Below, piece after piece: positions 1 to 64,000 of a stretch of DNA of 64,000 nt. The notes below the pieces were generated by a model. The model was not told the origin of the DNA. It ran no database searches and worked only from the letters and a program-made list of their open reading frames with translations. A program made the position numbers and the translations under genes. Each line of letters starts with the position of its first letter. Positions within the stretch are counted from its first letter, which is position 1. Source of the stretch: Aminobacter carboxidus (lineage in GTDB: Bacteria > Pseudomonadota > Alphaproteobacteria > Rhizobiales > Rhizobiaceae); NCBI RefSeq assembly GCF_014863355.1, contig NZ_JACZEP010000011.1:1-64000 (forward strand), read 5' to 3'.

Positions 1-294
1 GCGGTCGAGGTTGCGGGCGACACGCTCGGCCGCGCGATGGAAGACGTTCACGAAGGACCAGAGCAGGTCGTCGAGGTCGGGTTCGAGCCTGGTGTTGCCG
101 AGCATGCCGGCGAAGGTCTCGACGATTCCCGCAAGCCCGGCGCGGATCACCTCATCGTCGGGCAGCGGCCGGGGGTCCGGCTCGTCCTGATGCGGTCGGT
201 GGCCGTACATCTGCAGCTCGAGGATGACGCGGTCGATCGGCGAGGAGGCGTGGTAGGGCTCGTAGGCGTCGTCGAAGGGAAGCTCGTAGGTCAT
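1..294 (-). CDS. DUF2493-type plasmid protein, N-terminal part (cut by window edge)
   Basis: The reverse strand is open from an ATG at 294 to the first base of the window, giving 98 residues that begin MTYELPFDDAYEPYHASSP. This start resembles the conserved N-terminus of the roughly 300-residue proteins on rhizobial plasmids that carry a C-terminal DUF2493 (Rossmann-like, SLOG-superfamily) domain; that domain would lie outside the window. The segment is acidic and rich in proline near residues 35 to 45. An upstream GGAG sits about ten bases before the ATG. It is the last visible gene of a minus-strand backbone block. The identification comes from recalled N-terminal similarity, so the family is likely and the function is unknown. 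Confidence 0.7.
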   Translation of the reverse strand, partial: MTYELPFDDAYEPYHASSPIDRVILELQMYGHRPHQDEPDPRPLPDDEVIRAGLAGIVETFAGMLGNTRLEPDLDDLLWSFVNVFHRAAERVARNLDR

Positions 295-314
295 GGAGTG
301 TCTCCGTCGGTTGT

Positions 315-333
315 GGCCGCGCCCATCGCGGCC
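315..333 (-). promoter_or_regulatory. GC-rich hairpin in the leader of the DUF2493 gene
   Basis: Two perfect 7-base arms (GGCCGCG and CGCGGCC on the plus strand) flank a 5-base loop. On the minus strand the stem ends 20 bases before the ATG at 294 and is followed by CGACGGAGA, which includes the ribosome site. There is no run of T after it, so it is not an obvious terminator. Similar hairpins occur before the starts at 10753, 14013, 14732 and 17493. The rest of 295-541 is GC-rich, with no gene recognised. Confidence 0.45.
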
Positions 334-541
334 TGACAGCGCATCCCGGCCGCGCCCCGGGCGCGGCCGCACCGAAGGCCGGAGCGAAGCGGAGGACGGC
401 GCAGCCGTTGCGGCCGAGACCGGGGGGTGGCAGGGATCACCTCTCAGGCAGGCCGCGGGCGCGGCCTCTCCGGCAGACTGCCGCCATGGCCGTGAAGCTT
501 CCGGTGACGCCGGCTCTGCCCGCCTGCCGGCTCGGGGCTGC

Positions 542-1600
542 TCATCCGGACGGCAGGAAGCGGCGGGCATCCCCCGGGACGAGCTGATCGCCGAGCCATG
601 CGGCGAGATGAGTGGCGCCGAGATGGCGCAGATCGTCGTTGAAGTCGCCAAGCTGCGGTCCCAGCGCCAGAGCGAGTATCCCGGCCTCGCCCGCGCGCTG
701 GCTGAGACGCTCGATGCCGTGCCGGCCGGCGGCGTCCGCATCGGCGGCGATGTAGAGGCGACGGCAGCCAGGCGGGAATGTCAGGCCGGCGAGGTGATTG
801 GCCGAGGTGGCCGCGGCGACCGGAAGCGCCGGCATCACCGTGCGCAGCGACGCCATCGTCTCAAAACCCTCGCCGGCTGCCATTACCGGAACGGGCGTGC
901 CGGGATCGAGGCCGAGCCAGATGCCGTTGCCTAGGAGATGACCGAGCGAGTGACGGGGGTCGGCGATCGGCGCCTTGCCAACCTTGCCGCTCGGATCGAG
1001 CCCAGAGGACAGATAAGTACGCTGCAGGCCGGTGATGCGTCCGTCCAGACTGGTGACGGCGGCGATCAATGCGGGCAGGGTCTGCATCTCGCCGGTCACG
1101 AGATCGCGGTAATAGCAGCCGGGGTGGAAGCGCAGGGCTGGCTCGTGTCCGGCGAGCAGGATGCCGCGACCGGCCAGATAGCGTTCGGCCAGCGTGCCGG
1201 CGATCGGCCGCGACATGCCGAACAGGCGACGCGCCGCTTCGGGGGAGCCGCGTGCCGCGGCAGGCTGGCGCTGCGCGCCGGGATCTTGGGCCTGCGGTCG
1301 CGGCATGGCGAGGAAACGACGTGCTTCATCGGCGACATCGCGGAACTCGATGAGCCCGCAGCTTTCGCGGATGACATCGAGCAGATCACCATGTTCCCCG
1401 CTTTGCTCGTCGACCCACTTCCCCGGCGGGCCCTTGGCATTGGCTTTCAGCCGCACATGCATGGAGCGACCGCGCGTGTTGCGGACATCACCGACGATCC
1501 AGTGGTTGCCGGAGCGATGGCCATTGGAGAGATATTCGCGGCACACCGCCTCGGCATGTTCGCCCAGACGGCGCGCCAGCTCGGAGGCCGAGCCGGTCAT
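542..1600 (-). CDS. Toprim domain primase-like protein
   Basis: A 352-residue protein of the type found on plasmids and phages with an N-terminal primase-associated region and a C-terminal Toprim fold. The Toprim acidic residues are visible: the glutamate in GEGFETMA near 244 and the DxD-like pair in AADADAAG near 287-289. The N-terminal third contains GKWVDEQSGEHGDLLDVI, typical of these P4/DUF7146-like proteins, where it usually precedes the catalytic part. The start overlaps the stop of the upstream helicase gene by four bases (ATGA), implying co-translation. It is probably involved in priming or nucleic-acid processing for the replicon; activity is not shown by the sequence alone. Confidence 0.8.
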   Translation of the reverse strand: MTGSASELARRLGEHAEAVCREYLSNGHRSGNHWIVGDVRNTRGRSMHVRLKANAKGPPGKWVDEQSGEHGDLLDVIRESCGLIEFRDVADEARRFLAMPRPQAQDPGAQRQPAAARGSPEAARRLFGMSRPIAGTLAERYLAGRGILLAGHEPALRFHPGCYYRDLVTGEMQTLPALIAAVTSLDGRITGLQRTYLSSGLDPSGKVGKAPIADPRHSLGHLLGNGIWLGLDPGTPVPVMAAGEGFETMASLRTVMPALPVAAATSANHLAGLTFPPGCRRLYIAADADAAGRHGIERLSQRAGEAGILALALGPQLGDFNDDLRHLGATHLAAWLGDQLVPGDARRFLPSG

Positions 1601-4600
1601 GGTCGCCTCTGTTCACGCTGCGCCGTGCGGTCGGTGACCCCGACCAGCGTGTGGCGATCGAGAAGCGAGGCGAGCATGGCGCAGCCTTGCCCACCCGTTG
1701 GAATGAACAGCCTCAATTTCCAGGAGATGATTTCTGAATTCAGGCCCAGCGCCTTCAGGCGCGGCACCATCGCGTCGGTGAAACCGATCAGCTCGACGCG
1801 GTAGTCGTTCATGACGCGACTGCGACGCAGGACCAGGCCTTCGGCCAGCTGCAACCCGATCCGCCCCTCGACCAGGCCGGTCCAAGCCTCGTCCGGCGTG
1901 AGGGTCGGCACATTGTCGACCCCGAGATTGCGCAACATGGTCGCGACCAGCGTCGGCGCGATGTGGCGGCCGATAATGCGTTCGCCGGTATCGGTCTGGA
2001 TGCGGTAGACTTGGCAATCATGGTCAGGCAGACGCCGCCAGATCGGCAGAAGCAGGCCGGTGACGATATGGAAGGTGCTGGTGGTGAATTCCGGAACGGC
2101 AGCGACTTCCGTCTGCCACTGCTCGCAGAACAGTTTCCGGTCGGCGGGCTGCCAGTGGGTTTCGGCGAGGGCGTCGAGACCGAAGCGCAGCTCGTCGGTG
2201 GGCCGAAGCAGGCGCACGCGGTGCTCTATCGCGCCGTCATCGAGCATCAGGCTGGCGGTCGGCAACTGGATCGCCGCGCGGTTCGATCGCGTGTTGGCCA
2301 GCAAGACCGATTGCGGCTCCGCGCGGGCGATGGCCAGAGCGTCGGCCAGGCCGAGCGGGCGTATGCGGTCCTTTCGCGCGACGGTCAGCACATGCGACTG
2401 CGCGCCCGACACCGGATGCGTGTAGACGGTGCGACGATCGGTGACGACGATGCTCTCCGCCGTGATTGTCTCCAGACCCTTGTCGTAGCTGCCGGCGGCA
2501 ATAGCGCCCTCGACCTTCGCCGCCATCAGCTGCTCGAACACTTCGAACAGCAGATTCTGGGTTTCGATGCGTAGCGCCAGCAGCCGGTTGAGCCATGTCG
2601 TGATCGGCGGCAACTCGTCGCGCAAACCGCCCTCGTCGGTGGTGAGCGACAGGCCGGTGACCGCCTCGAACGCCGTCAGCGAGCAGCCCTCGATCTTGCC
2701 CTGGTGCAGCAGCATGTAGAACTGCCGCAGTGCGGCGCGGGCATAGGGGCTTTCCAGATTGTCCTCGGACCGGAACAGTCCTGCTCCGCCGGTCTGGCGC
2801 TGGCCGCGCGTGATCGCACCCAGCGTGTCGAGCCGCCGAGCAATCGTCGACAGGAAGCGTTTTCCCGCTTTGACATTGGCGGCCATGGGTCGAAACAGAG
2901 GCGGCTGCGCTTGGTTGGTGCGGTGGGTGCGGCCGAGACCCTGGATGGCGTTGTCGGCGCGCCAGCCGGCTTCCAACAGATAGTGCTTGCGCAGCCTCTG
3001 GTTCCTGGCCCCGAGATCGGCGTGATACGAGCGGCCGGTCCCGCCGGCGTCTGAAAAAATCAGCACGCTCTTGTCGTCATCCATGAAGCTTTGAGTCTCG
3101 GCAAGATTGGCCGAGCCCGGACGGTTCTCGACGGCGAGCCGGTCGACGCCGTCGCGGCCGGTCTTCCTGACGATGCGGCGCGAGCGGCCGGTCACCTCGG
3201 CAACGGTGTCCGTGCCGAAATGATGGAGGATCTGGTCGAGCGCGCTGCCGACCGGCGGCAGCGAGGCCAGCTTTTCGATCATCTCGTCGCGCCGGCGCAC
3301 GGCCTCCCGGCATTGGACGGGATTGCCGTCGGCGTCATGCACGGGTCGTGAGTAGGTGTTGCCTTCCGCGTCCGAGTACTCCTCGAACAGCTGCGTGGGG
3401 AAGGAGTGCATCAGGTAACCACCGACATACTCCCGCGGCGTCACATCGACGTGGAGGTCTGACCATTCCTCTGTCGGGATCTCGGCCAGCCGCCGTTCCA
3501 TCAGCGCTTCGCCGGTCGAGACGATCTGCACGACGGATGAATAACCGTCGGCGCGGTCCTGCTCGATCGCGCCGATCAAGGTCGGCGTCATCATCGAGGT
3601 GATGAGGTGGGAAAAGAACCGCTGCTTGGTGCTCTCGAACGCCGAGCGGGCCGCTGCCTTCGCGTTGCGGTTCAGCGTGCCGGCCTCGCTTGTGATGTTA
3701 GCCGCCTCCAGTGCGGCGTTCAGGTTGTTGTGGATCACCTGGAAGGCGTCCGCATACGCGTTGTAGATGCGGATCTGCTCCTCGATCAGTTCGTGCTCGA
3801 GCAGATCGTATTCGACGCCGTCATAGGAGAGCGAGCGCGACGTGTAGAGCCCGAGCGACTTGAGGTCGCGGGCGAGCACTTCCATCGCCGCCACACCGCC
3901 GTCCTCGATCGCCGCGACAAACTCGGCACGGTTGGCGAACGGAAAATCCTCGCTGCCCCAGATGCCGAGGCGCTGCGCATAGGCGAGGTTCTCGACGGCG
4001 GTGGCGCCGGTCGCCGAGACGTAGACGATACGGGCGTCGGGCAGCGCATGCTGCAGGCGCAGGCCCGCCCTGCCCTGCTGCGATGGCGAGACGTCGCCGC
4101 GCTCGCTTTTGCCGCCGGCGGCATTGGCCATCGCGTGGGCTTCGTCGAAGACGATCACGCCATCAAAATCCTTCCTCACCCAATCCAGAATCTGGGCGAT
4201 CCGGGACTTCTTGCCCTCGCGCTCCTGCGAGCGCAACGTCGCGTAGGTGGTGAAGAGGATGCCTTCGGCAAGGCGGATCGGCGTGCCCTGCCGATAGCGC
4301 GAGAGCAGCTGGACGAGAAGACGCTCCTGGCCGAGTGCTGCCCAGTCGCGCTGGGCATCTTCGAGCAGCTTGTCCGATTTCGATATCCAGATCGCCCGGC
4401 GTCGGCCCTGTAGCCAGTTGTCCAGAATGATACCGGCAACCTGTCGCCCCTTGCCGCAGCCGGTGCCGTCGCCGAGGAACCACCCACGGCGGAAACGAAC
4501 CGCGTTCTCGGCGCCTTGGGGGGCGGCCGACACGACATCGCAGGTCTCGTCGACCGCCCAAGCTCCGGCGAGATGGCCGGAATGCGCCTCCCCGGCATAG

Positions 4601-6069
4601 ATCACACTTTCGATCTGGGCGTCGGACAGCAGACCCTCGTCGATGATCGCATCCGGCAGCAGGGGCCGGTAGGACGGCTTCGGCGGCGCGACCGCGGCCA
4701 TGGCGGCTGACTGCACGAGCGGTGTCGGATGCGGTTTGGCCCGCGGAATGTCGATCGACTGCAACGCATAGGGCTCATAGATCGTGTCGGTCAGCCGGCC
4801 GCCCTCCTCCGGCATCCAGTCACGCAGCTCGTAGACGAGCGGAACGGCAGGTGTGCTGGCGGCGACGTACGGACGGGCGGGCTTCGCCCGGACAAGGGGA
4901 GGGACCGGCCGGATCGTCTTCGCAACCGACGCCTGAGCTACGATGGGCGCAGTTTCCGTCGCTGAGCGTGCAGCCATCTGCGTGGTGGCGTTGCGCACAA
5001 TCCCGTTCGACAGCGCGCCGATCGAGTCGGGGAAGCTGCCCGGGATCCGCGGCGGTAGGTCGGATATCCAGGAGAGCAGTGTCTCGACATCCGGGGCCTT
5101 ACCCGGCGAAGCCGCGAATGCGGACGGATGGGACGCTGGCGTCTTGTCGATGATGGTGAGGCGGGTTTCGGCCGTCGTGCCATGGCGAGCATAGACACGG
5201 CCGTCAATCGCAGCGGTGAAGACGACCCTGCCCTGCTGCTGAAGCCGCTCGAAGGCGGGCCGCCATTTGGGATTTTCCGGGGAAAGCCCGGTGCCGGTGA
5301 TGGCGACAAGTCGCCCGCCGGGACGCAGACGGGCAAAGGCCGAAGACACGTGCCGCCATGCCGCATCGGCAACATGGCCGTCGACATAGGCGCCGACGGT
5401 GAAGGGTGGATTCATCAGAACGACGGAGGGCTCGATGGCGGCGTCGAGATGATCGTCGATATGAGCGGCGTCGTACCGGAAGACCGGAGCGCGCGGGAAC
5501 AGCAGGCCGAGCAGATCGGCCCGTGTGGCGGCGAACTCGTTGAGGGCGAGTGAAGCCCGGGCAATTTTGGCATGGACGGCGAGAAAGCCGGTGCCGGCCG
5601 AGGGTTCAAGAACGAGATCCGAAGATGAGATCGCGGCGGCGCGGGCGGTGACGAAGGCGAGCGGCAGCGGCGTCGACAGTTGCTGCATGGCCTGGCTCTC
5701 TTCGGAGCGCCGTGTGTGGGTGGGAACAAGGTCGGCGATGCGTTTCATCATCGCCAGTGTCCCCTCGGGCGAGGCCGACCGGGACAGGATCGCCGAGCCG
5801 AAGCGGTGCAGAAACAGGACCTGGGCGGCTTCGAGCGCCTCATAGGCGGCCTTCCAGAGCCAGAAACCTTGTGCATCGGTTCCGCCGAAGCTGTTGCTCA
5901 TGGCCGTGCGCAGTGCCGCGGTCGTGATTGGCGTACCCTGTTCGAGAAAGGGCAAGAGCGACGCTGCCCCCTGGTGGATCGCCCGGGCGGTGTCGATGAC
6001 GTGGGATGCCGGCGCGGTAAGGGGAGCGACCGTCCGGGCGACGGTCGACGTGGTCGTGACAATGTTCAT
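1597..6069 (-). CDS. Methyltransferase/strawberry-notch-like helicase fusion protein
   Basis: A 1490-residue protein with an N-terminal class I SAM-dependent methyltransferase module (SAM motif EPSAGTG at 155-161, catalytic NPPF at 220-223) and a C-terminal superfamily 2 helicase of the strawberry notch type. Helicase motifs are clear: Walker A GDGTGCGKG near 533, DEAH near 642, SAT near 685 and QGLGRTHR near 1043. The reading frame extends upstream, but the start at 6069 has a good AAGGACAG site, whereas an ATG at 6135 does not. Large adenine methyltransferase-helicase fusions are common on plasmids and phages (P1 DarB has a comparable layout), where protection of incoming DNA has been proposed; that role here is inference. 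Confidence 0.85.
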   Translation of the reverse strand: MNIVTTTSTVARTVAPLTAPASHVIDTARAIHQGAASLLPFLEQGTPITTAALRTAMSNSFGGTDAQGFWLWKAAYEALEAAQVLFLHRFGSAILSRSASPEGTLAMMKRIADLVPTHTRRSEESQAMQQLSTPLPLAFVTARAAAISSSDLVLEPSAGTGFLAVHAKIARASLALNEFAATRADLLGLLFPRAPVFRYDAAHIDDHLDAAIEPSVVLMNPPFTVGAYVDGHVADAAWRHVSSAFARLRPGGRLVAITGTGLSPENPKWRPAFERLQQQGRVVFTAAIDGRVYARHGTTAETRLTIIDKTPASHPSAFAASPGKAPDVETLLSWISDLPPRIPGSFPDSIGALSNGIVRNATTQMAARSATETAPIVAQASVAKTIRPVPPLVRAKPARPYVAASTPAVPLVYELRDWMPEEGGRLTDTIYEPYALQSIDIPRAKPHPTPLVQSAAMAAVAPPKPSYRPLLPDAIIDEGLLSDAQIESVIYAGEAHSGHLAGAWAVDETCDVVSAAPQGAENAVRFRRGWFLGDGTGCGKGRQVAGIILDNWLQGRRRAIWISKSDKLLEDAQRDWAALGQERLLVQLLSRYRQGTPIRLAEGILFTTYATLRSQEREGKKSRIAQILDWVRKDFDGVIVFDEAHAMANAAGGKSERGDVSPSQQGRAGLRLQHALPDARIVYVSATGATAVENLAYAQRLGIWGSEDFPFANRAEFVAAIEDGGVAAMEVLARDLKSLGLYTSRSLSYDGVEYDLLEHELIEEQIRIYNAYADAFQVIHNNLNAALEAANITSEAGTLNRNAKAAARSAFESTKQRFFSHLITSMMTPTLIGAIEQDRADGYSSVVQIVSTGEALMERRLAEIPTEEWSDLHVDVTPREYVGGYLMHSFPTQLFEEYSDAEGNTYSRPVHDADGNPVQCREAVRRRDEMIEKLASLPPVGSALDQILHHFGTDTVAEVTGRSRRIVRKTGRDGVDRLAVENRPGSANLAETQSFMDDDKSVLIFSDAGGTGRSYHADLGARNQRLRKHYLLEAGWRADNAIQGLGRTHRTNQAQPPLFRPMAANVKAGKRFLSTIARRLDTLGAITRGQRQTGGAGLFRSEDNLESPYARAALRQFYMLLHQGKIEGCSLTAFEAVTGLSLTTDEGGLRDELPPITTWLNRLLALRIETQNLLFEVFEQLMAAKVEGAIAAGSYDKGLETITAESIVVTDRRTVYTHPVSGAQSHVLTVARKDRIRPLGLADALAIARAEPQSVLLANTRSNRAAIQLPTASLMLDDGAIEHRVRLLRPTDELRFGLDALAETHWQPADRKLFCEQWQTEVAAVPEFTTSTFHIVTGLLLPIWRRLPDHDCQVYRIQTDTGERIIGRHIAPTLVATMLRNLGVDNVPTLTPDEAWTGLVEGRIGLQLAEGLVLRRSRVMNDYRVELIGFTDAMVPRLKALGLNSEIISWKLRLFIPTGGQGCAMLASLLDRHTLVGVTDRTAQREQRRP

Positions 6070-6281
6070 GGAGCTGTCCTTCGAGAAAGAGGGCCGCCCC
6101 GCCGGCGCGCTCTCTGCGCCCCGGCAAGGCCGCACTCCTCCCGGCCCCGCTCTCCCTCCAGCGACGTGGACGAAGAGGAGCCAAAGGAATCTCTTGAGGG
6201 ATTTGTCACATGAGGGCTCGGTCAGGCGAGCTTGTCAGTAGGACATCGCGGTTGATGTCTCGCGCCTCAACCAAGAAGCCA

Positions 6282-6314
6282 TCGAGGTGAGGGCATGAAC
6301 CATACTCACCTCGA
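6282..6314. promoter_or_regulatory. Perfect 10-bp inverted repeat between divergent genes
   Basis: TCGAGGTGAG and its exact complement CTCACCTCGA are separated by 13 bases. The repeat lies in the 351-base space (6070-6420) between the minus-strand methyltransferase/helicase gene and the plus-strand gene at 6421. Its symmetry, spacing and location fit an operator or a partition-protein site rather than a terminator, since neither side has a T run. The rest of the interval shows no convincing coding frame. Confidence 0.5.
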
Positions 6315-6420
6315 ACCCGTTTGACCTGGAGCTGATCGCGAGGTGGACGGTTGCGCGGGACCGAAGTAAACGACCTCTGGATTCCCGCAAACGGATCGAT
6401 ACTTACCGAGGAACGTGACT

Positions 6421-6807
6421 ATGAAGCGGCCCACGCGACCTTTCGTCGTGGAAGTGAAGAAGAAGCGCGGAAGTCCTGCAAAATCGCGGTCGATCTGGGG
6501 CGATTTGGACCTTTCGGCTTTGGCGGCCGAACCTTTGGCCGCTACCGGGTTGACCTCTGAGCCGGTCGGGAACGATCCCAATCCGGCTGTCAAGGTCGAG
6601 CGCGCGCGCAATGCCGGCTCCGCCATCGAGTCGCCATCGGAAGACCATGATGCGTATGCCATTGCCGATGCAAACCATGCAGAAGCGCAACGCGCTGAGG
6701 TCGAGACGGAAGGCGCTGTAGAGGAGCCTACGCGGTCGCCTCGAAACGTGTCGGACGTCGCGACGAACTTTTTTTGCCACGTGGGCAGCGTTGGCAACGT
6801 CGACTGA
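6421..6807 (+). CDS. Conserved hypothetical protein, apparently frameshifted near its end
   Basis: About 128 residues starting MKRPTRPFVVEVKKKRG, a basic N-terminus seen in small rhizobial proteins of unknown function. ATG at 6421 has GAGGA ten bases upstream; a GTG at 6415 is the alternative. The middle is acidic and low complexity. The 0-frame ends at 6807 with an atypical tail. Sliding back one base at the seven-T run 6769-6775 continues as LPRGQRWQRRLTKALRR and stops near 6840, a strongly basic ending that fits the family as I remember it. Either a base was lost from the T run or slippage makes the full product. It is the only plus-strand backbone gene before DUF1173. Confidence 0.6.
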   Translation: MKRPTRPFVVEVKKKRGSPAKSRSIWGDLDLSALAAEPLAATGLTSEPVGNDPNPAVKVERARNAGSAIESPSEDHDAYAIADANHAEAQRAEVETEGAVEEPTRSPRNVSDVATNFFCHVGSVGNVD

Positions 6808-6877
6808 CAAAAGCGCTTCGTCGCTGAACTGACGAACTGTTTGCTCCGCAAGGATTCTGGTCCTGCGTTGGTGCTGA

Positions 6878-7300
6878 TCATGACCCTGGCGGCTCTGTCT
6901 GCACATCGGGATCGCGGCGTTCCTCGATGATCGCCTTTGCCTTCTCGACCGTCGCAATCGCTTTTGGCAGCCAACGATCGAAGTCCGCCCTGGATAGACC
7001 TGCTGGTTGGGCGACATAGACCAACTGATCGAACAGCGCCTGGAAGTGTTCGGCCTTGCGCTGGATCGTCTCATGAAACTGCGATGGCACGGTTGTTGAC
7101 TCGACGCGGTAAGCGGTATCCGTCCCGGACCAGATGCCGGTGATGTATGTCTCACCAGCCGTTTCGTAGTCGCATTTCCCGGCGGTCCAGTCGTCATCCC
7201 CGATGGCCTTGCGACAGGCGTCGGCAGGCGTCGCGGCATCGTAGGTGCGATGCCGATATACGGGCAGACGGTAGGTGGTTTCGACAGTGAATTTGGGCAT
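6878..7300 (-). CDS. Conserved hypothetical protein
   Basis: The frame runs upstream to 7552, but the ATG at 7300 is preceded by a strong AGGAGGA seven bases away and begins MPKFTVETTYRLPVYRHRTY, giving 140 residues. The N-terminal half has alternating beta-like segments with a conserved-looking DDDWTAGKCDYE stretch. The C-terminal half is predicted helical from its EK-rich sequence. No catalytic motif is recognised. It lies between the gene at 6421 and the PAPS-reductase-like pseudogene and belongs to the same minus-strand backbone set. Confidence 0.65.
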   Translation of the reverse strand: MPKFTVETTYRLPVYRHRTYDAATPADACRKAIGDDDWTAGKCDYETAGETYITGIWSGTDTAYRVESTTVPSQFHETIQRKAEHFQALFDQLVYVAQPAGLSRADFDRWLPKAIATVEKAKAIIEERRDPDVQTEPPGS

Positions 7301-7416
7301 TGCAATTCCTCCTGGCATAGACGTGCGATATCCGCGCGCTAGAGCGCCGGACGTGGGTGAGATGTGTTGAGGGCGCTCGATCGCGTGGACGACCTGGCTT
7401 GCCTTAGCGTCGCTAG

Positions 7417-8366
7417 TCAGGCGACAGAGCGGACGTCGAGCGCATTGTCTTCGCCCCGAAGTTGATTTGCCATAGCGCGAAAGCGGGCGCGCTCGTCGGC
7501 CCCGCGCTTCACGTGGAAGGCATCGTCGACGACGCCATTGACCCGCGCCCACTGGTTCCGTGCAAAGCTGCGTCCGAGACCGACCGTGGTCGAAGAGCTC
7601 GGGAAGCGATCGGCAGTGCGGACGAGTTCGTCCCAGGAGCCGCCGAACTCGACTTCATCGAAACGGCTGTGACGTCCGGTTAGCGCATTACGTTCAAGAA
7701 TCAAGGCGCGCTCGAGGAGATCGGGATGGTGTGCGGCCAGCCCAGGTACAGTTCCCAGATCTTTGATGCCGGGCAAAAAACGCAGGCCGATTTTATCGGA
7801 CCATGTCGACACCGAGCGCATCGGTGATGGCGCGCACGCAATCTGTGCGGTTCCAGCCTAGAATCTGGAGCGGATAGGCGTAGTCGAAATCCGCAACGGC
7901 TTCCGGCAGGTTCCGAGAACGACGCAGATCCGCGCGGCCGCAGTCGTATCCGATCAGCTTGACGATCCGAACGCCGCGCCGCTGTGCCTCTGTCCAGACG
8001 GGATGGGGCGGCGCAGCGTTGGGTCCCGATCTGGCGCCCTTGATCGCATGGTCCTGCGGCTTCTGTTTCCATTTGATCGAGCACGATTTGAGGCCGAAGG
8101 CCAGTGACGGCAGCGTCTCGTTGGCAATGCAGTTGCCGTAGAGGTCCGAATAGCCTGTTCCGGGAAGCGTCTCTTTCCGGCACCGCACGATGGTAGGGCC
8201 ATGACCATTCGGCGAGAACACGGTCCATGCGACCGAGATGCCCGAGCGTGGGCGGCTTCTCGGCAGACAAGTCCGCGAAGGTGATGACGTCGGGGCGCAA
8301 GCCGGCCTGTTTCAGGGCGACCAGCATCGCGGTGGAATCAACGCCGGCGCCGTAGCAGACGGCCAT
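7417..8366 (-). pseudogene. PAPS reductase-like (adenine nucleotide alpha hydrolase) gene with three frameshifts
   Basis: Homology to plasmid-borne phosphoadenosine phosphosulfate reductase-like proteins is continuous but spread over three frames. Frame one starts MAVCYGAGVDSTAMLVAL, a PP-loop-like ATP site, and runs to about 8200. Frame two carries NETLPSLAFGLKSCSIKWK and the PHPVWTEAQRRGVRIVKLIG region to about 7800. Frame one resumes with IKSACVFCPASK, and a third frame gives HHPDLLERALILERNALTG to the stop at 7417. Each switch needs one inserted or deleted base. The reconstructed product would be about 315 residues with cysteines in the expected places. The gene is either decayed or affected by sequencing indels. 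Confidence 0.75.
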
Positions 8367-8511
8367 GAGACGGTCCCCCCAAGTGCGGCCTGCAGCCGAT
8401 GGCGTTGTCGGCGGGTTAGCGACATAAAGGACCTCGTTACCAGCAGTCGACGCCGACGAGCATCGGATGGGAAGTCTCGGCAGCATCGCGGATCATGGCG
8501 CGCTCCCCTCA

Positions 8512-8826
8512 TCAGCGTCGGTTGTGTCGGGAGCGGCGTCGGCGTGCGCGCGTTTGCCGGGCAACTTCCGGCAGCTTCCGCGTGGGAACCTCGGCGAGCC
8601 GATCGGCGGCGGCTTCGATGGAGCTGAGACTGAGATAACGCTGGAGATTGGCAGCGAGCCGGGCATTCTTGCGGGAACGTCTCAAGATCACCGTCGCCAC
8701 CTCGTCGCCATCATGGTTTTCGAAGCAATTGTCGAAGGCGCGGGTCGGGCGTCGTCCGTAGGCGATAACCTTTGCCGCATAGTTGACGCGGCCCTGGAAG
8801 TTTTCCGGATCATTCAGGCGTGACAT
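8512..8826 (-). CDS. Small conserved hypothetical protein
   Basis: A 104-residue protein beginning MSRLNDPENFQGRVNYAAKV, with an AGGGAG site before the ATG. It is mostly helical and ends in a strongly basic tail (TRARRRRSRHNRR), which suggests nucleic-acid contact. No domain is recognised with certainty, but the N-terminal 80 residues look like a small protein that travels with this plasmid gene set. A terminator-like hairpin separates it from the gene at 8923. Confidence 0.6.
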   Translation of the reverse strand: MSRLNDPENFQGRVNYAAKVIAYGRRPTRAFDNCFENHDGDEVATVILRRSRKNARLAANLQRYLSLSSIEAAADRLAEVPTRKLPEVARQTRARRRRSRHNRR

Positions 8827-8861
8827 GTGGTTTCTCCCTGTCTGGGGCTGGATATGCAGCC

Positions 8862-8891
8862 AAAAAATGCAAAAGCCCGGCGAGGCCGGGC
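8862..8891 (-). terminator. Rho-independent terminator
   Basis: On the minus strand GCCCGGC, a three-base loop and GCCGGGC are followed by TTTTGCATTTTTT. It lies between the stop at 8923 and the start at 8826, so it should end transcripts from the 9570-8923 gene. Confidence 0.7.
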
Positions 8892-8922
8892 GTTGAGAGG
8901 CGGGGCGGAGAAGGGCGGGCGG

Positions 8923-9570
8923 TCAGATCCGCTGATTGTTCGAGGACTGGTTGATCATGTCGTCGAGCCAGTCGGCCACAGACCGTGCCGTCATGTCGAC
9001 ATCGGTATTATTCTGGGCTTGGGTGAGATTCTCCGTCTTGATCGCGTTGCACACCGCAGCGGGAATGGCCAAGATCGCGTTCATCACCTCGTGCGCGGCA
9101 TCTTTGGAGACAAAATCGCCGATCGCCATGGTGGCGCCTCTGTCGACGCCGTAGAGGGACCAGAAGGCACGAAACTCCCTGCCGGATTTCTGCGCCCTGG
9201 CAAGATCGTCGGTAAACTCATCCTCAACGCGGTAGGACCTCACCTGATGATCGGCTTCGATGCAGGGCCTCACCTCGAAATACTCGAAGGCAAGCGTCTC
9301 ACGCATCGTGGGCGAAAGGTGGTCGCGGAATGATGGGCCGATTGTGGAAGGTGATACCGCCACCTTCGACACGTTGAGATCGGTCCCGCAGTCGTCGCAG
9401 ATGCCTTGATCGGATTCATCGCCGACCAGATAGTCGACCGTGATCGGATCACGCTGTCGATGATCGGCAATCATATGCTCGGCGGATTCCCAGACGATGA
9501 AGTTCGACACGCCGGACTGCTCGCCAAAACTCGATTGTGCGAGATCGGCAACGACAAAGTGGCAATCCAC
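8923..9570 (-). CDS. Conserved hypothetical protein, N-terminus lost by a frameshift
   Basis: The open frame starts at a GTG (9570) reading MDCHFVVADLAQSSFGEQSG and is 215 residues long. Coding similarity continues upstream in the same frame as AFFAAFVIDEEAYTPEPGP, and an ATG with an AAAGGAA site lies at 9638 in a different frame. One missing base in the AAAG/CC junction near 9626 would join them into a protein starting MARKAFF and about 238 residues long. A CxxC pair (ICDDCG) lies in the first third. The function is unknown. This is one of several genes in this block with a single-base defect. Confidence 0.6.
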   Translation of the reverse strand: MDCHFVVADLAQSSFGEQSGVSNFIVWESAEHMIADHRQRDPITVDYLVGDESDQGICDDCGTDLNVSKVAVSPSTIGPSFRDHLSPTMRETLAFEYFEVRPCIEADHQVRSYRVEDEFTDDLARAQKSGREFRAFWSLYGVDRGATMAIGDFVSKDAAHEVMNAILAIPAAVCNAIKTENLTQAQNNTDVDMTARSVADWLDDMINQSSNNQRI

Positions 9571-9714
9571 CGGACCGGGTTCGGGCGTGTATGCTTCTTC
9601 GTCAATGACGAAGGCGGCGAAGAAGGCTTTCTGGCCATGGTGAGTTCCTTTCGAAGAACGGATGGAGCACAGGCCCGCGGTCGCCGACCTTTCGGCGTCA
9701 AGGTCCCTATGTGA

Positions 9715-10140
9715 TCAGTATGGTTCTGGACGATTGGCTGTCGGCCGTCGCATTCGGTCGACCACGAAGACTTCGTCCGAATTTACCTCGAAGAGCACCA
9801 GGATACGGTCGCCGACGGCGACGCACTCGTTGATCCAGTGATGATCGCAATCGCGGTATTTTGCAGCGCGATCGGGCGGGACATAGACGATGGTGAAATG
9901 CGACATCGTCTCGCCGGTCGGCGCGGCATAAAAGTATTCCTTTACCTCGATCACGACGCCGCCGGTGCTGTAGGAGGTCGACACCATGTCGCCGGGTCTG
10001 ACCAGATCGGCGACGGTCGGGGAACCCGGTGGCGTGCGCCGGTATCGGCGGCGATCGGGCACACCGAGTTCGGCCGTATAGGTCGAGTGCGCCTCCCAGA
10101 CGGGCTTGGCCGTCGCGGACTGCTTATGATGGCTCCGCAT
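9715..10140 (-). CDS. Conserved hypothetical protein
   Basis: A 141-residue protein starting at an ATG preceded by a GGGGAGGGG stretch. The first 40 residues are basic and probably disordered; the rest alternates short hydrophobic strands (GDMVSTSYSTGGVVIEVKEY, HFTIVYVPPD, GDRILVLFE), consistent with a small beta-barrel. No motif is recognised. Its start lies inside the 3' end of the DUF1419 gene (17-base overlap), so the two are translationally linked. Confidence 0.6.
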   Translation of the reverse strand: MRSHHKQSATAKPVWEAHSTYTAELGVPDRRRYRRTPPGSPTVADLVRPGDMVSTSYSTGGVVIEVKEYFYAAPTGETMSHFTIVYVPPDRAAKYRDCDHHWINECVAVGDRILVLFEVNSDEVFVVDRMRRPTANRPEPY

Positions 10141-10753
10141 CGCTCGCCCCTCCCCTTCTCGACCGTGCGCGGACGTCCGGCATGCGGCTGTCGATTTCTT
10201 CGTCGGACAGGTCCTCCAGCAGCTTCAGAGCGGTGCCCTGCGCGGCGGCATAAACAAGGATGGTCCGCTTGCCGTGATGTTCGACGGGCCAGGCGTCCGG
10301 GTTTGCCTCGCCGGCGATGCCCTTGAAGTCGGCATGGGTCGCGGACCAGATCGCCTCGAGCTTTTCCTCGCGGGTCATGCTGTCGACGGCGTCCGTCTCA
10401 TGGGCAACGATCGCCGCGCGCATGGCGTCTGGACTGCGTTTGTCTGAGAGGTCGCAAAAGCCGTGGAACCACCGTTCGCGACCGCGGATCCTGATCGCGA
10501 AAAACACGCTGGTGACGTTGCCGGCCTTGAATTCCGACATGCCGAACATGCCGGTTCGCTGGAATAGCGGCGGCAGGAGCGCGAGCATGAAGTGGTATTG
10601 CTCGGCCGCAATCTCGAAATACTCCCCGGCATAGGGCGTGCCGGCAATTGGATCGATACCCGGGGTGTCTTTGTGCCGGTTGAAGAGCTGGAACATTTGC
10701 TCGCGCGTTGCGACGCCGTCGAACACCTTTCGGAATGGGGGATGAGTGGACAT
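10124..10753 (-). CDS. DUF1419 domain-containing protein
   Basis: A 209-residue protein starting MSTHPPFRKVFDGVATREQM. It matches the DUF1419 pattern as I know it: a FxLFxRHxxTP opening, YAGEYFEIAAEQYHFML, an FFAIRIRGRERWFHGFCDLSD core and a C-terminal GKRTILVYAAAQGTALKLL. The frame extends to 10861, but ATG 10753 has CCGGAGAGC just upstream and follows a perfect hairpin. DUF1419 proteins are confined mostly to rhizobial plasmids and have no known activity. The stop overlaps the next gene. Confidence 0.75.
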   Translation of the reverse strand: MSTHPPFRKVFDGVATREQMFQLFNRHKDTPGIDPIAGTPYAGEYFEIAAEQYHFMLALLPPLFQRTGMFGMSEFKAGNVTSVFFAIRIRGRERWFHGFCDLSDKRSPDAMRAAIVAHETDAVDSMTREEKLEAIWSATHADFKGIAGEANPDAWPVEHHGKRTILVYAAAQGTALKLLEDLSDEEIDSRMPDVRARSRRGGASDAEPS

Positions 10754-10780
10754 GGCTGCTCTCCGGAAATGGCCGGTCGC

Positions 10781-10801
10781 CGCCACAGCAGCGCTGTGGC
10801 G
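10781..10801 (-). promoter_or_regulatory. Hairpin in the leader of the DUF1419 gene
   Basis: Perfect 9-base arms (CGCCACAGC and GCTGTGGCG) with a 3-base loop lie 27 bases before the ATG at 10753. The following sequence contains CGGAGAGC as the ribosome site, and no T run follows the stem. Confidence 0.45.
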
Positions 10802-10838
10802 GGCGACTGTTGGCGGTGACGGGATCGGTGGACCGGAT

Positions 10839-11219
10839 TCACGCAGCCCGGCGTTCGGCATCGCGTCCGATGGCGGTGATGGCGCGGACAGCCGCTGCGA
10901 GCGCCGGAATGTCGTCGAGCATGGTCAGCGCAACGAAGTGGTTGGGCCCGCCGGTATAGTCCTTGCGGCCCTTGCAGGTCCGGATCAGGATGCCGTGTCC
11001 CGAGGACATACCGAACTGCCCGACTTGAATGTATGCTCGGTCATGGTGCAGGGTGACTTCACCGGATACGGCGATGCCCGCCCTGTTCGAGCGGACTTCG
11101 AAGCTGCCGGGCGGCAGCGCCAATTCGGCGGCAAGTTTCTTCAGCCGCGAACGGGCTGTGGCGTGAAAACGTCTCTTCTGCTGCTCGTCGTAGGAGCAGC
11201 TTCTGTTCCAGTCGAACAT
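10839..11219 (-). CDS. Small conserved hypothetical protein
   Basis: A 126-residue protein starting MFDWNRSCSYDEQQKRRFH. An in-frame ATG four codons earlier (11231) contains the GGAG that would serve the ATG at 11219, so 11219 is preferred. The sequence has a helical basic N-terminus and a strand-rich middle (GSFEVRSNRAGIAVSGEVTL, AYIQVGQFG). A short GPNHFVAL segment recurs in related plasmid proteins. The function is unknown. Confidence 0.6.
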   Translation of the reverse strand: MFDWNRSCSYDEQQKRRFHATARSRLKKLAAELALPPGSFEVRSNRAGIAVSGEVTLHHDRAYIQVGQFGMSSGHGILIRTCKGRKDYTGGPNHFVALTMLDDIPALAAAVRAITAIGRDAERRAA

Positions 11220-11304
11220 GTCGATCTCCATGAAACGGAACAGGCCCGGCGATCGCTTTGCGCGACACCAGGCCCGTCATCGGTTGGTTTATGCAGTGAG
11301 GAAG

Positions 11305-11781
11305 TCAGGCGGCCGTGCGGCCCTCGATGGCGTCGGCGCCGACTTCGTCAGCCGAGACCTCCTCAAGAAAGGCCCGACTGTACGAGTTGCTGGCGAGCCA
11401 GCGTTCCGCGGCCCCGCGATCCCTGGCGAGATGCAGGAGTTCCGGGCTGTCGCCGAGATCCTGCAGAACGCGGACCATGCCGATTTTGGGACGCTCGACG
11501 ATCTCGAAGCGCAGATCACTTTCGACGGACCAGGTGCGCCGGACCGAGACGACGATGATGCCGCCTTGGCCGAAATCACCTTCATGCAAGGTGAAACAGA
11601 CTGGAGAGCTGTAGGTCGCCCGCGACCGCGGCGACTCCTTCTTGACCAATCGGCCGGTGCCGTTGCGTTTTTCCCAGTCGGCAACCTTCCTCGTGAACCG
11701 GGCTGGCGGTTTCGGGGTGCCGTCGAAGTAGCGGATAATGCTCCCCAACGGGGCGGAATCGTAGACGATATGTGCGGACAT
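11305..11781 (-). CDS. Conserved hypothetical protein
   Basis: A 158-residue protein beginning MSAHIVYDSAPLGSIIRYFDG. A second in-frame ATG five codons upstream (11796) is possible, but the GGAGA between them favours 11781. Recognisable conserved stretches are PPARFTRKVADWEKRNGTGRLV and FTLHEGDFGQGGII; the C-terminus is helical (DRGAAERWLASNSYSRA). No enzyme motif is seen. It is separated from the parB gene by a strong terminator. Confidence 0.6.
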   Translation of the reverse strand: MSAHIVYDSAPLGSIIRYFDGTPKPPARFTRKVADWEKRNGTGRLVKKESPRSRATYSSPVCFTLHEGDFGQGGIIVVSVRRTWSVESDLRFEIVERPKIGMVRVLQDLGDSPELLHLARDRGAAERWLASNSYSRAFLEEVSADEVGADAIEGRTAA

Positions 11782-11801
11782 GCTGTATGTCTCCATGTCG
11801 G

Positions 11802-11836
11802 AAAACTAAAAAGGGCCCGGCGGAGATGCCGGGCCC
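11802..11836 (-). terminator. Rho-independent terminator after parB
   Basis: On the minus strand GGGCCCGGC, a six-base loop and GCCGGGCCC are followed by TTTTTAGTTTT. It lies 20 bases past the parB stop and ends shortly before the gene starting at 11781, so it should uncouple the two. Confidence 0.8.
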
Positions 11837-11856
11837 GGTGCGGAGCGGGAGGCCGA

Positions 11857-14013
11857 TTACTCGGCCGCCTGGAGGTGGTCGGGTTCCTCGCCGGCGTCGG
11901 GCGCCAGTTCATCGGAGGAGGTGCCGGTATCGTTGGCGAGGTAGGCAGGCAACTCGGCGGTTTCGCCGTCGAGCGCCGTCTCGTCCGTCACGTCGGGGGC
12001 GACCGCTTCGGCGCCTTCACCAACTGCGTCGTCGCCCTCGAGGCGCAACGGCTCGGGCAGCCAGTTCGACCCCTCGAGAAGACGAGCGGCTTCACGTGCC
12101 ATCAAGTCCTTCTTCATATGGTCGATTAGCTGCGCGGAGTCCTCGCCACGTGCTTCCCGGACTGCCTGAACGATCCGGGCCTTGGTGACGCGGCCAAGAT
12201 AGTTGTCCACCGTGGGCGACCAGCCAGCCTCGACCATGTCGAAGCCGAGCGTAGCGGCCAGCTCATCGGCATGAGCAAGCGCGCCCGGCCGCTTGTTCCA
12301 GGGCTCGACCACGGCGTTGAGCGAGAGCGACGCGCAGTGTGCGAACAGCGCCTTGCGGCTCGCCTCGTCGAGACCGAGCAGGAATTCCCACAGCTTGTCG
12401 CTGTCTGGCATATCCCTGTCCCAGGCCTCGTGCCGCTCGGCGATCTCCTTCGCCCAAGGTGTCTCGGCGAGACCCTGGACCTGACCGAAGCTGTTGCTGG
12501 TCATGGTGATCTCGAGGCAGCTGTCCTTGGCGAAACGGTAAAACACCTGCAGCACGAGGGCATGGAGAACGGTAACGAAGGCGATGTCCACGTCGTTCGC
12601 GAGCGCGTTGCGCAGCGCCAGCGTCTTTTGCGCGGTGAGATCGAAGACGAGCCGTTCCGGCAGAGGCTTGATGCCTTCTTCCTCGGGCTCCTCGGCTGCA
12701 TCGGATCCGCCGTTCGTCGACCGGCCGTTCACGACGACGGCGTTGGCGCCGCCTTCTTCGGATTGCGATGGGTGGTGATCCTCGCGGTCGGCCCCACCGT
12801 CATCATCGACGACCTCGGCCCGGGGCTCGTCCTCGGGACGGACAAAGCCGGCGTCAACCTGAAGCTGGCCATTGGCGCCGAGGGTCACGAACGCTCCGGC
12901 GATGGCCTTCTGCCCCGGATCGTAGACCTGGGGACGATCGCTGAACGCGTCGAGTTCGGCGCCAAGTTGATCGAGCTTGTCCTCGATCTCCTGGTCGGCC
13001 TCCTCCATCTCCGCATACTTGGCGTCGAGCGCGTCATACTCGGCCTTCGCGGCGTCGTAGCGGGCGATCTCCTCGGCGCTCAGCTCCGCGGGCTCGGCAT
13101 AGACACGCCGCATGCTGGAGGTGTGGCCATAGGGAAAGCTGATGGCCGCCTCGACCCACTTCCAACCGTCGGCGCGAACGGCCTCGGCATCGACCTTCAG
13201 CTTTTCGAAGACCAGTTGCTCGAGGAGAGCGGCGTCCTGGAACCAGCCACCGGAATCCTGCTCGAACAGGTCGCGCAGGATGACGCCGCCGGCAGCCTCA
13301 TAAGCTTCGGCGCCGACATAGACTGCGCGGCGATCGTCGGCACGCACCGTGGTCTCCGTCAGCAGGCGCCTGATGTAATAGGGCTCCTGCATATTCGGGT
13401 TGCCGGTGATGCGATCCCAGACCTGCTCCTGGCGGACATGGTCGTCGGAGATAGAAAACGCCATGATCTGCTCGAGACGGATTTCATCCTGCTCGTAGAG
13501 TTCGAGCAGTTGAGGCGACACCGAAGCGAGCCTCAGCCGCTGCTTGACGGTCGCAGCAGACACGAAGAAGCGTGCTGCGATCTCTTCCACGTCAAGACCC
13601 TGCTCCTTCAGTGTCTTGAATGCACGGAATTGGTCGAGCGGGTGTAGGTTCTCGCGATGCACGTTCTCGGCGAGCGAGTCCTCTTCGGCCGAGGTCGTTC
13701 CGCTGCGATTGACGATGCAGGGGATCGGTTCGTTCTTCGCCAGACGCTTCTGCTTGACGAGAATGCCGAGCGCGAGATAGCGGCGACCGCCAGCGGGCAC
13801 TTCGTATGTGCCGGTCTCCTCGCCGTTTCCGTCGAGGACGGGACGGACGTTCAGGCTCTGCAAGAGCTTGCGCCGGCCGATGTCGGCGGCGAGCTGCTCG
13901 ATGGTGATGCCGTCCTTTACCCGGCGGACATTTTCCTGCGACAAGACAAGCTTGTCGTAGGCGATGTTCTCGGCAGCGTTCATTGCGATCTTCTGAATGG
14001 CGCTTTTTGCCAT
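11857..14013 (-). CDS. Large ParB/RepB/Spo0J-family protein
   Basis: A 718-residue protein with a ParB N-terminal domain (DNA-binding/CTPase fold): GGRRYLAL at about 75-82 and ENVHRENLHPLDQF near 116-129, the arginine-rich box typical of ParB. A helix-turn-helix follows (DVEEIAARFFVSAATVKQRL near 141-160). The remaining 500 residues include a glutamate-rich coiled-coil stretch near 330-360 and an acidic tail. It is about twice the usual ParB length; such large forms travel with this plasmid block, apparently without a ParA partner. ATG 14013 is chosen over 14028 because of the GGAGA between them. The role in segregation or regulation is inferred. Confidence 0.85.
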   Translation of the reverse strand: MAKSAIQKIAMNAAENIAYDKLVLSQENVRRVKDGITIEQLAADIGRRKLLQSLNVRPVLDGNGEETGTYEVPAGGRRYLALGILVKQKRLAKNEPIPCIVNRSGTTSAEEDSLAENVHRENLHPLDQFRAFKTLKEQGLDVEEIAARFFVSAATVKQRLRLASVSPQLLELYEQDEIRLEQIMAFSISDDHVRQEQVWDRITGNPNMQEPYYIRRLLTETTVRADDRRAVYVGAEAYEAAGGVILRDLFEQDSGGWFQDAALLEQLVFEKLKVDAEAVRADGWKWVEAAISFPYGHTSSMRRVYAEPAELSAEEIARYDAAKAEYDALDAKYAEMEEADQEIEDKLDQLGAELDAFSDRPQVYDPGQKAIAGAFVTLGANGQLQVDAGFVRPEDEPRAEVVDDDGGADREDHHPSQSEEGGANAVVVNGRSTNGGSDAAEEPEEEGIKPLPERLVFDLTAQKTLALRNALANDVDIAFVTVLHALVLQVFYRFAKDSCLEITMTSNSFGQVQGLAETPWAKEIAERHEAWDRDMPDSDKLWEFLLGLDEASRKALFAHCASLSLNAVVEPWNKRPGALAHADELAATLGFDMVEAGWSPTVDNYLGRVTKARIVQAVREARGEDSAQLIDHMKKDLMAREAARLLEGSNWLPEPLRLEGDDAVGEGAEAVAPDVTDETALDGETAELPAYLANDTGTSSDELAPDAGEEPDHLQAAE

Positions 14014-14039
14014 GGTCAGGGTCTCCATGACGGGCGGCG

Positions 14040-14054
14040 CGGGGCCTCTCCCCG
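14040..14054 (-). promoter_or_regulatory. Hairpin in the parB leader
   Basis: CGGGG and CCCCG arms flank a loop that reads AGAGG on the minus strand, the same loop as in the hairpin before the DUF932 gene. CCCGTC and GGAGA follow before the ATG at 14013. Confidence 0.4.
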
Positions 14055-14130
14055 AACCTCCAAACCCGTCAGAAACCCTCCCCTCCCCCCTCTGCCTCTC
14101 GCCGCGCCGCGCCGGCGCAGGCCGGCGGCC

Positions 14131-14331
14131 TCAATGCGGTTCGGCGACATCGACCCGACCTGCCTTGCGCAAAGCTTCGAGCATGCGGGCATGGTCCATG
14201 AGAATGTGGACGAGTGCTTGTCGGTCTACTGTGACCGTCTTGCTGGTGCTGCGTGTGCGATCGTGCCGCTCATGCAGGGCCTCGAACTCGGCAAAAGTGG
14301 TATAGAGTTGCAGGAGAGGCCGACCGCTCAT
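14131..14331 (-). CDS. Small conserved hypothetical protein
   Basis: A 66-residue, mostly helical protein beginning MSGRPLLQLYTTFAEFEALH. The frame is open much further upstream, but the ATG at 14331 overlaps the stop of the upstream gene by four bases (ATGA), which fixes the start. The C-terminal half (VDRQALVHILMDHARMLEAL) could form an amphipathic helix. No known domain is recognised. Confidence 0.6.
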   Translation of the reverse strand: MSGRPLLQLYTTFAEFEALHERHDRTRSTSKTVTVDRQALVHILMDHARMLEALRKAGRVDVAEPH

Positions 14332-14732
14332 GGCCCAGTCCTCCGCTCGGCGGGCGCGGGCAACTTTTCGACTTCGGGGATGTTCCAGATCTCGGCGCCG
14401 GCGGCAGCGTAGCGAATGGCGACCGCGTGCAACGGCGCGTAGGAGAGGCCATGCCAGGGGGCCGGCTCGGGCGCACGGCCGACGGCCACCAACGGGCCGC
14501 CCAGCGTCAGTTGCACCACGACATCGAACCCCATACACCGGCTGTCGATCACCGGGAGACCGGCGGCGATAGATTGAGTCTTGATCGAGTCGCAGTCATA
14601 GCCCGAAAGCATGGCACCGTAGCCGTAGTGGAGGATGAAGCCGCCGCGGCCGAGGGAGAGGTGACCTCCCGGCGTCTCCAGAGCGGCGGCAATGTCGGCG
14701 GAATAGTCTGTGGTGAAGTGCTGTTGCAGCAT
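14328..14732 (-). CDS. Conserved hypothetical protein
   Basis: A 134-residue protein beginning MLQQHFTTDYSADIAAALET. The middle has GGHLSLGRGGFILHYGYGAM and a short DCDSIKTQSIAAGLPVIDSR segment; the overall pattern is mixed alpha/beta. No function is recognised. It is translationally coupled to the gene at 14131-14331 and preceded by a perfect 7-base hairpin. Confidence 0.6.
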   Translation of the reverse strand: MLQQHFTTDYSADIAAALETPGGHLSLGRGGFILHYGYGAMLSGYDCDSIKTQSIAAGLPVIDSRCMGFDVVVQLTLGGPLVAVGRAPEPAPWHGLSYAPLHAVAIRYAAAGAEIWNIPEVEKLPAPAERRTGP

Positions 14733-14753
14733 GAGGAGGTCTCCGCGACGGCT

Positions 14754-14771
14754 GGCGGGAGAAGTCCCGCC
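14754..14771 (-). promoter_or_regulatory. Hairpin in the leader of the gene starting at 14732
   Basis: Perfect 7-base arms (GGCGGGA and TCCCGCC) with a 4-base loop are followed on the minus strand by CCGTCGCGGAGA before the ATG. The same 12 bases follow the hairpin before the DUF932 gene. Confidence 0.45.
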
Positions 14772-14792
14772 TGGAAAGCCGTCAGGAGGAAA

Positions 14793-14818
14793 GCCATCCC
14801 CTCGACCGAGGGGATGGC
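14793..14818 (-). terminator. Strong stem-loop, probable terminator
   Basis: An 11-base perfect stem (GCCATCCCCTC / GAGGGGATGGC) with a 4-base loop lies 40 bases past the stop at 14859. On the minus strand it is followed by TTTCCTCC, a weak T tract. Confidence 0.5.
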
Positions 14819-14858
14819 GGGAAACCCGTATGGTGGCTGACCATGGCGATGCTGTTGC

Positions 14859-15200
14859 CTACAGGGGTGTGAAGATTGGCCGTTCGGCATTGACCCTATA
14901 CTTTCGGCGCAGCGCCTCGATGGCCGTATCCTGGCGTTCGATCTTGCGCCGCAACCGATCGAGATCGGCCGCGGCACTGTCGGTCAGCCGATCAAGGACC
15001 TGGAGATAGGCTTCCTCATCCTTGCCGGTCCAGTTGGACATGCGGCGGCTGTAGCGACGCATTTTCGGGCGTGCACGAATGGTCTCCTCTTCGGCATGAT
15101 CTCGCAGCGATCGTTCGAGTTCGAACAGATTGTGCCGCGTATCTCGCAGGCTTGCTTCCATTCTGGTCAACGCCGTGCAAGCCTCAGGATGGCTCATCAT
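14859..15200 (-). CDS. Coiled-coil hypothetical protein
   Basis: A 113-residue charged protein whose first 45 and last 50 residues look like continuous helices (LRDTRHNLFELERSLRDHAE and LDRLRRKIERQDTAIEALRR), so a helical hairpin or coiled coil is likely. ATG 15200 has AGGAGG upstream and overlaps the end of the previous gene by 17 bases. The function is unknown. Confidence 0.55.
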   Translation of the reverse strand: MMSHPEACTALTRMEASLRDTRHNLFELERSLRDHAEEETIRARPKMRRYSRRMSNWTGKDEEAYLQVLDRLTDSAAADLDRLRRKIERQDTAIEALRRKYRVNAERPIFTPL

Positions 15201-15513
15201 GGCCTGCCTCCTGTCGTCCGGCAGAAGTCAGCTTTGCGACGTGGCGCACCACGACGGGCCGCGTATCCGCCTCCTGGGCGAGGCGGCGGATCAACTCGAG
15301 GTCGGTATCCGAGCAGTCGCCGCGTACCTCGAGATCGATCCAATGACCGGCCCGGCCGACATGCGAGTCGCGCAGCCGGTGGCCGGATGAGGTGTAGTAA
15401 GTCACGTGTGGATCGTTGAGCCGAACGCTGGTGCGCAGAAACAGGATGCCTGAACCGAGATTGCCGCAGAACAAAAACTCGTCGGCCGGCGTAGTCTTGG
15501 GGGCCGCCGCCAA
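15184..15513 (-). CDS. Conserved hypothetical protein with a displaced start
   Basis: The open frame starts at a TTG (15513) and gives 109 residues including ADEFLFCGNLGSGILFLRT and RAGHWIDLEVRGDCSDTDLE. Coding sequence appears to continue upstream in another frame as TARTTPNPEKFDEAFRQIG, joining through a run of five C near 15500; removing one C fuses the two. The real protein is therefore probably about 30 residues longer and the present copy carries a one-base insertion. The function is unknown. It overlaps the coiled-coil gene downstream. Confidence 0.5.
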   Translation of the reverse strand: MAAAPKTTPADEFLFCGNLGSGILFLRTSVRLNDPHVTYYTSSGHRLRDSHVGRAGHWIDLEVRGDCSDTDLELIRRLAQEADTRPVVVRHVAKLTSAGRQEAGHDEPS

Positions 15514-15598
15514 TTTTTCGATGACCGATCTGGCGGAAGGCTTCGTCGAATTTTTCGGGGTTCGGCGTCGTGCGCGCCGTGAGCTTGCCGTCGAAAAC

Positions 15599-16139
15599 CT
15601 AAGGCGGCCGATGCGGGTCGACCCGACCCACCGCGATCTGGTGCAGCAGGTCGAGCAGATAGACGGGATCCGCCGGATAGGGGCAACCCCGCCAGAGCTG
15701 TCGGACCGTGCGACGCAGTTCGGCGGGCAGCGCGAACAGACGATCGCGGGCTTTTCGCCATTGCGCGGTGCGTTGGGCGCGCTGCTCGCGTTCGCGCTCC
15801 TCCCACCAGACGTGCCGGCGCGCCATCTCTTCGTCGACGCTGTGCTGACCCTGGGCGATCATGTCCGCGAACAGCGGCAGTGCATGCCGAACGGCAGCTC
15901 AAGCGTAGCGAGTTCTTCGAGGCTGAACGACCCGAGTTCCGGAAAGCCTAGGTCGGCGAGGCCGAAGCAAGTGTCGTTGTCTGCGTCAGCTCGGTCGCGA
16001 GCCAGGTGCCGATGCAGACTGGATTGAAGAACTTGACCACCGGCACATGGTCGCGGCCGCTCTGGCGGCCATTGGCGCGAAGTTGATCGCGCAGATCAGG
16101 TGTCAGCAGCGGCATTGGGGTTTTGGCGGTATCGTGCAT
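15599..16139 (-). pseudogene. DUF2958 protein gene, frameshifted and joined to a second coding fragment
   Basis: From an ATG at 16139 with a GGAG site, the sequence reads LLTPDLRDQLRANGRQSG and VVKFFNPVCIGTWLATEL, the signature of DUF2958 proteins. It changes frame near 15985 to continue as FGLADLGFPELGSFSLEEL, then changes again near 15900 to ALPLFADMIAQGQHSVDEEM and a tryptophan- and arginine-rich helical part ending at a TAG (15599). The frame stays open past that TAG (VFDGKLTART), so the stop may itself be a nonsense change. Usual DUF2958 proteins are about 110-130 residues and unbroken. Confidence 0.65.
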
Positions 16140-16197
16140 GGGTTGAGCTCCATAGCGGGTGACCGAAAGACCATCTTCGATCTTGCAGCCCGTCATG

Positions 16198-16236
16198 ACG
16201 AAAAGCGCCACCCTCCTGGCAAGGAGGACGGCGCCT
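16198..16236 (-). terminator. Probable terminator after the DUF932 gene
   Basis: On the minus strand a 12-base stem with two mismatched positions (GCGCCGTCCTCC / GGAGGGTGGCGC) is followed by TTTTCG. It lies between the DUF932 stop at 16297 and the DUF2958 start. Confidence 0.5.
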
Positions 16237-16296
16237 TGAAGTGGCGGTGATCGAAAGCCGCACAGTGCGATGTGCGAAATCGCTGTCAGGGCAGGA

Positions 16297-17493
16297 TCAG
16301 TGGACGAGATCGAGAAGCTTCTTTGCCTTGCCTTCCAGCTCGAGCCGGACATCCTGATGCTGCTTGTCGCGGGCGACACGCGTGATGCCCTGAACGAAGT
16401 CGAACACCGACTCTGGCGGGTGGCCTTCGTCGATGAGCACGGCGTCGATGATCTTCGTGGTCTCGGCCTTCGAGAAGCCACGCTTGCGCAGGAAGCTGGT
16501 TCGATCGTCATCGTCGCGTGCAACGATTCGCTGGCGCGCCGCCTTGATGCCGTTGATGAAGGGCATGGGCGAGGAGTCGGCGAACTGGATCAGCGCCGGC
16601 TCGGCTTCGAGAGCAAAGCGTGACGCGGCATATTTGGAGTGGCGGATGGTGATTTCCTGGAAATCCTCGACCCCCCACAGATTCCTATTGCAACACACGG
16701 CACGTAGGTAAAAGCTTGCAATCCCAAGGGTTTTCGAGCCGACCTCGCTATTCCAAGCGTAGAATCCGCGGAAGTAAAGATCAGGTTCGCCGTTCGGTAG
16801 CCGACCGGCTTCGATCGGGTTGAGATCGTCGACCAGGAAGACAAAGATATCGCGGTCGGAGGCATAAAGTGTCGTCGTGTCCTTCGAGATATCGACGTTC
16901 GGGTTGTAGATGTGGGTCGACCAGTCCAGTACGCCCGGTACCTTCCATCGCGTGTCGCCGGTGCCGTTCCCGGCGATCTTCTGTACGGCTTCCACGAGTT
17001 CATGGTCGAAAATTCTCCCGTAATCCGGGCCGGTCACGGCTCGGAGCTCGAAACGACCGTTCTCGATTTCAAGCGTCTTCACCTGCTCGGCGCGGTGCGT
17101 GGAAAGCCCATACTGCAGATTGATGCCAGCGAGCGCGGCCGGAAGCTGGCGCAGATAGGTCGCTGGCGCGCCGACCAGGCTGGCGAGCTGCCCGAAACTC
17201 CAATGCGTCGGGGCGACAGGCGCGTGCGCGTCCGGCAGCATCAACGTCAGCCGTTCAGGGTTGTCGCGAGAGGCTTCCACGCGGATTGCTTCGCTTTCCA
17301 CGATCCGGGTCTTGCTTCGTGCCGATCGCCTTTTCACCGAGTGGTGGAGATCGGCGAGGGACAGGTAGCGTTCGTCGTCTGGCCGGTTGAACCATTCCGA
17401 CGACACGCGGCCGATGCGCTGACCTCGGCTGACGTCGACCTTGTAGCCGTTGGGTGCGGCGCGCGTCCGCGCCTGAATTTCCATATGGGTCAT
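16297..17493 (-). CDS. DUF932 domain-containing protein
   Basis: A 398-residue DUF932 protein, a family found on plasmids, phages and mobile islands and related to the YfjQ/LGT-type conserved proteins of unknown activity. Typical segments are WSFGQLASLVGAPATYLRQL, FDHELVEAVQKIAG, a central ASDRDIFVFLVDD and GFYAWNSEVGSKTLGIASFY followed by CCNRNLWG. The start at 17493 follows GGAGAACGATC; the frame runs further upstream without a better site. It is the most distal complete minus-strand backbone gene, next to the divergent DUF1173 gene. Confidence 0.85.
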   Translation of the reverse strand: MTHMEIQARTRAAPNGYKVDVSRGQRIGRVSSEWFNRPDDERYLSLADLHHSVKRRSARSKTRIVESEAIRVEASRDNPERLTLMLPDAHAPVAPTHWSFGQLASLVGAPATYLRQLPAALAGINLQYGLSTHRAEQVKTLEIENGRFELRAVTGPDYGRIFDHELVEAVQKIAGNGTGDTRWKVPGVLDWSTHIYNPNVDISKDTTTLYASDRDIFVFLVDDLNPIEAGRLPNGEPDLYFRGFYAWNSEVGSKTLGIASFYLRAVCCNRNLWGVEDFQEITIRHSKYAASRFALEAEPALIQFADSSPMPFINGIKAARQRIVARDDDDRTSFLRKRGFSKAETTKIIDAVLIDEGHPPESVFDFVQGITRVARDKQHQDVRLELEGKAKKLLDLVH

Positions 17494-17513
17494 GATCGTT
17501 CTCCGCGACGGGT

Positions 17514-17534
17514 GCCGGGAGCCTCTCTCCCGGC
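17514..17534 (-). promoter_or_regulatory. Hairpin in the DUF932 leader
   Basis: Perfect 8-base arms (GCCGGGAG / CTCCCGGC) flank a loop reading AGAGG on the minus strand, followed by CCCGTCGCGGAGA and the ATG at 17493. The parB leader has the same loop and a closely similar tail. The surrounding 17494-17776 interval is the divergent promoter region for DUF932 and DUF1173. Confidence 0.5.
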
Positions 17535-17776
17535 CTCCACCCGCCACCGCATCCCGGCCTTCCCTCTGCCTCTAGCCACGCCCAGCCGGCGCGTGAAGCG
17601 CGCGGGCGATGCGGCAGCGCGCCCGGGCCAAATATCGTTCGCAGGGAAGGAGGGCAGCTCAGGCCTGGCCGCAGCAAATCAGTGATTGCGCGCGAAGATC
17701 CTCAGGGTTGCTTCGCTGGTGAAATCGTGAATCAATGAAATCAGGGGATGCGGCGGCGTCCGGAGCGACGGAGGCG

Positions 17777-18781
17777 ATGCGACGTTTCAGGCTGGGTGAC
17801 CGGTTTATCGAGGAAACAGAACAGGATCTACAGGATGCGCTTGCCAATGCGTATCGGCATCGCATTCGGCCCTTGTGCCTGTGCAAGGGAACCGGCCTTG
17901 CGATGTACATCGCACAGGTCGGCGACCAGTATATCGTCAAACGGATGCCGCTTTCGGGAAGCGAACATGATACCGTCTGCCCGTCTTACGATCCGCCCAG
18001 CGAATTGTCCGGGCTCGGCGTGCTCATGGGCAGCGCCATTCAGGTCGATCCAGAGAGCGGCCTGTCGGCACTCAAGGTCGGTTTCAGCCTAACGAAAGTG
18101 GGCGCACGCGCAACGCCTGTTGCTGGCGCGATGAGCGAGGAAAGCGTGGCCGGCGACACGAAGAAATTATCGCTGCGCAGCCTGCTGCACTATCTCTGGC
18201 ATCAGGCCGAATTGACAGCCTGGATGTCTCGATGGGCAGGCAAACGTCATTGGTGGATTGTTCGATGGCACCTTATGGAGGCGGCCCGTCAGATGACCGT
18301 AAAGGGCGGGGCATTGGATCACGTCCTTTACGTGCCGGAACCTTTCCGATTATCGGACAAAGCTGCGATCGAGCAGCGGCGGGCCGCCGCGCTCGCGCTA
18401 GCCCAGCCGCCGAAGATCGGTGCGAGGAAGCTGATGATCCTGGTTGGAGAGGTCAAGGACTTCGTCGCGACACGCATCGGCTACCGCCTGATCGTCAAGC
18501 ACATGCCCGACTTCCCGTTCTTGCTCGACGAAGGTCTGTATCGGCGTCTGCAAGAGCGCTTCGACAACGAACTGGCACTGTGGGGCGCGGATGAGACTTC
18601 TCACCTGATCGCGATCGCCACGTTCGGGCTCACGCCTGCCGGTCTCGCGGTTGTCGAGGACATGGCGCTGATGGTCGTGGCTGAGAATTGGGTTCCCTAC
18701 GAGTCTGCATACGAGAAGAAACTGGTCGATGCACTGGCCAAGGTGGGGCGAGAACAAGAACTGTTCCCGCAGACACGCTAA
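17777..18781 (+). CDS. DUF1173 family protein, C-terminus cut by a Tn3-family end
   Basis: The conserved DUF1173 start MRRFRLGDRFIEETEQDLQ is at 17777 (an ATG 14 codons upstream has no ribosome site). The CLCKGTGLAMYIAQVGDQYI and RMPLSGSEHDTVCPSY segments carry the cysteines and histidine typical of the family. The protein is 334 residues, while intact relatives are near 390-400. The last dozen codons and the stop lie inside a 38-base Tn3-type inverted repeat, so the native C-terminus has been replaced. Function is unknown; the family is nearly restricted to rhizobial plasmids. Confidence 0.75.
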   Translation: MRRFRLGDRFIEETEQDLQDALANAYRHRIRPLCLCKGTGLAMYIAQVGDQYIVKRMPLSGSEHDTVCPSYDPPSELSGLGVLMGSAIQVDPESGLSALKVGFSLTKVGARATPVAGAMSEESVAGDTKKLSLRSLLHYLWHQAELTAWMSRWAGKRHWWIVRWHLMEAARQMTVKGGALDHVLYVPEPFRLSDKAAIEQRRAAALALAQPPKIGARKLMILVGEVKDFVATRIGYRLIVKHMPDFPFLLDEGLYRRLQERFDNELALWGADETSHLIAIATFGLTPAGLAVVEDMALMVVAENWVPYESAYEKKLVDALAKVGREQELFPQTR

Positions 18782-18782
18782 G
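18745..18782. repeat. Terminal inverted repeat of a Tn3-family transposon (38 bp)
   Basis: The sequence begins GGGGCGAGAACAAG and ends ACACGCTAAG, with exactly the 38-base length and the GGGG...ACGCTAAG ends of Tn3-family repeats. It lies 55 bases past the transposase stop codon, as expected for the transposase-proximal end. The preceding five bases (AAGGT, 18740-18744) would be one copy of a target duplication; the other end is missing from the window. Confidence 0.8.
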
Positions 18783-18837
18783 ACGAACAGACCACGAACA
18801 CTGACTTGGCTCAGCCCGAATGTCGACACGTCCAGCC

Positions 18838-21611
18838 TTATGCCGCTCGTGCAAACCCCCTCGGCAGGCGTAGCGGCATATATCCATCGACGAGATCGCG
18901 AGGTTCGCCCCAGGAATAGATGCCGGTGAGGTTGATATGCTCCCAACCAAGAGGCGAGACGTGTTTCAGCACATTGTCTGGGATAGTTCGTCCCCGTTGG
19001 CGGAGATGTTCGACGGCGCGGCTGAGGTACACCGTGTTCCAATGGACGATCGCACTGACCACCAGGTTGAGGCCGGACGCGCGGAAGGCCTGGCTGTCAA
19101 AGGAGCGGTCGCGGATCTCGCCGCGTTCGTGGAAGAAGACGGCGCGCTTGAGCTTGTGCGCGGCCTCGCCCTTGTTGAGCCCGGCCTGGCATCGGCGGCG
19201 CAAGGCCGGGCTCGAATACCATTCGATCATAAACAGCGTGCGCTCGAGACGGCCGAGTTCCCGCAATGCCTTGGCAAGTTGGCTCGGATTCGGTGACGCG
19301 GCCAGCCTCTTGAGGATGGTTGAAGGAGCGACGGTCTTGGCTTTGATAGAAGCCGCCAAGCGTAGCATCTCATCCCAGTATTCGAGAATAAGGCCGGTGT
19401 TGATTGGGACCCCGACGTGCTCCTTGAGGACAGGGTAGACATCGGCCTTCTCGAAGGTGTGGAACTTGCGGTCCTTGAGATTGCGCAGCCGCGGCGCAAA
19501 CCGTCTTCCGATCAGAGCGAACAGGGCAAAGACGTGATCACTGGCGCCGCCAGTGTCCGTAAAGAGCTCCTCGATGTCGAGGATGCTGTCATGATCGAAC
19601 AATCCGTCGAGCACATAGGCCGCCTCGCTCTCGGTCGGGCTGATAGGCAGGATGCTGAAATACCCGTACTGATCCGAGAGATGGCTGTAGAATTTGGAGC
19701 CCGGTTCGCTGCCGTAATGCAGATTTACGTCGCCGAGCTTGGCTGCACGGTCGCTTGCTCGGAAGAACTGCCCATCGGCTGATGCCGTGGTTCCGTCGCC
19801 CCACAGGCGGGCGTAGGAGTGAAGGGCATGGGCATTAGTGATGCAGGCCTGCGCCGCCCGGTAGGTCTCCGGCCGTGCGTGAAAAATACGCATCCAGCTG
19901 ATCTGGTGAGGGGTGATACCCTTGGAGGCGGTGGCCATGCGCTTAGGGCCGAGATTGGTGGCATCCGCGAGAACGCCGGCAAGCATCGCAGGAATATTGC
20001 GCGGCGGCTCGGTCGTGCGAACATGGGTAAAGTGATCCGCAAAGCCGCTCCATGCATGCATGTCGGTCAGAAGGTCGGGGACTTCGACCAGCGGATACAT
20101 GCTGTTCAATTCCCAATTCAACTCCTCGGCTTCCGCGGGCACGCCGCTTAAAAGCGGCGCCACAATGAGCTTTCCGGCGACCAGCCGCACGCCCTCCAGT
20201 TTTCCGTTGCGGGCACGGTACGCCAGCCGTTTGAGATTGAAGTCGAGGAATTGCCGGATTTCGGCAAGGTAGGTGGCGCCGTCATTCTGCACGCCGAGAT
20301 CGAGCCCGTCCGCACCCTTCAGGGCAACGAACTCTGGCTGAGGCATCAGATGCGCGTCGATCGGGCGGAATGCACGACTGCCCTCGACCCAGATGTCGCC
20401 GGAGCGCAAGCGATCGCGCAGAACAGCCAGCGTGGCGATTTCATAGAGGCGCCGGTCGGGCCTGCCTTCACTGAAGATCAGTTTGCGGGTCTGCTCGCCG
20501 AGGTGAGCGACCGGCACGCGATCAGGAAGCACGCGCCGACCGTCTTCATTCAGCGATTTCAACAACTCGATTGCGGCAAGCAATGGATCGTGCCGTCGTG
20601 ATGAGCGGAAACTGAAGGTTCGCAGGAAATGGGCAGCGTATTTGCGCACATTGGCATAGCGCTCGGCGGCCAGGATCAGTGGATCGGGATCGGCATCCTT
20701 GACCATGGCTTCGATCATCGGCTTTGCCTGCAACAGCTTGTACCAGCCGACTTCCCGATCGAGGACGTCAATCGCATCCTTTCCGGTTTCATTGGCAGCG
20801 ACCAGGGCACGCAACGTGTCGCGGAAAAGCCGAAGCGCCTTGGCGGTATCACGGCGGGCTTCGCCATGACGCTGCTTTTTCTGATTGTTGGCCTGCGAAA
20901 AGAGGCGGCCGATCAGCTTGCTGAACATTGTGACCGCGGCGTCGGTGAGCTCGTGGCCCAGCTTGACAAGTTGCGCGACGATCGTGGCTCTGCGCCGGCC
21001 CGCATTGAAGTCCGCCGCCAGCCAGGCAGGCGTCGCATCGCCCTCTCGCACCAACTGGTTCCAGCGCTCAGCGTGGATGCGGCCTTGCAAGCGGGGATCT
21101 ACCGCCAGGGTACGCAGGAATTCCAGACGGTCCATCAGGCCCAACAGGTTGTCGGCGCCTGGAGCCTCCGGTGCCGATCGCAGCCAGTTGAACCGGGTTT
21201 GACCGATGACCGGATCAACTTTCAGGAGGCGATCGAATGTCTCAAGTTGGTCGACCGAAAATCCCGCAAGCAAGGCTGTTTCCGCCTGCCGCCTGGCGAT
21301 GGCGCGTCCTGCCAGTCCGATTTTTTCGATCGCGTGAACTGATGGCAGCAGCGCGTTGCGCTTGCGGAATTCATTTGTGACAGCGGTTGCGATCGGCAAG
21401 CCCTTATCCGCCACCATGGCGGCTTCGATCGCAGCAAGGAGGGCGGCGCGGCGGTCCTCGCGGGTTGCAGCCCTCATACCGAGATATTCCGCCAGATGGC
21501 GGCTGTGTTCGAAGCGGGTCTGAGATCGTCGCGAATAAAGGGCAAATTCCCGGGGGTCTATGCCCAATTGCTCGGCCACGTAGGCGAGCACGGCTGCTGG
21601 TGGATGCTCGT
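18838..21611 (-). pseudogene. tnpA: Tn3-family transposase TnpA, N-terminally truncated
   Basis: About 925 residues of a Tn3 transposase, with the conserved DEHPPAAVLAYVAEQLGIDP region near the start and the catalytic C-terminal domain (PHQISWMRIFHARPETYRAA, SDQYGYFSILPISPTESEA, the HVFALFALIGRRFAPRLRNL block and WNTVYLSRAVEHLRQRGRTI) intact to the stop at 18838. Related proteins have about 65 more residues at the N-terminus. The frame remains open into the IS701 gene up to 21726, so a chimeric start (about 38 foreign residues) is possible. The DDE catalytic part appears whole, but the missing N-terminal DNA-binding region makes activity unlikely. Confidence 0.8.
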
Positions 21612-22760
21612 CTAGGCGATCATCGTCATCAGAGCATGCCGGTGCAGTCCTTGCCACGATCGGCCTTCGAAGTGATCGAGGCCAAGTTCCTCTTTCATCT
21701 GCTGATGTGCCTGCTCGCAGACCCATCGCGCCTTGATGGCGGCCGCTAGCACTTTCAATGTCGCATCGGCCGGCAAGTTGGACAGGTAGTATTTGCGCTC
21801 GTCATTTGATCGCCATTCGCCGACCAGCCAAGCTTCCTCGCCCGGCATGTGCTGCTGTCCCTTATCAAGAATGCGTTGCGGCGTGCCGTCGGCGATCCGG
21901 ATGCGCAGTGCGGCGAAGCGTGCGGTCAGACGTCCTTTTGTGCCGCGGCGCCAACTGACCTTATTCCAGCTCGCAGGTGCCAACATCGTTTCGGCGGCAA
22001 CCGACAGGGTGTTGGGGATCGAATGCTTGCGGGGACGACCATGACCAGAGACGGGAAAGATCAATCCGACATCATCGGGATAGACCTTCTGATGCTTAGG
22101 GATACCGACCGCCCAGGTGAGGCCACGTCCACTTAGCCCCTGCCGGAAAGCGGCTGACAGGCCGTAACCTGCGTCAGCCAGCACTGTGCCAAACCGGACA
22201 CCAGTCACGATCAACCGATCGATCTCGGCAAGGGCAATCTCCGGCTTCGTGCGAGATATCCGCATGCCGTCCGGAACCCCAGCCTTGGCCATGCGCTCCT
22301 GATCGCCGATCCAGCTCTCTGGTAGGAACAGACGCAAGCCAACCGGAACAGGAACCTCGTCTCGCGCAAGCGTCACCGACACCAGCGTCTGGCAATTTGC
22401 TCTCTTGCCCAGCGTCGAGGCGTATTGCGGCGCGACCCCGACCGAGTGATCGCCCTTCTTCGGAAGGCCGGTATCATCGACCACCAAAAACGCATCGGAT
22501 GCACCAACAATCCTGTCAGCCTGCAGGGCAAGCTCGGTCTCAAGAGGCGCTGCATCCCAAACGCCATCGGAAATAAAGTGGTGGAGGCGGTCGTACTGGC
22601 CTGGAGCGAACCGTTCCGCCATTGGCTCGATGCTCTTGCGGTCACCGGGACCGATGAGCCCCGATACATAAAGCGGGCACATCTGCCGTCGCTTCTTGTG
22701 TCCAAGCTTCTCCAAAAATGGCCGCAAAAACTCTGAAAGCTCTGTCTCCCAATCTGTCAT
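21612..22760 (-). pseudogene. IS701-family transposase, C-terminally truncated
   Basis: Begins MTDWETELSEFLRPFLEKLG with a GAGGGCG site and carries the DDE-type blocks of IS701 transposases: FLVVDDTGLPKKGDHSVGV, GTVLADAGYG and KEELGLDHFEGRSWQGLHRH. It stops after HALMTMIA at a TAG created at the junction with the Tn3 transposase; intact relatives continue with a YAFLQ-type tail of some 30-40 residues. At 382 residues it is slightly short. The catalytic acids are present, but loss of the end and of one inverted repeat should prevent transposition. Confidence 0.75.
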
Positions 22761-22889
22761 GTCGCGCCCTCGCTGAAAGAGAGCTTGGATCATCTCAAAC
22801 TAGCCTTGCCCGAATCTGCCAAAGTAGTGCTAGTCTGAGCCCTAAGTGCAGAATGATACACGATGGGCGACTGTCGATTGCCGAACTCA

Positions 22890-23762
22890 CTACGCTTGCG
22901 TTCGCATCATCTCGCGGATCAGATCGTTTGTTTCTGCTCTCGTCGCTTGGTGCCGATATCGAAGGGCCCAAACAGTTCTAGATATTTCAAGGCCATCGAT
23001 GGGTTTCGACACCAAGCCGATGTCTGAAGGAATAGCTGTGACTGGCAGGATCACCGCACCCGATCCCTGCCGGGCAAGATCGACTAACCAATCCACGCGA
23101 TTTGACCGATAGGCCGCGTAAAGTTCGTGACCATGATCCGCGCAGGCTCCATGCAAAGTATCCCGCATTTCGCAATTCAGTCGGTCAAGCATGTCAGTTT
23201 CAGCAAGTGTCGAAAGAGAAATCGTCTTTAGTTCAGACAACGGATGCGACTTTGACACGACGACCCTATAGTCCTCTTCATAGAGATGATCTATACGATA
23301 GAGGTCTTCACTGACCTTGTCCGAGGTGACGACAACGTCAAGGTCACCATCTCGCAACGCGGCAAGAAGCCCGGAGGATGACGCAACGATCAATTCGATT
23401 TCGGCTTGCGGCACTCGCTTGCGCATACGCTCCATAGCTGCCGAAATTCTGCTGTGGCCAATCGTTTCGCCGACACCGACAGAGAGTGGCACCCGCTCCA
23501 AACGCATATGACGGACCGCCTCGGCCTTCGCCCGTCGCGTCTCGTCGTATATCTTCTGGAGCCTCGGCCGCATGAGTTTTCCGAGGGCCGTCAGCCTGCA
23601 GCCCGCACGGTCTCTGACAAACAGCTCACCTCCAAGTTCGCCTTCAAGTTTCTTGATCGCCGTCGTTAAGGAAGGCTGGGAGACATTGGAAGCACTGGCT
23701 GCGTGGGTGAAGTTTCGGTGCTCGCAGACAGCAAGAAAATACCTGATCTGGTTCATTTCCAT
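22890..23762 (-). CDS. LysR-family transcriptional regulator
   Basis: A 290-residue LysR protein. The N-terminal winged helix-turn-helix reads FTHAASASNVSQPSLTTAIK with the usual LEGELGGELFVR wing; the C-terminal substrate-binding domain begins near residue 90 (RVPLSVGVGETIGHSRI). The start at 23762 (MEMNQIRYF) has GGAGA upstream and is preferred to a frame-open GTG/ATG further out. It is divergent from a gene for a secreted tandem-domain protein, with a perfect 25-base palindrome between them, the standard layout for a LysR regulator and its target. The inducer is unknown. Confidence 0.85.
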   Translation of the reverse strand: MEMNQIRYFLAVCEHRNFTHAASASNVSQPSLTTAIKKLEGELGGELFVRDRAGCRLTALGKLMRPRLQKIYDETRRAKAEAVRHMRLERVPLSVGVGETIGHSRISAAMERMRKRVPQAEIELIVASSSGLLAALRDGDLDVVVTSDKVSEDLYRIDHLYEEDYRVVVSKSHPLSELKTISLSTLAETDMLDRLNCEMRDTLHGACADHGHELYAAYRSNRVDWLVDLARQGSGAVILPVTAIPSDIGLVSKPIDGLEISRTVWALRYRHQATRAETNDLIREMMRTQA

Positions 23763-23804
23763 TGCCGCATTCTCCGTCACATCTCCGGCACTACCTCATA
23801 CCAA

Positions 23805-23829
23805 CTTCGATAGTCCATGTCTATCGAAG
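23805..23829. promoter_or_regulatory. LysR-type operator palindrome
   Basis: CTTCGATAG and CTATCGAAG are perfect 9-base arms around 7 bases. The core contains the T-N11-A pattern of LysR boxes. It lies 43 bases upstream of the lysR start and 93 bases from the divergent gene start. Confidence 0.7.
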
Positions 23830-23877
23830 AATAGAATTTCGGAATTGGAATGTGATGTATCCGGCATGGGACAAGAG

Positions 23878-23901
23878 TGCATCGAGAACAAGCACGATGC
23901 A
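23878..23901. promoter_or_regulatory. Second inverted repeat upstream of the secreted protein gene
   Basis: TGCATCG and CGATGCA flank 10 bases, ending 20 bases before the ATG at 23922. It could be an activation site or a leader hairpin. Confidence 0.4.
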
Positions 23902-23921
23902 CTTCAAAGCAGACGCCGACC

Positions 23922-24641
23922 ATGAAAACGCGAATTCTTCAGGCACTCGGCGCACTGGCTCTAATCACAACTTCTTCAACTGCACAGGACAGCCCAATGG
24001 AAAATCATGCTGCCAGCTACATCACCATGCCCGCCGCCGAAGGCCAGACCGGAGCCTTCGCGGAGTTTCTGACTAGCGCCGCGCCCATCGTGGGGGAAAC
24101 AGAGCCGGGCACTGTACTTTGGTTTGCTTTGCAAGCCGACGATACGCTCGCAATCTTTGACATCTTCGCAGATGAAGAAGCACGCGACGCTCACTTCTCA
24201 GGAGCGGTTGCTGCGGCTCTGAACCAAAACGCCGACGCGTTGGTCGACGGAGGATGGGACGACGGTGTTGTCGCGAATATCAACAACTCCGATGTCCTGT
24301 CGGCAAAGGCGCCGGTTGATCTCTACACGGCAACGACCGCAACTTACATCAAGCTCGAAGCCGCTCCAGGTAAAGGCCCCGAATTGGCAGCCTTGCTGAC
24401 CGCCGCCGGCCCCATCGTCGCAGATACCGAACCCAAGACATTGTTCTGGGCGGCGCTGCAGATTGACGAGAGCAACTTTGCCATCTTCGACATCTTTGCC
24501 GACAACTCTGGCCGCGAAGCGCACTTTGCCGGACAGGTCGCCGGACTCCTGAATGCAAAGGCTTCAGAGTTGGTCTCAGGCGGATGGGACGACGGTGTGG
24601 TGGCAAACGTCCGCAATTTCGACATCCTCGCTGCCAAGTAA
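23922..24641 (+). CDS. Secreted protein with two tandem ABM-like (quinol monooxygenase) domains
   Basis: 239 residues: a signal peptide (MKTRILQALGALALITTSSTAQ) followed by two copies of a dimeric ferredoxin-like ABM domain. Copy one (about 30-130) contains TEPGTVLWFALQADDTLAIF and FADEEARDAHFSGAVAAAL; copy two (about 138-238) contains TEPKTLFWAALQIDESNFAI and FADNSGREAHFAGQVAGLL. Both end in GGWDDGVVANxxNxDxLxAK. ABM proteins are usually single-domain dimers, so the fusion is a built-in pseudo-dimer. Family members act on quinones or other aromatics or are orphan; the exported location and LysR control suggest a response to an extracytoplasmic compound, which is inference. Confidence 0.8.
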   Translation: MKTRILQALGALALITTSSTAQDSPMENHAASYITMPAAEGQTGAFAEFLTSAAPIVGETEPGTVLWFALQADDTLAIFDIFADEEARDAHFSGAVAAALNQNADALVDGGWDDGVVANINNSDVLSAKAPVDLYTATTATYIKLEAAPGKGPELAALLTAAGPIVADTEPKTLFWAALQIDESNFAIFDIFADNSGREAHFAGQVAGLLNAKASELVSGGWDDGVVANVRNFDILAAK

Positions 24642-25105
24642 TCTTGAGTTGCTTTGAGAAAGAAGTACCCGGTGCAACCCATCGGGCGCTTCGCTGTTTT
24701 AATTGAGATCACGCCAAAGCTGCCGACTGCGACGGCCTGTCGGGCGGCGATAAAGACCATATCGGCATTTTCTGGTACCGAAAGAGAGGCTGCTGCGTGT
24801 TCCGGGATAGAGATCTCGTCACAAAGGAAGGCAAATTCAGTGGCGACATCCGTCTGCCGCTCGAAACCGTTAGACCAACGCAGAACATGAGGACCGACAA
24901 CGAAAGTCTGGTCTGCCCGCCGGACAAGCAAACCTAGCTGTACCATCGTACCACAGAGGCCGTGCACGGTGCTCTTGGGGAGGTTCGTCTCTCTGGAGAG
25001 CTCCGAAACGGTAAGGAACCGCCTTGAGGAACTCACAAGATCCAAAATCTCGGCAGCCCTTTCGACCGCCGGGACCAGCTTTTGCACCGACTTGTCTTGA
25101 TCCAT
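24642..25105 (-). pseudogene. IclR-family regulator remnant (effector domain lost)
   Basis: The first 145 codons match an IclR regulator: winged helix FLTVSELSRETNLPKSTVHG and GLLVRRADQTFVVGPHVLRW, then the beginning of the effector domain (MVFIAARQAVAVGSFGVI). From about 24690 the family similarity ends, and past 24641 the open frame merely runs antisense through the tandem ABM gene to 24344. Intact IclR proteins are about 250-260 residues with a full effector domain. The gene therefore seems to have lost its 3' half when the ABM gene was brought next to it. Confidence 0.65.
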
Positions 25106-25177
25106 GTCACACCAGCATCCGTTTTACCCAGCTATAGGTATCAACGGCACTGAACACAACCGGTAGAAATGCTCTGC

Positions 25178-25687
25178 CTAGGCTGGAAGCAACCATGCTG
25201 GCGCTTCGTCTTGAACAAGAAGCGAACGAGGAGCGGAATCGACCGAGCTGCTGTCGGAACTTTCCAGATTTCCGAACAGGTTCTGGGGCAGATAAAGATG
25301 GAGCATTTCCAAGGAGCCGGAGTGGATATGGAGATATTTGACTGCCACACCCCGCGGGCAGATGCAGGCGGATCCTGGCCGGGAAAGGAACTTCTGTTCC
25401 GGTCCATCCGCCCGCCTTCTGATCTTGGCGAAGCCCGAAAGCGCTATGATGACTTCGTTCACCTGCTGTACGAAGGCGGTGCAGTGGAGATCTTCGTGCC
25501 GCCGAACTTCCGCTGTAACCGAACTACCCCACCCCCGGTCAACAGATGAGGCAATCAACCTGCTGCCGCCCAGTTCATATTTGCTGCCGAGCATGACTCC
25601 AGTTTTGTTCGCCGACCCGAGAAATCCGGTTTCGCGCGCAGGGTTTGGCGCGATGTAGCTGGTATGGGGGTTAGTCGGCATCTGCAA
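25178..25687 (-). pseudogene. AraC-type regulator N-terminal remnant
   Basis: A 169-residue frame resembling only the sensor half of AraC-family regulators: GSRLIASSVDRGWGSSVTAE, VNEVIIALSGFAKIRRRADG, ACICPRGVAVKYLHIHSGS and LEMLHLYLPQNLF. These AraC proteins are usually about 280-300 residues and carry two helix-turn-helix motifs at the end; here the frame stops at 25178 before any. It lies just upstream of the IclR remnant, so two broken regulators stand side by side. Confidence 0.55.
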
Positions 25688-25937
25688 TTATCCTCCCCGC
25701 TCGTCTGCCTTCACGGACGGCAACCACTCCTCCCCGAGCGAAACCACTGCCGACGTGCCTGTGTGAAAACTTCGTAACATACCTGCATCGAAGCGTACAG
25801 TGACTAGCATTCAGGCGGGGTAGCGGAAGAGAACCGGTTTCCGGCGGGAGGTGAACTGAGGGGTTGTCTAATTGTTGATTTCCACTGAGAGCTGATGGAG
25901 TGGATGCTCCCTCCCGACGGCATCGCAATGTGCCAGA

Positions 25938-26240
25938 GTGATGTTCGCCAAAACGTCACTTAGAGGAGAGAGCATCTACACCGAAATGGGTAAAGTGCAG
26001 CCGCGGAGCGCGGAGCGATACTTCGCCAATCTTCGCCGTAAGGCAGAATTGCTGCTCGAGCACCCGGGTATAGGCGAGCGCCACCCTGAAGTATTCCGAA
26101 CCGCTCGGATGTTGGTCAAAGCACCCTATGTTATCCTCTATGAGACAAGGCCCGACGCAGATGACGGCCCCATTCATACCGTCGAGATCGTCCGAGTGGT
26201 AGACGGACGGCGTGACCTCTCCGCGCTGTTTAAGATCTGA
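25938..26240 (+). CDS. RelE/ParE-family toxin-like protein (orphan)
   Basis: A 100-residue protein matching ParE-type toxins from PRSAERYFANLRRKAELLLE through HPGIGERHPEVFRTARMLV to VILYETRP and the C-terminal IVRVVDGRRDLSALF. ParE toxins block DNA gyrase, others of the fold cleave mRNA. The first 20 residues (MMFAKTSLRGESIYTEMG) fit the family poorly, so the N-terminus may be damaged. No antitoxin gene of the usual 70-90 residues is seen immediately upstream or downstream, which suggests a stranded or inactive toxin. 25688-25937 before it holds no recognisable gene. Confidence 0.65.
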   Translation: MMFAKTSLRGESIYTEMGKVQPRSAERYFANLRRKAELLLEHPGIGERHPEVFRTARMLVKAPYVILYETRPDADDGPIHTVEIVRVVDGRRDLSALFKI

Positions 26241-26575
26241 TGGGTTGAAGGCAAAGTTTCAAACGCACTTGAACGGACACGAGCCTGCGCCCCATTCATC
26301 AGCCCCCCCCGAAATAGCTGAAACTGCTAGTACTGGCGTCCAGATCGGTGGTCCGGCGTAAGATTTAATTATGGAACTTTAAACTCTCAGTAGCAAAGAC
26401 TCAATTTGAGCCCTGAATGAGAATGCGCCCCTGCCGTAGCCGCGGCTTTGATGCGACACAAGCGTAGGAATCCCTCGTCGTCGACTTGCATGACATCGCT
26501 CTCGCATATGGATCAAGACGATATGAGTCTAGGGCCGAGCTCCCTAAACGTCTCACACTTTGGGGTTTACTCGAA
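26241..26575. other. Non-coding interval
   Basis: 335 bases between the orphan toxin and the end of the sugar operon. It is lower in GC than its surroundings in places (TTTAATTATGGAACTTTAA near 26365). No gene, tRNA or clear terminator was recognised. Confidence 0.5.
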
Positions 26576-27745
26576 TCAAGCCTTGACCCAGGCGCCATTG
26601 CGCTTGGACGAGTCTATGCAGGCCTCGACGAAAGCCACGCCCTTCACGCCGTCCTGGACGCTCGGATAGAGCACGTCCGGTTCCACTTTCTCGCCCTTGC
26701 GCTTGGCGATAATGGCGCGGGCGGCTTCGGTGTAGATGGTGGCGAAGCCTTCGAGATAGCCTTCCGGGTGGCCGCCCGGAATGCGGCTGACGCGGCCGGC
26801 GGCGGCATTGGCGCCGGCGCCGTTGCGGGTGATCAGTTGCTTCGGCTTGCCGAGTTCGGCGACCCAGAGATAGTTGGGGTCCTGCTGCGACCATTCGATG
26901 CCGGCCTTGGTGCCGTAGACGCGGACCTTTAGCGCATTTTCATTGCCTGTCGCCACCTGGCTGCACCAGAGCATACCCTTGGCGCCGCCCTTGAAGCGCA
27001 TCATCACATGGGCATTGTCGTCGAGCGCGCGGCCGGGCACGAAAGTGTGGACGTCGGCGGCGAGTTCTTCGAGTTCGAGGCCCGAGACGAAGCAGCCGAG
27101 ATTATAGGCGTGGGTGCCGATATCGCCGGTGGAGCCGCCCGCGCCGGACTGCTTGGGATCCGTGCGCCAGGCCGCCTGCTTCTGGCCGGACTCTTCGATC
27201 GGCTCGGCCAGCCAGTCCTGCGGATATTCCATCTGCACCAGCCGGATCTCGCCCAGTTCGCCCGACTTCACCATTTCCCGCGCATGCCGGATCATTGGGT
27301 AGCCGGTATAATTGTGGGTGAGGATGAACAGCGCGTCCGATTCCTGGGCGACCTTCAGGAGCTTCTTGGCGTCGGAGAGGTTGGAGGTGAGCGGCTTGTC
27401 GCATATCACATGAATGCCGCGGCGCAGGAATTCCTTGGCCGCCGGGTAGTGCAAGTGATTGGGCGTGACGATTGAGACGGCCTCGATGCCCTTCTTGATC
27501 TTGGCCTCGCGGATCGCCATCGACCGGAAGTCATCATAGATGCGGTCCGATGCGAGGCCGAGTTCGGCGCCCGACTGGCGGGATTTTTCCGGCGTCGAGG
27601 ACAGGGCCCCGGCCACCAGTTCGTAATGATCGTCGATGCGGGCGGCGATGCGATGCACCGCGCCGATAAAGGCGCCCGACCCGCCGCCGACCATGCCCAA
27701 GCGAATGCGGGCTTTGCGCTTTTCCGTACTTCCTTCGATAGCCAT
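26576..27745 (-). CDS. Gfo/Idh/MocA-family oxidoreductase
   Basis: A 389-residue NAD(P)-dependent sugar dehydrogenase-type protein. The N-terminal Rossmann fold shows IRLGMVGGGSGAFIGAVHR, the EKP-type lysine motif appears as CDKPLTSNLSDAK near 117, and the catalytic region includes GGSTGDIGTHAYNL with its aspartate and histidine. Family members oxidise a sugar or inositol hydroxyl, often at C3. ATG 27745 has GAGGGGATAAGG upstream. It is the last gene of an eight-gene operon and one of two members of this family there, so the two probably act at successive or reverse steps. Confidence 0.85.
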   Translation of the reverse strand: MAIEGSTEKRKARIRLGMVGGGSGAFIGAVHRIAARIDDHYELVAGALSSTPEKSRQSGAELGLASDRIYDDFRSMAIREAKIKKGIEAVSIVTPNHLHYPAAKEFLRRGIHVICDKPLTSNLSDAKKLLKVAQESDALFILTHNYTGYPMIRHAREMVKSGELGEIRLVQMEYPQDWLAEPIEESGQKQAAWRTDPKQSGAGGSTGDIGTHAYNLGCFVSGLELEELAADVHTFVPGRALDDNAHVMMRFKGGAKGMLWCSQVATGNENALKVRVYGTKAGIEWSQQDPNYLWVAELGKPKQLITRNGAGANAAAGRVSRIPGGHPEGYLEGFATIYTEAARAIIAKRKGEKVEPDVLYPSVQDGVKGVAFVEACIDSSKRNGAWVKA

Positions 27746-27756
27746 GCCTTATCCCC

Positions 27757-28809
27757 TCAGATGCCCAGCATGCGGCGGTTAGCGGCATCATCCGTGCCGG
27801 CGCCGGCGAAATCGTCGAACGCCTTCTCGGTGACGCGGATGATATGGGCTTTGACGAATTCCGCGCCTTCGCGGGCGCCGTCTTCGGGATGCTTCAGCGC
27901 GCATTCCCATTCGACTACCGCCCAGCCGGCGAAATCATTGGCGGCCATCTTGGAGAAGACAGCGCCGAAATCGACCTGGCCATCGCCCAGCGACCGGAAG
28001 CGGCCTGCGCGGTTCACCCAGCCCTGATAGCCGCCATAAACACCCTGGCGACCGGTCGGATTGAACTCCGCGTCCTTGACGTGGAACATCCGAATGCGCT
28101 CTTTGTAAATGTCGATGTTATCCAGATAGTCCAGGCATTGCAGCACGTAATGCGAGGGATCGTAGAGCATGTTGGCGCGCGCATGGTTCTTCACACGCTC
28201 CAGGAACATCTCGAAAGTGATCCCGTCATGCAGGTCTTCGCCGGGATGGATCTCGTAGCAGACATCGACGCCCTGCTCATCGGCAAAATCCAGGATCGGC
28301 GTCCAGCGGCGGGCCAGCTCGTCGAAGGCGGTTTCAACCAAGCCGGCCGGGCGCTGCGGCCAGGGATAGAGGAAGGGCCACGCGAGAGCGCCCGAGAAGG
28401 TCGCCATCGCGTCGAGGCCGAGATTTCTCGAAGCGGTTAGGCAGAGCTTGACCTGCTCGACGGCCCATTCCTGGCGCGCCTTGGGAGTGCCCCGCACCTC
28501 CGGTGCGGCGAAGCCGTCGAAGGGTTCGTCATAAGCGGGATGGACCGCCACCAACTGACCCTGGAGATGCGTGGAGAGTTCGGTGATCTCGACGCCGTTT
28601 TCCCGGGCGATGCCTGCGAATTCGTCGCAGTAGTCCTTCGAGGTCGCGGCCTTCTTGAGGTCGATCAGCCGAGCATCCCAGGAGGGAACCTGCACGCCCT
28701 GGTAGCCGATGTCGGCTGCCCATTTGGTAATGGACTTCCAGGAATTGTACGGCACCGCGTCGCCGGCGAACTGCGCGAGAAACAGGGCTGGGCCCTTGAT
28801 CGTCTTCAT
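27757..28809 (-). CDS. Sugar phosphate isomerase/epimerase-type TIM-barrel protein
   Basis: 350 residues of the xylose-isomerase-like TIM-barrel family (IolE/IolI/UlaE-like). Metal-ligand residues are visible in VDVCYEIHPGEDLHDG, MLYDPSHYVLQ and RMFHVKDAEFNPTGRQG, with a terminal VVEWECALKHPEDG. Start 28809 (MKTIKGPALFLAQF) follows GGAGACCAG; the ATG at 28824 lies before that site. The family includes keto-inositol dehydratases and 3-keto-sugar eliminases as well as isomerases, so the exact reaction cannot be read from sequence. It sits 11 bases upstream of the Gfo/Idh/MocA gene. Confidence 0.8.
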   Translation of the reverse strand: MKTIKGPALFLAQFAGDAVPYNSWKSITKWAADIGYQGVQVPSWDARLIDLKKAATSKDYCDEFAGIARENGVEITELSTHLQGQLVAVHPAYDEPFDGFAAPEVRGTPKARQEWAVEQVKLCLTASRNLGLDAMATFSGALAWPFLYPWPQRPAGLVETAFDELARRWTPILDFADEQGVDVCYEIHPGEDLHDGITFEMFLERVKNHARANMLYDPSHYVLQCLDYLDNIDIYKERIRMFHVKDAEFNPTGRQGVYGGYQGWVNRAGRFRSLGDGQVDFGAVFSKMAANDFAGWAVVEWECALKHPEDGAREGAEFVKAHIIRVTEKAFDDFAGAGTDDAANRRMLGI

Positions 28810-28867
28810 CTCACTGGTCTCCATACCATGTGTTCAAGTCTATCTCGCACTTCGAGATGCGCGAGGT

Positions 28868-29167
28868 TCAGCGTCGATCGCTCAACCTGAGCAGTCGCTG
28901 TATCTCGATGGGCCTAGATAACAACGTGTCCGATTGACTTAACAACGGCTGCAAATGCGGCATTTGAAGATGTGCTTGAAAAGCATCCTCATCTATCCAG
29001 TTCTCGTAGAAAACGAAGATGCAGGGATCGCTGGCATCGATATGCAGGTTGTAGTCCATGCAGCCATGTTCGGCGCGCGTGGGCCCGACCTGATCGGTGA
29101 GAAGGCGTAAAAGCTCCTCTCGCATTTCCGGGCGGGCCGTCAGCGTTGCGATGAGAGAGACGACCAT
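28868..29167 (-). CDS. Antibiotic biosynthesis monooxygenase (ABM) domain protein
   Basis: A 99-residue single-domain protein: MVVSLIATLTARPEMREELL, QVGPTRAEHGCMDYNLHID, then FVFYENWIDEDAFQAHLQMP, the standard ABM/YgiN pattern with the ENW segment in strand three. Such proteins are small dimers acting as quinol monooxygenases or as mutarotase-like enzymes of unknown substrate. ATG 29167 follows GGAGCTGAGG. Its position inside a sugar operon, four bases after the permease stop, points to a sugar-linked role rather than antibiotic synthesis. Confidence 0.8.
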   Translation of the reverse strand: MVVSLIATLTARPEMREELLRLLTDQVGPTRAEHGCMDYNLHIDASDPCIFVFYENWIDEDAFQAHLQMPHLQPLLSQSDTLLSRPIEIQRLLRLSDRR

Positions 29168-29171
29168 GGCC

Positions 29172-30107
29172 TCAGCTCCGCTTCTGGCTAAGGGCGACGG
29201 CCAGGATGATGATGCCACCGCGGGCGATCAGTTGTTGGCTGAATTCGAGCCCCATTAGGATGAGGCCGTTGTTGATGAGGCCGATCATCAAGGCGCCAAC
29301 GATGGTGCCTATGACGGTCCCCTTCCCGCCGAAGAGGCTGGTGCCGCCAAGCACCGCTGCAGCGATGACCGAGAGTTCATCCCCCTCCCCGAGCTGGAAG
29401 CGGCCGGATTGAAGACGCCCCGCATAGAGCATCCCGGCGAGCGCTGCCGCGAGTGAAGAAATGACCAGTACCTTGAACTTGATCGCCTTCGTGTCGATGC
29501 CGGAATAGCGTGCGGCCGTCTCGCCTCCGCCGGTTGCCAGCACGCGTCGGCCAAAGCCCGAGCGTCGCAACACGATATGTCCGATACCACCGAGGACTGC
29601 CATCCACAGAAGCAGCACAGGGAGAGGGCCAAGGTTGCCGCCGCCAAAGAGCCACGAATAGCCGGGCGACAGGATAGGCACAGCGGCCGTCGCCGATATC
29701 CACATGGCGACGCCCTTGGCTATGCCCATCATGGCGAGCGTGGTGAGGAAGGACGGAATACCGATGCGTGTGGTGAGCCAGCCATTGAACATGCCGACGG
29801 CAAGCCCCGTGGCGATGCCTGCACCGACGCCTACGATCGGCCCGCCTGCCGCAATGCCCATCGCGACGGTAACCGTGGCAAGACCCGCGACCGCCCCAAC
29901 CGAAAGATCGATCTCGCCCGCCGAGAGCACGAAGGTCATGGCGATCGCCATGACCGCGATCATCGCGGTCTGCCGCACGATGTTGAGCAGGTTGTTGGGG
30001 TTGAGGAACCCCTTGTCTGCCAGTGTTACCGCGAAGACGAGAAAGATGACGACAAAGCCGATATAGATGATGTTCTGGCGCCAGTTGGCGAAGAAGGCGT
30101 TAGCCAT
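29172..30107 (-). CDS. ABC transporter permease, ribose type
   Basis: A 311-residue RbsC-like inner-membrane permease. Several hydrophobic helices are evident (IIYIGFVVIFLVFAVTL, TAMIAVMAIAMTFVLSAGEI, GGIIILAVAL), together with the family signature LSAGEIDLSVGAVAGLATV and GTSLFGGKGTVIGTIVGALM. The frame extends to 30275, but ATG 30107 has GGAGGTTTCCC and overlaps the ATPase stop by 8 bases, so it is coupled to it. With the ATPase and periplasmic protein it forms a CUT2-type importer for a monosaccharide or polyol. Confidence 0.9.
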   Translation of the reverse strand: MANAFFANWRQNIIYIGFVVIFLVFAVTLADKGFLNPNNLLNIVRQTAMIAVMAIAMTFVLSAGEIDLSVGAVAGLATVTVAMGIAAGGPIVGVGAGIATGLAVGMFNGWLTTRIGIPSFLTTLAMMGIAKGVAMWISATAAVPILSPGYSWLFGGGNLGPLPVLLLWMAVLGGIGHIVLRRSGFGRRVLATGGGETAARYSGIDTKAIKFKVLVISSLAAALAGMLYAGRLQSGRFQLGEGDELSVIAAAVLGGTSLFGGKGTVIGTIVGALMIGLINNGLILMGLEFSQQLIARGGIIILAVALSQKRS

Positions 30108-31674
30108 GGGAAACCTCCTGAACCGCAAGGGCCTTTTGGATTTCGATCTGAAGCCGCTGTTCGGCGGCCTGGAGACGATGGGCAAGGTCATCGGCGGGCA
30201 CGGATGGATCTTCCAGCGCATCGCGCGGCAGATCCTGGTGCACGCGCCCGTCAGCCATGACGAGAATGCGATCACAGGCGGTCAGCAGTTCGGACAGCTC
30301 GGACGAGATCATGATGATGCCTTTGCCGGCGGCGGCGAGTTCCCGCACCAAACGGATAATTTCGGATTTGGAACCGATATCGATGCCTGCGGTCGGCTCG
30401 TCGAGGATGAGGATGTCGGGGTCGGTGGCAAGCCACTTGCCGATGACGACCTTCTGCTGGTTGCCGCCCGAAAGCGTCGAGACCGCATGGTCACGGCTCG
30501 TCGTCTTGACGCGCAGGCGCTCGATCTGTGCGTCCGTCAGGTCGTTGCCTACCTTGGTGTCGACAAGGCCACCCTTGGACAGCCTGTCGATGACGGCAAG
30601 GATCATGTTGGACGCGACCGAATGGTCGGGGATGATGCCCTGAGTGGCGCGCGCTTCCGGCACCAGGGCGACACCGGCGGCAATCGCATCGCCCGGCTTT
30701 CGGATTGTGACGGCGCGGCCCTGGATACGGATTTCGCCCCTGGCCACCGGGTCGATCCCGGCCATGACCCGCGCCAGCGACGAGCGGCCCGATCCGAGCA
30801 GGCCCGCGAGCCCCAGCACTTCGCCACGATGCAGCGTCAGGGACACGTTCTCCGGCTTGTGGCGGCCACTGACATTGTCGAGTTCCAGCAGCACGTCGCC
30901 CTTCACGGCTAAGCCGCGCTCGACGTCCGACAGTCCCTTCGAGCGCCGGCCGACGATGTGCTCGATCATCGTGTCGATCGGCAACTCACTGAGCGGTGCG
31001 GTTATGACATGCCGGCCATCGCGCAGGATCGTCGCGCGGTCAGCAATGCGGGCGATCTCGTCCATGCGGTGGCTGACATAGATGATGGCCACGCCCTTTG
31101 CCTTCAGCTTGCGCAGGAAGACGAAGAGCCGCTCGACATCGGACACGGCAAGCGCCGTCGATGGTTCGTCCAACACCAGCACGGTCGCATCCTGCGATAT
31201 GGCCTTGGCGATCTCCGTCAGTTGCTTCTGGCCAGCACCGAGATCGCCAACCAGGGCCTTCGGATCGACAAAGACGTCGAGCATGGCGAATATGCCCGCC
31301 GCATGCTTTTCCGCCTCATGATCGTCGATGAGCCCCGTGCCGGCACGGTACTCTCGCGTCAGGAAGATGTTCTGCGCCACCGTCAGCGTCGGGACGAGGC
31401 TCATTTCCTGGTAGTTCATGGCGATTCCGGCAGCCCGGGATGCCTCCGGTGAATGGCTCGACAGGGCCACACCGCCGACCTCGATCGTCCCCTTGTCGGG
31501 ACGATGCACTCCGTTCAGCACCTTGAGGATCGTCGACTTGCCGGCGCCGTTGCCGCCCAGCAGCGCATGGACCTCGCCGGGCATGACCTCGAAGGACACG
31601 TCGTCCAGCGCACGCACGCCGCCAAAGGTCTTTGATATGCCGGTCATCCGGACGGCAGCGACGTTGGCAGTCAT
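30100..31674 (-). CDS. Sugar ABC transporter ATP-binding protein, two ABC domains
   Basis: 524 residues with duplicated ATPase domains as in RbsA/MglA. Domain one has Walker A GGNGAGKST (40-48), a degenerate signature LGAGQKQLTEIA and Walker B LVLDEPSTALA. Domain two has a degenerate Walker A GLLGSGRSS, signature LSGGNQQKVVIG and ILDEPTAGID. This asymmetry is normal for the CUT2 family. The start at 31674 overlaps the upstream oxidoreductase stop (ATGA). It powers import together with the permease encoded next. Confidence 0.9.
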   Translation of the reverse strand: MTANVAAVRMTGISKTFGGVRALDDVSFEVMPGEVHALLGGNGAGKSTILKVLNGVHRPDKGTIEVGGVALSSHSPEASRAAGIAMNYQEMSLVPTLTVAQNIFLTREYRAGTGLIDDHEAEKHAAGIFAMLDVFVDPKALVGDLGAGQKQLTEIAKAISQDATVLVLDEPSTALAVSDVERLFVFLRKLKAKGVAIIYVSHRMDEIARIADRATILRDGRHVITAPLSELPIDTMIEHIVGRRSKGLSDVERGLAVKGDVLLELDNVSGRHKPENVSLTLHRGEVLGLAGLLGSGRSSLARVMAGIDPVARGEIRIQGRAVTIRKPGDAIAAGVALVPEARATQGIIPDHSVASNMILAVIDRLSKGGLVDTKVGNDLTDAQIERLRVKTTSRDHAVSTLSGGNQQKVVIGKWLATDPDILILDEPTAGIDIGSKSEIIRLVRELAAAGKGIIMISSELSELLTACDRILVMADGRVHQDLPRDALEDPSVPADDLAHRLQAAEQRLQIEIQKALAVQEVSHG

Positions 31675-32837
31675 CCCACCTTCTCCCACAGCCCGGTCTC
31701 ACCGGAGCGAATGAGGGCGTCGGCGACGAGTTCCGTCAACAAGCCGTCCTCGAAATTGGGGCTCGGCTGCCGGTTCTTCGCGATGGCCGAGAAGAAATCA
31801 TAGCATTCGACGATCTTCGTTTCCGAATAGCCGATACCGAGGCCGGGAATCGGCCACAAGCCGTTGCCATAGGGATGGGCAGGACCTGTATAGACGGTGC
31901 GGAAGCCGCGCGCATCCGCCGGGTCGTCGGCAAACATCACCTGAAGCTCGTCACGGCGTTCGTAGTTAAAGTGGATCGAGCCTTTGGTGCCATGGATTTC
32001 CAGGGTGATGAAATTGTTGCGGCCATAGGCGTTGCGGGTGGCTTCCAGGCTGCCGATTGCGCCGCCCTCGAATCTCAGCATCGAGATGACCTCGTCATCG
32101 ACATCCACCTCGCCGCGTTCGGCATCTGTTGCCTTTTCCGCCGCACCGAGCTTGTCGACGCCGCCCTGCTGCAGGGGTCGGGTCTTGTTGTAGGTCGTCG
32201 TGATCGCGTTCACCTCGGCGATCGGGCCCACGAGATAATGGGCGAGATCGACGACATGGGTGGCGATGTCACCGACCGTGCCGGAGCCGGCGATTTTCTT
32301 CTGGAAGCGCCAGGAGAGGGGCGAATCCGGGTCGGCCGACCAGTCCTGCAGATAGGTGCCGCGGAAATTCAGGATCCGGCCGATGCGCCCCTCGTCGATA
32401 TACTTCTTTGCGAGCGCCACGGCCGGCGTGCGGCGATAATTGAAGGCCACCATGTGAATGACGCCGGCGGCTTTCACCGCGTCATGCATCGCCCTCGCTT
32501 CCTCAACGGTGCGAGCGAGCGGCTTTTCGCAAATGATGTGCTTGCCGGCCTTGGCGGCTGCAATGGCGATCTCCGCATGCACGTTGTTCGGCGTGCAGAT
32601 ATCGACGACGTCAATATCCGGCCGGTTGACGACGGCGCGCCAGTCAGACGACGCTTCGTCGAAACCGTAGCGAAGGCGCGCCTCCTCGGCCATGCCGTCG
32701 GTCACGTCGACGACAACCTTGCGGTGGGGAATGGCCGGTGCGGGCCAAAAGAACATTGGCATGGAGGCATAGGCCATGGCATGCGCCTTGCCCATGAAGC
32801 CGCCACCGATCATGGCGACGTTCATCACTTTGGTCAT
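31671..32837 (-). CDS. Gfo/Idh/MocA-family oxidoreductase
   Basis: 388 residues; Rossmann start MTKVMNVAMIGGGFMGKAHA, EKPLARTVEEARAMHDAVKA around 95-115 and the catalytic GTVGDIATHVVDLAHYLVGP. Start 32837 follows AGGAGAAAACC; an earlier in-frame ATG (32876) lacks such a site. It is clearly related to, but distinct from, the enzyme at 26576-27745. Encoded between the binding protein and the ATPase, it probably oxidises the imported compound. The closest assignments among family members (inositol, scyllo-inositol or glycoside 3-dehydrogenases) cannot be separated here. Confidence 0.85.
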   Translation of the reverse strand: MTKVMNVAMIGGGFMGKAHAMAYASMPMFFWPAPAIPHRKVVVDVTDGMAEEARLRYGFDEASSDWRAVVNRPDIDVVDICTPNNVHAEIAIAAAKAGKHIICEKPLARTVEEARAMHDAVKAAGVIHMVAFNYRRTPAVALAKKYIDEGRIGRILNFRGTYLQDWSADPDSPLSWRFQKKIAGSGTVGDIATHVVDLAHYLVGPIAEVNAITTTYNKTRPLQQGGVDKLGAAEKATDAERGEVDVDDEVISMLRFEGGAIGSLEATRNAYGRNNFITLEIHGTKGSIHFNYERRDELQVMFADDPADARGFRTVYTGPAHPYGNGLWPIPGLGIGYSETKIVECYDFFSAIAKNRQPSPNFEDGLLTELVADALIRSGETGLWEKVG

Positions 32838-32907
32838 CGGTTTTCTCCTGAAAAACGCTCGCCCCTTGGGCGCCAAGTTCGATTACCGGCAAAAGCCGGA
32901 TCGTGTC

Positions 32908-32938
32908 GGATACGGGGCGCGAGAGGCACCCCGTATCC
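32908..32938 (-). promoter_or_regulatory. Intercistronic stem-loop after the binding-protein gene
   Basis: Perfect 10-base arms (GGATACGGGG / CCCCGTATCC) with an 11-base loop start 7 bases past the binding-protein stop. No T run follows. Such stems commonly stabilise the upstream message so that binding protein is made in excess over the transporter. Confidence 0.55.
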
Positions 32939-32944
32939 AGCGGA

Positions 32945-34066
32945 TCACTGTCCGAGGCTCGTCTTGATGTTGTCGGTCGCCTCGGTGGAATAGACCGCCT
33001 TCCATCCGTCCAGCAGCGTGTCGCGCGTCACCGGAAGGGCGGGCAATGCGACAAAGGCCGGCGCGTCCTTGCCGAGCAGCGCATAGCCGGCCAGCTTGGC
33101 TTCGACGACACCGGCATCATAAGGCCGCTGCGCACCGAGCCCCTTGACGAAGCCGCCCTGGGCCATCGAGATCGCCACGTTTTCCCCGAGGTCGATGGTG
33201 GTGATGACGAGATCGTCACGGCCCGCGACGCGTGCTGCCGACATCACGCCTTCGGCCGGCACGTCCCAGACTGCCCAGATACCCTTGATGGTCGGATTGG
33301 AGGTGAGGATTGCAGATGCCGCTTTTTCCGCATCGCCCGAGAAATCGGGTCCGCCGATGCCCTGCTCTGCCACGATCTTGATATTGGGATAGTCGGAGGC
33401 AAGCGTCGCCTTGAAGGCATCATAACGCTGCTTGGTGACGAAGAAGTCAGCGGCATGGAACACGAGACCGATATCACCTTCCCCGTTCAGCGCCTTCGCC
33501 ATCAGATGCGCCGAGGCCACTCCATTGCCATAGTTGTCGGCAGATACGACCGACACATAGTCCTTGCCGGCTTCAAAGCCTGTCGGCACATTGTCCATGA
33601 AGACGAGTTTTGTGCCAGCCTCTGCGGCCGCCTTGTAGGCCGCGGCCGTCGCTGTCGGATCTGTCGGGATCGAGACGATGATATCAGGCTTCTGCGCCAT
33701 GATGGTCTCAAGGTCGGAGACCTGTTTTTCCGGCTTGAAGCCGGCATCGGTCACCGCAAGCACCTTGATGCCCATCGCGGCGAACTGGGTCTGAAGACCG
33801 TTGATCTGGGCGCGGGACCAGTCGTTGCCGCCGTAGTGCATGACGATCGCGGCCGTCGCATTCATGGCCTTGATCTTCGCCAGTTCCTCGTCGGTCAGGG
33901 TGACGTCGGCGGCTGGCGAGGGATCTTCGCCCGACGGCCCCTTTGACAGGACCGTCTGCTGGAGCGCGGCCAGGGCGCTGTCAGGATCGGCGAAGGCCGG
34001 CGCTGCATAGGTGCAGGCAAGCGCCAACACGGCGGCAGTGCCTAACAGGGTTCTTCTCTTCATCAT
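32945..34066 (-). CDS. Periplasmic sugar-binding protein of an ABC transporter
   Basis: A 373-residue RbsB-type protein with a cleavable signal peptide (MMKRRTLLGTAAVLALACTY then AAPAFA). The mature part has two Rossmann-like lobes: AAIVMHYGGNDWSRAQINGL, DIIVSIPTDPTATAAAYKAA, LVFMDNVPTGFEAGKDYVSV and GIWAVWDVPAEGVMSAARVA. Start 34066 follows GGGAGGAGAAAG. It should capture the substrate for the importer at 29172-31674. A related protein without signal peptide is encoded at 36475-37506. Confidence 0.9.
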   Translation of the reverse strand: MMKRRTLLGTAAVLALACTYAAPAFADPDSALAALQQTVLSKGPSGEDPSPAADVTLTDEELAKIKAMNATAAIVMHYGGNDWSRAQINGLQTQFAAMGIKVLAVTDAGFKPEKQVSDLETIMAQKPDIIVSIPTDPTATAAAYKAAAEAGTKLVFMDNVPTGFEAGKDYVSVVSADNYGNGVASAHLMAKALNGEGDIGLVFHAADFFVTKQRYDAFKATLASDYPNIKIVAEQGIGGPDFSGDAEKAASAILTSNPTIKGIWAVWDVPAEGVMSAARVAGRDDLVITTIDLGENVAISMAQGGFVKGLGAQRPYDAGVVEAKLAGYALLGKDAPAFVALPALPVTRDTLLDGWKAVYSTEATDNIKTSLGQ

Positions 34067-34111
34067 CACTTTCTCCTCCCGAAAGTGGGGCATTCGCCCC
34101 GGTCGCGGCCA

Positions 34112-34924
34112 TCAGGCCGATTTGAGATAGGTCATGCTCGCCTTCGCACCTTCGAGGGGGTCAGACCACGAGTCGAGCTCGGTGCAGACCCAGCCATCGA
34201 AGCCAACCTCCCGAAGGGCTGCGATGATGTCGTCCGTCGGCACGTCGCCGCGATCGATCGGTGTGAAGGCGAAGGGCTCCTTCTGGAAACCCTTGAGATG
34301 GACATAGGAAATGCGGGCCGCATGCTCGCGGATGAGTGCGGCGGGATCCCCTCCGGCGGCGGCGAGATGGGCCGTGTCCGGGCAGAAATGAATGCCGGTA
34401 AGCCCAAAGATCTTGCGAACCTCGGCCGGCCCCTCAACGATTGTCGAAAGATGCGGGTGGTAGTGGGCGGTGAGGCCGCGCGCCTCGGCGATTTCCGTCA
34501 CGCGGTCGAGCGCGGCTGCGAGCTTGTGATAGTCGGCCTCCCGAATGCCGTCGAAGCGCTTCGCGCCGCCACCGACAACGAGGTGCGGGGCGCCGAGTTC
34601 GGCGGCGCGATCCGCTGCGCGGGTCACCCGGGCCAGCTCCTCCGGCAGGATATCGTCGAAGATGAAATTGCCGCCGGCATAGGTGGCCACAAGCGTCAGC
34701 CCGTTGTCGCCAAGCAGGGCCCGCATCTCCTTCACGGTGAAATCGAGAAGGTTGCCGTCGAAGAGCTCGACGCCCTCATAACCTGCCGACGCGATATCCG
34801 CGAAGGCCCGGCGCATGTCGCCAAAGGTGCGGTAGGCGAGATTGGTGATCGACGTGACGCCGACCGCATCTCCGCCAAGACTGCCCCAGCAGTTCGCATG
34901 ATAGGCGAGCTTGAAGTTCGACAT
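34112..34924 (-). CDS. Sugar phosphate isomerase/epimerase-type TIM-barrel protein
   Basis: 270 residues of the xylose-isomerase-like TIM-barrel family. Metal-site segments are EGVELFDGNLLDFTVKEMRA, GLTAHYHPHLSTIVEGPAEV, FCPDTAHLAAAGGDP and ISYVHLKGFQKEPFAF. ATG 34924 follows GGGAGGAGGCG and is the first gene of the operon, divergent from the ROK regulator. With a second TIM-barrel gene and two oxidoreductases in the same operon, an oxidation-isomerisation or oxidation-elimination sequence is likely. Confidence 0.8.
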   Translation of the reverse strand: MSNFKLAYHANCWGSLGGDAVGVTSITNLAYRTFGDMRRAFADIASAGYEGVELFDGNLLDFTVKEMRALLGDNGLTLVATYAGGNFIFDDILPEELARVTRAADRAAELGAPHLVVGGGAKRFDGIREADYHKLAAALDRVTEIAEARGLTAHYHPHLSTIVEGPAEVRKIFGLTGIHFCPDTAHLAAAGGDPAALIREHAARISYVHLKGFQKEPFAFTPIDRGDVPTDDIIAALREVGFDGWVCTELDSWSDPLEGAKASMTYLKSA

Positions 34925-35016
34925 CGGCGCCTCCTCCCAGTGACCGTGTTGATGTGCGAGCTGTCTTACGTCCAAAAAAAGTGTATGTCAATTATTTAAC
35001 TGCACAACTATGCATA

Positions 35017-35039
35017 CTTTTGCTGATTTAATGCAAAAG
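35017..35039. promoter_or_regulatory. Candidate operator between the sugar operon and the ROK regulator
   Basis: CTTTTGC and GCAAAAG flank 9 bases inside an AT-rich 187-base divergent intergenic region (34925-35111). It is the clearest symmetric site there and a plausible ROK-repressor target. Confidence 0.4.
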
Positions 35040-35111
35040 ATCGATGTTGCCAGCCGGAAGCCTCAGCCTTAATAAGGATGGAGAGGGCGAATCCGCCGGA
35101 AGGAAGAAGTC

Positions 35112-36464
35112 ATGGCGACGATGGCAACTGCGGCGAATGACGCCGCTCCCCGCCGCAAAGGCCGGCCGCGCGTCACCGAGACCGCGGCGCCGAGCCTTGT
35201 CGAAATTCTCAATCTGGTGCGGACAGAACAGGCCACCACACGCCAGGAAATCGAGCGCCAGAGTGAACTCGGCCGCGCGGTCGTTGCAGACCGCTTGGGT
35301 ACGCTTGGCGAACTCGGCCTGGTCGATGAAAGCGAACTCGGGGCCGCATCCGGTGGGCGGGCGCCGCGCCTGGTGCGTTTTGCCGCAGATCGTGGCCGCA
35401 TCCTCGTTGCCACGCTCGATCAAACCGCGCTCGGCGTCGGGATTGCCGATCTTGGTGGCTCCCTGCTCATGGAGCATCACGAATCGACCGAACTCAGCCA
35501 ACCGGTGTCCGCCCTCGCCGATCGTCTGATCACGCTTTTTCGCTGGATCCTGGAACGGCATTCGGACATCCAGCTCTACGGCATCTCCATCTCGGTTCCA
35601 GGCGCCGTCTCTGATGGTGCCGAGAACCTTTTCCAACGCGCCACGCCCGGCGTCCTGCCGGGCTGGGAGAGTTTTCCGCTGGTCGAAACACTCGTTGCGG
35701 CCTTCGATGCACCCGTCTGGCTCCGTTCCAGCGTCGAGACCATGACGATGGGCGAACTGCATGCCGGAGCCGGGCGCAATCAGCGCACCATGATGTTCGT
35801 CAAGGTCGGCAAACGCATCGGGGCCGGGCTGGCAAGCGACGGAGTTCTCTTTCGCGGCGCACAGGGGGCCGTCGGCCTCATCGGTTCTGTTCCCGTCACT
35901 GTCGGCGACAGGACGGGCACTCTCGAGGCGATGGCGGGGTCGGACCACATTGCCCAGGATGGGAGGCTTGCAGGAGAGAACGGCACCAGCCCGATACTTG
36001 CCGAGCTCGTTCGACGCGGCGCCGACATCACGGCGCTGGAAGTTGCCCAGGCCGCACAGATGGGAGATGCCGCTGCCATCGACATCCTGGCTCAGAGCGG
36101 CCGGCTGATCGGCCAGGTGGTCGCGACGCTCGCCAACATGCTGAACCCCGCGCTCATCGTGCTGTCCGGCTCGATCGCGCAGACGAATGACATTCTTCTC
36201 GCCTCCGCGCGGGAGGCCATCTACGGTGCCTGCCATCCGCTTGTCAGCCGCGACATGCAGATTATCCGCTCCCAGATGGGCAGCTCTTCAGGTCTTGTGG
36301 GGGCTGCGATTGTTGCGTCCGAGGGGCTGTTCGCACCACCGATGCTGAAAGACTGGATCATGGCCGGGCACCCTCGAGCGCATCCGCTTTTCCAGGAGAT
36401 GAAAAAAGAAATTGCCCGGCGAAAGGTCATCAAGGGGGATATGGTCCGGCCGCCGGATATGTGA
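35112..36464 (+). CDS. ROK-family transcriptional regulator
   Basis: 450 residues: a basic N-terminal leader (PRRKGRPRV), a winged helix-turn-helix (TTRQEIERQSELGRAVVADR with a GGRAPRLVRF wing) and a C-terminal sugar-kinase-like ROK domain from about residue 90. The ROK zinc and active-site signature is degenerate: the position of the usual cysteine cluster reads VTVGDRTGTLEAMAG, so the domain probably senses a sugar without phosphorylating it. It is divergent from the sugar operon and ten bases upstream of the signal-less binding protein, and is the likely repressor of both. Confidence 0.85.
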   Translation: MATMATAANDAAPRRKGRPRVTETAAPSLVEILNLVRTEQATTRQEIERQSELGRAVVADRLGTLGELGLVDESELGAASGGRAPRLVRFAADRGRILVATLDQTALGVGIADLGGSLLMEHHESTELSQPVSALADRLITLFRWILERHSDIQLYGISISVPGAVSDGAENLFQRATPGVLPGWESFPLVETLVAAFDAPVWLRSSVETMTMGELHAGAGRNQRTMMFVKVGKRIGAGLASDGVLFRGAQGAVGLIGSVPVTVGDRTGTLEAMAGSDHIAQDGRLAGENGTSPILAELVRRGADITALEVAQAAQMGDAAAIDILAQSGRLIGQVVATLANMLNPALIVLSGSIAQTNDILLASAREAIYGACHPLVSRDMQIIRSQMGSSSGLVGAAIVASEGLFAPPMLKDWIMAGHPRAHPLFQEMKKEIARRKVIKGDMVRPPDM

Positions 36465-36474
36465 GGAGGATTGA

Positions 36475-37506
36475 ATGACGATTGCGGGTCTCGGCCCTCA
36501 TGGGGAGCGGGCATCGGCGCCCGAGCGGGTTCTGCTGCTGCCGGAGGACATGGAGCGGGCGCGAGCCAGCGGCTTGCGGGTCGCGGTAGTGCTGCACACG
36601 CTTGAGAGCGACTGGGCCAAACAGCAGCTTTCCGGCATCATCGGCATGCTCGGCAATTGCGGGGTCGCTGTCATTGACGTGATTGACTGCGCCTTCACGC
36701 CGGAGGTCCAGATCGAGGCGCTCGGGCGGCTGATCGAAGAAACACCGGATGCCATCATATCCCTGCCCGTCGCCAATTCGGAAGTGGCAGCGGCGCATGC
36801 GCGCGTGTCTGCAACGGGCATCAAGCTCATCCTGCTCGACAACGCACCGACCGGGCTTCTTCCAGGAAAGGACTACATCTCCCTCGTCTCGGCAGATAAT
36901 TTCGGCCTTGGCAAGATCGCGGCTGAAGGCTTGTCGCCGCATCTGCCTGATGGCGCGGAGGTCGGCGTGCTCGGCTACGACGCTGATTTCTTCGCGACCA
37001 ACGAGCGGGAAATCGCCTTCGTGAAATGGATGCAGATCCACCGTCCGGACGTCACGCTGCGAGTCCAGCGGTTTCCGGCCCTGTCGGCAGTTGCCGCAAC
37101 CACGCGCACGCTTGCCGAAGCCCATCCGGATCTCGCCGGCCTCTTTGTCGTCTGGGACACGCCGGCAATAATGGCCGCCGGCGTTCTCAAAACGCTCGGG
37201 CGCAAGATTCCAATGACGACCGTAGATCTCGGCCATGCGGCGGCGATCGGGCTTGCTGCCAGCGATCCCCTCGTCGCGATTGCCGCCCAGCAGCCGTTCC
37301 GCCAGGGTGAGAGCGCAGCCTCCATTACCGTAACCGCGCTTCTCGGCAGGCCGGCCCCCGACTGGGTCGCGCTTCCCGGCCTTGCAGTCACCGCAAGCAA
37401 TGTAGTGGAGTGCTTCCAGACCGTGTGGCGGGCGCCGGCACCCCAGGAAGTTCTCCGAAGGCTCAGGCTCGTCGGCCTGAAGGCTTCCGATCAACACCCG
37501 TCTTGA
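36475..37506 (+). CDS. Sugar-binding-protein-like protein without signal peptide
   Basis: 343 residues with the type I periplasmic-binding fold but no signal peptide or DNA-binding domain; the N-terminus (MTIAGLGPHGERASAPERVL) is soluble. It is a clear paralogue of the secreted binding protein at 32945: LLDNAPTGLLPGKDYISLVS against FMDNVPTGFEAGKDYVSVVS, and FVVWDTPAIMAAGVLK against AVWDVPAEGVMSAARV. It lies 10 bases after the ROK gene, probably co-transcribed. A cytoplasmic ligand sensor or partner of the repressor is suggested; direct export by another route is less likely. Confidence 0.75.
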   Translation: MTIAGLGPHGERASAPERVLLLPEDMERARASGLRVAVVLHTLESDWAKQQLSGIIGMLGNCGVAVIDVIDCAFTPEVQIEALGRLIEETPDAIISLPVANSEVAAAHARVSATGIKLILLDNAPTGLLPGKDYISLVSADNFGLGKIAAEGLSPHLPDGAEVGVLGYDADFFATNEREIAFVKWMQIHRPDVTLRVQRFPALSAVAATTRTLAEAHPDLAGLFVVWDTPAIMAAGVLKTLGRKIPMTTVDLGHAAAIGLAASDPLVAIAAQQPFRQGESAASITVTALLGRPAPDWVALPGLAVTASNVVECFQTVWRAPAPQEVLRRLRLVGLKASDQHPS

Positions 37507-37561
37507 GCGGGCAAGCTCTTTCAAACTTGTAGTTTCTGCGGAACAACCTAATATTTAAGCA

Positions 37562-38428
37562 ATGTCGAATGCCTTACGCATCGCACGTGGTCGCTTCGGG
37601 AGAGTGGCGCTGCTGCATATGGATCGGCCCCTGGTGCGACACGCGCATCCGCATTGCCATGTGCTGTTGAAGGTCGAGGGTGCAGACACGCAGTTTTCGG
37701 TGCGCGACCGGCTCGCGCCTCTCACGGACGAAAGCGCCGTTCTGATCAACGCCTGGGAGCCGCATGCCTATGCGCATGACCAGGCGCGACCGAAGACGGT
37801 GATCCTCGCGCTCTATATCGAGCCGCAATGGCTCGGCCATTTCCGGCCGAATTGGGCGGCGAGCCACGCCCCCGACTTCTTCGCCTCGAATGTTGGCTCG
37901 ATCACTCCCGACATCCATTCGCGCACACGCACGCTGGCGGAGGCCATGGTGAAGGACCCGAACAGCGCCGAAGTGCATGAGGTGCTTCTCGGCGAGCTGA
38001 TGGTCGCCGTCATCGAGCGCTTCGCCGACTGGCGGGCCATGCCCCATTCGATTCGCGATCTCGCAGCACGCCCACTGCTCGACTTTCGTATCCGCAAGGC
38101 CGTCGAGCGCATGAAGGCGGCACCTGGCGAGATCGCCGATCTCGATCTTCTTGCGACCGATATCGGCCTGTCACGGGCACATTTCTTCCGGCTGTTCGAG
38201 ACCTCGATGGGTGTGACGCCTCGGGTCTTTCTCAATGTGCAGCGCCTGGAACGGGCGGTGTCCGCCGTTGCCGACGGAACGGAGAGCTTCGCGGCGATCG
38301 GCGACCAGCTCGGTTTTTCCGTGCCGGCCCACTTCTCGCGGTTCTTCCACGATCACGCCGGCTCCTCGCCGAGCAACTTTCGCACCGTAAGCCGCCTCTC
38401 AGGCGACGATTTTGAGACTCCTCGGTAA
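37562..38428 (+). CDS. AraC-family transcriptional regulator
   Basis: 288 residues with an N-terminal cupin-like sensor (MDRPLVRHAHPHCHVLLKVE) and a C-terminal AraC DNA-binding domain: DLLATDIGLSRAHFFRLFET for the first helix-turn-helix and FAAIGDQLGFSVPAHFSRFF for the second. The coding strand and the 91-base gap to the furoate-type operon make it the likely activator of that operon; AraC-type control of furoate genes is known in Pseudomonas. No strong ribosome site precedes the ATG. Confidence 0.85.
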   Translation: MSNALRIARGRFGRVALLHMDRPLVRHAHPHCHVLLKVEGADTQFSVRDRLAPLTDESAVLINAWEPHAYAHDQARPKTVILALYIEPQWLGHFRPNWAASHAPDFFASNVGSITPDIHSRTRTLAEAMVKDPNSAEVHEVLLGELMVAVIERFADWRAMPHSIRDLAARPLLDFRIRKAVERMKAAPGEIADLDLLATDIGLSRAHFFRLFETSMGVTPRVFLNVQRLERAVSAVADGTESFAAIGDQLGFSVPAHFSRFFHDHAGSSPSNFRTVSRLSGDDFETPR

Positions 38429-38519
38429 GGTCTGATACGCGACGGTATCGCCCGACTGCGGTCCCTTCTTCACCTTTCTCCCCACGGCACCCCGAAACCA
38501 ACGGGTGCGGGAGGAGCAC

Positions 38520-41495
38520 ATGAAGAGTTTGGAGACGGCGGGCGGCCTGATCGGTCGGACCGTGGAACGTGTCGAGGATGCCGGACTTCTGACCGGCCGC
38601 GGCCGCTATATCGACGACCTGCCCGTCCGGCGCGACACCGCCCATCTGGCGATCCTGCGCTCACCGCATGGCCATGCCGAAATCCGTGCGATCAATACGT
38701 CTGCTGCCAGTGCCCTGCCCGGCGTCTCCGCCGTGCTGACCGGGGACGACGTTGGGCGGCTCACCCGCAGCATGACCGTGGGGGTCAAGGCGAATGTCGA
38801 ATGCTGGCCGATCGCCCGGGACCGGGTACGCTATGTCGGCGAACCCGTGGCCCTCGTCGTTGCCGAGAACCGCTATGTCGCAGAGGATGCGCTCGATCTG
38901 ATCGAGGTCGAGTACGAGACGCTGGCCGCCATTGTCGATCCCGAGAAGGCACTCGCAACAGACGCACCGGTCTTGCATCCCTCGCTCGGCACCAATCTCA
39001 TCAACGAGCGCAGCTTTCGCTATGGCGATCCGGAAGCAGCGTTTGCGACTGCCGACCACCGCATTGCCATCCGTATAGCCTATCCCCGCAATTCCTGCAC
39101 GCCGATCGAGACCTACGGTGTCATCGCTGAATACGATCCCGGTGAGGACGCCTATGACGTCACGGCGAATTTTCAGGGACCGTTCTCGATCCATGCCGTG
39201 ATTTCCCGCGCGCTGAACGTGCCCGGCAACCGCATGCGGCTGCGCACGCCGCCCGATTCCGGCGGCTCCTTCGGCATCAAGCAGGGCGTCTTTCCCTATG
39301 TGATCCTCGCGGCCGTCGCCGCCCGCGTTGCAGGACGGCCGGTGAAATGGATCGAGGACCGGCTCGAACACCTGACGGCCTCCGTTTCGGCGACCAACCG
39401 TGTCACGACGCTCGAGGCAGCCGTTGCCGCCGACGGCCGCATCACAGCACTTTGCTGGGATCAACTGGAAGATTGCGGCGCGCATCTGCGCGCACCGGAG
39501 CCGGCGACCCTCTACCGCATGCATGGCAACATGACCGGCGCCTATGCGATCGAGAACGTCGCCATCCGCAACCGCGTCGTGCTGACCAACAAGACGCCGA
39601 CCGGGCTCAACCGCGGCTTCGGCGGACCGCAGGTCTATTTCGCGCTCGAGCGGCTCGTGCACAAGATCGCCGACGAACTTGGCCTCGACAGGCTTCAAGT
39701 TATCCGCCGCAACCTCGTGCCGGCCGACGCCTTTCCCTATCGCACAGCGACCGGCGGGCTTCTGGATTCGGGCGACTATCAAACCGCAATCGACCGCGCC
39801 TGTGCCGAAGGCGGTCTCGATGCTCTGCGGCTGCGAAGGGATCAAGCGCGTGCCGAAGGGCGCCTTTACGGCATCGGCTATGCGACGGTTGTCGAGCCGA
39901 GCGTCTCCAACATGGGTTATATCACGACGGTGCTCACGCCGGAGGAAAGAGCGAAAGCGGGTCCGAAGAACGGCGCCCAGTCCGTTGCAACGGTGGCCAT
40001 CGATCCACTCGGCTCCATCACCGTCAAGGTCGCGTCAGTACCGCAGGGCCAGGGCCATCGCACCGTTCTGGCGCAGGTCGTCGCCGAGCGGCTCGGCCTT
40101 CCCCTGGAGGCCGTGCGCGTCAATACCGAACTCGACACGGCGCGCGACGCCTGGTCGATTGCCTCGGGCAACTATGCAAGCCGGTTTGCTGCAGCCGTCG
40201 CCGGCGCTGCGGCCCTTGCCGCCGACCGTATCAGGGAGCGTCTTGCAGCGATCGCTGCAAGCCAGCTCAATGTCACGGCGGATCGCATAGACTTCAAAGC
40301 CGGAAAGCTTTTCGATCGCGACAATCCGGACAATGCCATCTCCTTCGGGCGTGTGGCGGCTGCAAGCCACTGGGCGCCAGGCACCCTGCCTGATGGAACC
40401 GGCCAGACCATCCGCGAGACGGTTTTCTGGACGCCGGAGCAACTCGAGGCGCCGACCGCTACGGACGGCATCAACTCCTCACTTTGCCATGGCTTCATCT
40501 TCGACATATGCGGCGCGGAAATCGACAGGACGACCGGCCAGGTGCGCATAGACCGCTACGTGACGATGCACGACTGCGGCCGCATCCTGCATCCCGGCAT
40601 GGTCGACGGCCAGGTCCGCGGCGGCTTCGCCCAGGCTATAGGCGCCGCACTCTACGAGGAATATGCCTATGGCGGCGACGGCAGTTTCCTGACTGGTACG
40701 CTCGCCGACTACCTCATCCCGACCGTCATGGAGACGCCGGAGCCGCTGATCCTTCATCACGAGACGCCATCGCCCTTCACGCCGCTTGGCGCAAAGGGCG
40801 TCGGCGAGGGCAATTGCATGTCAACGCCGGTCTGCATCGCCAATGCCGTCGCCGATGCGCTCGGGGTCGAGGACATCCGGCTGCCGCTCTCACCGAGCCA
40901 AGTCAGCGAATGGCTCTATGGCGAGGAGCGCCCGCCGTCGAAACCTCAGGATTCGACCCCCGTCGCCACCGGCGCTTCCGGAGAACGTTTGCTGACCGGC
41001 TCGGGCTCGGCCGACGTCGTGGCCACGCGTGAGTCCGTCTGGACGATGCTGCTCGACCCGAACACGCTGAAGGCCATCATTCCAGGCGCACATGAGGTCC
41101 GAAAGGTCTCCGACACGCATTTTCGCGCCGAGGTCACGCTCGGCATCGGTCCGGTCAAGGGTCGATACCACGCCGACATCCGCCTCTCCGACATGGTGGC
41201 ACCTCAAGCGGTCACGCTGTCCGGTGGCACGGAGGGCGCACTCGGTTCCGGTCGCGGCACGGGCCGCGTCACGCTGACGGAAACAGCGACCGGCACCCGC
41301 ATCGACTATCGATATGAGGCCGCGATCGGCGGCAAGGTCGCCTCTGTGGGTGGCCGACTTCTCGACGGCGCGGCGCGCGTGGTGATCGGACAGTTCTTCC
41401 AGGCGCTCGCCCGTCATGCCGGCGGCGGAGGGCCTCCCAGCGCCGCCGCCGGCTTCACTCAGCGGCTTTTGAGCCTTTTCAGGAGGCGCAGATGA
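38520..41495 (+). CDS. hmfA: Molybdenum hydroxylase large subunit fused to a CoxG-like domain, probable 2-furoyl-CoA dehydrogenase
   Basis: 991 residues. Residues 1-800 are the molybdopterin-binding subunit of the xanthine dehydrogenase family (GRYIDDLPVRRDTAHLAIL, PPDSGGSFGIKQGVFPYVIL, QGQGHRTVLAQVVAERLG and the terminal GAKGVGEGNCMS glutamate motif). The loop LNRGFGGPQ replaces the AYRCSFR of CO dehydrogenase, so this is not a CO enzyme. From about 820 a SRPBCC/CoxG domain follows (SADVVATRESVWTMLLDPNT). Together with the next four genes it gives the hmfABCDE order of 2-furoic acid degradation, where this enzyme hydroxylates furoyl-CoA at C5. Start 38520 has GGAGGAGCAC. The substrate is inferred from synteny. 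Confidence 0.75.
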   Translation: MKSLETAGGLIGRTVERVEDAGLLTGRGRYIDDLPVRRDTAHLAILRSPHGHAEIRAINTSAASALPGVSAVLTGDDVGRLTRSMTVGVKANVECWPIARDRVRYVGEPVALVVAENRYVAEDALDLIEVEYETLAAIVDPEKALATDAPVLHPSLGTNLINERSFRYGDPEAAFATADHRIAIRIAYPRNSCTPIETYGVIAEYDPGEDAYDVTANFQGPFSIHAVISRALNVPGNRMRLRTPPDSGGSFGIKQGVFPYVILAAVAARVAGRPVKWIEDRLEHLTASVSATNRVTTLEAAVAADGRITALCWDQLEDCGAHLRAPEPATLYRMHGNMTGAYAIENVAIRNRVVLTNKTPTGLNRGFGGPQVYFALERLVHKIADELGLDRLQVIRRNLVPADAFPYRTATGGLLDSGDYQTAIDRACAEGGLDALRLRRDQARAEGRLYGIGYATVVEPSVSNMGYITTVLTPEERAKAGPKNGAQSVATVAIDPLGSITVKVASVPQGQGHRTVLAQVVAERLGLPLEAVRVNTELDTARDAWSIASGNYASRFAAAVAGAAALAADRIRERLAAIAASQLNVTADRIDFKAGKLFDRDNPDNAISFGRVAAASHWAPGTLPDGTGQTIRETVFWTPEQLEAPTATDGINSSLCHGFIFDICGAEIDRTTGQVRIDRYVTMHDCGRILHPGMVDGQVRGGFAQAIGAALYEEYAYGGDGSFLTGTLADYLIPTVMETPEPLILHHETPSPFTPLGAKGVGEGNCMSTPVCIANAVADALGVEDIRLPLSPSQVSEWLYGEERPPSKPQDSTPVATGASGERLLTGSGSADVVATRESVWTMLLDPNTLKAIIPGAHEVRKVSDTHFRAEVTLGIGPVKGRYHADIRLSDMVAPQAVTLSGGTEGALGSGRGTGRVTLTETATGTRIDYRYEAAIGGKVASVGGRLLDGAARVVIGQFFQALARHAGGGGPPSAAAGFTQRLLSLFRRRR

Positions 41496-42319
41496 AGCCC
41501 GCATCTTTCGATTTCCTCTGCCCGGACACGCTGGAGGAAGCACTTGCCGCGCTCGCCGAGGGCGGCGGTGAAGCGCGCGTCATCGCCGGTGGGCAGTCTC
41601 TGGTGCCGATGCTCAACATGCGGCTCGCCCGTCCTGGCCTGCTGGTCGACATCATGCGGCTCGAGGCATTGCGCCGGATCGAAACGTCAGGCGAAGAGAT
41701 CACCGTTGGCGCCGGCGTGCGGCAGGCCGAACTGGAAGCCTGGACAAATCTCTCGCGCGACCTGCCGCTTCTGGCCGCCGCCTTCCCCTGGCTCGGCCAT
41801 GTCCAGACCCGGGCGCGCGGCACGGTCTGCGGCTCTGTTGCCCATGCCGACCCGAGCGCAGAGTTGCCGCTGTCCCTGGTGACGCTTGGCGGTGCCGTGA
41901 GCCTGCGCAGCCGCAAGCAGAAGCGCAAGGTCAAGGCGGACGACTTCTTTATCGGCATGATGGCGACCGATCTCGCCGAGGGCGAGATGATTGAAGCCGT
42001 GCATTTCCCGAAAGCCCGGCCCGGCAGCGGTTATGCCTTCCGCGAGATTGGCCGGAGGCATGGCGATTTCGCCATCGTCGCCTGCGCTGCCGTCGCCGAC
42101 GACAAGGGATTGCGGCTCGGCATTGCCGGGGTCGATGACCGGCCGCGCGTCTTCGCCCTGCCCGCGCTCAACGACGACCAGTTCGACGATGCCCTCAACG
42201 ATATCGCCTGGTCGCTGAACGCCCGCGACGACATTCACGCCAGCGCCCGCTACCGGCGCGAACTGGTCCGCAATCTCGGTCGCGAGACCCTGAAGGAGGC
42301 AAGCCGATGCCGCGCATGA
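41492..42319 (+). CDS. hmfB: FAD-binding subunit of the molybdenum hydroxylase (probable furoyl-CoA dehydrogenase)
   Basis: 275 residues, CoxM/XdhB-like. The FAD motifs are VIAGGQSLVPMLNMRLARPG near 30-50 and TRARGTVCGSVAHADPSAEL near 108-128. The start overlaps the large-subunit stop by four bases (ATGA). This subunit passes electrons from the iron-sulfur protein to the final acceptor. Confidence 0.8.
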   Translation: MKPASFDFLCPDTLEEALAALAEGGGEARVIAGGQSLVPMLNMRLARPGLLVDIMRLEALRRIETSGEEITVGAGVRQAELEAWTNLSRDLPLLAAAFPWLGHVQTRARGTVCGSVAHADPSAELPLSLVTLGGAVSLRSRKQKRKVKADDFFIGMMATDLAEGEMIEAVHFPKARPGSGYAFREIGRRHGDFAIVACAAVADDKGLRLGIAGVDDRPRVFALPALNDDQFDDALNDIAWSLNARDDIHASARYRRELVRNLGRETLKEASRCRA

Positions 42320-42819
42320 ACGCTGCCCAGAGGCATGTGGTCGATTTCACGCTGAACGGCCAGAAGATCCGTGCAGAAGCCGAAAACCGCATGCTGCTTT
42401 CGGACCTGCTGCGCCACGAAGTCGGGCTGACCGGCACCCATGTCGGCTGCGAGCACGGCGTCTGCGGCGCCTGCACCGTGCAGATCGACGGAAAGCCGGC
42501 ACGCGCCTGCCTGACGCTTGCCCAGCAGGTGCGCGGCAGCGATGTGCGGACCGTAGAAGCGCTGGCCCCCGGTGCGGCCGAACTTTCCCCGCTTCAGGCG
42601 GCCTTTCGCCGCCATCACGGCCTGCAATGCGGCTTCTGTACGCCCGGCATCTTGATGTCGCTCGACGCGCTCTTGCGCGAGCAGCCGGACGCCGGCCGGG
42701 AAGAGATACGCGAACACCTCTCCGGCCATCTCTGCCGGTGCACGGGCTACGCGACCATCGTCGAGGCGGCGCTCGCCGCCGCGGAGGAACAACGGAAGGA
42801 GGAGACACCCAATGCTTGA
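42307..42819 (+). CDS. hmfC: 2Fe-2S subunit of the molybdenum hydroxylase (probable furoyl-CoA dehydrogenase)
   Basis: 170 residues with both clusters of the family: GCEHGVCGACTV (Cys 48, 53, 56 and 68) for the plant-type ferredoxin domain and CGFCTPG with CRCTGY (Cys 108, 111, 143, 145) for the helical domain. It overlaps the FAD-subunit gene by 13 bases and the ligase gene by 8. It transfers electrons from molybdenum to FAD. Confidence 0.85.
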   Translation: MPRMNAAQRHVVDFTLNGQKIRAEAENRMLLSDLLRHEVGLTGTHVGCEHGVCGACTVQIDGKPARACLTLAQQVRGSDVRTVEALAPGAAELSPLQAAFRRHHGLQCGFCTPGILMSLDALLREQPDAGREEIREHLSGHLCRCTGYATIVEAALAAAEEQRKEETPNA

Positions 42820-44329
42820 TCTAGGAACGAGCTTCCTGGCGAGCGTGGAGCGCGACCCGGACGCGCTCGCGATCGTCGATGAGGAGATGCGACTGAGCTA
42901 TCGCCAATGGTACGACAAGATTTCGGCGCTTGCCGCGGCCCTTGACGAGACTGGCCTGAAGCGCGGAGATCATGTGCTGACTGCCATGCAGAACCGTTGG
43001 GAGAACGCGTCGCTGCACTGGGCCTGCCAGTTTCTCGGCCTGGTCGTCACGCCGCTCAATTGGCGGGCGAAGGCCGATGAAATCGATTTCGGCATCGAGG
43101 ATGCCGACGCGAAGGCCGTGTTCTACGAGGCGTCGACGGAAGAGGCCGTGCGCCTGTCGCGGCTGGCGGAGGACTTGCCACAATTCTCTGCCGACGCGCT
43201 CGCCGATATCATGCAAAGAATGGCCCCCGATGTGGTGCCTGTCGCCGACCCTGCCGACTGGTCGCTGATGCTCTACACATCGGGGACGACATCGAAGCCG
43301 AAGGGCGTGCCGCGTCGCCACCGTGCCGAACGCGCCGGCGCTGTCGCCCATGTGGCGCAGAACCTTTACCGGCATGGGGAGCGCACGCTCGGCGTCATGC
43401 CGCTCTACCACACGATGGGCGTGCGCTCCCTGATCGCATCCTCGCTGATCGGTGGCACCTTCGTCTGCCTGCCGCGCTTCGACGTGGCAAAGGCGCTGGA
43501 CCTGATCGAAGAGGAGAAGATCACCAATCTGTACCTAGTACCGACGCTCTACCACGACCTCGTGCATCACGAGGCATTCTCGCCTGAGCGCGTCGCCTCC
43601 GTGACCAAGCTCGGCTATGCCGGCGCCTCGATGACCGATGGATTGCTGAAGCGGCTGGACCAGACCTTCCGGCCGGACCTCTTCGTCAACCACTATGGCT
43701 CGTCGGAAATCTACACCTTCACGATCGAGCAGACGGCGACTGCGAAACCCGGCTCCGCCGGCCGCGCCGGCATCAACCAGACGATCCGCGTCGTGAAGCT
43801 CGGCAGTCGCAATCCGGACGAGCGGGCAGCCTTCGGCGAAGAAGGTGAAATCATCGCGCTGATGAAAAGTGACGAGGCCTTTGAGGGCTACTGGAAGCGG
43901 CCGGATGCGGACGCCAAGGCACTTCACGGCGGCTGGTACTTCACCGGCGACACCGGTTTCGTCGACCGGGACGGCGATCTCTTCGTCACCGGCCGGGCCG
44001 ACGACATGATCATCACCGGCGGCGAGAACGTATCGCCGGTCGAGGTGGAAAGCTGCCTGTCGCTGCATGAGGGCGTCGCCGAAGTCGCCGTCGTCGGACT
44101 GCCCGACGAGCGCTGGGGCAAGATCGTCGTCGCCTTCGTCAAGCGGCGGGGGGATGTCACGGCCGAGGACCTCGACCGCCATTGCCGCGATTCCGGACTT
44201 GCCAATTTCCGCCGCCCGCGTCGCTTCGTCTTCGTCGATGCGATCCCGAAATCCCCCGTCGGCAAGCTGCTGCGCCGCCTTCTGGTGGCCGGAGAATACA
44301 CCGAAGAACGCATGCCCGAACACCAGTGA
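42812..44329 (+). CDS. hmfD: AMP-forming acyl-CoA synthetase, probable 2-furoyl-CoA synthetase
   Basis: 505 residues of the adenylate-forming (ANL) superfamily. The P-loop-like motif LYTSGTTSKPKGVP lies near 152-165, the A5-type motif is HYGSSEIYTF, the A7 motif GGWYFTGDTGFVDRDG and the A8 hinge GRADDMIITGGENVSP, with the catalytic lysine in PKSPVGKLLRR at the end. It activates a carboxylic acid to its CoA ester before the hydroxylase acts. Its place between the 2Fe-2S subunit and the hydratase-fold gene matches HmfD. Confidence 0.75.
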   Translation: MLDLGTSFLASVERDPDALAIVDEEMRLSYRQWYDKISALAAALDETGLKRGDHVLTAMQNRWENASLHWACQFLGLVVTPLNWRAKADEIDFGIEDADAKAVFYEASTEEAVRLSRLAEDLPQFSADALADIMQRMAPDVVPVADPADWSLMLYTSGTTSKPKGVPRRHRAERAGAVAHVAQNLYRHGERTLGVMPLYHTMGVRSLIASSLIGGTFVCLPRFDVAKALDLIEEEKITNLYLVPTLYHDLVHHEAFSPERVASVTKLGYAGASMTDGLLKRLDQTFRPDLFVNHYGSSEIYTFTIEQTATAKPGSAGRAGINQTIRVVKLGSRNPDERAAFGEEGEIIALMKSDEAFEGYWKRPDADAKALHGGWYFTGDTGFVDRDGDLFVTGRADDMIITGGENVSPVEVESCLSLHEGVAEVAVVGLPDERWGKIVVAFVKRRGDVTAEDLDRHCRDSGLANFRRPRRFVFVDAIPKSPVGKLLRRLLVAGEYTEERMPEHQ

Positions 44330-44367
44330 GCGGCCAGACCGCCTCAAGACCCATGAAAGGACATTCC

Positions 44368-45174
44368 ATGCCCGAACAGGCCACATTCCAGGACCCGCGT
44401 CTCGCAGAACTCGACGGCTTCACCGTCACGATCGATGCGGCTCGCCAGCGCGCTGACATCACGCTCGACCGTCCGCCTTACAACGTCGTCTCCATGCTGG
44501 CGCGCGACCAATTGCGTCTCGTCTTCGAGGCCCTCGACGAGGACGACCGCGTGCGCATCATCGTCGTTGCCGGCAAGGGCGAGCACTTCTCGTCCGGCGG
44601 CAACATCAAGGGCTTCCTCGAGGCGAGCCCGGAGCATGTCTCGCACCTCGCCTGGAACATCGCGGCTCCCACGCGTTGTTCAAAGCCGGTCATCGCCGCC
44701 AATCGCGGCTTTTGCTTCGGCGTCGGCTTCGAACTGTCGCTAGCCTGCGACTTCCGCATCGCGACCGAAACCACCCGCTACGCCTTGCCCGAGCAGAAGC
44801 TCGGCCAGATCCCGGGCTCCGGCGGCTCGGCCCGTCTTCAGAAGATGGTCGGCGTCACCCGCACCAAGAACATCGTGATGCGCTCGAAGCGGGTTACCGG
44901 CCAGGAAGCCTATGACTGGGGCATCGCATCGGAGATCGTTGCTGATGCCGATCTGGAAAAGGCCGTCGATGCACTGGTCGAGGAACTGATCGGCTTCTCG
45001 CCGCTGGCCCAGCGGACGGCGAAGAAGCTTTTGAACGATACCGACGACGCTCCGCTTTCAACGGCCATCGAGCTCGAGGGCCATTGCTACAGCCGGCTTC
45101 GCACATCAGAGGATTTCCGCGAAGGCGTGCTCGCCTTCCACGAAAAGCGCGCACCGGCCTTCGTCGGACGCTGA
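44368..45174 (+). CDS. hmfE: Enoyl-CoA hydratase/isomerase-family protein, probable 2-oxoglutaroyl-CoA hydrolase
   Basis: 268 residues of the crotonase fold. The oxyanion-hole segments are GKGEHFSSGGNIKGFLE near 70 and ANRGFCFGVGFELSLACD near 113. ATG 44368 follows AAAGGAC, whereas the open frame begins far upstream inside the ligase gene. In the furoate pathway HmfE hydrolyses the ring-opened CoA ester to 2-oxoglutarate; a plain enoyl-CoA hydratase is the alternative reading. Confidence 0.7.
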   Translation: MPEQATFQDPRLAELDGFTVTIDAARQRADITLDRPPYNVVSMLARDQLRLVFEALDEDDRVRIIVVAGKGEHFSSGGNIKGFLEASPEHVSHLAWNIAAPTRCSKPVIAANRGFCFGVGFELSLACDFRIATETTRYALPEQKLGQIPGSGGSARLQKMVGVTRTKNIVMRSKRVTGQEAYDWGIASEIVADADLEKAVDALVEELIGFSPLAQRTAKKLLNDTDDAPLSTAIELEGHCYSRLRTSEDFREGVLAFHEKRAPAFVGR

Positions 45175-45251
45175 CCACTGGCCGGGCGGGAACCCGGCTT
45201 CATTTTCCAGGAGGAGGAAGCGGCCTCGTCACCGCTTCGGGAGGATTGAGA

Positions 45252-46514
45252 ATGGATACCACACAGCAGATGACACAGGAAAAGCGCCTTATCGAACGGG
45301 GACCCGGCATCGTGTCGGGTCTCCGCGACCTGCCGAAACATCTCGGCATCAAGACGATGAGCGCCGGGCTCGTCGCAGCCATCTTCGGCTGCTCCGGCCC
45401 GGCTCTCATCGTCATCGGCGCCGCCGAAGCAGGCAAATTGACCAATGGGCAAACCGTCGCCTGGCTGTTTGCGATCTATGTGCTCGGCGGGTTTATCAGC
45501 ATGCTGCTGGCACTACACTACAAGCAGCCGATCAACGGCGCCTATTCGATCCCGGGTGCTGCCCTCGTCGCCGGCTCGCTTGCGACCATTCCGTTCAACG
45601 AAGCCGTCGGCGCTTTCATCCTGGCGGGGCTGTTGGTTCTGCTGCTCGGCGTCACCGGGCTCATCGGCAAGGTCATGCGCTGGCTGCCGATGCCGATCGT
45701 CATGGCGATGATCGCCGGTGCGCTGATCCGTTTTGCAACAGGCGCCGTGACGGCGCTTGGCACGGCACCGCTGATCGCCGGTGCCGCGATCCTGGCCTTC
45801 TTCGTCTCGATGCGGCTGACCAGGAGCATTCCGCCGGTACTGGCCGCCCTCGTCGCCGGCCTGATCGCGGCAGTCGTCACCGGTGCGGTCGGAGGCGGAG
45901 CCGCCAACATCGCCTTTGCGGCACCGGAATTCACGATGCCGGTATTCACCATTGATGCATTCTTCGCGATCGCCATCCCACTCGCCCTTCTGGTGATCGG
46001 CGCCGAGAACGCGCAGGCGACCGGAGTCCTTATGGCCGAAGGCTATCGCCCTCCGGTCAACGCGATGACGATCATTTCCGGCATCGGCGGCGTCGCGGCC
46101 GGTTTCCTCGGCGGCCACAATGCCAATATCGCCGGCCCGATGACGGCCATATGCTCGTCCGAACAAGCTGGTGAGAACAAGGAAGGGCGCTATGCCGCGA
46201 CGGTCGTCAACGGCCTGCTCTTCGCCGCCTTCGGCCTTATTGCGGGTGCTGCCGTTCCGATCGTGCTCAGCCTGCCGCCCGCTCTCATCGGCACGGTCGC
46301 GGGTCTCGCCATGATCAGCGTGCTCCTGTCGGCCTTCCAGAACGCCTTCGGCAAGTCGCTCAGCAATCAAACCGGCGCCTTCGTCGCCCTTGCCGTCGCT
46401 ATGTCGAACGTCTCGCTCCTCGGCATCAGCGCACCCTTCTGGGCCCTGGTTGCCGGCGTGATCGTCTCTGCCCTTGTTGAGGCCGGAAGCTTCGGGAAAA
46501 AACAGGCCGCGTAA
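45252..46514 (+). CDS. BenE-family benzoate/proton symporter, probable aromatic-acid transporter
   Basis: 420 residues, about 12 hydrophobic segments (for example AAIFGCSGPALIVIGAAEAG, AVGAFILAGLLVLLLGVTGL, MISVLLSAFQNAFG). It matches the BenE family, with the NGAYSIPGAALVAGSLATIP region and GGVAAGFLGGHNANIAGPMT. ATG 45252 follows GGAGGATTGAGA. As the last gene of the furoate-type operon it probably imports the aromatic acid (furoate), although benzoate cannot be excluded. Confidence 0.8.
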   Translation: MDTTQQMTQEKRLIERGPGIVSGLRDLPKHLGIKTMSAGLVAAIFGCSGPALIVIGAAEAGKLTNGQTVAWLFAIYVLGGFISMLLALHYKQPINGAYSIPGAALVAGSLATIPFNEAVGAFILAGLLVLLLGVTGLIGKVMRWLPMPIVMAMIAGALIRFATGAVTALGTAPLIAGAAILAFFVSMRLTRSIPPVLAALVAGLIAAVVTGAVGGGAANIAFAAPEFTMPVFTIDAFFAIAIPLALLVIGAENAQATGVLMAEGYRPPVNAMTIISGIGGVAAGFLGGHNANIAGPMTAICSSEQAGENKEGRYAATVVNGLLFAAFGLIAGAAVPIVLSLPPALIGTVAGLAMISVLLSAFQNAFGKSLSNQTGAFVALAVAMSNVSLLGISAPFWALVAGVIVSALVEAGSFGKKQAA

Positions 46515-47140
46515 GCGCGGGTTACCCTTTACCGAGGTAGCGGTCGAAGTCGCTCCCATTGCGGATCTATATGACCTGAATGGGGGCGTCAGTTGTCGCA
46601 GCATGCAAGATAGCGCACTTAAAACCGGAGGTTGAGGAGCGGAAATAATTGCCGCTCCTCCCATGTTTATGTCGGCCGAAAACCAGGGCACAAAGATGGC
46701 ACCCACGGTCGCCCGCGGCGGAAAAACAGAGGAAATTCAAAGAAGATTGCCTACCCCATTGAAGAAATGGGCGAATCCAGGTTCTCCATGCAAGCCATTT
46801 TAGGTCGATTTTCGACTGAGAATCAGCGACTATTTCTCACAGAAAAAAAGACGTCTTCTCAACGACTTGAGCCATCGTAGCGATCGTGTCCCAAGAGGTT
46901 CTCTAATCGCGGTTGTCAAGCTGGTTGCAGCGGGCATCGCAGGTCAGGCTCATGGTTCTCTTCGAGGTCGGCACTTTGACCGCCTCATCATGGCGTTGGA
47001 TAGGCTCAGTCGACCAATGTGGTGTTCGCGGTTATCTGGACGAACCAGCACTCGCATTCCCGGGATCGGCCTTGACTGCGCCATCGTCCTGGCCGGACGA
47101 TTTCGCTGGTATCAGCTCATTATGGGGGTGTTGGCATAAA
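46515..47140. other. Non-coding interval before the insertion-sequence cluster
   Basis: 626 bases with no frame that resembles a protein family; two open frames of 82 and 90 codons have no good ribosome site and biased composition. It presumably contains the flank of the IS110 insertion, but no clear element end or terminator was found. Confidence 0.5.
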
Positions 47141-47998
47141 TCATGCCGGCTCACTCGGCTCTTGCAATGACCAGCGGAAGGGTTCCCCGGAGACCCACAT
47201 CGCGTGAAGGATCACGGCGAGCTTTCGCGCGACCGCCACCTTTGCTTTTCGATAGCCGCCACGCCGGGCGATGCGCAGTCCCCAGCTCTTCAAAGCGGAG
47301 AACCGTGGGATACGCGTCAACAGCGCATTGGCTGCCTCGTAAAGGCTGCGTCGAAGAAAGTCGTCGCCTCGTTTAGACACGCGTCCTGATCTCATCGTTT
47401 CACCTGAAGCGTAGATGCGCGGTGTCAGTCCAAGATAGGCTCCGGCGCTGGACGATCGTTTGAATCGTCCCGGATCATCAATCGTTGCAACGAAGCCGAG
47501 CGCAGTGATAACGCCGACACCAGGGACCGACATCAGCCGTCTGACGACATTGTTCTGCCGCGCTATCGAGCGAACCTTCGCCTCGAGATGACGGATTTGC
47601 TCAAGGATGTTGGCACGTGCCCGCATCAGTGCTTCGACGACGGCCTGGATAGTCGGCGACGCATGGAGTTCGCCGTCGATGATTTCCTCGGCACGCTTGG
47701 CGAACCCACCAACCCGTTTGCCAAACAGGATGCCGAAGGTGCGAAGGACGCCTCTGATCTGGTTCTCCAGGTCGCAGCGGGTCCGCACGAGTTGGCTACG
47801 AGTGGCAAGGAGCGCCCGAGCTTCGTGGCTTGCCGTAGATTTTACATGGACACTCTTGCACCAGCCCGTACGAACGATCTGCGCCAGGCCGATGGCGTCG
47901 TTGCGGTCCGTCTTGGCAGGCATCATCTTCAAGGCCGCATTGGCGTGCCGAGCATCCATGCAGACGATGGGAACGCCGCGTTCCTTCAATCCATGCAA
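47141..47998 (-). pseudogene. IS110-family transposase, N-terminally truncated by IS21
   Basis: 285 residues covering the middle and C-terminal part of an IS110 transposase: MMPAKTDRNDAIGLAQIVRT (DEDD-type domain end), then the transposase_20 region LMSVPGVGVITALGFVATID and SAGAYLGLTPRIYASGETMR with SKRGDDFLRRSLYEAANALL. Intact proteins have roughly 60 more residues at the start including the first acidic residues. The break coincides with the IS21 left end at 48007. Confidence 0.8.
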
Positions 47999-48166
47999 AT
48001 TCCGAGTGATGTCGCCCCCCGATTCCGAAATGATCTCGCCCCCTCGTTCCGAGAATTAGTCGCCCCCTGATTCCGAGATGATGCCGCCCCTTGGAGGCGG
48101 TGTTTGGGCCGGGTGCTCTGCTGGTGAATGGTTCCTTCTTTTGGATTGTCCAGGGGAAGGAACGAA

Positions 48167-49713
48167 ATGCCTGCGGAGAGAGTGACCATGCGGCGTGTCC
48201 GCGAGATTTTGAGATATCGATTTGAAGAGAGCCTTGGCCACAAGGCGATCTCATACAGGGTCGGGGCTGCGCCCTCGACGGTGCGCGAGACGCTCAGGCG
48301 CGTCACGGCCGCTGGGCTGACATGGCCGCTCGGCGAGGCGGTCACGGACACGGTTCTGGAGGCAGCGCTCTACAAGGCTTCCGGAAAGAAGACGGGGCAC
48401 CGCCGCAGCGTCGAGCCGGATTGGGCGGAGATCCATCGCGAGCTGAAGCGCAAGCATGTGACGCTGCAGATCCTGTGGGACGAATACATCGAGCATCACC
48501 CCGATGGTTACCGCTATAGCCGTTTTTGTGATCTCTACAGGGGCTGGGCATCCAACCTGCCGGTGACGATGCGGCAGAACCACGCCGCCGGCGACAAACT
48601 CTTCGTCGACTATGCCGGCGACACCGTGACCGTGGTCGTCGACCGGCTCAAGGGCAAGACGCGGCAAGCGCATCTGTTCGTGGCCGTGTTGGGTGCGTCG
48701 AGCCTATCTTATGCGGAGGCGCGCTGGACCGAAACGCTGCCGGACTGGCTGGGGTGTCACGTCAATGCGCTGGAAGCGTTCGGCGGCGCGCCGGCTCTGT
48801 TGGTTCCCGACAATGCCAAGGTCGCCGTGATCAAGGCCTGCCGCTACGATCCCCAGGTCAACCGCAGCTATGCGGGGATGGCCGACCATTATGGCAGTTC
48901 GGTGCTGCCGACCCGACCACGGCGGCCGCGCGACAAGGCGAAAGTCGAGGCGGCGGTGAGGATTGTCGAGCGCTGGCTTCTGGGCCGCCTGCGCTATCGC
49001 GTCTTCCATAGCCTGGCCGAGGTCAACACGGCGATCGGTGAATTGCTTGCCGATCTGAACGATCGCCGGATGCTGCGTCGTGTCGGCTGCACGCGGCGGC
49101 AACTGTTTGAAGAGATCGATCGTCCAGCACTGCGACCCTTGCCTGCCGATCGCTATGTCTTTGCCGAATGGCGCATTCGGCGCGCCGGCCTCGACTACCA
49201 TGTCGAGATCGATCGGCACTATTACTCGGTGCCATACCGCTTTGCGCGTGAGCAGGTCGAGACGCGCATCACGGCGACCACCATCGAACTGTTCCGCAAG
49301 GGCGAGCGGATCGCCGCCCATATGCGCTCCAGCGGCAATGGCCGGCACACGACGGTGCCGGATCACATGCTTCCGCCCATCGGCCATTTGCCGATTGGAC
49401 GATCGAGCGGATTACCCGGGAAGCCTCTGCGGTCGGCCCCGATGCGGCCTTGCTGTGCCAGAAGATATTGGCGGACCGGCCGCATCCCGAGCAGGGCTTC
49501 CGCGCCTGTCTCGGCGTCATCCGGCTCGTCAAGGGCTTCGGCCGCGAGCGCGTCAATGCCGCTTGCGGCCGGGCGCTGGAGATCGGCGCCCGGACTTATG
49601 GCTCCGTCCGCTCAATCCTCGACAACCATCTCGACCGGGCGTCGTCGCCCCAGGCGACGCCTCGCGAGCCCATCGACCACCCCAATATCCGCGGCTCCCG
49701 CTATTACCACTGA
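48167..49713 (+). pseudogene. istA: IS21 transposase IstA with a one-base deletion
   Basis: Starts MPAERVTMRRVREILRYRFE with AAGGAACG upstream. The helix-turn-helix and DDE core are intact (FVDYAGDTVTVVVDRLKGKT, AEARWTETLPDWLGCHVNAL, ALLVPDNAKVAVIKACRYDP, RPRDKAKVEAAVRIVERWLL). Near 49370 one base is missing: after PDHM the frame is lost, while the next frame continues DWTIERITREASAVGPDAAL and PEQGFRACLGVIRLVKGFGR to the normal ending HPNIRGSRYYH at 49713. The expected product would be about 515 residues; as it stands the last 115 are replaced. Confidence 0.8.
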
Positions 49714-49725
49714 AAGGAAAACGAC

Positions 49726-50463
49726 ATGCTTGCACATCCTACCCTCGACCGGCTCAACGCCATGGGCTTGACCGGTATGGCCAAGGCATTCGATGAACTG
49801 GCTACAAATGCCGAGGCCGAACAGTTATCGCATGCCGAATGGCTGGGGCTGCTTCTCGAGCGGGAATGGAGTTCACGCTACGATCGCAAACTCGGTGCGC
49901 GCCTGCGCTTTGCAAAGCTGCGCCATCAGGCGACGCCTGAGGACGTGGACTATCGCGGGGAGCGCGGCCTCGATCGAACCCTGTTCCTCAAGCTCATCGC
50001 CGGCGACTGGATCGATGCCCACGACAATCTCGCCATTTGCGGCCCATCGGGCGTCGGCAAAAGTTGGCTGGCCTGTGCGCTCGGCCACAAGGCCTGCCGG
50101 GATGACCGGTCCGTTCTATACCAACGTGTCCCACGTCTGTTCGCCAATCTGGCCCTCGCCAGAGGCGACGGCCGTTATGCACGCTTGCAGCGAACCCTGG
50201 GCCGCGTTCAGCTGCTCATCCTCGATGATTGGGGCCTGGAGCCTCTCGACGATCAGGCCCGCCATGATCTCCTCGAAATCCTCGAGGATCGCTACGGCCG
50301 CCGTTCCACCATCATCACCAGTCAGCTTCCCGTGTCGGCATGGCATGACGTCATTGGAAATCCAACCTATGCCGACGCCATCCTGGACCGCCTCGTTCAC
50401 AATGCTCATCGCGTCGATCTGACGGGGGAAAGCCTGCGGCGAAAACAGACGCAAAAAACTTGA
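49726..50463 (+). CDS. istB: IS21 ATPase IstB
   Basis: 245 residues, complete. Walker A GPSGVGKSWLACALGHKACR near 109, Walker B LLILDDWGLEPLDDQARHDL near 166 and sensor RRSTIITSQLPVSAWHDVIG. Begins MLAHPTLDRLNAMGLTGMAK with GAAAGGAAAAC upstream. IstB is the DnaA/DnaC-like ATPase that assists IstA in target selection. It lies 12 bases after the istA stop. Confidence 0.9.
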   Translation: MLAHPTLDRLNAMGLTGMAKAFDELATNAEAEQLSHAEWLGLLLEREWSSRYDRKLGARLRFAKLRHQATPEDVDYRGERGLDRTLFLKLIAGDWIDAHDNLAICGPSGVGKSWLACALGHKACRDDRSVLYQRVPRLFANLALARGDGRYARLQRTLGRVQLLILDDWGLEPLDDQARHDLLEILEDRYGRRSTIITSQLPVSAWHDVIGNPTYADAILDRLVHNAHRVDLTGESLRRKQTQKT

Positions 50464-50575
50464 CACACGACACATACGAAATGACAACAATCAATGCCAG
50501 CAGAGCCCTAGCCCCAGGGGGCGAGATCATCTCGGAATCCGGGGGCGCAATCATGTCGGAACAAAGGGGCGGCTT

Positions 50576-51259
50576 CGTCGGAATCGGCACATCCGGATCC
50601 TGATCCGGGCCGACGGTCACTATTCTAGCCCGCAGATCATCGACTGGTGCCGCGCCAACGATGTCGACTTCATCCTCGGTGTGGCGCCCACCACGACCCT
50701 GCGCAAGCATGTCGCGGACCTGGAAGCCCGCACGACGGCGCGCTTTGAAGCGTCACCGAAGACGAACAAGGTCCGCAGGTTCAAGGAGTTCCTGGAGGGG
50801 GCCGCCAGTTGGAGCCGCGTCGAGCGCATCATCGCGCGGGTCGAGGTCGGCGCCCAAGGTGCTGACACTCGCTTCATCGTCACCAACCTCGCCGGTGGCA
50901 AGGCCAAGGCGCTCTACGAGGATGTCTACTGCCGGCGCGGAGCGGCCGAGAACCACATCAAGTCCTGGAAGACGCATCTCGCCGCCGACCGCACCTCCTG
51001 CACAAGAGCGACGGCCAACCAGTTCCGGCTGTTCCTGCATGCCGGCGCCTACTGGCTCATGTGGGGCCTGCGCGCTGCGATGCCGAAACGCTCCAGCTTC
51101 GCTGTCGCGCAATTCGACACGCTGCGTTTGCGCCTCATCAAGATCGCTGCGCGGGTGGTCGAGATGAAGACGCAAATCCGCCTGCACCTGCCGACATCCT
51201 GCCCCGACCAACGCATCCTGCGCATCGTCCTCGATCGCATTCCGCGGCTCGCTACATAA
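50576..51259 (+). pseudogene. IS1380-family transposase, C-terminal remnant
   Basis: The frame reads RHIRILIRADGHYSSPQIID from about 50588 and continues with WCRANDVDFILGVAPTTTLR, YEDVYCRRGAAENHIKSWKT (the YREKT-type DDE glutamate region) and FRLFLHAGAYWLMWGLRAAM to the stop at 51259. This is the last half of a roughly 450-residue IS1380 transposase. The N-terminal half is missing where the IS21 element lies. The following 215 bases (51260-51474) contain a GGGGCG/CGCCCC hairpin and no gene. Confidence 0.75.
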
Positions 51260-51474
51260 CCATGGGGCGCAGACGCCCCGAAACGAACCCGCCGACCTCA
51301 ACTCGCAAACCCCCGCCTGCCATCACGACGGATCACCGCCGGCGCCTGATGAGCATTGTGAAAACGCACCCAACGGCGACCACATCGCCGATACAGGCCG
51401 CCAAAAAACTCATCGCCGTGCATCAACGCGGCTAGCTGGCGGTACCCTTTTTCTTCAACTCGAACATGTTCGGT

Positions 51475-53085
51475 TCAGTCGACCAAGACCCCGCCGGCTC
51501 GTAGCATCGCTTCCGGCGTATCGACATCGATCCCCGCGCCGGCGCCAATCTCGATATTGACTATATCGACCAGACCAGACTCAACCACGTGACGTGCGCC
51601 GATGTCGCCGGTCAGCTTGCGTATCTCGGGGAAGAGGACTCGTGGCAGCAAGACCGGATTTCCTCGCTTGCCGCCATGTGTTGCGCGAACAACCGTCCTG
51701 CCTTCATGCTTGTGAAAGCTTGCGATCAGTCGATCGATGTCGGCCGCAGACACGCTCGGCATGTCGGCCAGCATGATCAACACACCATCTGCATCGTCGG
51801 GCAACGCGGCAAACCCGGCCTTGATCGAACTGGCAAGCCCATCGGCATGATGCGGATTTTCGACAAGCTCCATGTCCACGCCTTCAAGTGCCTGTCGCAC
51901 CCTTTCCGACATGTGACCAACAACGCCGAAAACACCCGAAACCTTGCTTGCACATACGAGCGACGCCATGCGGCGGACCAGGGGAACGCCGTCGAAATCC
52001 GCGAGCAGCTTGTTCTTCGCTCCCATGCGGCTCGACCGGCCCGCCGCGAGCAGGATCGCATAGACCTTTCTTTGCCGCGACGGCACCGCCGGTTCGCGCG
52101 GCTGCGGCCGCGCGGGGATTTCCATGAGAAGACCCCCAACACCCATGCCGGCGATCATGTCATTGTCGACGTCGATGCCGGCTATCAGCCGATCGAGCAC
52201 CCAGTCGAAGCCGTTGAGCTTGGGGCTTCGCGCGCATCCTGGCGCGCCAAGCACCGGCTTTTCGCCGAGCCGGCCGGTGACGATGAGATTTCCGGGATCG
52301 ACGGGCATGCCGGCGCGATGCACTTCGCCGCCGGCGAACCGGATGGCGGCGGGAATGACATCGTCGAAATCGCACATCGCGGAAGCGCCGAATACGATGA
52401 GCATGTCGCTGTGGACCGAGAGGTTCCCGATCGCTTCCGCCACCGCATGGCTGTTGTGCGGCACGCGCTTCTCGGCAACGATGCGGCTCGCGGAGCGTGC
52501 AAGTCGCTCCTGGGTTATCCGTGCCGTCTTGTCGAGCACGCTATCCTTCGTCCCCGGCAGCACGGTCTGCACAAGTGCAACTTTCTTCGGTTGAAACGCA
52601 TGGACGGCGAAGGCTTCACGGTCTCGTAGCTGCGACCGCGCCTCTCGGATCAATGGCGCGGATACCGCGAAGGGAATGATCTTCACGGTCGCGACCATCC
52701 GGCTCTTTTCGACTGCGGTATAGTCGGCCAGCGTCGCGATGGTGATCGACGGGTCGATGCGGTTGAGCGTGTCGATCAGAGTCTTGTCGACGGTGAAGAC
52801 CCCATCCCGGCTGGCGTGCAGGTTGACGCGGCCCGTCGCCGCGGGTTTGGCCTCGACGCCGGAGGTCTCCAACGCCATGACGATGGCCGACGCGGCTGCG
52901 TCTTCGTCGAGGTCATCCCGATCGAGCACCGCGGCGATGACCTCTTCCACACCGGCTTCACCGAGCATGGCGATGTCGCAGGCCGTCAGGCGATGCGCCT
53001 TGCGCAGACGGACCGCACCGGCGACGATCGCATGGGCCAGGATCGCGCCCTCGGCGTCGATGACGCAAACCGGGCCGAACTTCAC
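51475..53085 (-). CDS. Molybdopterin-binding/nucleotidyltransferase fusion (MocA-like)
   Basis: 536 residues. The N-terminal 330 residues resemble a MoeA/MogA-type molybdopterin-binding domain (MLIVFGASAMCDFDDVIPAA and HRAGMPVDPGNLIVTGRLGE); the C-terminal 190 form a nucleotidyltransferase domain with YAILLAAGRSSRMGAKNKLL and GVLIMLADMPSVSAADIDRL. The MocA-type enzymes attach CMP to molybdopterin, and CO dehydrogenase needs that cytosine dinucleotide cofactor. GTG 53085 is chosen because GGGAG precedes it and it overlaps the XdhC stop (GTGA). It is the last gene of the cox cluster and is next to the IS1380 remnant. Confidence 0.75.
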   Translation of the reverse strand: MKFGPVCVIDAEGAILAHAIVAGAVRLRKAHRLTACDIAMLGEAGVEEVIAAVLDRDDLDEDAAASAIVMALETSGVEAKPAATGRVNLHASRDGVFTVDKTLIDTLNRIDPSITIATLADYTAVEKSRMVATVKIIPFAVSAPLIREARSQLRDREAFAVHAFQPKKVALVQTVLPGTKDSVLDKTARITQERLARSASRIVAEKRVPHNSHAVAEAIGNLSVHSDMLIVFGASAMCDFDDVIPAAIRFAGGEVHRAGMPVDPGNLIVTGRLGEKPVLGAPGCARSPKLNGFDWVLDRLIAGIDVDNDMIAGMGVGGLLMEIPARPQPREPAVPSRQRKVYAILLAAGRSSRMGAKNKLLADFDGVPLVRRMASLVCASKVSGVFGVVGHMSERVRQALEGVDMELVENPHHADGLASSIKAGFAALPDDADGVLIMLADMPSVSAADIDRLIASFHKHEGRTVVRATHGGKRGNPVLLPRVLFPEIRKLTGDIGARHVVESGLVDIVNIEIGAGAGIDVDTPEAMLRAGGVLVD

Positions 53086-53792
53086 GCCGCTTTCTCCCTT
53101 TCCCCGTCGCATCCTCGCGAACGCAACGCCTTGATCACCTGTGCGAGCACCGCGACCGCGATCTCGGCCGGGCTCGCGGCTCCGATATCGAGGCCGATCG
53201 GTGCGTGAATCCGCCTTACCTGATCGGATGACGCACCAAGTGTTCGCAGACGCTCGACGCGCCTGGCGTGGGTTTTGGTGCTTCCCAGCGCACCGATGTA
53301 GAAGCAGCCCGCGTCCAGCGCCGCCATCAGCGGGAAGTCATCGATCTTGGGATCATGCGTCAGCGCCGCGACTGCGGTGAAGGCGTCCAACGGCTGCGTC
53401 TTCACAACGTCCTCCGGCCATTCGGCGTGAAGCGGGACACCGGGAAAACGATCCGGCGTGGCGAAAGCCGTGCGTGGATCGATGATTTCCACGTCATATC
53501 CGGCGACCTTGGCGATCGGGGCCAGAGCCTGGCTGATATGCACCGCGCCAATGACGACCAGGCGCGGCGCCGGGACATGGACGTTGAGGAAGTACTTCCG
53601 GCCAACGGCCTCAACTACGCCCGACCTGCCGGTCCGAACGGCGGTTTCGATGGCTTCGCCCAGCACATGGTCGGCGACAATGTCGCCGCTGCACACCAGG
53701 CGATTGCCTCCATCTCCGAGATCGGTCACAAGGACGACCGCCCGGCGTTGGCGGCGTTCGCGGTTCAGACGCTCGAGGACAAGCTGGTCCAT
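53082..53792 (-). CDS. XdhC-family protein, Rossmann-domain part
   Basis: 236 residues. After a short N-terminal XdhC segment it contains the NAD-like fold PRLVVIGAVHISQALAPIAK, then DVVKTQPLDAFTAVAALTHD and a C-terminal GASSDQVRRIHAPIGLDIGA. XdhC-type chaperones insert the matured, sulfurated molybdenum cofactor into hydroxylases. Here the usual two-domain protein is split into this gene and the one at 53798, five bases apart; such paired genes are known in rhizobia. Confidence 0.8.
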   Translation of the reverse strand: MDQLVLERLNRERRQRRAVVLVTDLGDGGNRLVCSGDIVADHVLGEAIETAVRTGRSGVVEAVGRKYFLNVHVPAPRLVVIGAVHISQALAPIAKVAGYDVEIIDPRTAFATPDRFPGVPLHAEWPEDVVKTQPLDAFTAVAALTHDPKIDDFPLMAALDAGCFYIGALGSTKTHARRVERLRTLGASSDQVRRIHAPIGLDIGAASPAEIAVAVLAQVIKALRSRGCDGEREKAA

Positions 53793-53797
53793 GGCGC

Positions 53798-54136
53798 TCA
53801 GCCCAGTGGCTCCACGTACACCTTGATCCGGCCTCCGCAGGATAGTCCGACCTGCCAGGCCGTCTCATCGGCCACCCCGAATTCCAGCATGCGTGGCTTG
53901 CTGCTGGCGATGACGTCGGCCGCCTCGGAAACCACCGTGCCTTCGACGCAACCGCCCGAAACCGAACCGTGGAAATTGCCATCGGCATCGATCACGAGAT
54001 GGCTGCCGACGGGACGCGGGGCGGAGCCCCACGTTTCGACAACGGTGGCAAGGGCGACGTGCCGCCCTTCCTTCATCCAGCTTTCCGCGATCGACAACGG
54101 ATCGCGGTGCTGATTGATCAGTTGGGCGTTTTCCAT
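53798..54136 (-). CDS. XdhC/CoxI-type N-terminal domain protein
   Basis: 112 residues containing only the XdhC_CoxI domain: VALATVVETWGSAPRPVGSH, GSVSGGCVEGTVVSEAADVI and GLSCGGRIKVYVEPLG with its conserved cysteines. It is the front half of the split chaperone. In the form I cluster of Oligotropha the equivalent place is held by coxI. Confidence 0.8.
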   Translation of the reverse strand: MENAQLINQHRDPLSIAESWMKEGRHVALATVVETWGSAPRPVGSHLVIDADGNFHGSVSGGCVEGTVVSEAADVIASSKPRMLEFGVADETAWQVGLSCGGRIKVYVEPLG

Positions 54137-54198
54137 GATGGAACTTTCTCCAAACCGAGTTGCCTGGGTGGCGACGGGTGTCGGTTCGGCGGAAACCT

Positions 54199-54663
54199 TC
54201 AGCTTTCCGGTGCCAGAGTCGGAGAGCGCAATTTCTCGCCGAAATTGTTGAAGAATTGCGTCGCGAGCTTGCGCGCGGTCGAATCGATCAGCCGCCCCCC
54301 GAGCTGGGCGATCTTGCCGCCAACGTCCGCCTTGACTGTATAGGACAAGATGGTCGCGTCCGGCCCGTCTTCCGCCAGCGAGACGTCGGCGCCGCCCTTG
54401 GCGAAGCCGGCAATCCCGCCCTTGCCCTCGCCTTGGATCGTATAGGAATGCGGCGGATTGAGATTGATCAGCTCCACCGCCCCCTCGAAGCGGGCCTTGA
54501 TCGGGCCGATCCTCAGCACCACTGTGGCGGCCATCTCAGTATCGGAACTCTTGTCGAGGGTCTCGCATCCCGGTATGGCCTGGCGCAGGATTTCCGCGTC
54601 GTTCAGTGCGAGCCAGACTGTTCCGATCGGAGCTTCGATGCGCTCCGTGCCTGTCATGTCCAT
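54199..54663 (-). CDS. coxG: CoxG-type SRPBCC protein
   Basis: 154 residues: MTGTERIEAPIGTVWLALND, IPGCETLDKSSDTEMAATVV and GFAKGGADVSLAEDGPDATI, the SRPBCC fold of CoxG. CoxG is associated with CO dehydrogenase at the membrane. This copy is short and ends in a polar tail (GEKLRSPTLAPES) with no hydrophobic anchor helix, unlike longer CoxG proteins. It starts two bases after the coxF stop. Confidence 0.8.
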   Translation of the reverse strand: MDMTGTERIEAPIGTVWLALNDAEILRQAIPGCETLDKSSDTEMAATVVLRIGPIKARFEGAVELINLNPPHSYTIQGEGKGGIAGFAKGGADVSLAEDGPDATILSYTVKADVGGKIAQLGGRLIDSTARKLATQFFNNFGEKLRSPTLAPES

Positions 54664-54665
54664 GA

Positions 54666-55514
54666 TTAGTTCCCCTTTCTGGTGAGTGATTCTGTTCCTT
54701 GGGCACGTTGCCCTTGGCGACGGGCAAGCGTGATTTCCGCGAGGATCGAGAGTGCGATCTCCTCCGGCGTAATCGCGCCGAGATCGAGCCCGGCCGGCGC
54801 CTTCACGCTATCAACCACCGTTCCGGCGATGCCCTCGCCGAGGAGCTTTTCGCGCAACGAAGCCATCTTGCGGCGGCTGCCGACGAAGCCGCGATAGTCG
54901 GCCTCGAACGCGAGGGCCGCTTTCAACGCCGCTTCATCGCCCTTGCCTTGTGTGGAGATGACGACAAAGCGGCGTACAGTCTGCGGTACGTCGAATGCAA
55001 AGCCGTCCACCAGCCGATCGACCTCTGGGGCAGTCAACAAGTCGCCAAGCGGCGCTGCAAGCATGACGTGGAAGCCGAGCGGCTTGGCTTGCTCGGCGAG
55101 CGCAAGCGCGACGGGGCTGGCTCCTAGCACCAGCAGGGCCGGGCGCGGCATCACCGGCTCGACGAAAATGTCCATGGTTCCCTGGCTCGGGCACATGTTC
55201 TTTGCGAACTTCACGCCGTCGCGATCGTCGCCTGGCTTGACGCCAAGCTCTGCGAGAAGATCCTCCGGCTGGATCGAGATCAGTCGCGACTGACCGTCGG
55301 CCAGCGCCTCGCGGGCGGCCTTCAGCGTGGCGCCGCGCGCACAGCCGCCGCCGATCCAGCCGGCCTCGATCCTGCCATCCGGCCGGATGATGGCCTTGGC
55401 GCCCGCTTTTGCCGCCGTGACCGAGACGGTACGCACCACCGTCGCCAGCGCAAATGGCTCCTCCGCCGCCTTCAGGCGGGAGACGAGGTCAAGAACATCG
55501 ACATGGGCGTTCAT
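54666..55514 (-). CDS. coxF: CO dehydrogenase maturation protein CoxF (XdhC family)
   Basis: 282 residues with both XdhC parts: FALATVVRTVSVTAAKAGAK and GWIGGGCARGATLKAAREAL at the N-terminus, then PALLVLGASPVALALAEQAK and DYRGFVGSRRKMASLREKLL. Start 55514 follows GGAGGCGACC, 12 bases past the coxE stop. In Oligotropha carboxidovorans CoxF acts late in building the copper-molybdenum active site, together with CoxD and CoxE. Confidence 0.85.
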   Translation of the reverse strand: MNAHVDVLDLVSRLKAAEEPFALATVVRTVSVTAAKAGAKAIIRPDGRIEAGWIGGGCARGATLKAAREALADGQSRLISIQPEDLLAELGVKPGDDRDGVKFAKNMCPSQGTMDIFVEPVMPRPALLVLGASPVALALAEQAKPLGFHVMLAAPLGDLLTAPEVDRLVDGFAFDVPQTVRRFVVISTQGKGDEAALKAALAFEADYRGFVGSRRKMASLREKLLGEGIAGTVVDSVKAPAGLDLGAITPEEIALSILAEITLARRQGQRAQGTESLTRKGN

Positions 55515-55525
55515 GGTCGCCTCCG

Positions 55526-56734
55526 TCACAGTTTCGCCAGATAGGGTTCGAGCGCCGCCAGGCTTTTCAGCGTATGCGCCGGCGCGAACAGGTCGACATG
55601 AGGCATTGCCGCCTTGATGCCGGCGGCCTCCGGCGCGTAGCCATCCCAGCCCATCATCGGGTTGAGCCAGACGATGCGGCGGCAGCGGCGGCCGAGCTGC
55701 TCCATCTCGCGGCCAAGAAGGGCCGCGTCACCGGTCTCGTAGCCGTCCGAGACGATCATCACGCAGGTGCGCGAATGGATGACGCGCGCCGCATGCCAGC
55801 GGTTGAAAGTGGCGAGGCTCTCGCCGATCTTCGTGCCGCCGCCGGCACCCTGCGCCATCATCGACAGCCGGTCGAGCGCGCGCTGCGCGTCGCGTTCCTT
55901 CATCGCGTCGGAGACATGGACGAGACGCGTGTGGAACAGGAACGCCTCAGCCTCGCGGAATTCGTCGAGCACGCCGTGGATGAAGCGCAGGAAGACGCCC
56001 GTATACATGTTCATCGAGCCGGACGCGTCGAGCAGCATGACGAGGCGAAGCGGCTTTTCCTTTCGCTGCCGATGCACCAGCGCGATCGGCACGCCGCCAT
56101 TGCTGATATTGCTATGAATCGTGCGGCGCAGATCGAGGCGGTATCCCCGGCGCCGGGCCAGATCGCGACGGGTCAATCGCGTGCGCATCGTCTTCGCCAG
56201 CCTGGCCGCGATGGCGTGGGCTTCCTCCATCTGTGCGCGGTCGGCGATTTTTCGGAAGTCCGTTTCCGCGAGGTTTTCAGTGCGGGAAGCGCCTTCCGCG
56301 CGGCCCTCTCCGGATCGTTCGCTCTCGTCCGCCCCGCCGCCTGAGGGAAGCTGGTCGAGCACAGGACGTCCGTTCGAGTTGGCCGCCTTGCCTTGAAGCT
56401 CGGCGACGTTCGGGTCTGCGCCCGCCTTGGCAGAACCAGCGGCCGCCGAGCGCGAGCGGACATGTTTGCCCAGCCAGAACGCATCGAACAGACCGTCAAA
56501 CTTTTCCCAGTCGGACTTTTGGGTCGAGAAGAGGTGCTTGAATGCGGAGCGCAGCAGTCCCGGCTTTTGCGCGTAGCCGGACGCCATCAACGTGGTGGCG
56601 TCCTGCCCTTCACGCAGACCTACCGCGAACGCGTTGTCGCGCAAGGTCTTCAGGAACGCGGCAAGCTTGGTGGAAACGAGACGGGAGACCTCGTTCAGCT
56701 CATCGAGAGGGGGAGGCGTGCCGCAGCAGCTCAT
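55526..56734 (-). CDS. coxE: CO dehydrogenase maturation protein CoxE (VWA domain)
   Basis: 402 residues. A glycine/serine/acidic linker spans about 93-150, and the C-terminal von Willebrand A domain has its metal site DASGSMN at 236-242, with threonine in HVSDAMKERD nearby and GTKIGESLATFNRWHAARVI. CoxE is needed for copper insertion into CO dehydrogenase and pairs with the CoxD ATPase. It begins MSCCGTPPPLDELNEVSRLV and its start overlaps the last base of coxD. It is about the usual CoxE length. Confidence 0.85.
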   Translation of the reverse strand: MSCCGTPPPLDELNEVSRLVSTKLAAFLKTLRDNAFAVGLREGQDATTLMASGYAQKPGLLRSAFKHLFSTQKSDWEKFDGLFDAFWLGKHVRSRSAAAGSAKAGADPNVAELQGKAANSNGRPVLDQLPSGGGADESERSGEGRAEGASRTENLAETDFRKIADRAQMEEAHAIAARLAKTMRTRLTRRDLARRRGYRLDLRRTIHSNISNGGVPIALVHRQRKEKPLRLVMLLDASGSMNMYTGVFLRFIHGVLDEFREAEAFLFHTRLVHVSDAMKERDAQRALDRLSMMAQGAGGGTKIGESLATFNRWHAARVIHSRTCVMIVSDGYETGDAALLGREMEQLGRRCRRIVWLNPMMGWDGYAPEAAGIKAAMPHVDLFAPAHTLKSLAALEPYLAKL

Positions 56735-57612
56735 CAGGCGACCTTTCCCAGCAGGCGGTCGGTGACTTCGCGGGCCATGCGCATCTTGTCTTCATGGGTC
56801 TTCAGGAGACACATCAGCGTCGCATGCACGATCTCGGGCCGGTCGTGCAGATCGGCGACGTCGAGACCGACAAGAGCCGCCGCCCAGTCGAGCGTTTCCG
56901 CCACGCCCGGCACCTTGCGCAGATCCTCCTTGCGAATCTTCTCTACCATCCTCGCGATCTGCAACGACAGCGAGGCGGTCGCGCCGGGAATCCGCGACGC
57001 GACGATGCGCGCCTCGCGGTCGACGTCGGGGTAGTCGACATAGTGGTAGAGGCAGCGACGCCGCAACGCGTCGGAAAGCTCGCGCGTGCCGTTCGAGGTC
57101 AGCACCACATGGGGAATGCTCTTCGCCTCCACGGTGCCGAGCTCGGGGATCGACACCTGCCAGTCGGAAAGCAGCTCCAGGAGAAAAGCCTCGAACTCCT
57201 CGTCGGCGCGGTCGACCTCGTCGATCAGCAGCACCGGCGGCGTCTTGCGCCGGATGGCAGCCAGCAGCGGCCGCTCCAGCAGGTATTTTTCGGAGAAGAT
57301 GCGTTCTTCGATGTCGTCCGGCGCGCGGCCCTGATGCGCCTGGATGGCGAGAAGCTGGCGCTGGTAGTTCCACTCATAGAGCGCGGCCGACTGGTCGAGC
57401 CCTTCATAGCATTGCAGGCGGATCAACTCCGTGCCGTGGACGGCGGCCAGCGCCTTGGCCACCTCGGTCTTGCCGACGCCTGCTTCGCCTTCCAGCAGAA
57501 GCGGGCGCTTCAGCAACTGCATGATCGAGATTGCAGTCGCCAGATCCGGGTCGGCGATGTAGCCGGCATCGGCGAGGCGGGCGGCGATCTCGTCACGGGA
57601 AAGAGCGGTCAT
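56734..57612 (-). CDS. coxD: CO dehydrogenase maturation ATPase CoxD (MoxR family)
   Basis: 292 residues of a MoxR-type AAA+ ATPase: Walker A GEAGVGKT at 42-49, Walker B LLIDEVD at 128-134, sensor 1 HVVLTSNGTRELSDALRRRC and an arginine finger in that stretch. CoxD is a partly unfolding chaperone for CoxL, required for sulfuration and copper loading of the active site. It starts 10 bases after the coxL stop. Confidence 0.9.
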   Translation of the reverse strand: MTALSRDEIAARLADAGYIADPDLATAISIMQLLKRPLLLEGEAGVGKTEVAKALAAVHGTELIRLQCYEGLDQSAALYEWNYQRQLLAIQAHQGRAPDDIEERIFSEKYLLERPLLAAIRRKTPPVLLIDEVDRADEEFEAFLLELLSDWQVSIPELGTVEAKSIPHVVLTSNGTRELSDALRRRCLYHYVDYPDVDREARIVASRIPGATASLSLQIARMVEKIRKEDLRKVPGVAETLDWAAALVGLDVADLHDRPEIVHATLMCLLKTHEDKMRMAREVTDRLLGKVA

Positions 57613-57621
57613 CGATCGTTC

Positions 57622-60042
57622 CTATCCTACGACGCCCAGCGCCTTGGCCGCCTGCCAGTTGCGCCAGTAATCGTGCGGCATCTGGATGTGCGTCGAGCCG
57701 AGGAAGGAGAAGGCGTCGTTGACGGCGTTGGAGAAGCAGGGCACGCCGCCGACATTCGGGCTCTCGCCGACGCCCTTGGCGCCGATCGGATGGTGCGGCG
57801 ACGGCGTGACGGTGAAGTCGGTCTCCCATTTCGGCGTCTCCACCGCAGTCGGGATGAAGAAGTCCACGAACGAGCCGGACATCACATTGCCGGTGTCGTC
57901 GTAGCGGATTTCCTGCCCCATCGCGATCGCGAAGGCTTCCGTCAACCCGCCATGCACCTGCCCCTCGATGATCATCGGGTTGATGCGGGTCCCGCAATCG
58001 TCGAGCGCATAGAAGCGCCGGACCTTGTAGACACCCGTGTCGACGTCGATGTCCATCACGCAGAGATAGGCCCCGAACGGATAGGTCATGTTGGGCGGGT
58101 CGTAGTAGCTGACCGCCTCCAGTCCCGGCTCCATGCCGGGCGGCGGCGCGTTGTAGGCGATCCAGCAGATGTCCTTCATGCCGAGGACCTTTTCCGGCAG
58201 GCCCTTCACGCGGAAACCGTCGATGTCCCATTCGAGATCGTCCTCGTGAACTTCGAGCTTGTAGGCCGCGATCATCTGCGCCTTGGCCTTGATCTTGCGC
58301 GCGGCCATGGCGATGGCCGCACCCGCAACCGGCGTCGAGCGCGAGCCGTAAGTTCCCAAACCATAGGGAGCCGTATCGGTGTTGCCTTCCTCCACCGTGA
58401 TGTCGTCGGCCGGAATGCCTATCTCGGTGGCGATGATCTGTGCCCAGGTCGTCTCATGGCCCTGGCCCTGGCTCTTGGTGCCGACGCGTGCGACGCCGGA
58501 CCCGGTCGGATGCAGCCTGATCTCGCAGCTGTCGAACATGGCGATGCCAAGAATGTCGCAGTTCTTCGACGGCCCGGCGCCGACGATCTCGGTGAAGAAG
58601 GAGACGCCGAGCCCCATGATCTCCCGCGTCTCGCCGCGCCTGAAGGCCTCGCGCTTCTCGGCCTGCTCTTTCCTCAGCCCGGCATAGTCGACCTTCTCCA
58701 TCATCTGCTTCATGGCGGTGTGGTAGTCGCCAGAATCATATTCCCAGCCGAGTGCCGACTGGTACGGGAACTGCTCTGCCTTGATGAAGTTCTTCAGCCT
58801 GAGTTCGGCCGGGTCCATGCCGAGCTTCTGAGCGAGGATGTCCATCGCCCGCTCGATGCAGTAGGCCGCCTCCGTCACCCGGAACGAGCAGCGATAGGCA
58901 ACGCCGCCCGGCGCCTTGTTGGTGTAGACGCCGTCGACAGCGAGATGCGCGACGGGGAAATCGTACGAGCCGGTGACGATGTTCATGAAGCCGGCCGGCC
59001 ATTTCGACGGATCGGCGCAGGCGTCGAACGCGCCGTGGTCGGCCAGCACATGCACACGCAGGCCGGTGACCTTGCCTTCCTTCGTGGCGGCGATCTCGGT
59101 CGTCATGTGATAGTCGCGGGCGAACGACGTCGACGTCAGGTTCTCGATGCGGTCCTCGACCCATTTCACAGGCTTGCCGGTAACGATCGAGGCCACCGCC
59201 GAACAAACATAACCTGGATAGACCCCAACCTTGTTACCAAAGCCACCGCCGATGTCGGGCGCGATGACATGAATCTTGTGCTCGGGGATCTTGGCGATTA
59301 GCGCCACCACGGTGCGCACGACATGTGGCGCCTGGAACGTGCCATAGATGGTCAATTCACCCTTGATCTTGTCGAAGGAGCAGAGGGACTGACAGGTCTC
59401 CAGCGGCGACGGATGCGTGCGGTGGTAGGAGATCATCTCCTTGATTGTCACGTCCGCTTTACGGAAGGCGGCGTCGGTCAAGTCCTTATCGCCGACCGTC
59501 CACTCGAAGATGTGGTTGTGATGTTTGCGCGGGCCGTGCGCCCCGGTGTTCTTGCCGGTCAGATCCTCGCGCAATACCGGCGCGCCGGGATCCATCGCCG
59601 TGAACGGGTCGATCTGCGGCTCCAGCTGTTCGTATTCCACCTCGACGGCGTTGATGCCGTCGTCGGCCGTATAGCGGTCGGTGGCGACGACGAAGGCGAC
59701 CTCCTGGTTCTGGAACAGCACCTTGCCGTCGGCCAGCACCATCTGCACGTCGCCGGCCAGCGTCGGCATCCAGGCGAGGTTGACGGTCTTCAGGGTCTCG
59801 GCCGTGATGACAGCCAGCACGCCCGGTACCTTCAGCGCCTTCTCGGTGTTGATCGATTTCACCCGCGCATGGGCGTAGGGCGAGCGGACGAAGTCGCCGT
59901 GCAGCATGCCGGGCAGCTTCACATCATCGACGTATTGGCCCCGCCCTTGCGTGAAGCGGATGTCCTCGACTCGCTTCCTCTTGCAGCCCATGCCTTCCAG
60001 TTTTGCTTCGCGCTGTTCCCGCGTGGGAGTCATGTCGTTCAT
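57622..60042 (-). CDS. coxL: Form I aerobic CO dehydrogenase large subunit
   Basis: 806 residues. The active-site loop reads AYRCSFR at 382-388 (58879-58899), with the cysteine that carries the copper-sulfur bridge at 385; this separates true (form I) CO dehydrogenase from form II proteins, which have AYRGAGR. Other molybdopterin motifs: [40 protein letters not shown] and the catalytic glutamate in [13 protein letters not shown]. Length is that of the Oligotropha enzyme (809). The start overlaps the coxS stop (ATGA). It oxidises CO to carbon dioxide and passes electrons to CoxS. Confidence 0.93.
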
Positions 60043-60551
60043 TCCGCTGCCTCCTGGAATTCCGTGCCGTTGATCTTGGCGGCCGCGTACTGGATCGCCC
60101 TGACAATGTTCTGGTAGCCGGTGCAGCGGCAGAGATTGCCGGCGATACCGAAGCGGATCTCCTCCTCGGTCGGGTCAGGGTTCTCCTGCAGCAGCCGGTG
60201 CGCGCGGGTGATCATGCCTGGCGTGCAGAAGCCGCATTGCAGCCCATGCATCTGCCGGAAGCCCTCCTGCAGCGCCGACAGGGTGCCGTCGGCATTGGCG
60301 ATGCCCTCGATCGTGGTGATCTCGGAGCCGTCGGCCTGCACGGCGAACATCGTGCAGCTCTTCACTGACAATCCGTCGATGTCGACGGTGCAGGCGCCGC
60401 AATGCGTCGTCTCGCAACCGATATGGGTGCCGGTTAGCTGCAAATTCTCGCGGATGAAGTGGACGAGCAGGGTGCGCGGCTCGACAAGGCCGTCGACCTC
60501 TACGCCGTTGACCTTCATGCTCACCTGGGTCTTTTTTGCCTGGGTTGCCAT
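60039..60551 (-). CDS. coxS: CO dehydrogenase small (2Fe-2S) subunit
   Basis: 170 residues with two iron-sulfur clusters: Cys 46, 51, 54 and 66 ([10 protein letters not shown]) and Cys 106, 109, 141 and 143 (CGFCTPG, CRCTGY). The ATG at 60551 has GGAGGAAAT, whereas one 12 codons upstream does not. It carries electrons from the molybdenum-copper site to the FAD of CoxM. Confidence 0.92.
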
Positions 60552-60564
60552 CTGGATTTCCTCC

Positions 60565-61428
60565 TTAGGCCGCTCTGGCCGCGGCACGTTTCAGCGCTCG
60601 CTCGACCATGATGCCGCCGACATGTTTGCGGTATTCAACCGGACCTCGCCCGTCGCCTGCCGGCGACATGATCGTGATGGCGGCTTCCGCCGCCCGCTTC
60701 AGGGACGCGTCGTCCAGTACCGTACCGATCACGGCCCGCGCAGCGTCCTCGGCGAGTAGCGGCGTTTCGGACAGGTTGGTGAGACCGATCGAGCAGGTGG
60801 CCACCTTGCCGCCGCTCATGGTCAGCACGACGGCCGCAGCGGCGGTTGCATAGTCGCCGATCTTGCGCTTCAGTTTTTCATACGCGTAGCCATGGCCGGG
60901 AGGCTGCGCTGGCACGGAAACCGCGGTGAGGATTTCGCCCGGCTCCAGCGACGTGAAATAGGCGCCCTGATAGAAGTCGCCTGCAGCCTCCTCTCGCACG
61001 CCGTCTGGTCCTTCGAGGCGATAGGTTGCGCCCAGCGTCATCATCAGCGCCGGCATGTCGTTGCCGGGATCGCCATTCGCCACATTGCCACCGATCGTGC
61101 CGCGATAGCGCACCTGCGGGTCGGCGATAAGCAGTGCCGTCTCTCGCAGGATGGGCAGGGAGGATGCGATCACGTCGGAGGCAAGCAGTTCGTGCTGTGT
61201 GGTCATCGCGCCGATGACGATGTTGTCGCCTTCCTGGCGAATGCCTTTCAGTCCCTCGACGGCGTGAAGGTCGATCAGATGCTCGGGTGTCGCCAGCCGC
61301 AGCTTCATCATCGGGATGAGGCTGTGACCGCCCGCGAGCGGACGTGCTTCTTCGCCAAGGTCCGAGAGCAGCTTGATGGCGTCGGCCATCGAAGCCGGAC
61401 GATGATAGGTAAAGTGTCCCGGTATCAT
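60565..61428 (-). CDS. coxM: CO dehydrogenase medium (FAD-binding) subunit
   Basis: 287 residues: [23 protein letters not shown] motifs [14 protein letters not shown] near 33 and [19 protein letters not shown] near 110, and the C-terminal CO dehydrogenase flavoprotein domain ([19 protein letters not shown]). ATG 61428 follows GGGAGGAAGC. It is the first structural gene; the MSL order is that of all form I operons. The 172-base upstream region (61429-61600) should hold the operon promoter. Confidence 0.92.
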
Positions 61429-61600
61429 GCTTCCTCCCTTCATCCTTGCGTCTTACAGGCACGGATGTTGGGTGGATGCTGTCGCGGTCATCCTATGTCA
61501 GGCAAGCAGATGGACGGCTAAGTCTCACCAATGCTGGGCTTTCGCACTAAACACCGGTATTCACGCACGAATTGTGACAGCAATCCTGACCTGTCGGCGA

Positions 61601-62830
61601 TCATGCCGGATCGACGTTCCGACGGGTAAGGCCCAACCGGGCTCTGAGCTCCGCTGTTCTGGCACGGCTTACGGGAACCAGGTGCCGAACCGGCCCATCC
61701 AGTTCGACCACCGCTCCCTCGCCTTCCTTGCGGACGAAAGCGACATGCGAGATGGCAATGATGTGGCTGCGGTGAACCCGCATGAAGAAGGCCGGATCGA
61801 GATTCGCTTCCGCTTCCGAAATGGACCAGGGCGACATGCGTTCGCGGCTGCCATCATGGACCATCGAGTAGTGGGTATTGGCCGTCACGCTCCTGATATC
61901 CGCCATGTCGATGAAGTGTACTCCGTCGGCGCCTTCAAGGGGTATGCGTGGCGAAGGCACGGGCCGCGGCTGGCCCAGTCCGGCGAGGGGCAGTGGCCTG
62001 CGGCGCAACGGGATTGTCGTATCGTGGTCAGAGGCGGCGTCTTCTACGGCGATCGCGGTGGCTGCGTCCTGCCCTGGAGCCGCGGGAATCGCTCCCGAAA
62101 GCGCCAGACCATCGTGCGGGCGCGATTCCGGAATCAGGAAAAGCAGGAAGCCGGCGGCGATCAGGAAGCACAACAGAGACACCACCAGTGCGAGTGCCTG
62201 TGGAGAGGCGACAAATCCGTCCGCGCCATGATGAGCCAGCTCCAGTGCCGGTTGAAAACGCATCCCGTACATTGCGGTGTAGTGCATGCCGGAGACAGCG
62301 ATGCCGAAGGCAACAGCGCTCAACGCCAGTCGGGTTCCGACCTGCCGCGCCAGGAAGATGCGGAGCCCTCCATAGGCCGTTCCAACCGCGATCAGGGCTG
62401 CAAGCATGATCATGGAGTGCTGGTGCTCGATATGAAACGCGCCAGCCAATCCGTGTATTCCGACATAGTGCATCGAGACGATGCCCACGCCTAAAAGCAG
62501 CGCTGAGACAGTCACTCGTCCTTCGGAGGGCTCACCTATGCTGACGAAAAAAAGCGAAATGCCGACCACCAATGCGCAGATCAGGAACGATATGATTGTC
62601 GGAAGCACGAGGTAGGTGGTGTCATCGGGGATCGGCGCGGCAAGCATGCCGACGAAATGCATCGTCCATATGCCGATCGCCAGAAAGCCGGCGGCCCAGG
62701 CAAGAAGTTTGCGACGATTCACGCCCTGCGCGGTGCGAACTCGCGCGGCCAGACCGAAGCCAGTATATCCTCCCGCGATCGCGATCACCACCGAGAGCGC
62801 GACCAGGTAGGGGTTGTGCCCTACAAACAT
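61601..62830 (-). CDS. coxC: CoxC-type membrane sensor-regulator (MHYT + LytTR)
   Basis: 409 residues. The N-terminal 235 residues form about seven membrane helices with three copies of the MHYT motif (MHFVGM at 57, MHYVGI at 120, MHYTAM at 182), proposed to bind copper and sense CO or other diatomic gases. A proline-rich linker leads to a LytTR DNA-binding domain from about 300 (HFIDMADIRSVTANTHYSMV, MRVHRSHIIAISHVAFVRKE). ATG 62830 (MFVGHNPYLV) begins the membrane part; the much longer open frame upstream is not coding-like. It probably controls coxMSLDEFG, as its Oligotropha counterpart is thought to. Confidence 0.87.
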   Translation of the reverse strand: MFVGHNPYLVALSVVIAIAGGYTGFGLAARVRTAQGVNRRKLLAWAAGFLAIGIWTMHFVGMLAAPIPDDTTYLVLPTIISFLICALVVGISLFFVSIGEPSEGRVTVSALLLGVGIVSMHYVGIHGLAGAFHIEHQHSMIMLAALIAVGTAYGGLRIFLARQVGTRLALSAVAFGIAVSGMHYTAMYGMRFQPALELAHHGADGFVASPQALALVVSLLCFLIAAGFLLFLIPESRPHDGLALSGAIPAAPGQDAATAIAVEDAASDHDTTIPLRRRPLPLAGLGQPRPVPSPRIPLEGADGVHFIDMADIRSVTANTHYSMVHDGSRERMSPWSISEAEANLDPAFFMRVHRSHIIAISHVAFVRKEGEGAVVELDGPVRHLVPVSRARTAELRARLGLTRRNVDPA

Positions 62831-63128
62831 ATCGGTACCGGCGCGCGAGACGTCCTCCCGGCCGCGCGCTCTCTCCCTGCCGGGTATTTTACATGTGGTT
62901 CGTGTGGATTGACAATGCGCAGCCTGAAGGCCCCGGCGATGCGCGCTGTCATAGCCAACGAAAGAAGAGATTTCCTCGCGGCGGCGCGCGCCCGAAGGAA
63001 GTTGTGATCTCGAGCGAACGCCATGTGCCACAACGTCGACGTACGAACCGCCGCGGATACGGCGGTAGTCGGTCCGGTCTTCCATCGCGACAGTCGCTTC
63101 GACGGCACCATGGGAAGAACCATTGTCT
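62831..63128. promoter_or_regulatory. Intergenic region upstream of coxC
   Basis: 298 bases between the phosphatase stop and coxC. No gene is recognised. It includes a lower-GC part near 62888-62925 (TTTTACATGTGG, ATTGACAATG) that may be the coxC promoter. Confidence 0.35.
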
Positions 63129-63884
63129 TCAATCGCGTGTCGGCCGCTGAGGCCGGGCAAGCTGCGGCAGGCGTTCTCGGCCGAACATCCATATCGCTCC
63201 GACAGCCGCGGGGCATTCTTCGAGGCTGGCGATTGTGACGGCGGCCTTCGCGGCCTCCTCCGAGCTTCGCATATATCCGTTGAGAACGATGACAGCCGGC
63301 AGGCCGGCATTGTGCGCTGCCTCGACGTCGATACCGCTGTCGCCGACCATCACGGCGTCGCCGGGCTCCACGCCGAGCCGGTCGAGGGCGCGCAGAAGCA
63401 TGTCGGGCGCCGGCTTGGGATTCATCCCGGGACTGCCGCCGATCACCGCGCCGAGAAAGGGTGTCAGCGCGAAATGATCGAGAATGCGCTCGGTAGCGGC
63501 CTGCTGCTTGTTGGTCACGACGCCCATGCGAAAGCCTTTCGCGTGGAGCAACCGGATTGCCGCGCGCGCTCCCGGCATCGGCCTGGTGAACGTCGTGAGG
63601 TGACCGCTGTAAATATCGAGCATCGCGGCATAGCCCGCATCGAGCTCTTCGCCGACAAGCGGATGCCCGCAACTGTCGAAGGCGCGTTCGACAAGCATTT
63701 TGATGCCGTTGCCGATCATTCCCCGTACCCGCTCCAGGGAGAGTGACCCTAGCTCGTATTGTCGAAGCAGGATGTTGATCGACGCTCGCAGATCAGGCGC
63801 TGAATCAATCAGCGTGCCGTCGAGGTCGAACAGCACGGCGCGGGGGCGTTCCGGGACATTTCCGAGCGGACGGGCCGGCGTCAT
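63129..63884 (-). CDS. gph: HAD-family phosphatase, probable phosphoglycolate phosphatase
   Basis: 251 residues with the HAD nucleophile motif VLFDLDGTLIDSAPDLRASI near 17, motif II VVTNKQQAATERIL, lysine region GMNPKPAPDMLLRALDRLG and motif IV GDSGIDVEAAHNAGLPAV. The cap sequence and DSAPDL start fit Gph/CbbZ, which removes phosphoglycolate made by Rubisco oxygenase activity or DNA repair. ATG 63884 follows GGAAAGAGCG and overlaps the upstream stop (ATGA). Next to a form I cox cluster it may belong to a cbb operon outside the window, but it could be an unlinked housekeeping-type gene. Confidence 0.75.
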   Translation of the reverse strand: MTPARPLGNVPERPRAVLFDLDGTLIDSAPDLRASINILLRQYELGSLSLERVRGMIGNGIKMLVERAFDSCGHPLVGEELDAGYAAMLDIYSGHLTTFTRPMPGARAAIRLLHAKGFRMGVVTNKQQAATERILDHFALTPFLGAVIGGSPGMNPKPAPDMLLRALDRLGVEPGDAVMVGDSGIDVEAAHNAGLPAVIVLNGYMRSSEEAAKAAVTIASLEECPAAVGAIWMFGRERLPQLARPQRPTRD

Positions 63885-64000
63885 GCCCGCTCTTTCCATT
63901 TTATCGAGCAGCCTATCGAGCCGATCTGACCGTCCGGTCCATGCCCGCAATTGGCGATCTGGGCCATCGCTTGGTAGAGATCGCGACGAAGATCCGACGG
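63881..64000 (-). CDS. Thioredoxin-family protein, C-terminal end (cut by window edge)
   Basis: The reverse strand is open from the window end to a TGA at 63881, giving 39 residues ending SIGCSIKWKERA. A GCxIKWK ending is typical of thioredoxin-fold/AhpC-like redoxins. The stop overlaps the start of the phosphatase gene, so the two are co-transcribed. The catalytic part lies outside the window. Confidence 0.5.
   Translation of the reverse strand, partial: PSDLRRDLYQAMAQIANCGHGPDGQIGSIGCSIKWKERA

Follow-up and report, generated by a model that had tools for sequence, protein, structure and literature searches.

Form I cox genes and Calvin-cycle (cbb) genes are carried together, in the same order as described below, on pHCG3 of Oligotropha (Afipia) carboxidovorans OM5, a circular plasmid of 133,057 bp and thus of almost the same size as the one analysed here. 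Aminobacter carboxidus (A. lissarensis) DSM 1086 grows on CO, shows CO dehydrogenase (CODH) activity and has both form I and form II (PMC7645674). In the portions of the papers available, its form I cluster was described as coxMSL with accessory genes, an AYxCSFR motif and a putative plasmid location, with RuBisCO about 19 genes from cox by locus-tag numbers (PMC7645674, PMC8235418), and RuBisCO was reported for DSM 1086 alone of 17 strains (PMC8235418). For another strain, A. lissarensis DSM 17454, a cox plasmid of 138.7 kb was described (contig 16, PMC8235418). The genome analysed here is almost certainly that of DSM 1086, and the cox genes in the window (the whole 64,000-nucleotide stretch, positions 1 to 64,000 of its contig) are almost certainly the very locus published for it; both the cluster and its likely place on a plasmid had therefore been published, almost certainly for this strain. 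The available portions of those accounts (PMC7645674, PMC8235418) are without a closed circle, cbb beside cox or copies in other genera, and a closed cox-cbb plasmid of DSM 1086 was not found in the literature by titles and abstract openings. Added here are the closure of the circle, a cbb operon near cox, a near-identical cox block in another genus and copies of the XdhC/MocA genes in Shinella. Very probably, the complete form I CODH operon of this strain (almost certainly DSM 1086) lies on a circular plasmid of 132,206 bp, with cox travelling as a unit.

The cox operon and its large subunit

An initial annotation of the window, made from the letters alone, had read a complete form I CODH cluster at 51475-62830, ordered coxC-M-S-L-D-E-F-G with cofactor genes. 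The named genes were found in that place, all on the minus strand, and gene calls and Pfam bore out the order, coxM-S-L being followed by D-E-F and the cox genes by XdhC in two separate parts and a fusion of MoCF with MocA:

61601-62830, minus strand: coxC, MHYT sensor and LytTR DNA-binding protein (PF03707, PF04397 over cut-off)
60565-61443, minus strand: coxM, FAD subunit (67% to pHCG3 coxM)
60039-60587, minus strand: coxS, [2Fe-2S] subunit (77% to pHCG3 coxS)
57622-60042, minus strand: coxL, Mo-Cu subunit of form I CODH (AYRCSFR, TIGR02416, tree)
56734-57612, minus strand: coxD, AAA+ ATPase for active-site maturation (AAA_5 over cut-off; 74% to pHCG3)
55526-56734, minus strand: coxE, VWA protein (PF05762, 252.8 bits; 59% to pHCG3)
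54666-55529, minus strand: coxF, XdhC/CoxI-family maturation protein (PF13478, PF02625 over cut-off; 60% to pHCG3 coxF)
54199-54663, minus strand: coxG, 154 aa, without hydrophobic tail (PF06240, 124.7 bits)
53798-54136, minus strand: XdhC_CoxI N-domain protein, 112 aa (PF02625 positions 1-68 of 68)
53082-53792, minus strand: XdhC Rossmann-domain protein, 236 aa (PF13478 positions 1-125 of 125)
51475-53112, minus strand: MoCF-MocA fusion, likely cofactor cytidylyltransferase (PF12804, 125.6 bits)

The open frame of coxC extends to 63310, the likely start being the Met at 62830. The fusion protein reached 131.9 bits against TIGR03310 (under the cut-off of 186.45), and its MoCF_biosynth part 22.8 bits (under 26.6).

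CoxL carried the AYRCSFR motif noted initially and scored 1450.8 bits against the form I equivalog model TIGR02416 (cut-off 991.15). The phylogeny with form I references that had been proposed as a check comprised 101 rows (96 form I and 5 own-genome paralogues); CoxL fell inside the form I clade, form I rows were separate from the paralogues, and YRCSFR was present in 96/96 form I rows, AYRCSFR in 92. In this quickly built tree, whose outgroup branches are long, the window's CoxL lay within a 41-row clade (SH-aLRT 100); its placement inside that clade had support below 95. Assignment to form II or another molybdenum hydroxylase was ruled out by TIGR02416 and the tree, and by its sequence CoxL is the large subunit of a form I Mo-Cu CODH.

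CoxC would presumably sense and activate, CoxMSL would oxidise CO (CO + H2O -> CO2 + 2 electrons + 2 protons), CoxD, CoxE and CoxF would build the CuSMo centre, and CoxG may help to deliver CODH to the quinone pool. Synthesis of the molybdenum cofactor in its cytosine-dinucleotide form, and its insertion, are presumably the tasks of the XdhC/MocA module.

The differences from Oligotropha that had been listed initially (a short CoxG without anchor helix, absence of coxB, coxH and coxK from the window, XdhC/CoxI split into separate N-domain and Rossmann-domain genes) all held. A hydrophobic CoxG tail (mean hydropathy of at least 1.6 over 19 residues) was found in 13/58 relatives' loci with coxG found after coxF, one of the 13 lying in the window's clade (L059); tails of L024 and L106 were slightly under the threshold (1.57 and 1.51), and the census holds two poor rows, L055 (doubtful reading frame) and L073 (gene cut by the contig end). 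The short CoxG is usual in the clade, and its rating as a special feature was rejected on this count. Genes like coxB, coxH or coxK were absent from the whole contig when its ORFs of at least 60 aa were compared by tblastn (best segment only, E 1e-8) with pHCG3 26001-26966, 36724-37924 and 39606-40496, which we take to be these three genes, the pHCG3 record being silent on their naming. Among relatives' cox loci the proxies for these genes were found in the pHCG3 locus only; a coxI-like gene outside it occurred in L027, at 30%. As far as the sequences go, the listed differences are ordinary for the window's clade and carry little weight.

A probable circular plasmid with cox and cbb

The 132,333-bp contig (C3) closes to a 132,206-bp circle through an exact 127-bp end repeat. 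It carries repABC, VirB/VirD4 and a relaxase, in keeping with the plasmid-type backbone initially described, and the following stretch runs on into the transfer region over the circle join:

1-18781, strand not assigned: plasmid backbone with strawberry-notch helicase, toprim, DUF1419, ParB and DUF1173

Most likely C3 is a closed circular plasmid, which would supply its own replication and transfer genes and might be expected to transfer itself. A chromosomal or linear contig that is circular only in appearance is extremely unlikely: the assembly is a draft from short reads, but the length of the end repeat equals the largest k-mer length of the published assembly (PMC7645674), the repeat is closely matched nowhere else in the genome, a 313-aa DUF2493 gene crosses the join (at residue 98) whole and is 95.2% identical to pMDW2 over 313/313 residues, and the authors, in the available part of their account, also named the contig a putative plasmid (PMC8235418).

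A complete cbb operon lies outside the window at 77.0-90.4 kb of the contig, 14 kb from cox, and keeps the pHCG3 gene order; its genes pass Pfam, with cbbX assigned by similarity only. By these gene assignments, genes for CO oxidation and for CO2 fixation are joined on one plasmid, and CO2 from CO oxidation could be fixed through the cbb operon. Among 10 genus genomes cbbL was found in one, the window's own. A single origin of cox and cbb was not supported by the neighbours of CbbL and CoxL: the closest CbbL in the order-level search (G218) was 96% identical, the best CoxL-like match of that genome reached only 40%, and form I-like CoxL occurred in 1/9 tested genomes with a near CbbL, at 74%. 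Nor is cox with cbb a common plasmid pairing, cbbL being present in 2/17 plasmid records (pHCG3 and pBN2); these 17 are the records with CoxL above 54%, out of 19 such rows, leaving out OM4 (H7) and the chromosome-sized Nonomuraea record (H18).

Next to coxC the window ends in a further gene:

63129-64000, minus strand: cbbZ-like HAD gene (Pfam)

Beside it, up to ~64850 of the contig, are a thioredoxin-like gene and a fragment of cbbE, and the three are likely what is left of the end of a second cbb operon. The reading of the HAD gene (63129-63950) as gph, and so as the mark of a site on the chromosome, was rejected accordingly.

Probable mobility of the cox block and its neighbours

The insertion sequences initially noted next to cox were confirmed, and two blocks recur on other plasmids:

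~46880-47995, minus strand: IS110-type element (PF02371, PF01548)
48007-50580, plus strand: IS21-type element, istA and istB (PF22483, PF01695, end repeats)
50590-51440, plus strand: DDE_Tnp_1_4 transposase remnant (PF13701 positions 246-434 of 435)
51474-53903, minus strand: XdhC/MocA block, 2,430 bp, 98.5% identical on the Shinella plasmids pfSHIWSC3 and pgSHIWSD5
54026-63171, minus strand: cox block of 9,146 bp, coxC to coxG (eight genes), common to plasmid contig C38 of genome G564

The IS110-type element matched a Rhizobium plasmid at 91.7%, with 88% of the query covered; the imperfect end repeats of the IS21-type element (48007-48044 and 50516-50553) are 89% complementary; the transposase remnant, presumably of IS1380 type, is a C-terminal part only (50681-51259).

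The cox block is 99.224% identical between C3 and G564, a genome of another genus (blastn, 71 mismatches, no gaps; coxC 99.6% in amino acids), while backbone stretches of the two contigs are 77-92% identical in DNA and their rep genes 67-71%. A single search of G564 for cbbL (RuBisCO) gave no match. Because the block is so much more alike than backbone and rep genes, the sequences suggest that the cox genes, unaccompanied by cbb, recently moved as a unit from one genus to another between related plasmids; the direction and means of this movement are ones that we infer. The initial suggestion that CO oxidation may be transferable here gains from this near-identity and from the transfer genes of the plasmid. 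The opposite case, a region fixed throughout the genus, was not found, since form I coxL occurred in 2/10 genus genomes (the window's own counted); in the family its spread was patchy (41/297 sampled). No transposon with clear end repeats was found at the block edges. In G564 the block interrupts a gene for a tyrosine recombinase (Phage_integrase, positions 3-100 of 172).

That the block moved by recombination between plasmids within one cell, and not as a transposon, has close to an even chance. Both carriers share a backbone family, and the mismatches are clustered as patchwise exchange would give: the first 1.5 kb holds 42/71, and a single 0.5-kb bin 16. When 150 bases on each side of the block edges were compared, in C3 and in G564, no exact repeat longer than 9 bases joined one edge to the other. 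Against this reading, no homologous flank is seen, the 1 kb beyond either end of the G564 block being without a match in C3, and tniA/tniB are at a distance from the block of ~0.5 kb in G564 and ~10.5 kb in C3. Contamination or a mixed assembly as the source of the match is very improbable: G564 is a draft of ~70 contigs, but the block sits in the interior of a contig of 202,920 bp, the matching backbone stretches of this contig differ from C3 by 8-23%, and the block itself carries those clustered differences. As for the XdhC/MocA genes, it is doubtful, and still to be weighed seriously, that they are chance neighbours outside the CODH system. Searches of 92 loci or locus pieces (many incomplete, some overlapping) found both XdhC parts adjoining cox only in L027 (pBN2, 45-46%), a 30% match to one XdhC part in L017 (pHCG3) and MocA only in L070 (41%), and the two Shinella plasmids carry mocA and XdhC-C without cox alongside. 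Against this, CODH requires the cytosine dinucleotide cofactor, and the module lies on the same strand as cox, 62 bp past coxG. The joined cox-XdhC/MocA arrangement also looks older, because the N-domain gene is intact here across the points where the two partial copies elsewhere break off. A functional link of the module to CODH remains the preferred reading.

Comparison with known plasmids

In its backbone the plasmid is a sister of pMDW2 (Aminobacter sp. MDW-2), which is typed conjugative and has in common with it repABC, VirB/VirD4, relaxase and backbone order; the VirB region is 87% identical over 14.9 kb in the same order, the helicase/ParB region 82-84%. The cargo differs, the incomplete PLSDB gene table of pMDW2 naming no CODH or RuBisCO. 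The cox order coxC-M-S-L-D-E-F-G recurs on pShin-03 of Shinella sp. HZN7 (CoxL 91.6%), a 409-kb plasmid typed non-mobilizable and without a cbbL match, where an ABC transporter gene follows coxG in the place of the XdhC/MocA module.

With pHCG3 the plasmid shares cox and cbb proteins at 39-81% identity. The transfer systems differ (Trb/TraA in pHCG3, VirB in C3, with only 25-36% matches between them), RepA, RepB and RepC are 49, 34 and 29% identical and fall short of a homologous backbone, the pHCG3 CoxL sits in another subclade, and the hydrogenase genes of pHCG3 (56-77 kb) had no match among the C3 ORFs (tblastn, E 1e-8). We tentatively propose, at somewhat less than an even chance, that a self-transmissible plasmid assembled independently of pHCG3 could make a heterotroph a CO-fed autotroph in one transfer, and that its cox operon, as a cassette of 9 kb, is now spreading between conjugative plasmids in different genera of the family. 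The 99.2% identical cassette pair offers related plasmids on which transfer of CO oxidation is directly testable. A Calvin operon accompanies form I cox on two plasmids, with pBN2 perhaps three, that differ in backbone or CoxL clade, and the recurrence of this pairing on such unlike plasmids suggests that carboxydotrophy can be delivered by plasmids as one package.

The cox cluster and its classification

The window spans bases 1–64000 of a 132,333-bp contig (C3), one of 31 that make up a 6.29-Mb genome; coordinates are those of the window unless contig positions are named. All genes named in the initial annotation for a form I CO dehydrogenase cluster were found in place on the minus strand, in the order coxC, M, S, L, D, E, F, G, XdhC N-domain gene, XdhC Rossmann-domain gene and MoCF-MocA fusion, and the AYRCSFR motif was present in CoxL. 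CoxL was checked for a position outside form I and was placed within it: its score with TIGR02416 is 1450.8 bits, where the cut-off stands at 991.15. A quick maximum-likelihood tree was built from 101 rows, of which 96 were form I and 5 were paralogues from the same genome; in it CoxL fell within a 41-row clade (SH-aLRT 100), and CoxL of pHCG3, the cox/cbb plasmid of Oligotropha carboxidovorans OM5, in a different clade of 16 rows (support 96); CoxL of AP02, another Aminobacter, was not paired with it, the separating forks having support of only 90–93. Genes for a second molybdenum hydroxylase occupy 38505–42819. Its large subunit ends in a fused CoxG domain, and it comes with a gene for an FAD subunit (PF00941) and an ORF resembling an FeS subunit (45% to coxS of pHCG3). 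At 443 bits it scored below the TIGR02416 cut-off. An AraC regulator lies on one side of these genes and an AMP-binding enzyme on the other, and a BenE transporter is found farther along.

Older hybridisation work reportedly already placed cox of strain DSM 1086 on a plasmid. The genome analysed here matches A. carboxidus DSM 1086, a strain published as carrying cox of both forms, I and II (PMC7645674). According to PMC8235418, form I cox is found in 3 of 17 Aminobacter strains, on putative plasmids in DSM 1086 and DSM 17454 and probably on the chromosome in AP02, and RuBisCO in DSM 1086 only. Because the genome matches a strain with published form I cox on a putative plasmid, the finding of the cluster is already known. 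A literature search, with the main paper on the cluster outside its reach, returned no account of cox and cbb together on a closed plasmid in DSM 1086, nor of a cox block shared with G564, a family member of another genus.

Plasmid nature of C3

Features of C3 (contig coordinates)
77.0–90.4 kb (outside the window): cbbR and cbbF-P-T-G-K-A-L-S-X-E-Z-Y
97.4–101.3 kb: RepA, RepB and RepC
108.9–120.8 kb: VirB4, VirB6, VirB8, VirB9 (CagX), VirB10, VirB11 and VirD4
123.0–125.5 kb: MobA/VirD2-type relaxase

The plasmid-type backbone initially proposed was borne out by these replication and transfer genes and by closure of the contig by sequence. An exact 127-bp repeat occurs at both ends of C3 and has one other match in the genome (73% over 82 bases, on contig C27); with the second copy taken off, the contig closes at 132,206 bp. 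The published DSM 1086 assembly used k-mers of up to 127 (PMC7645674). The join falls at residue 98 of a 313-aa DUF2493 gene that reads through it, and the product of this gene shares 95.2% identity along its full extent with that of a gene at the same backbone position in pMDW2, a plasmid of Aminobacter sp. MDW-2. The backbone and transfer genes of C3 follow the order of pMDW2, which is typed as conjugative (MOBP, MPF_T), at 73–87% DNA identity (rep genes 67–70%), and matches to pMDW2, including those of transposases, cover 46,102 bases of C3. At 18838–22793, where backbone and cargo meet, a Tn3-type transposase gene and an IS transposase gene (DDE_5) overlap. An AbiEi/AbiEii-like toxin-antitoxin pair, with Pfam matches barely over cut-off, was seen at contig 65243–67182, outside the window; such genes are also listed in the gene tables of pMDW2 and pHCG3.

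A cox block shared between plasmids

Fixation of the region in all chromosomes of the genus was checked and not found: form I coxL was present in 2 of its 10 genomes, that of the window included. Of 297 genomes sampled across the family, 41 carried it, and they belong to 24 of 109 genera. A plasmid contig of G564 (C38, 202,920 bp) matched 54026–63171 at 99.224% over 9,146 bp, a gap-free stretch that takes in the complete set of eight cox genes. Its mismatches, 71 in total, were clustered (42 in 54000–55500, 16 in 58500–59000); across the eight genes, 52 codon changes were synonymous and 15 were non-synonymous, with no stops; CoxL of G564, reported as 100% identical (1889.7 versus 1891 bits), carried one non-synonymous change. 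Backbone DNA of the two contigs was 85–92% identical in the helicase/ParB region, 88.7% in the VirB region and 77–91% in lesser stretches, and the RepA, RepB and RepC proteins were only 53, 32 and 60% identical; by this comparison the rest of C38 belongs to the plasmid family of C3. Since the block stands at 99.224% and the backbone at 77–92%, the block is much younger than the backbone split.

One block edge falls within the XdhC N-domain gene of C3. At this point G564 continues into a tyrosine recombinase with a truncated integrase domain (positions 3–100 of 172), which argues that the block broke into the recombinase gene; at the other edge, the cbbZ-like gene of C3 ends. In G564, the 1 kb beyond either edge was without a match in C3, and the two edges were linked by no repeat of more than 9 bases within 150 bases either side, in C3 or in G564. 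A TniA-type transposase gene with tniB lies about 0.5 kb from this second edge of the block in G564, beside coxC; tniA/tniB of C3 (contig 73714–76199, outside the window) lie between cox and cbb, about 10.5 kb from the block, and their products are 46–51% identical in amino acids to those relatives. A LysR gene and its neighbour (22830–24725) are 90.7% identical to C38 74509–76406, and lie 1.4 kb from the cox block in G564 and about 29 kb from it in C3.

A 2,430-bp segment with MocA, the XdhC Rossmann domain and part of the XdhC N-domain gene (51474–53903) is 98.5% identical on two Shinella plasmids (pfSHIWSC3 and pgSHIWSD5). There it is not adjacent to cox; transposon and tra genes are found in its vicinity, as are a Mu-type transposase and TniQ. 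As cox and the XdhC/MocA module are unbroken in C3, and G564 and the Shinella plasmids hold one part each, we infer that the joined state would be older than the separate parts.

The Calvin operon and comparison with Oligotropha

Of the 13 cbb assignments, 12 were made by Pfam and cbbX by 70% identity to pHCG3; some of the gene letters are putative. Within the genus, 1 of 10 genomes carried cbbL, and within the order 93 of the 397 sampled did; G564 (rated 99% complete) gave no cbbL match at 1e-50. The nearest CbbL in the order sample was that of genome G218 (96%), whose best CoxL-like protein was 40% identical; cox and cbb of C3 thus differ in their nearest kin and were brought together. Among 19 rows with CoxL above 54%, 17 plasmid records were tested for cbbL, which was found only in pHCG3 and in pBN2, a further plasmid with form I cox. 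What is likely left of the end of a second cbb operon adjoins coxC (63129–64000 and on to contig ~64850); it comprises an 83-aa piece of cbbE, 81% identical to the intact copy, together with one thioredoxin-like and one cbbZ-like gene, ordered as in G218.

By homology, CoxD, E, F and G are predicted to act as in Oligotropha, where CoxD, E and F contribute to assembly of the CuSMo site; mutation of coxG there left the enzyme regular but gave a generation time of 149 h versus 21 h, read by the authors as loss of membrane recruitment (PMC4240915). A 2026 survey (PMC13240472) cites work in which CoxG hands electrons to the quinone pool. CO2 from CO oxidation could then feed the plasmid-borne Calvin operon. 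The XdhC/MocA module would fit supply and insertion of the cytosine-dinucleotide cofactor; its MocA part scores below its NCBIfam cut-off.

Among the differences from Oligotropha first listed, the short CoxG is usual in the CoxL clade of the window, and the supposed split XdhC/CoxI proved to be a separate module, not a broken CoxI. Among the loci searched, many of which end less than 10 kb from coxL, proxies of coxB, H and K were found in pHCG3 alone, and a coxI-like gene also in pBN2 (30%). The cbb order of pHCG3 is that of C3, and its operon ends with X-E, followed by two HAD genes.
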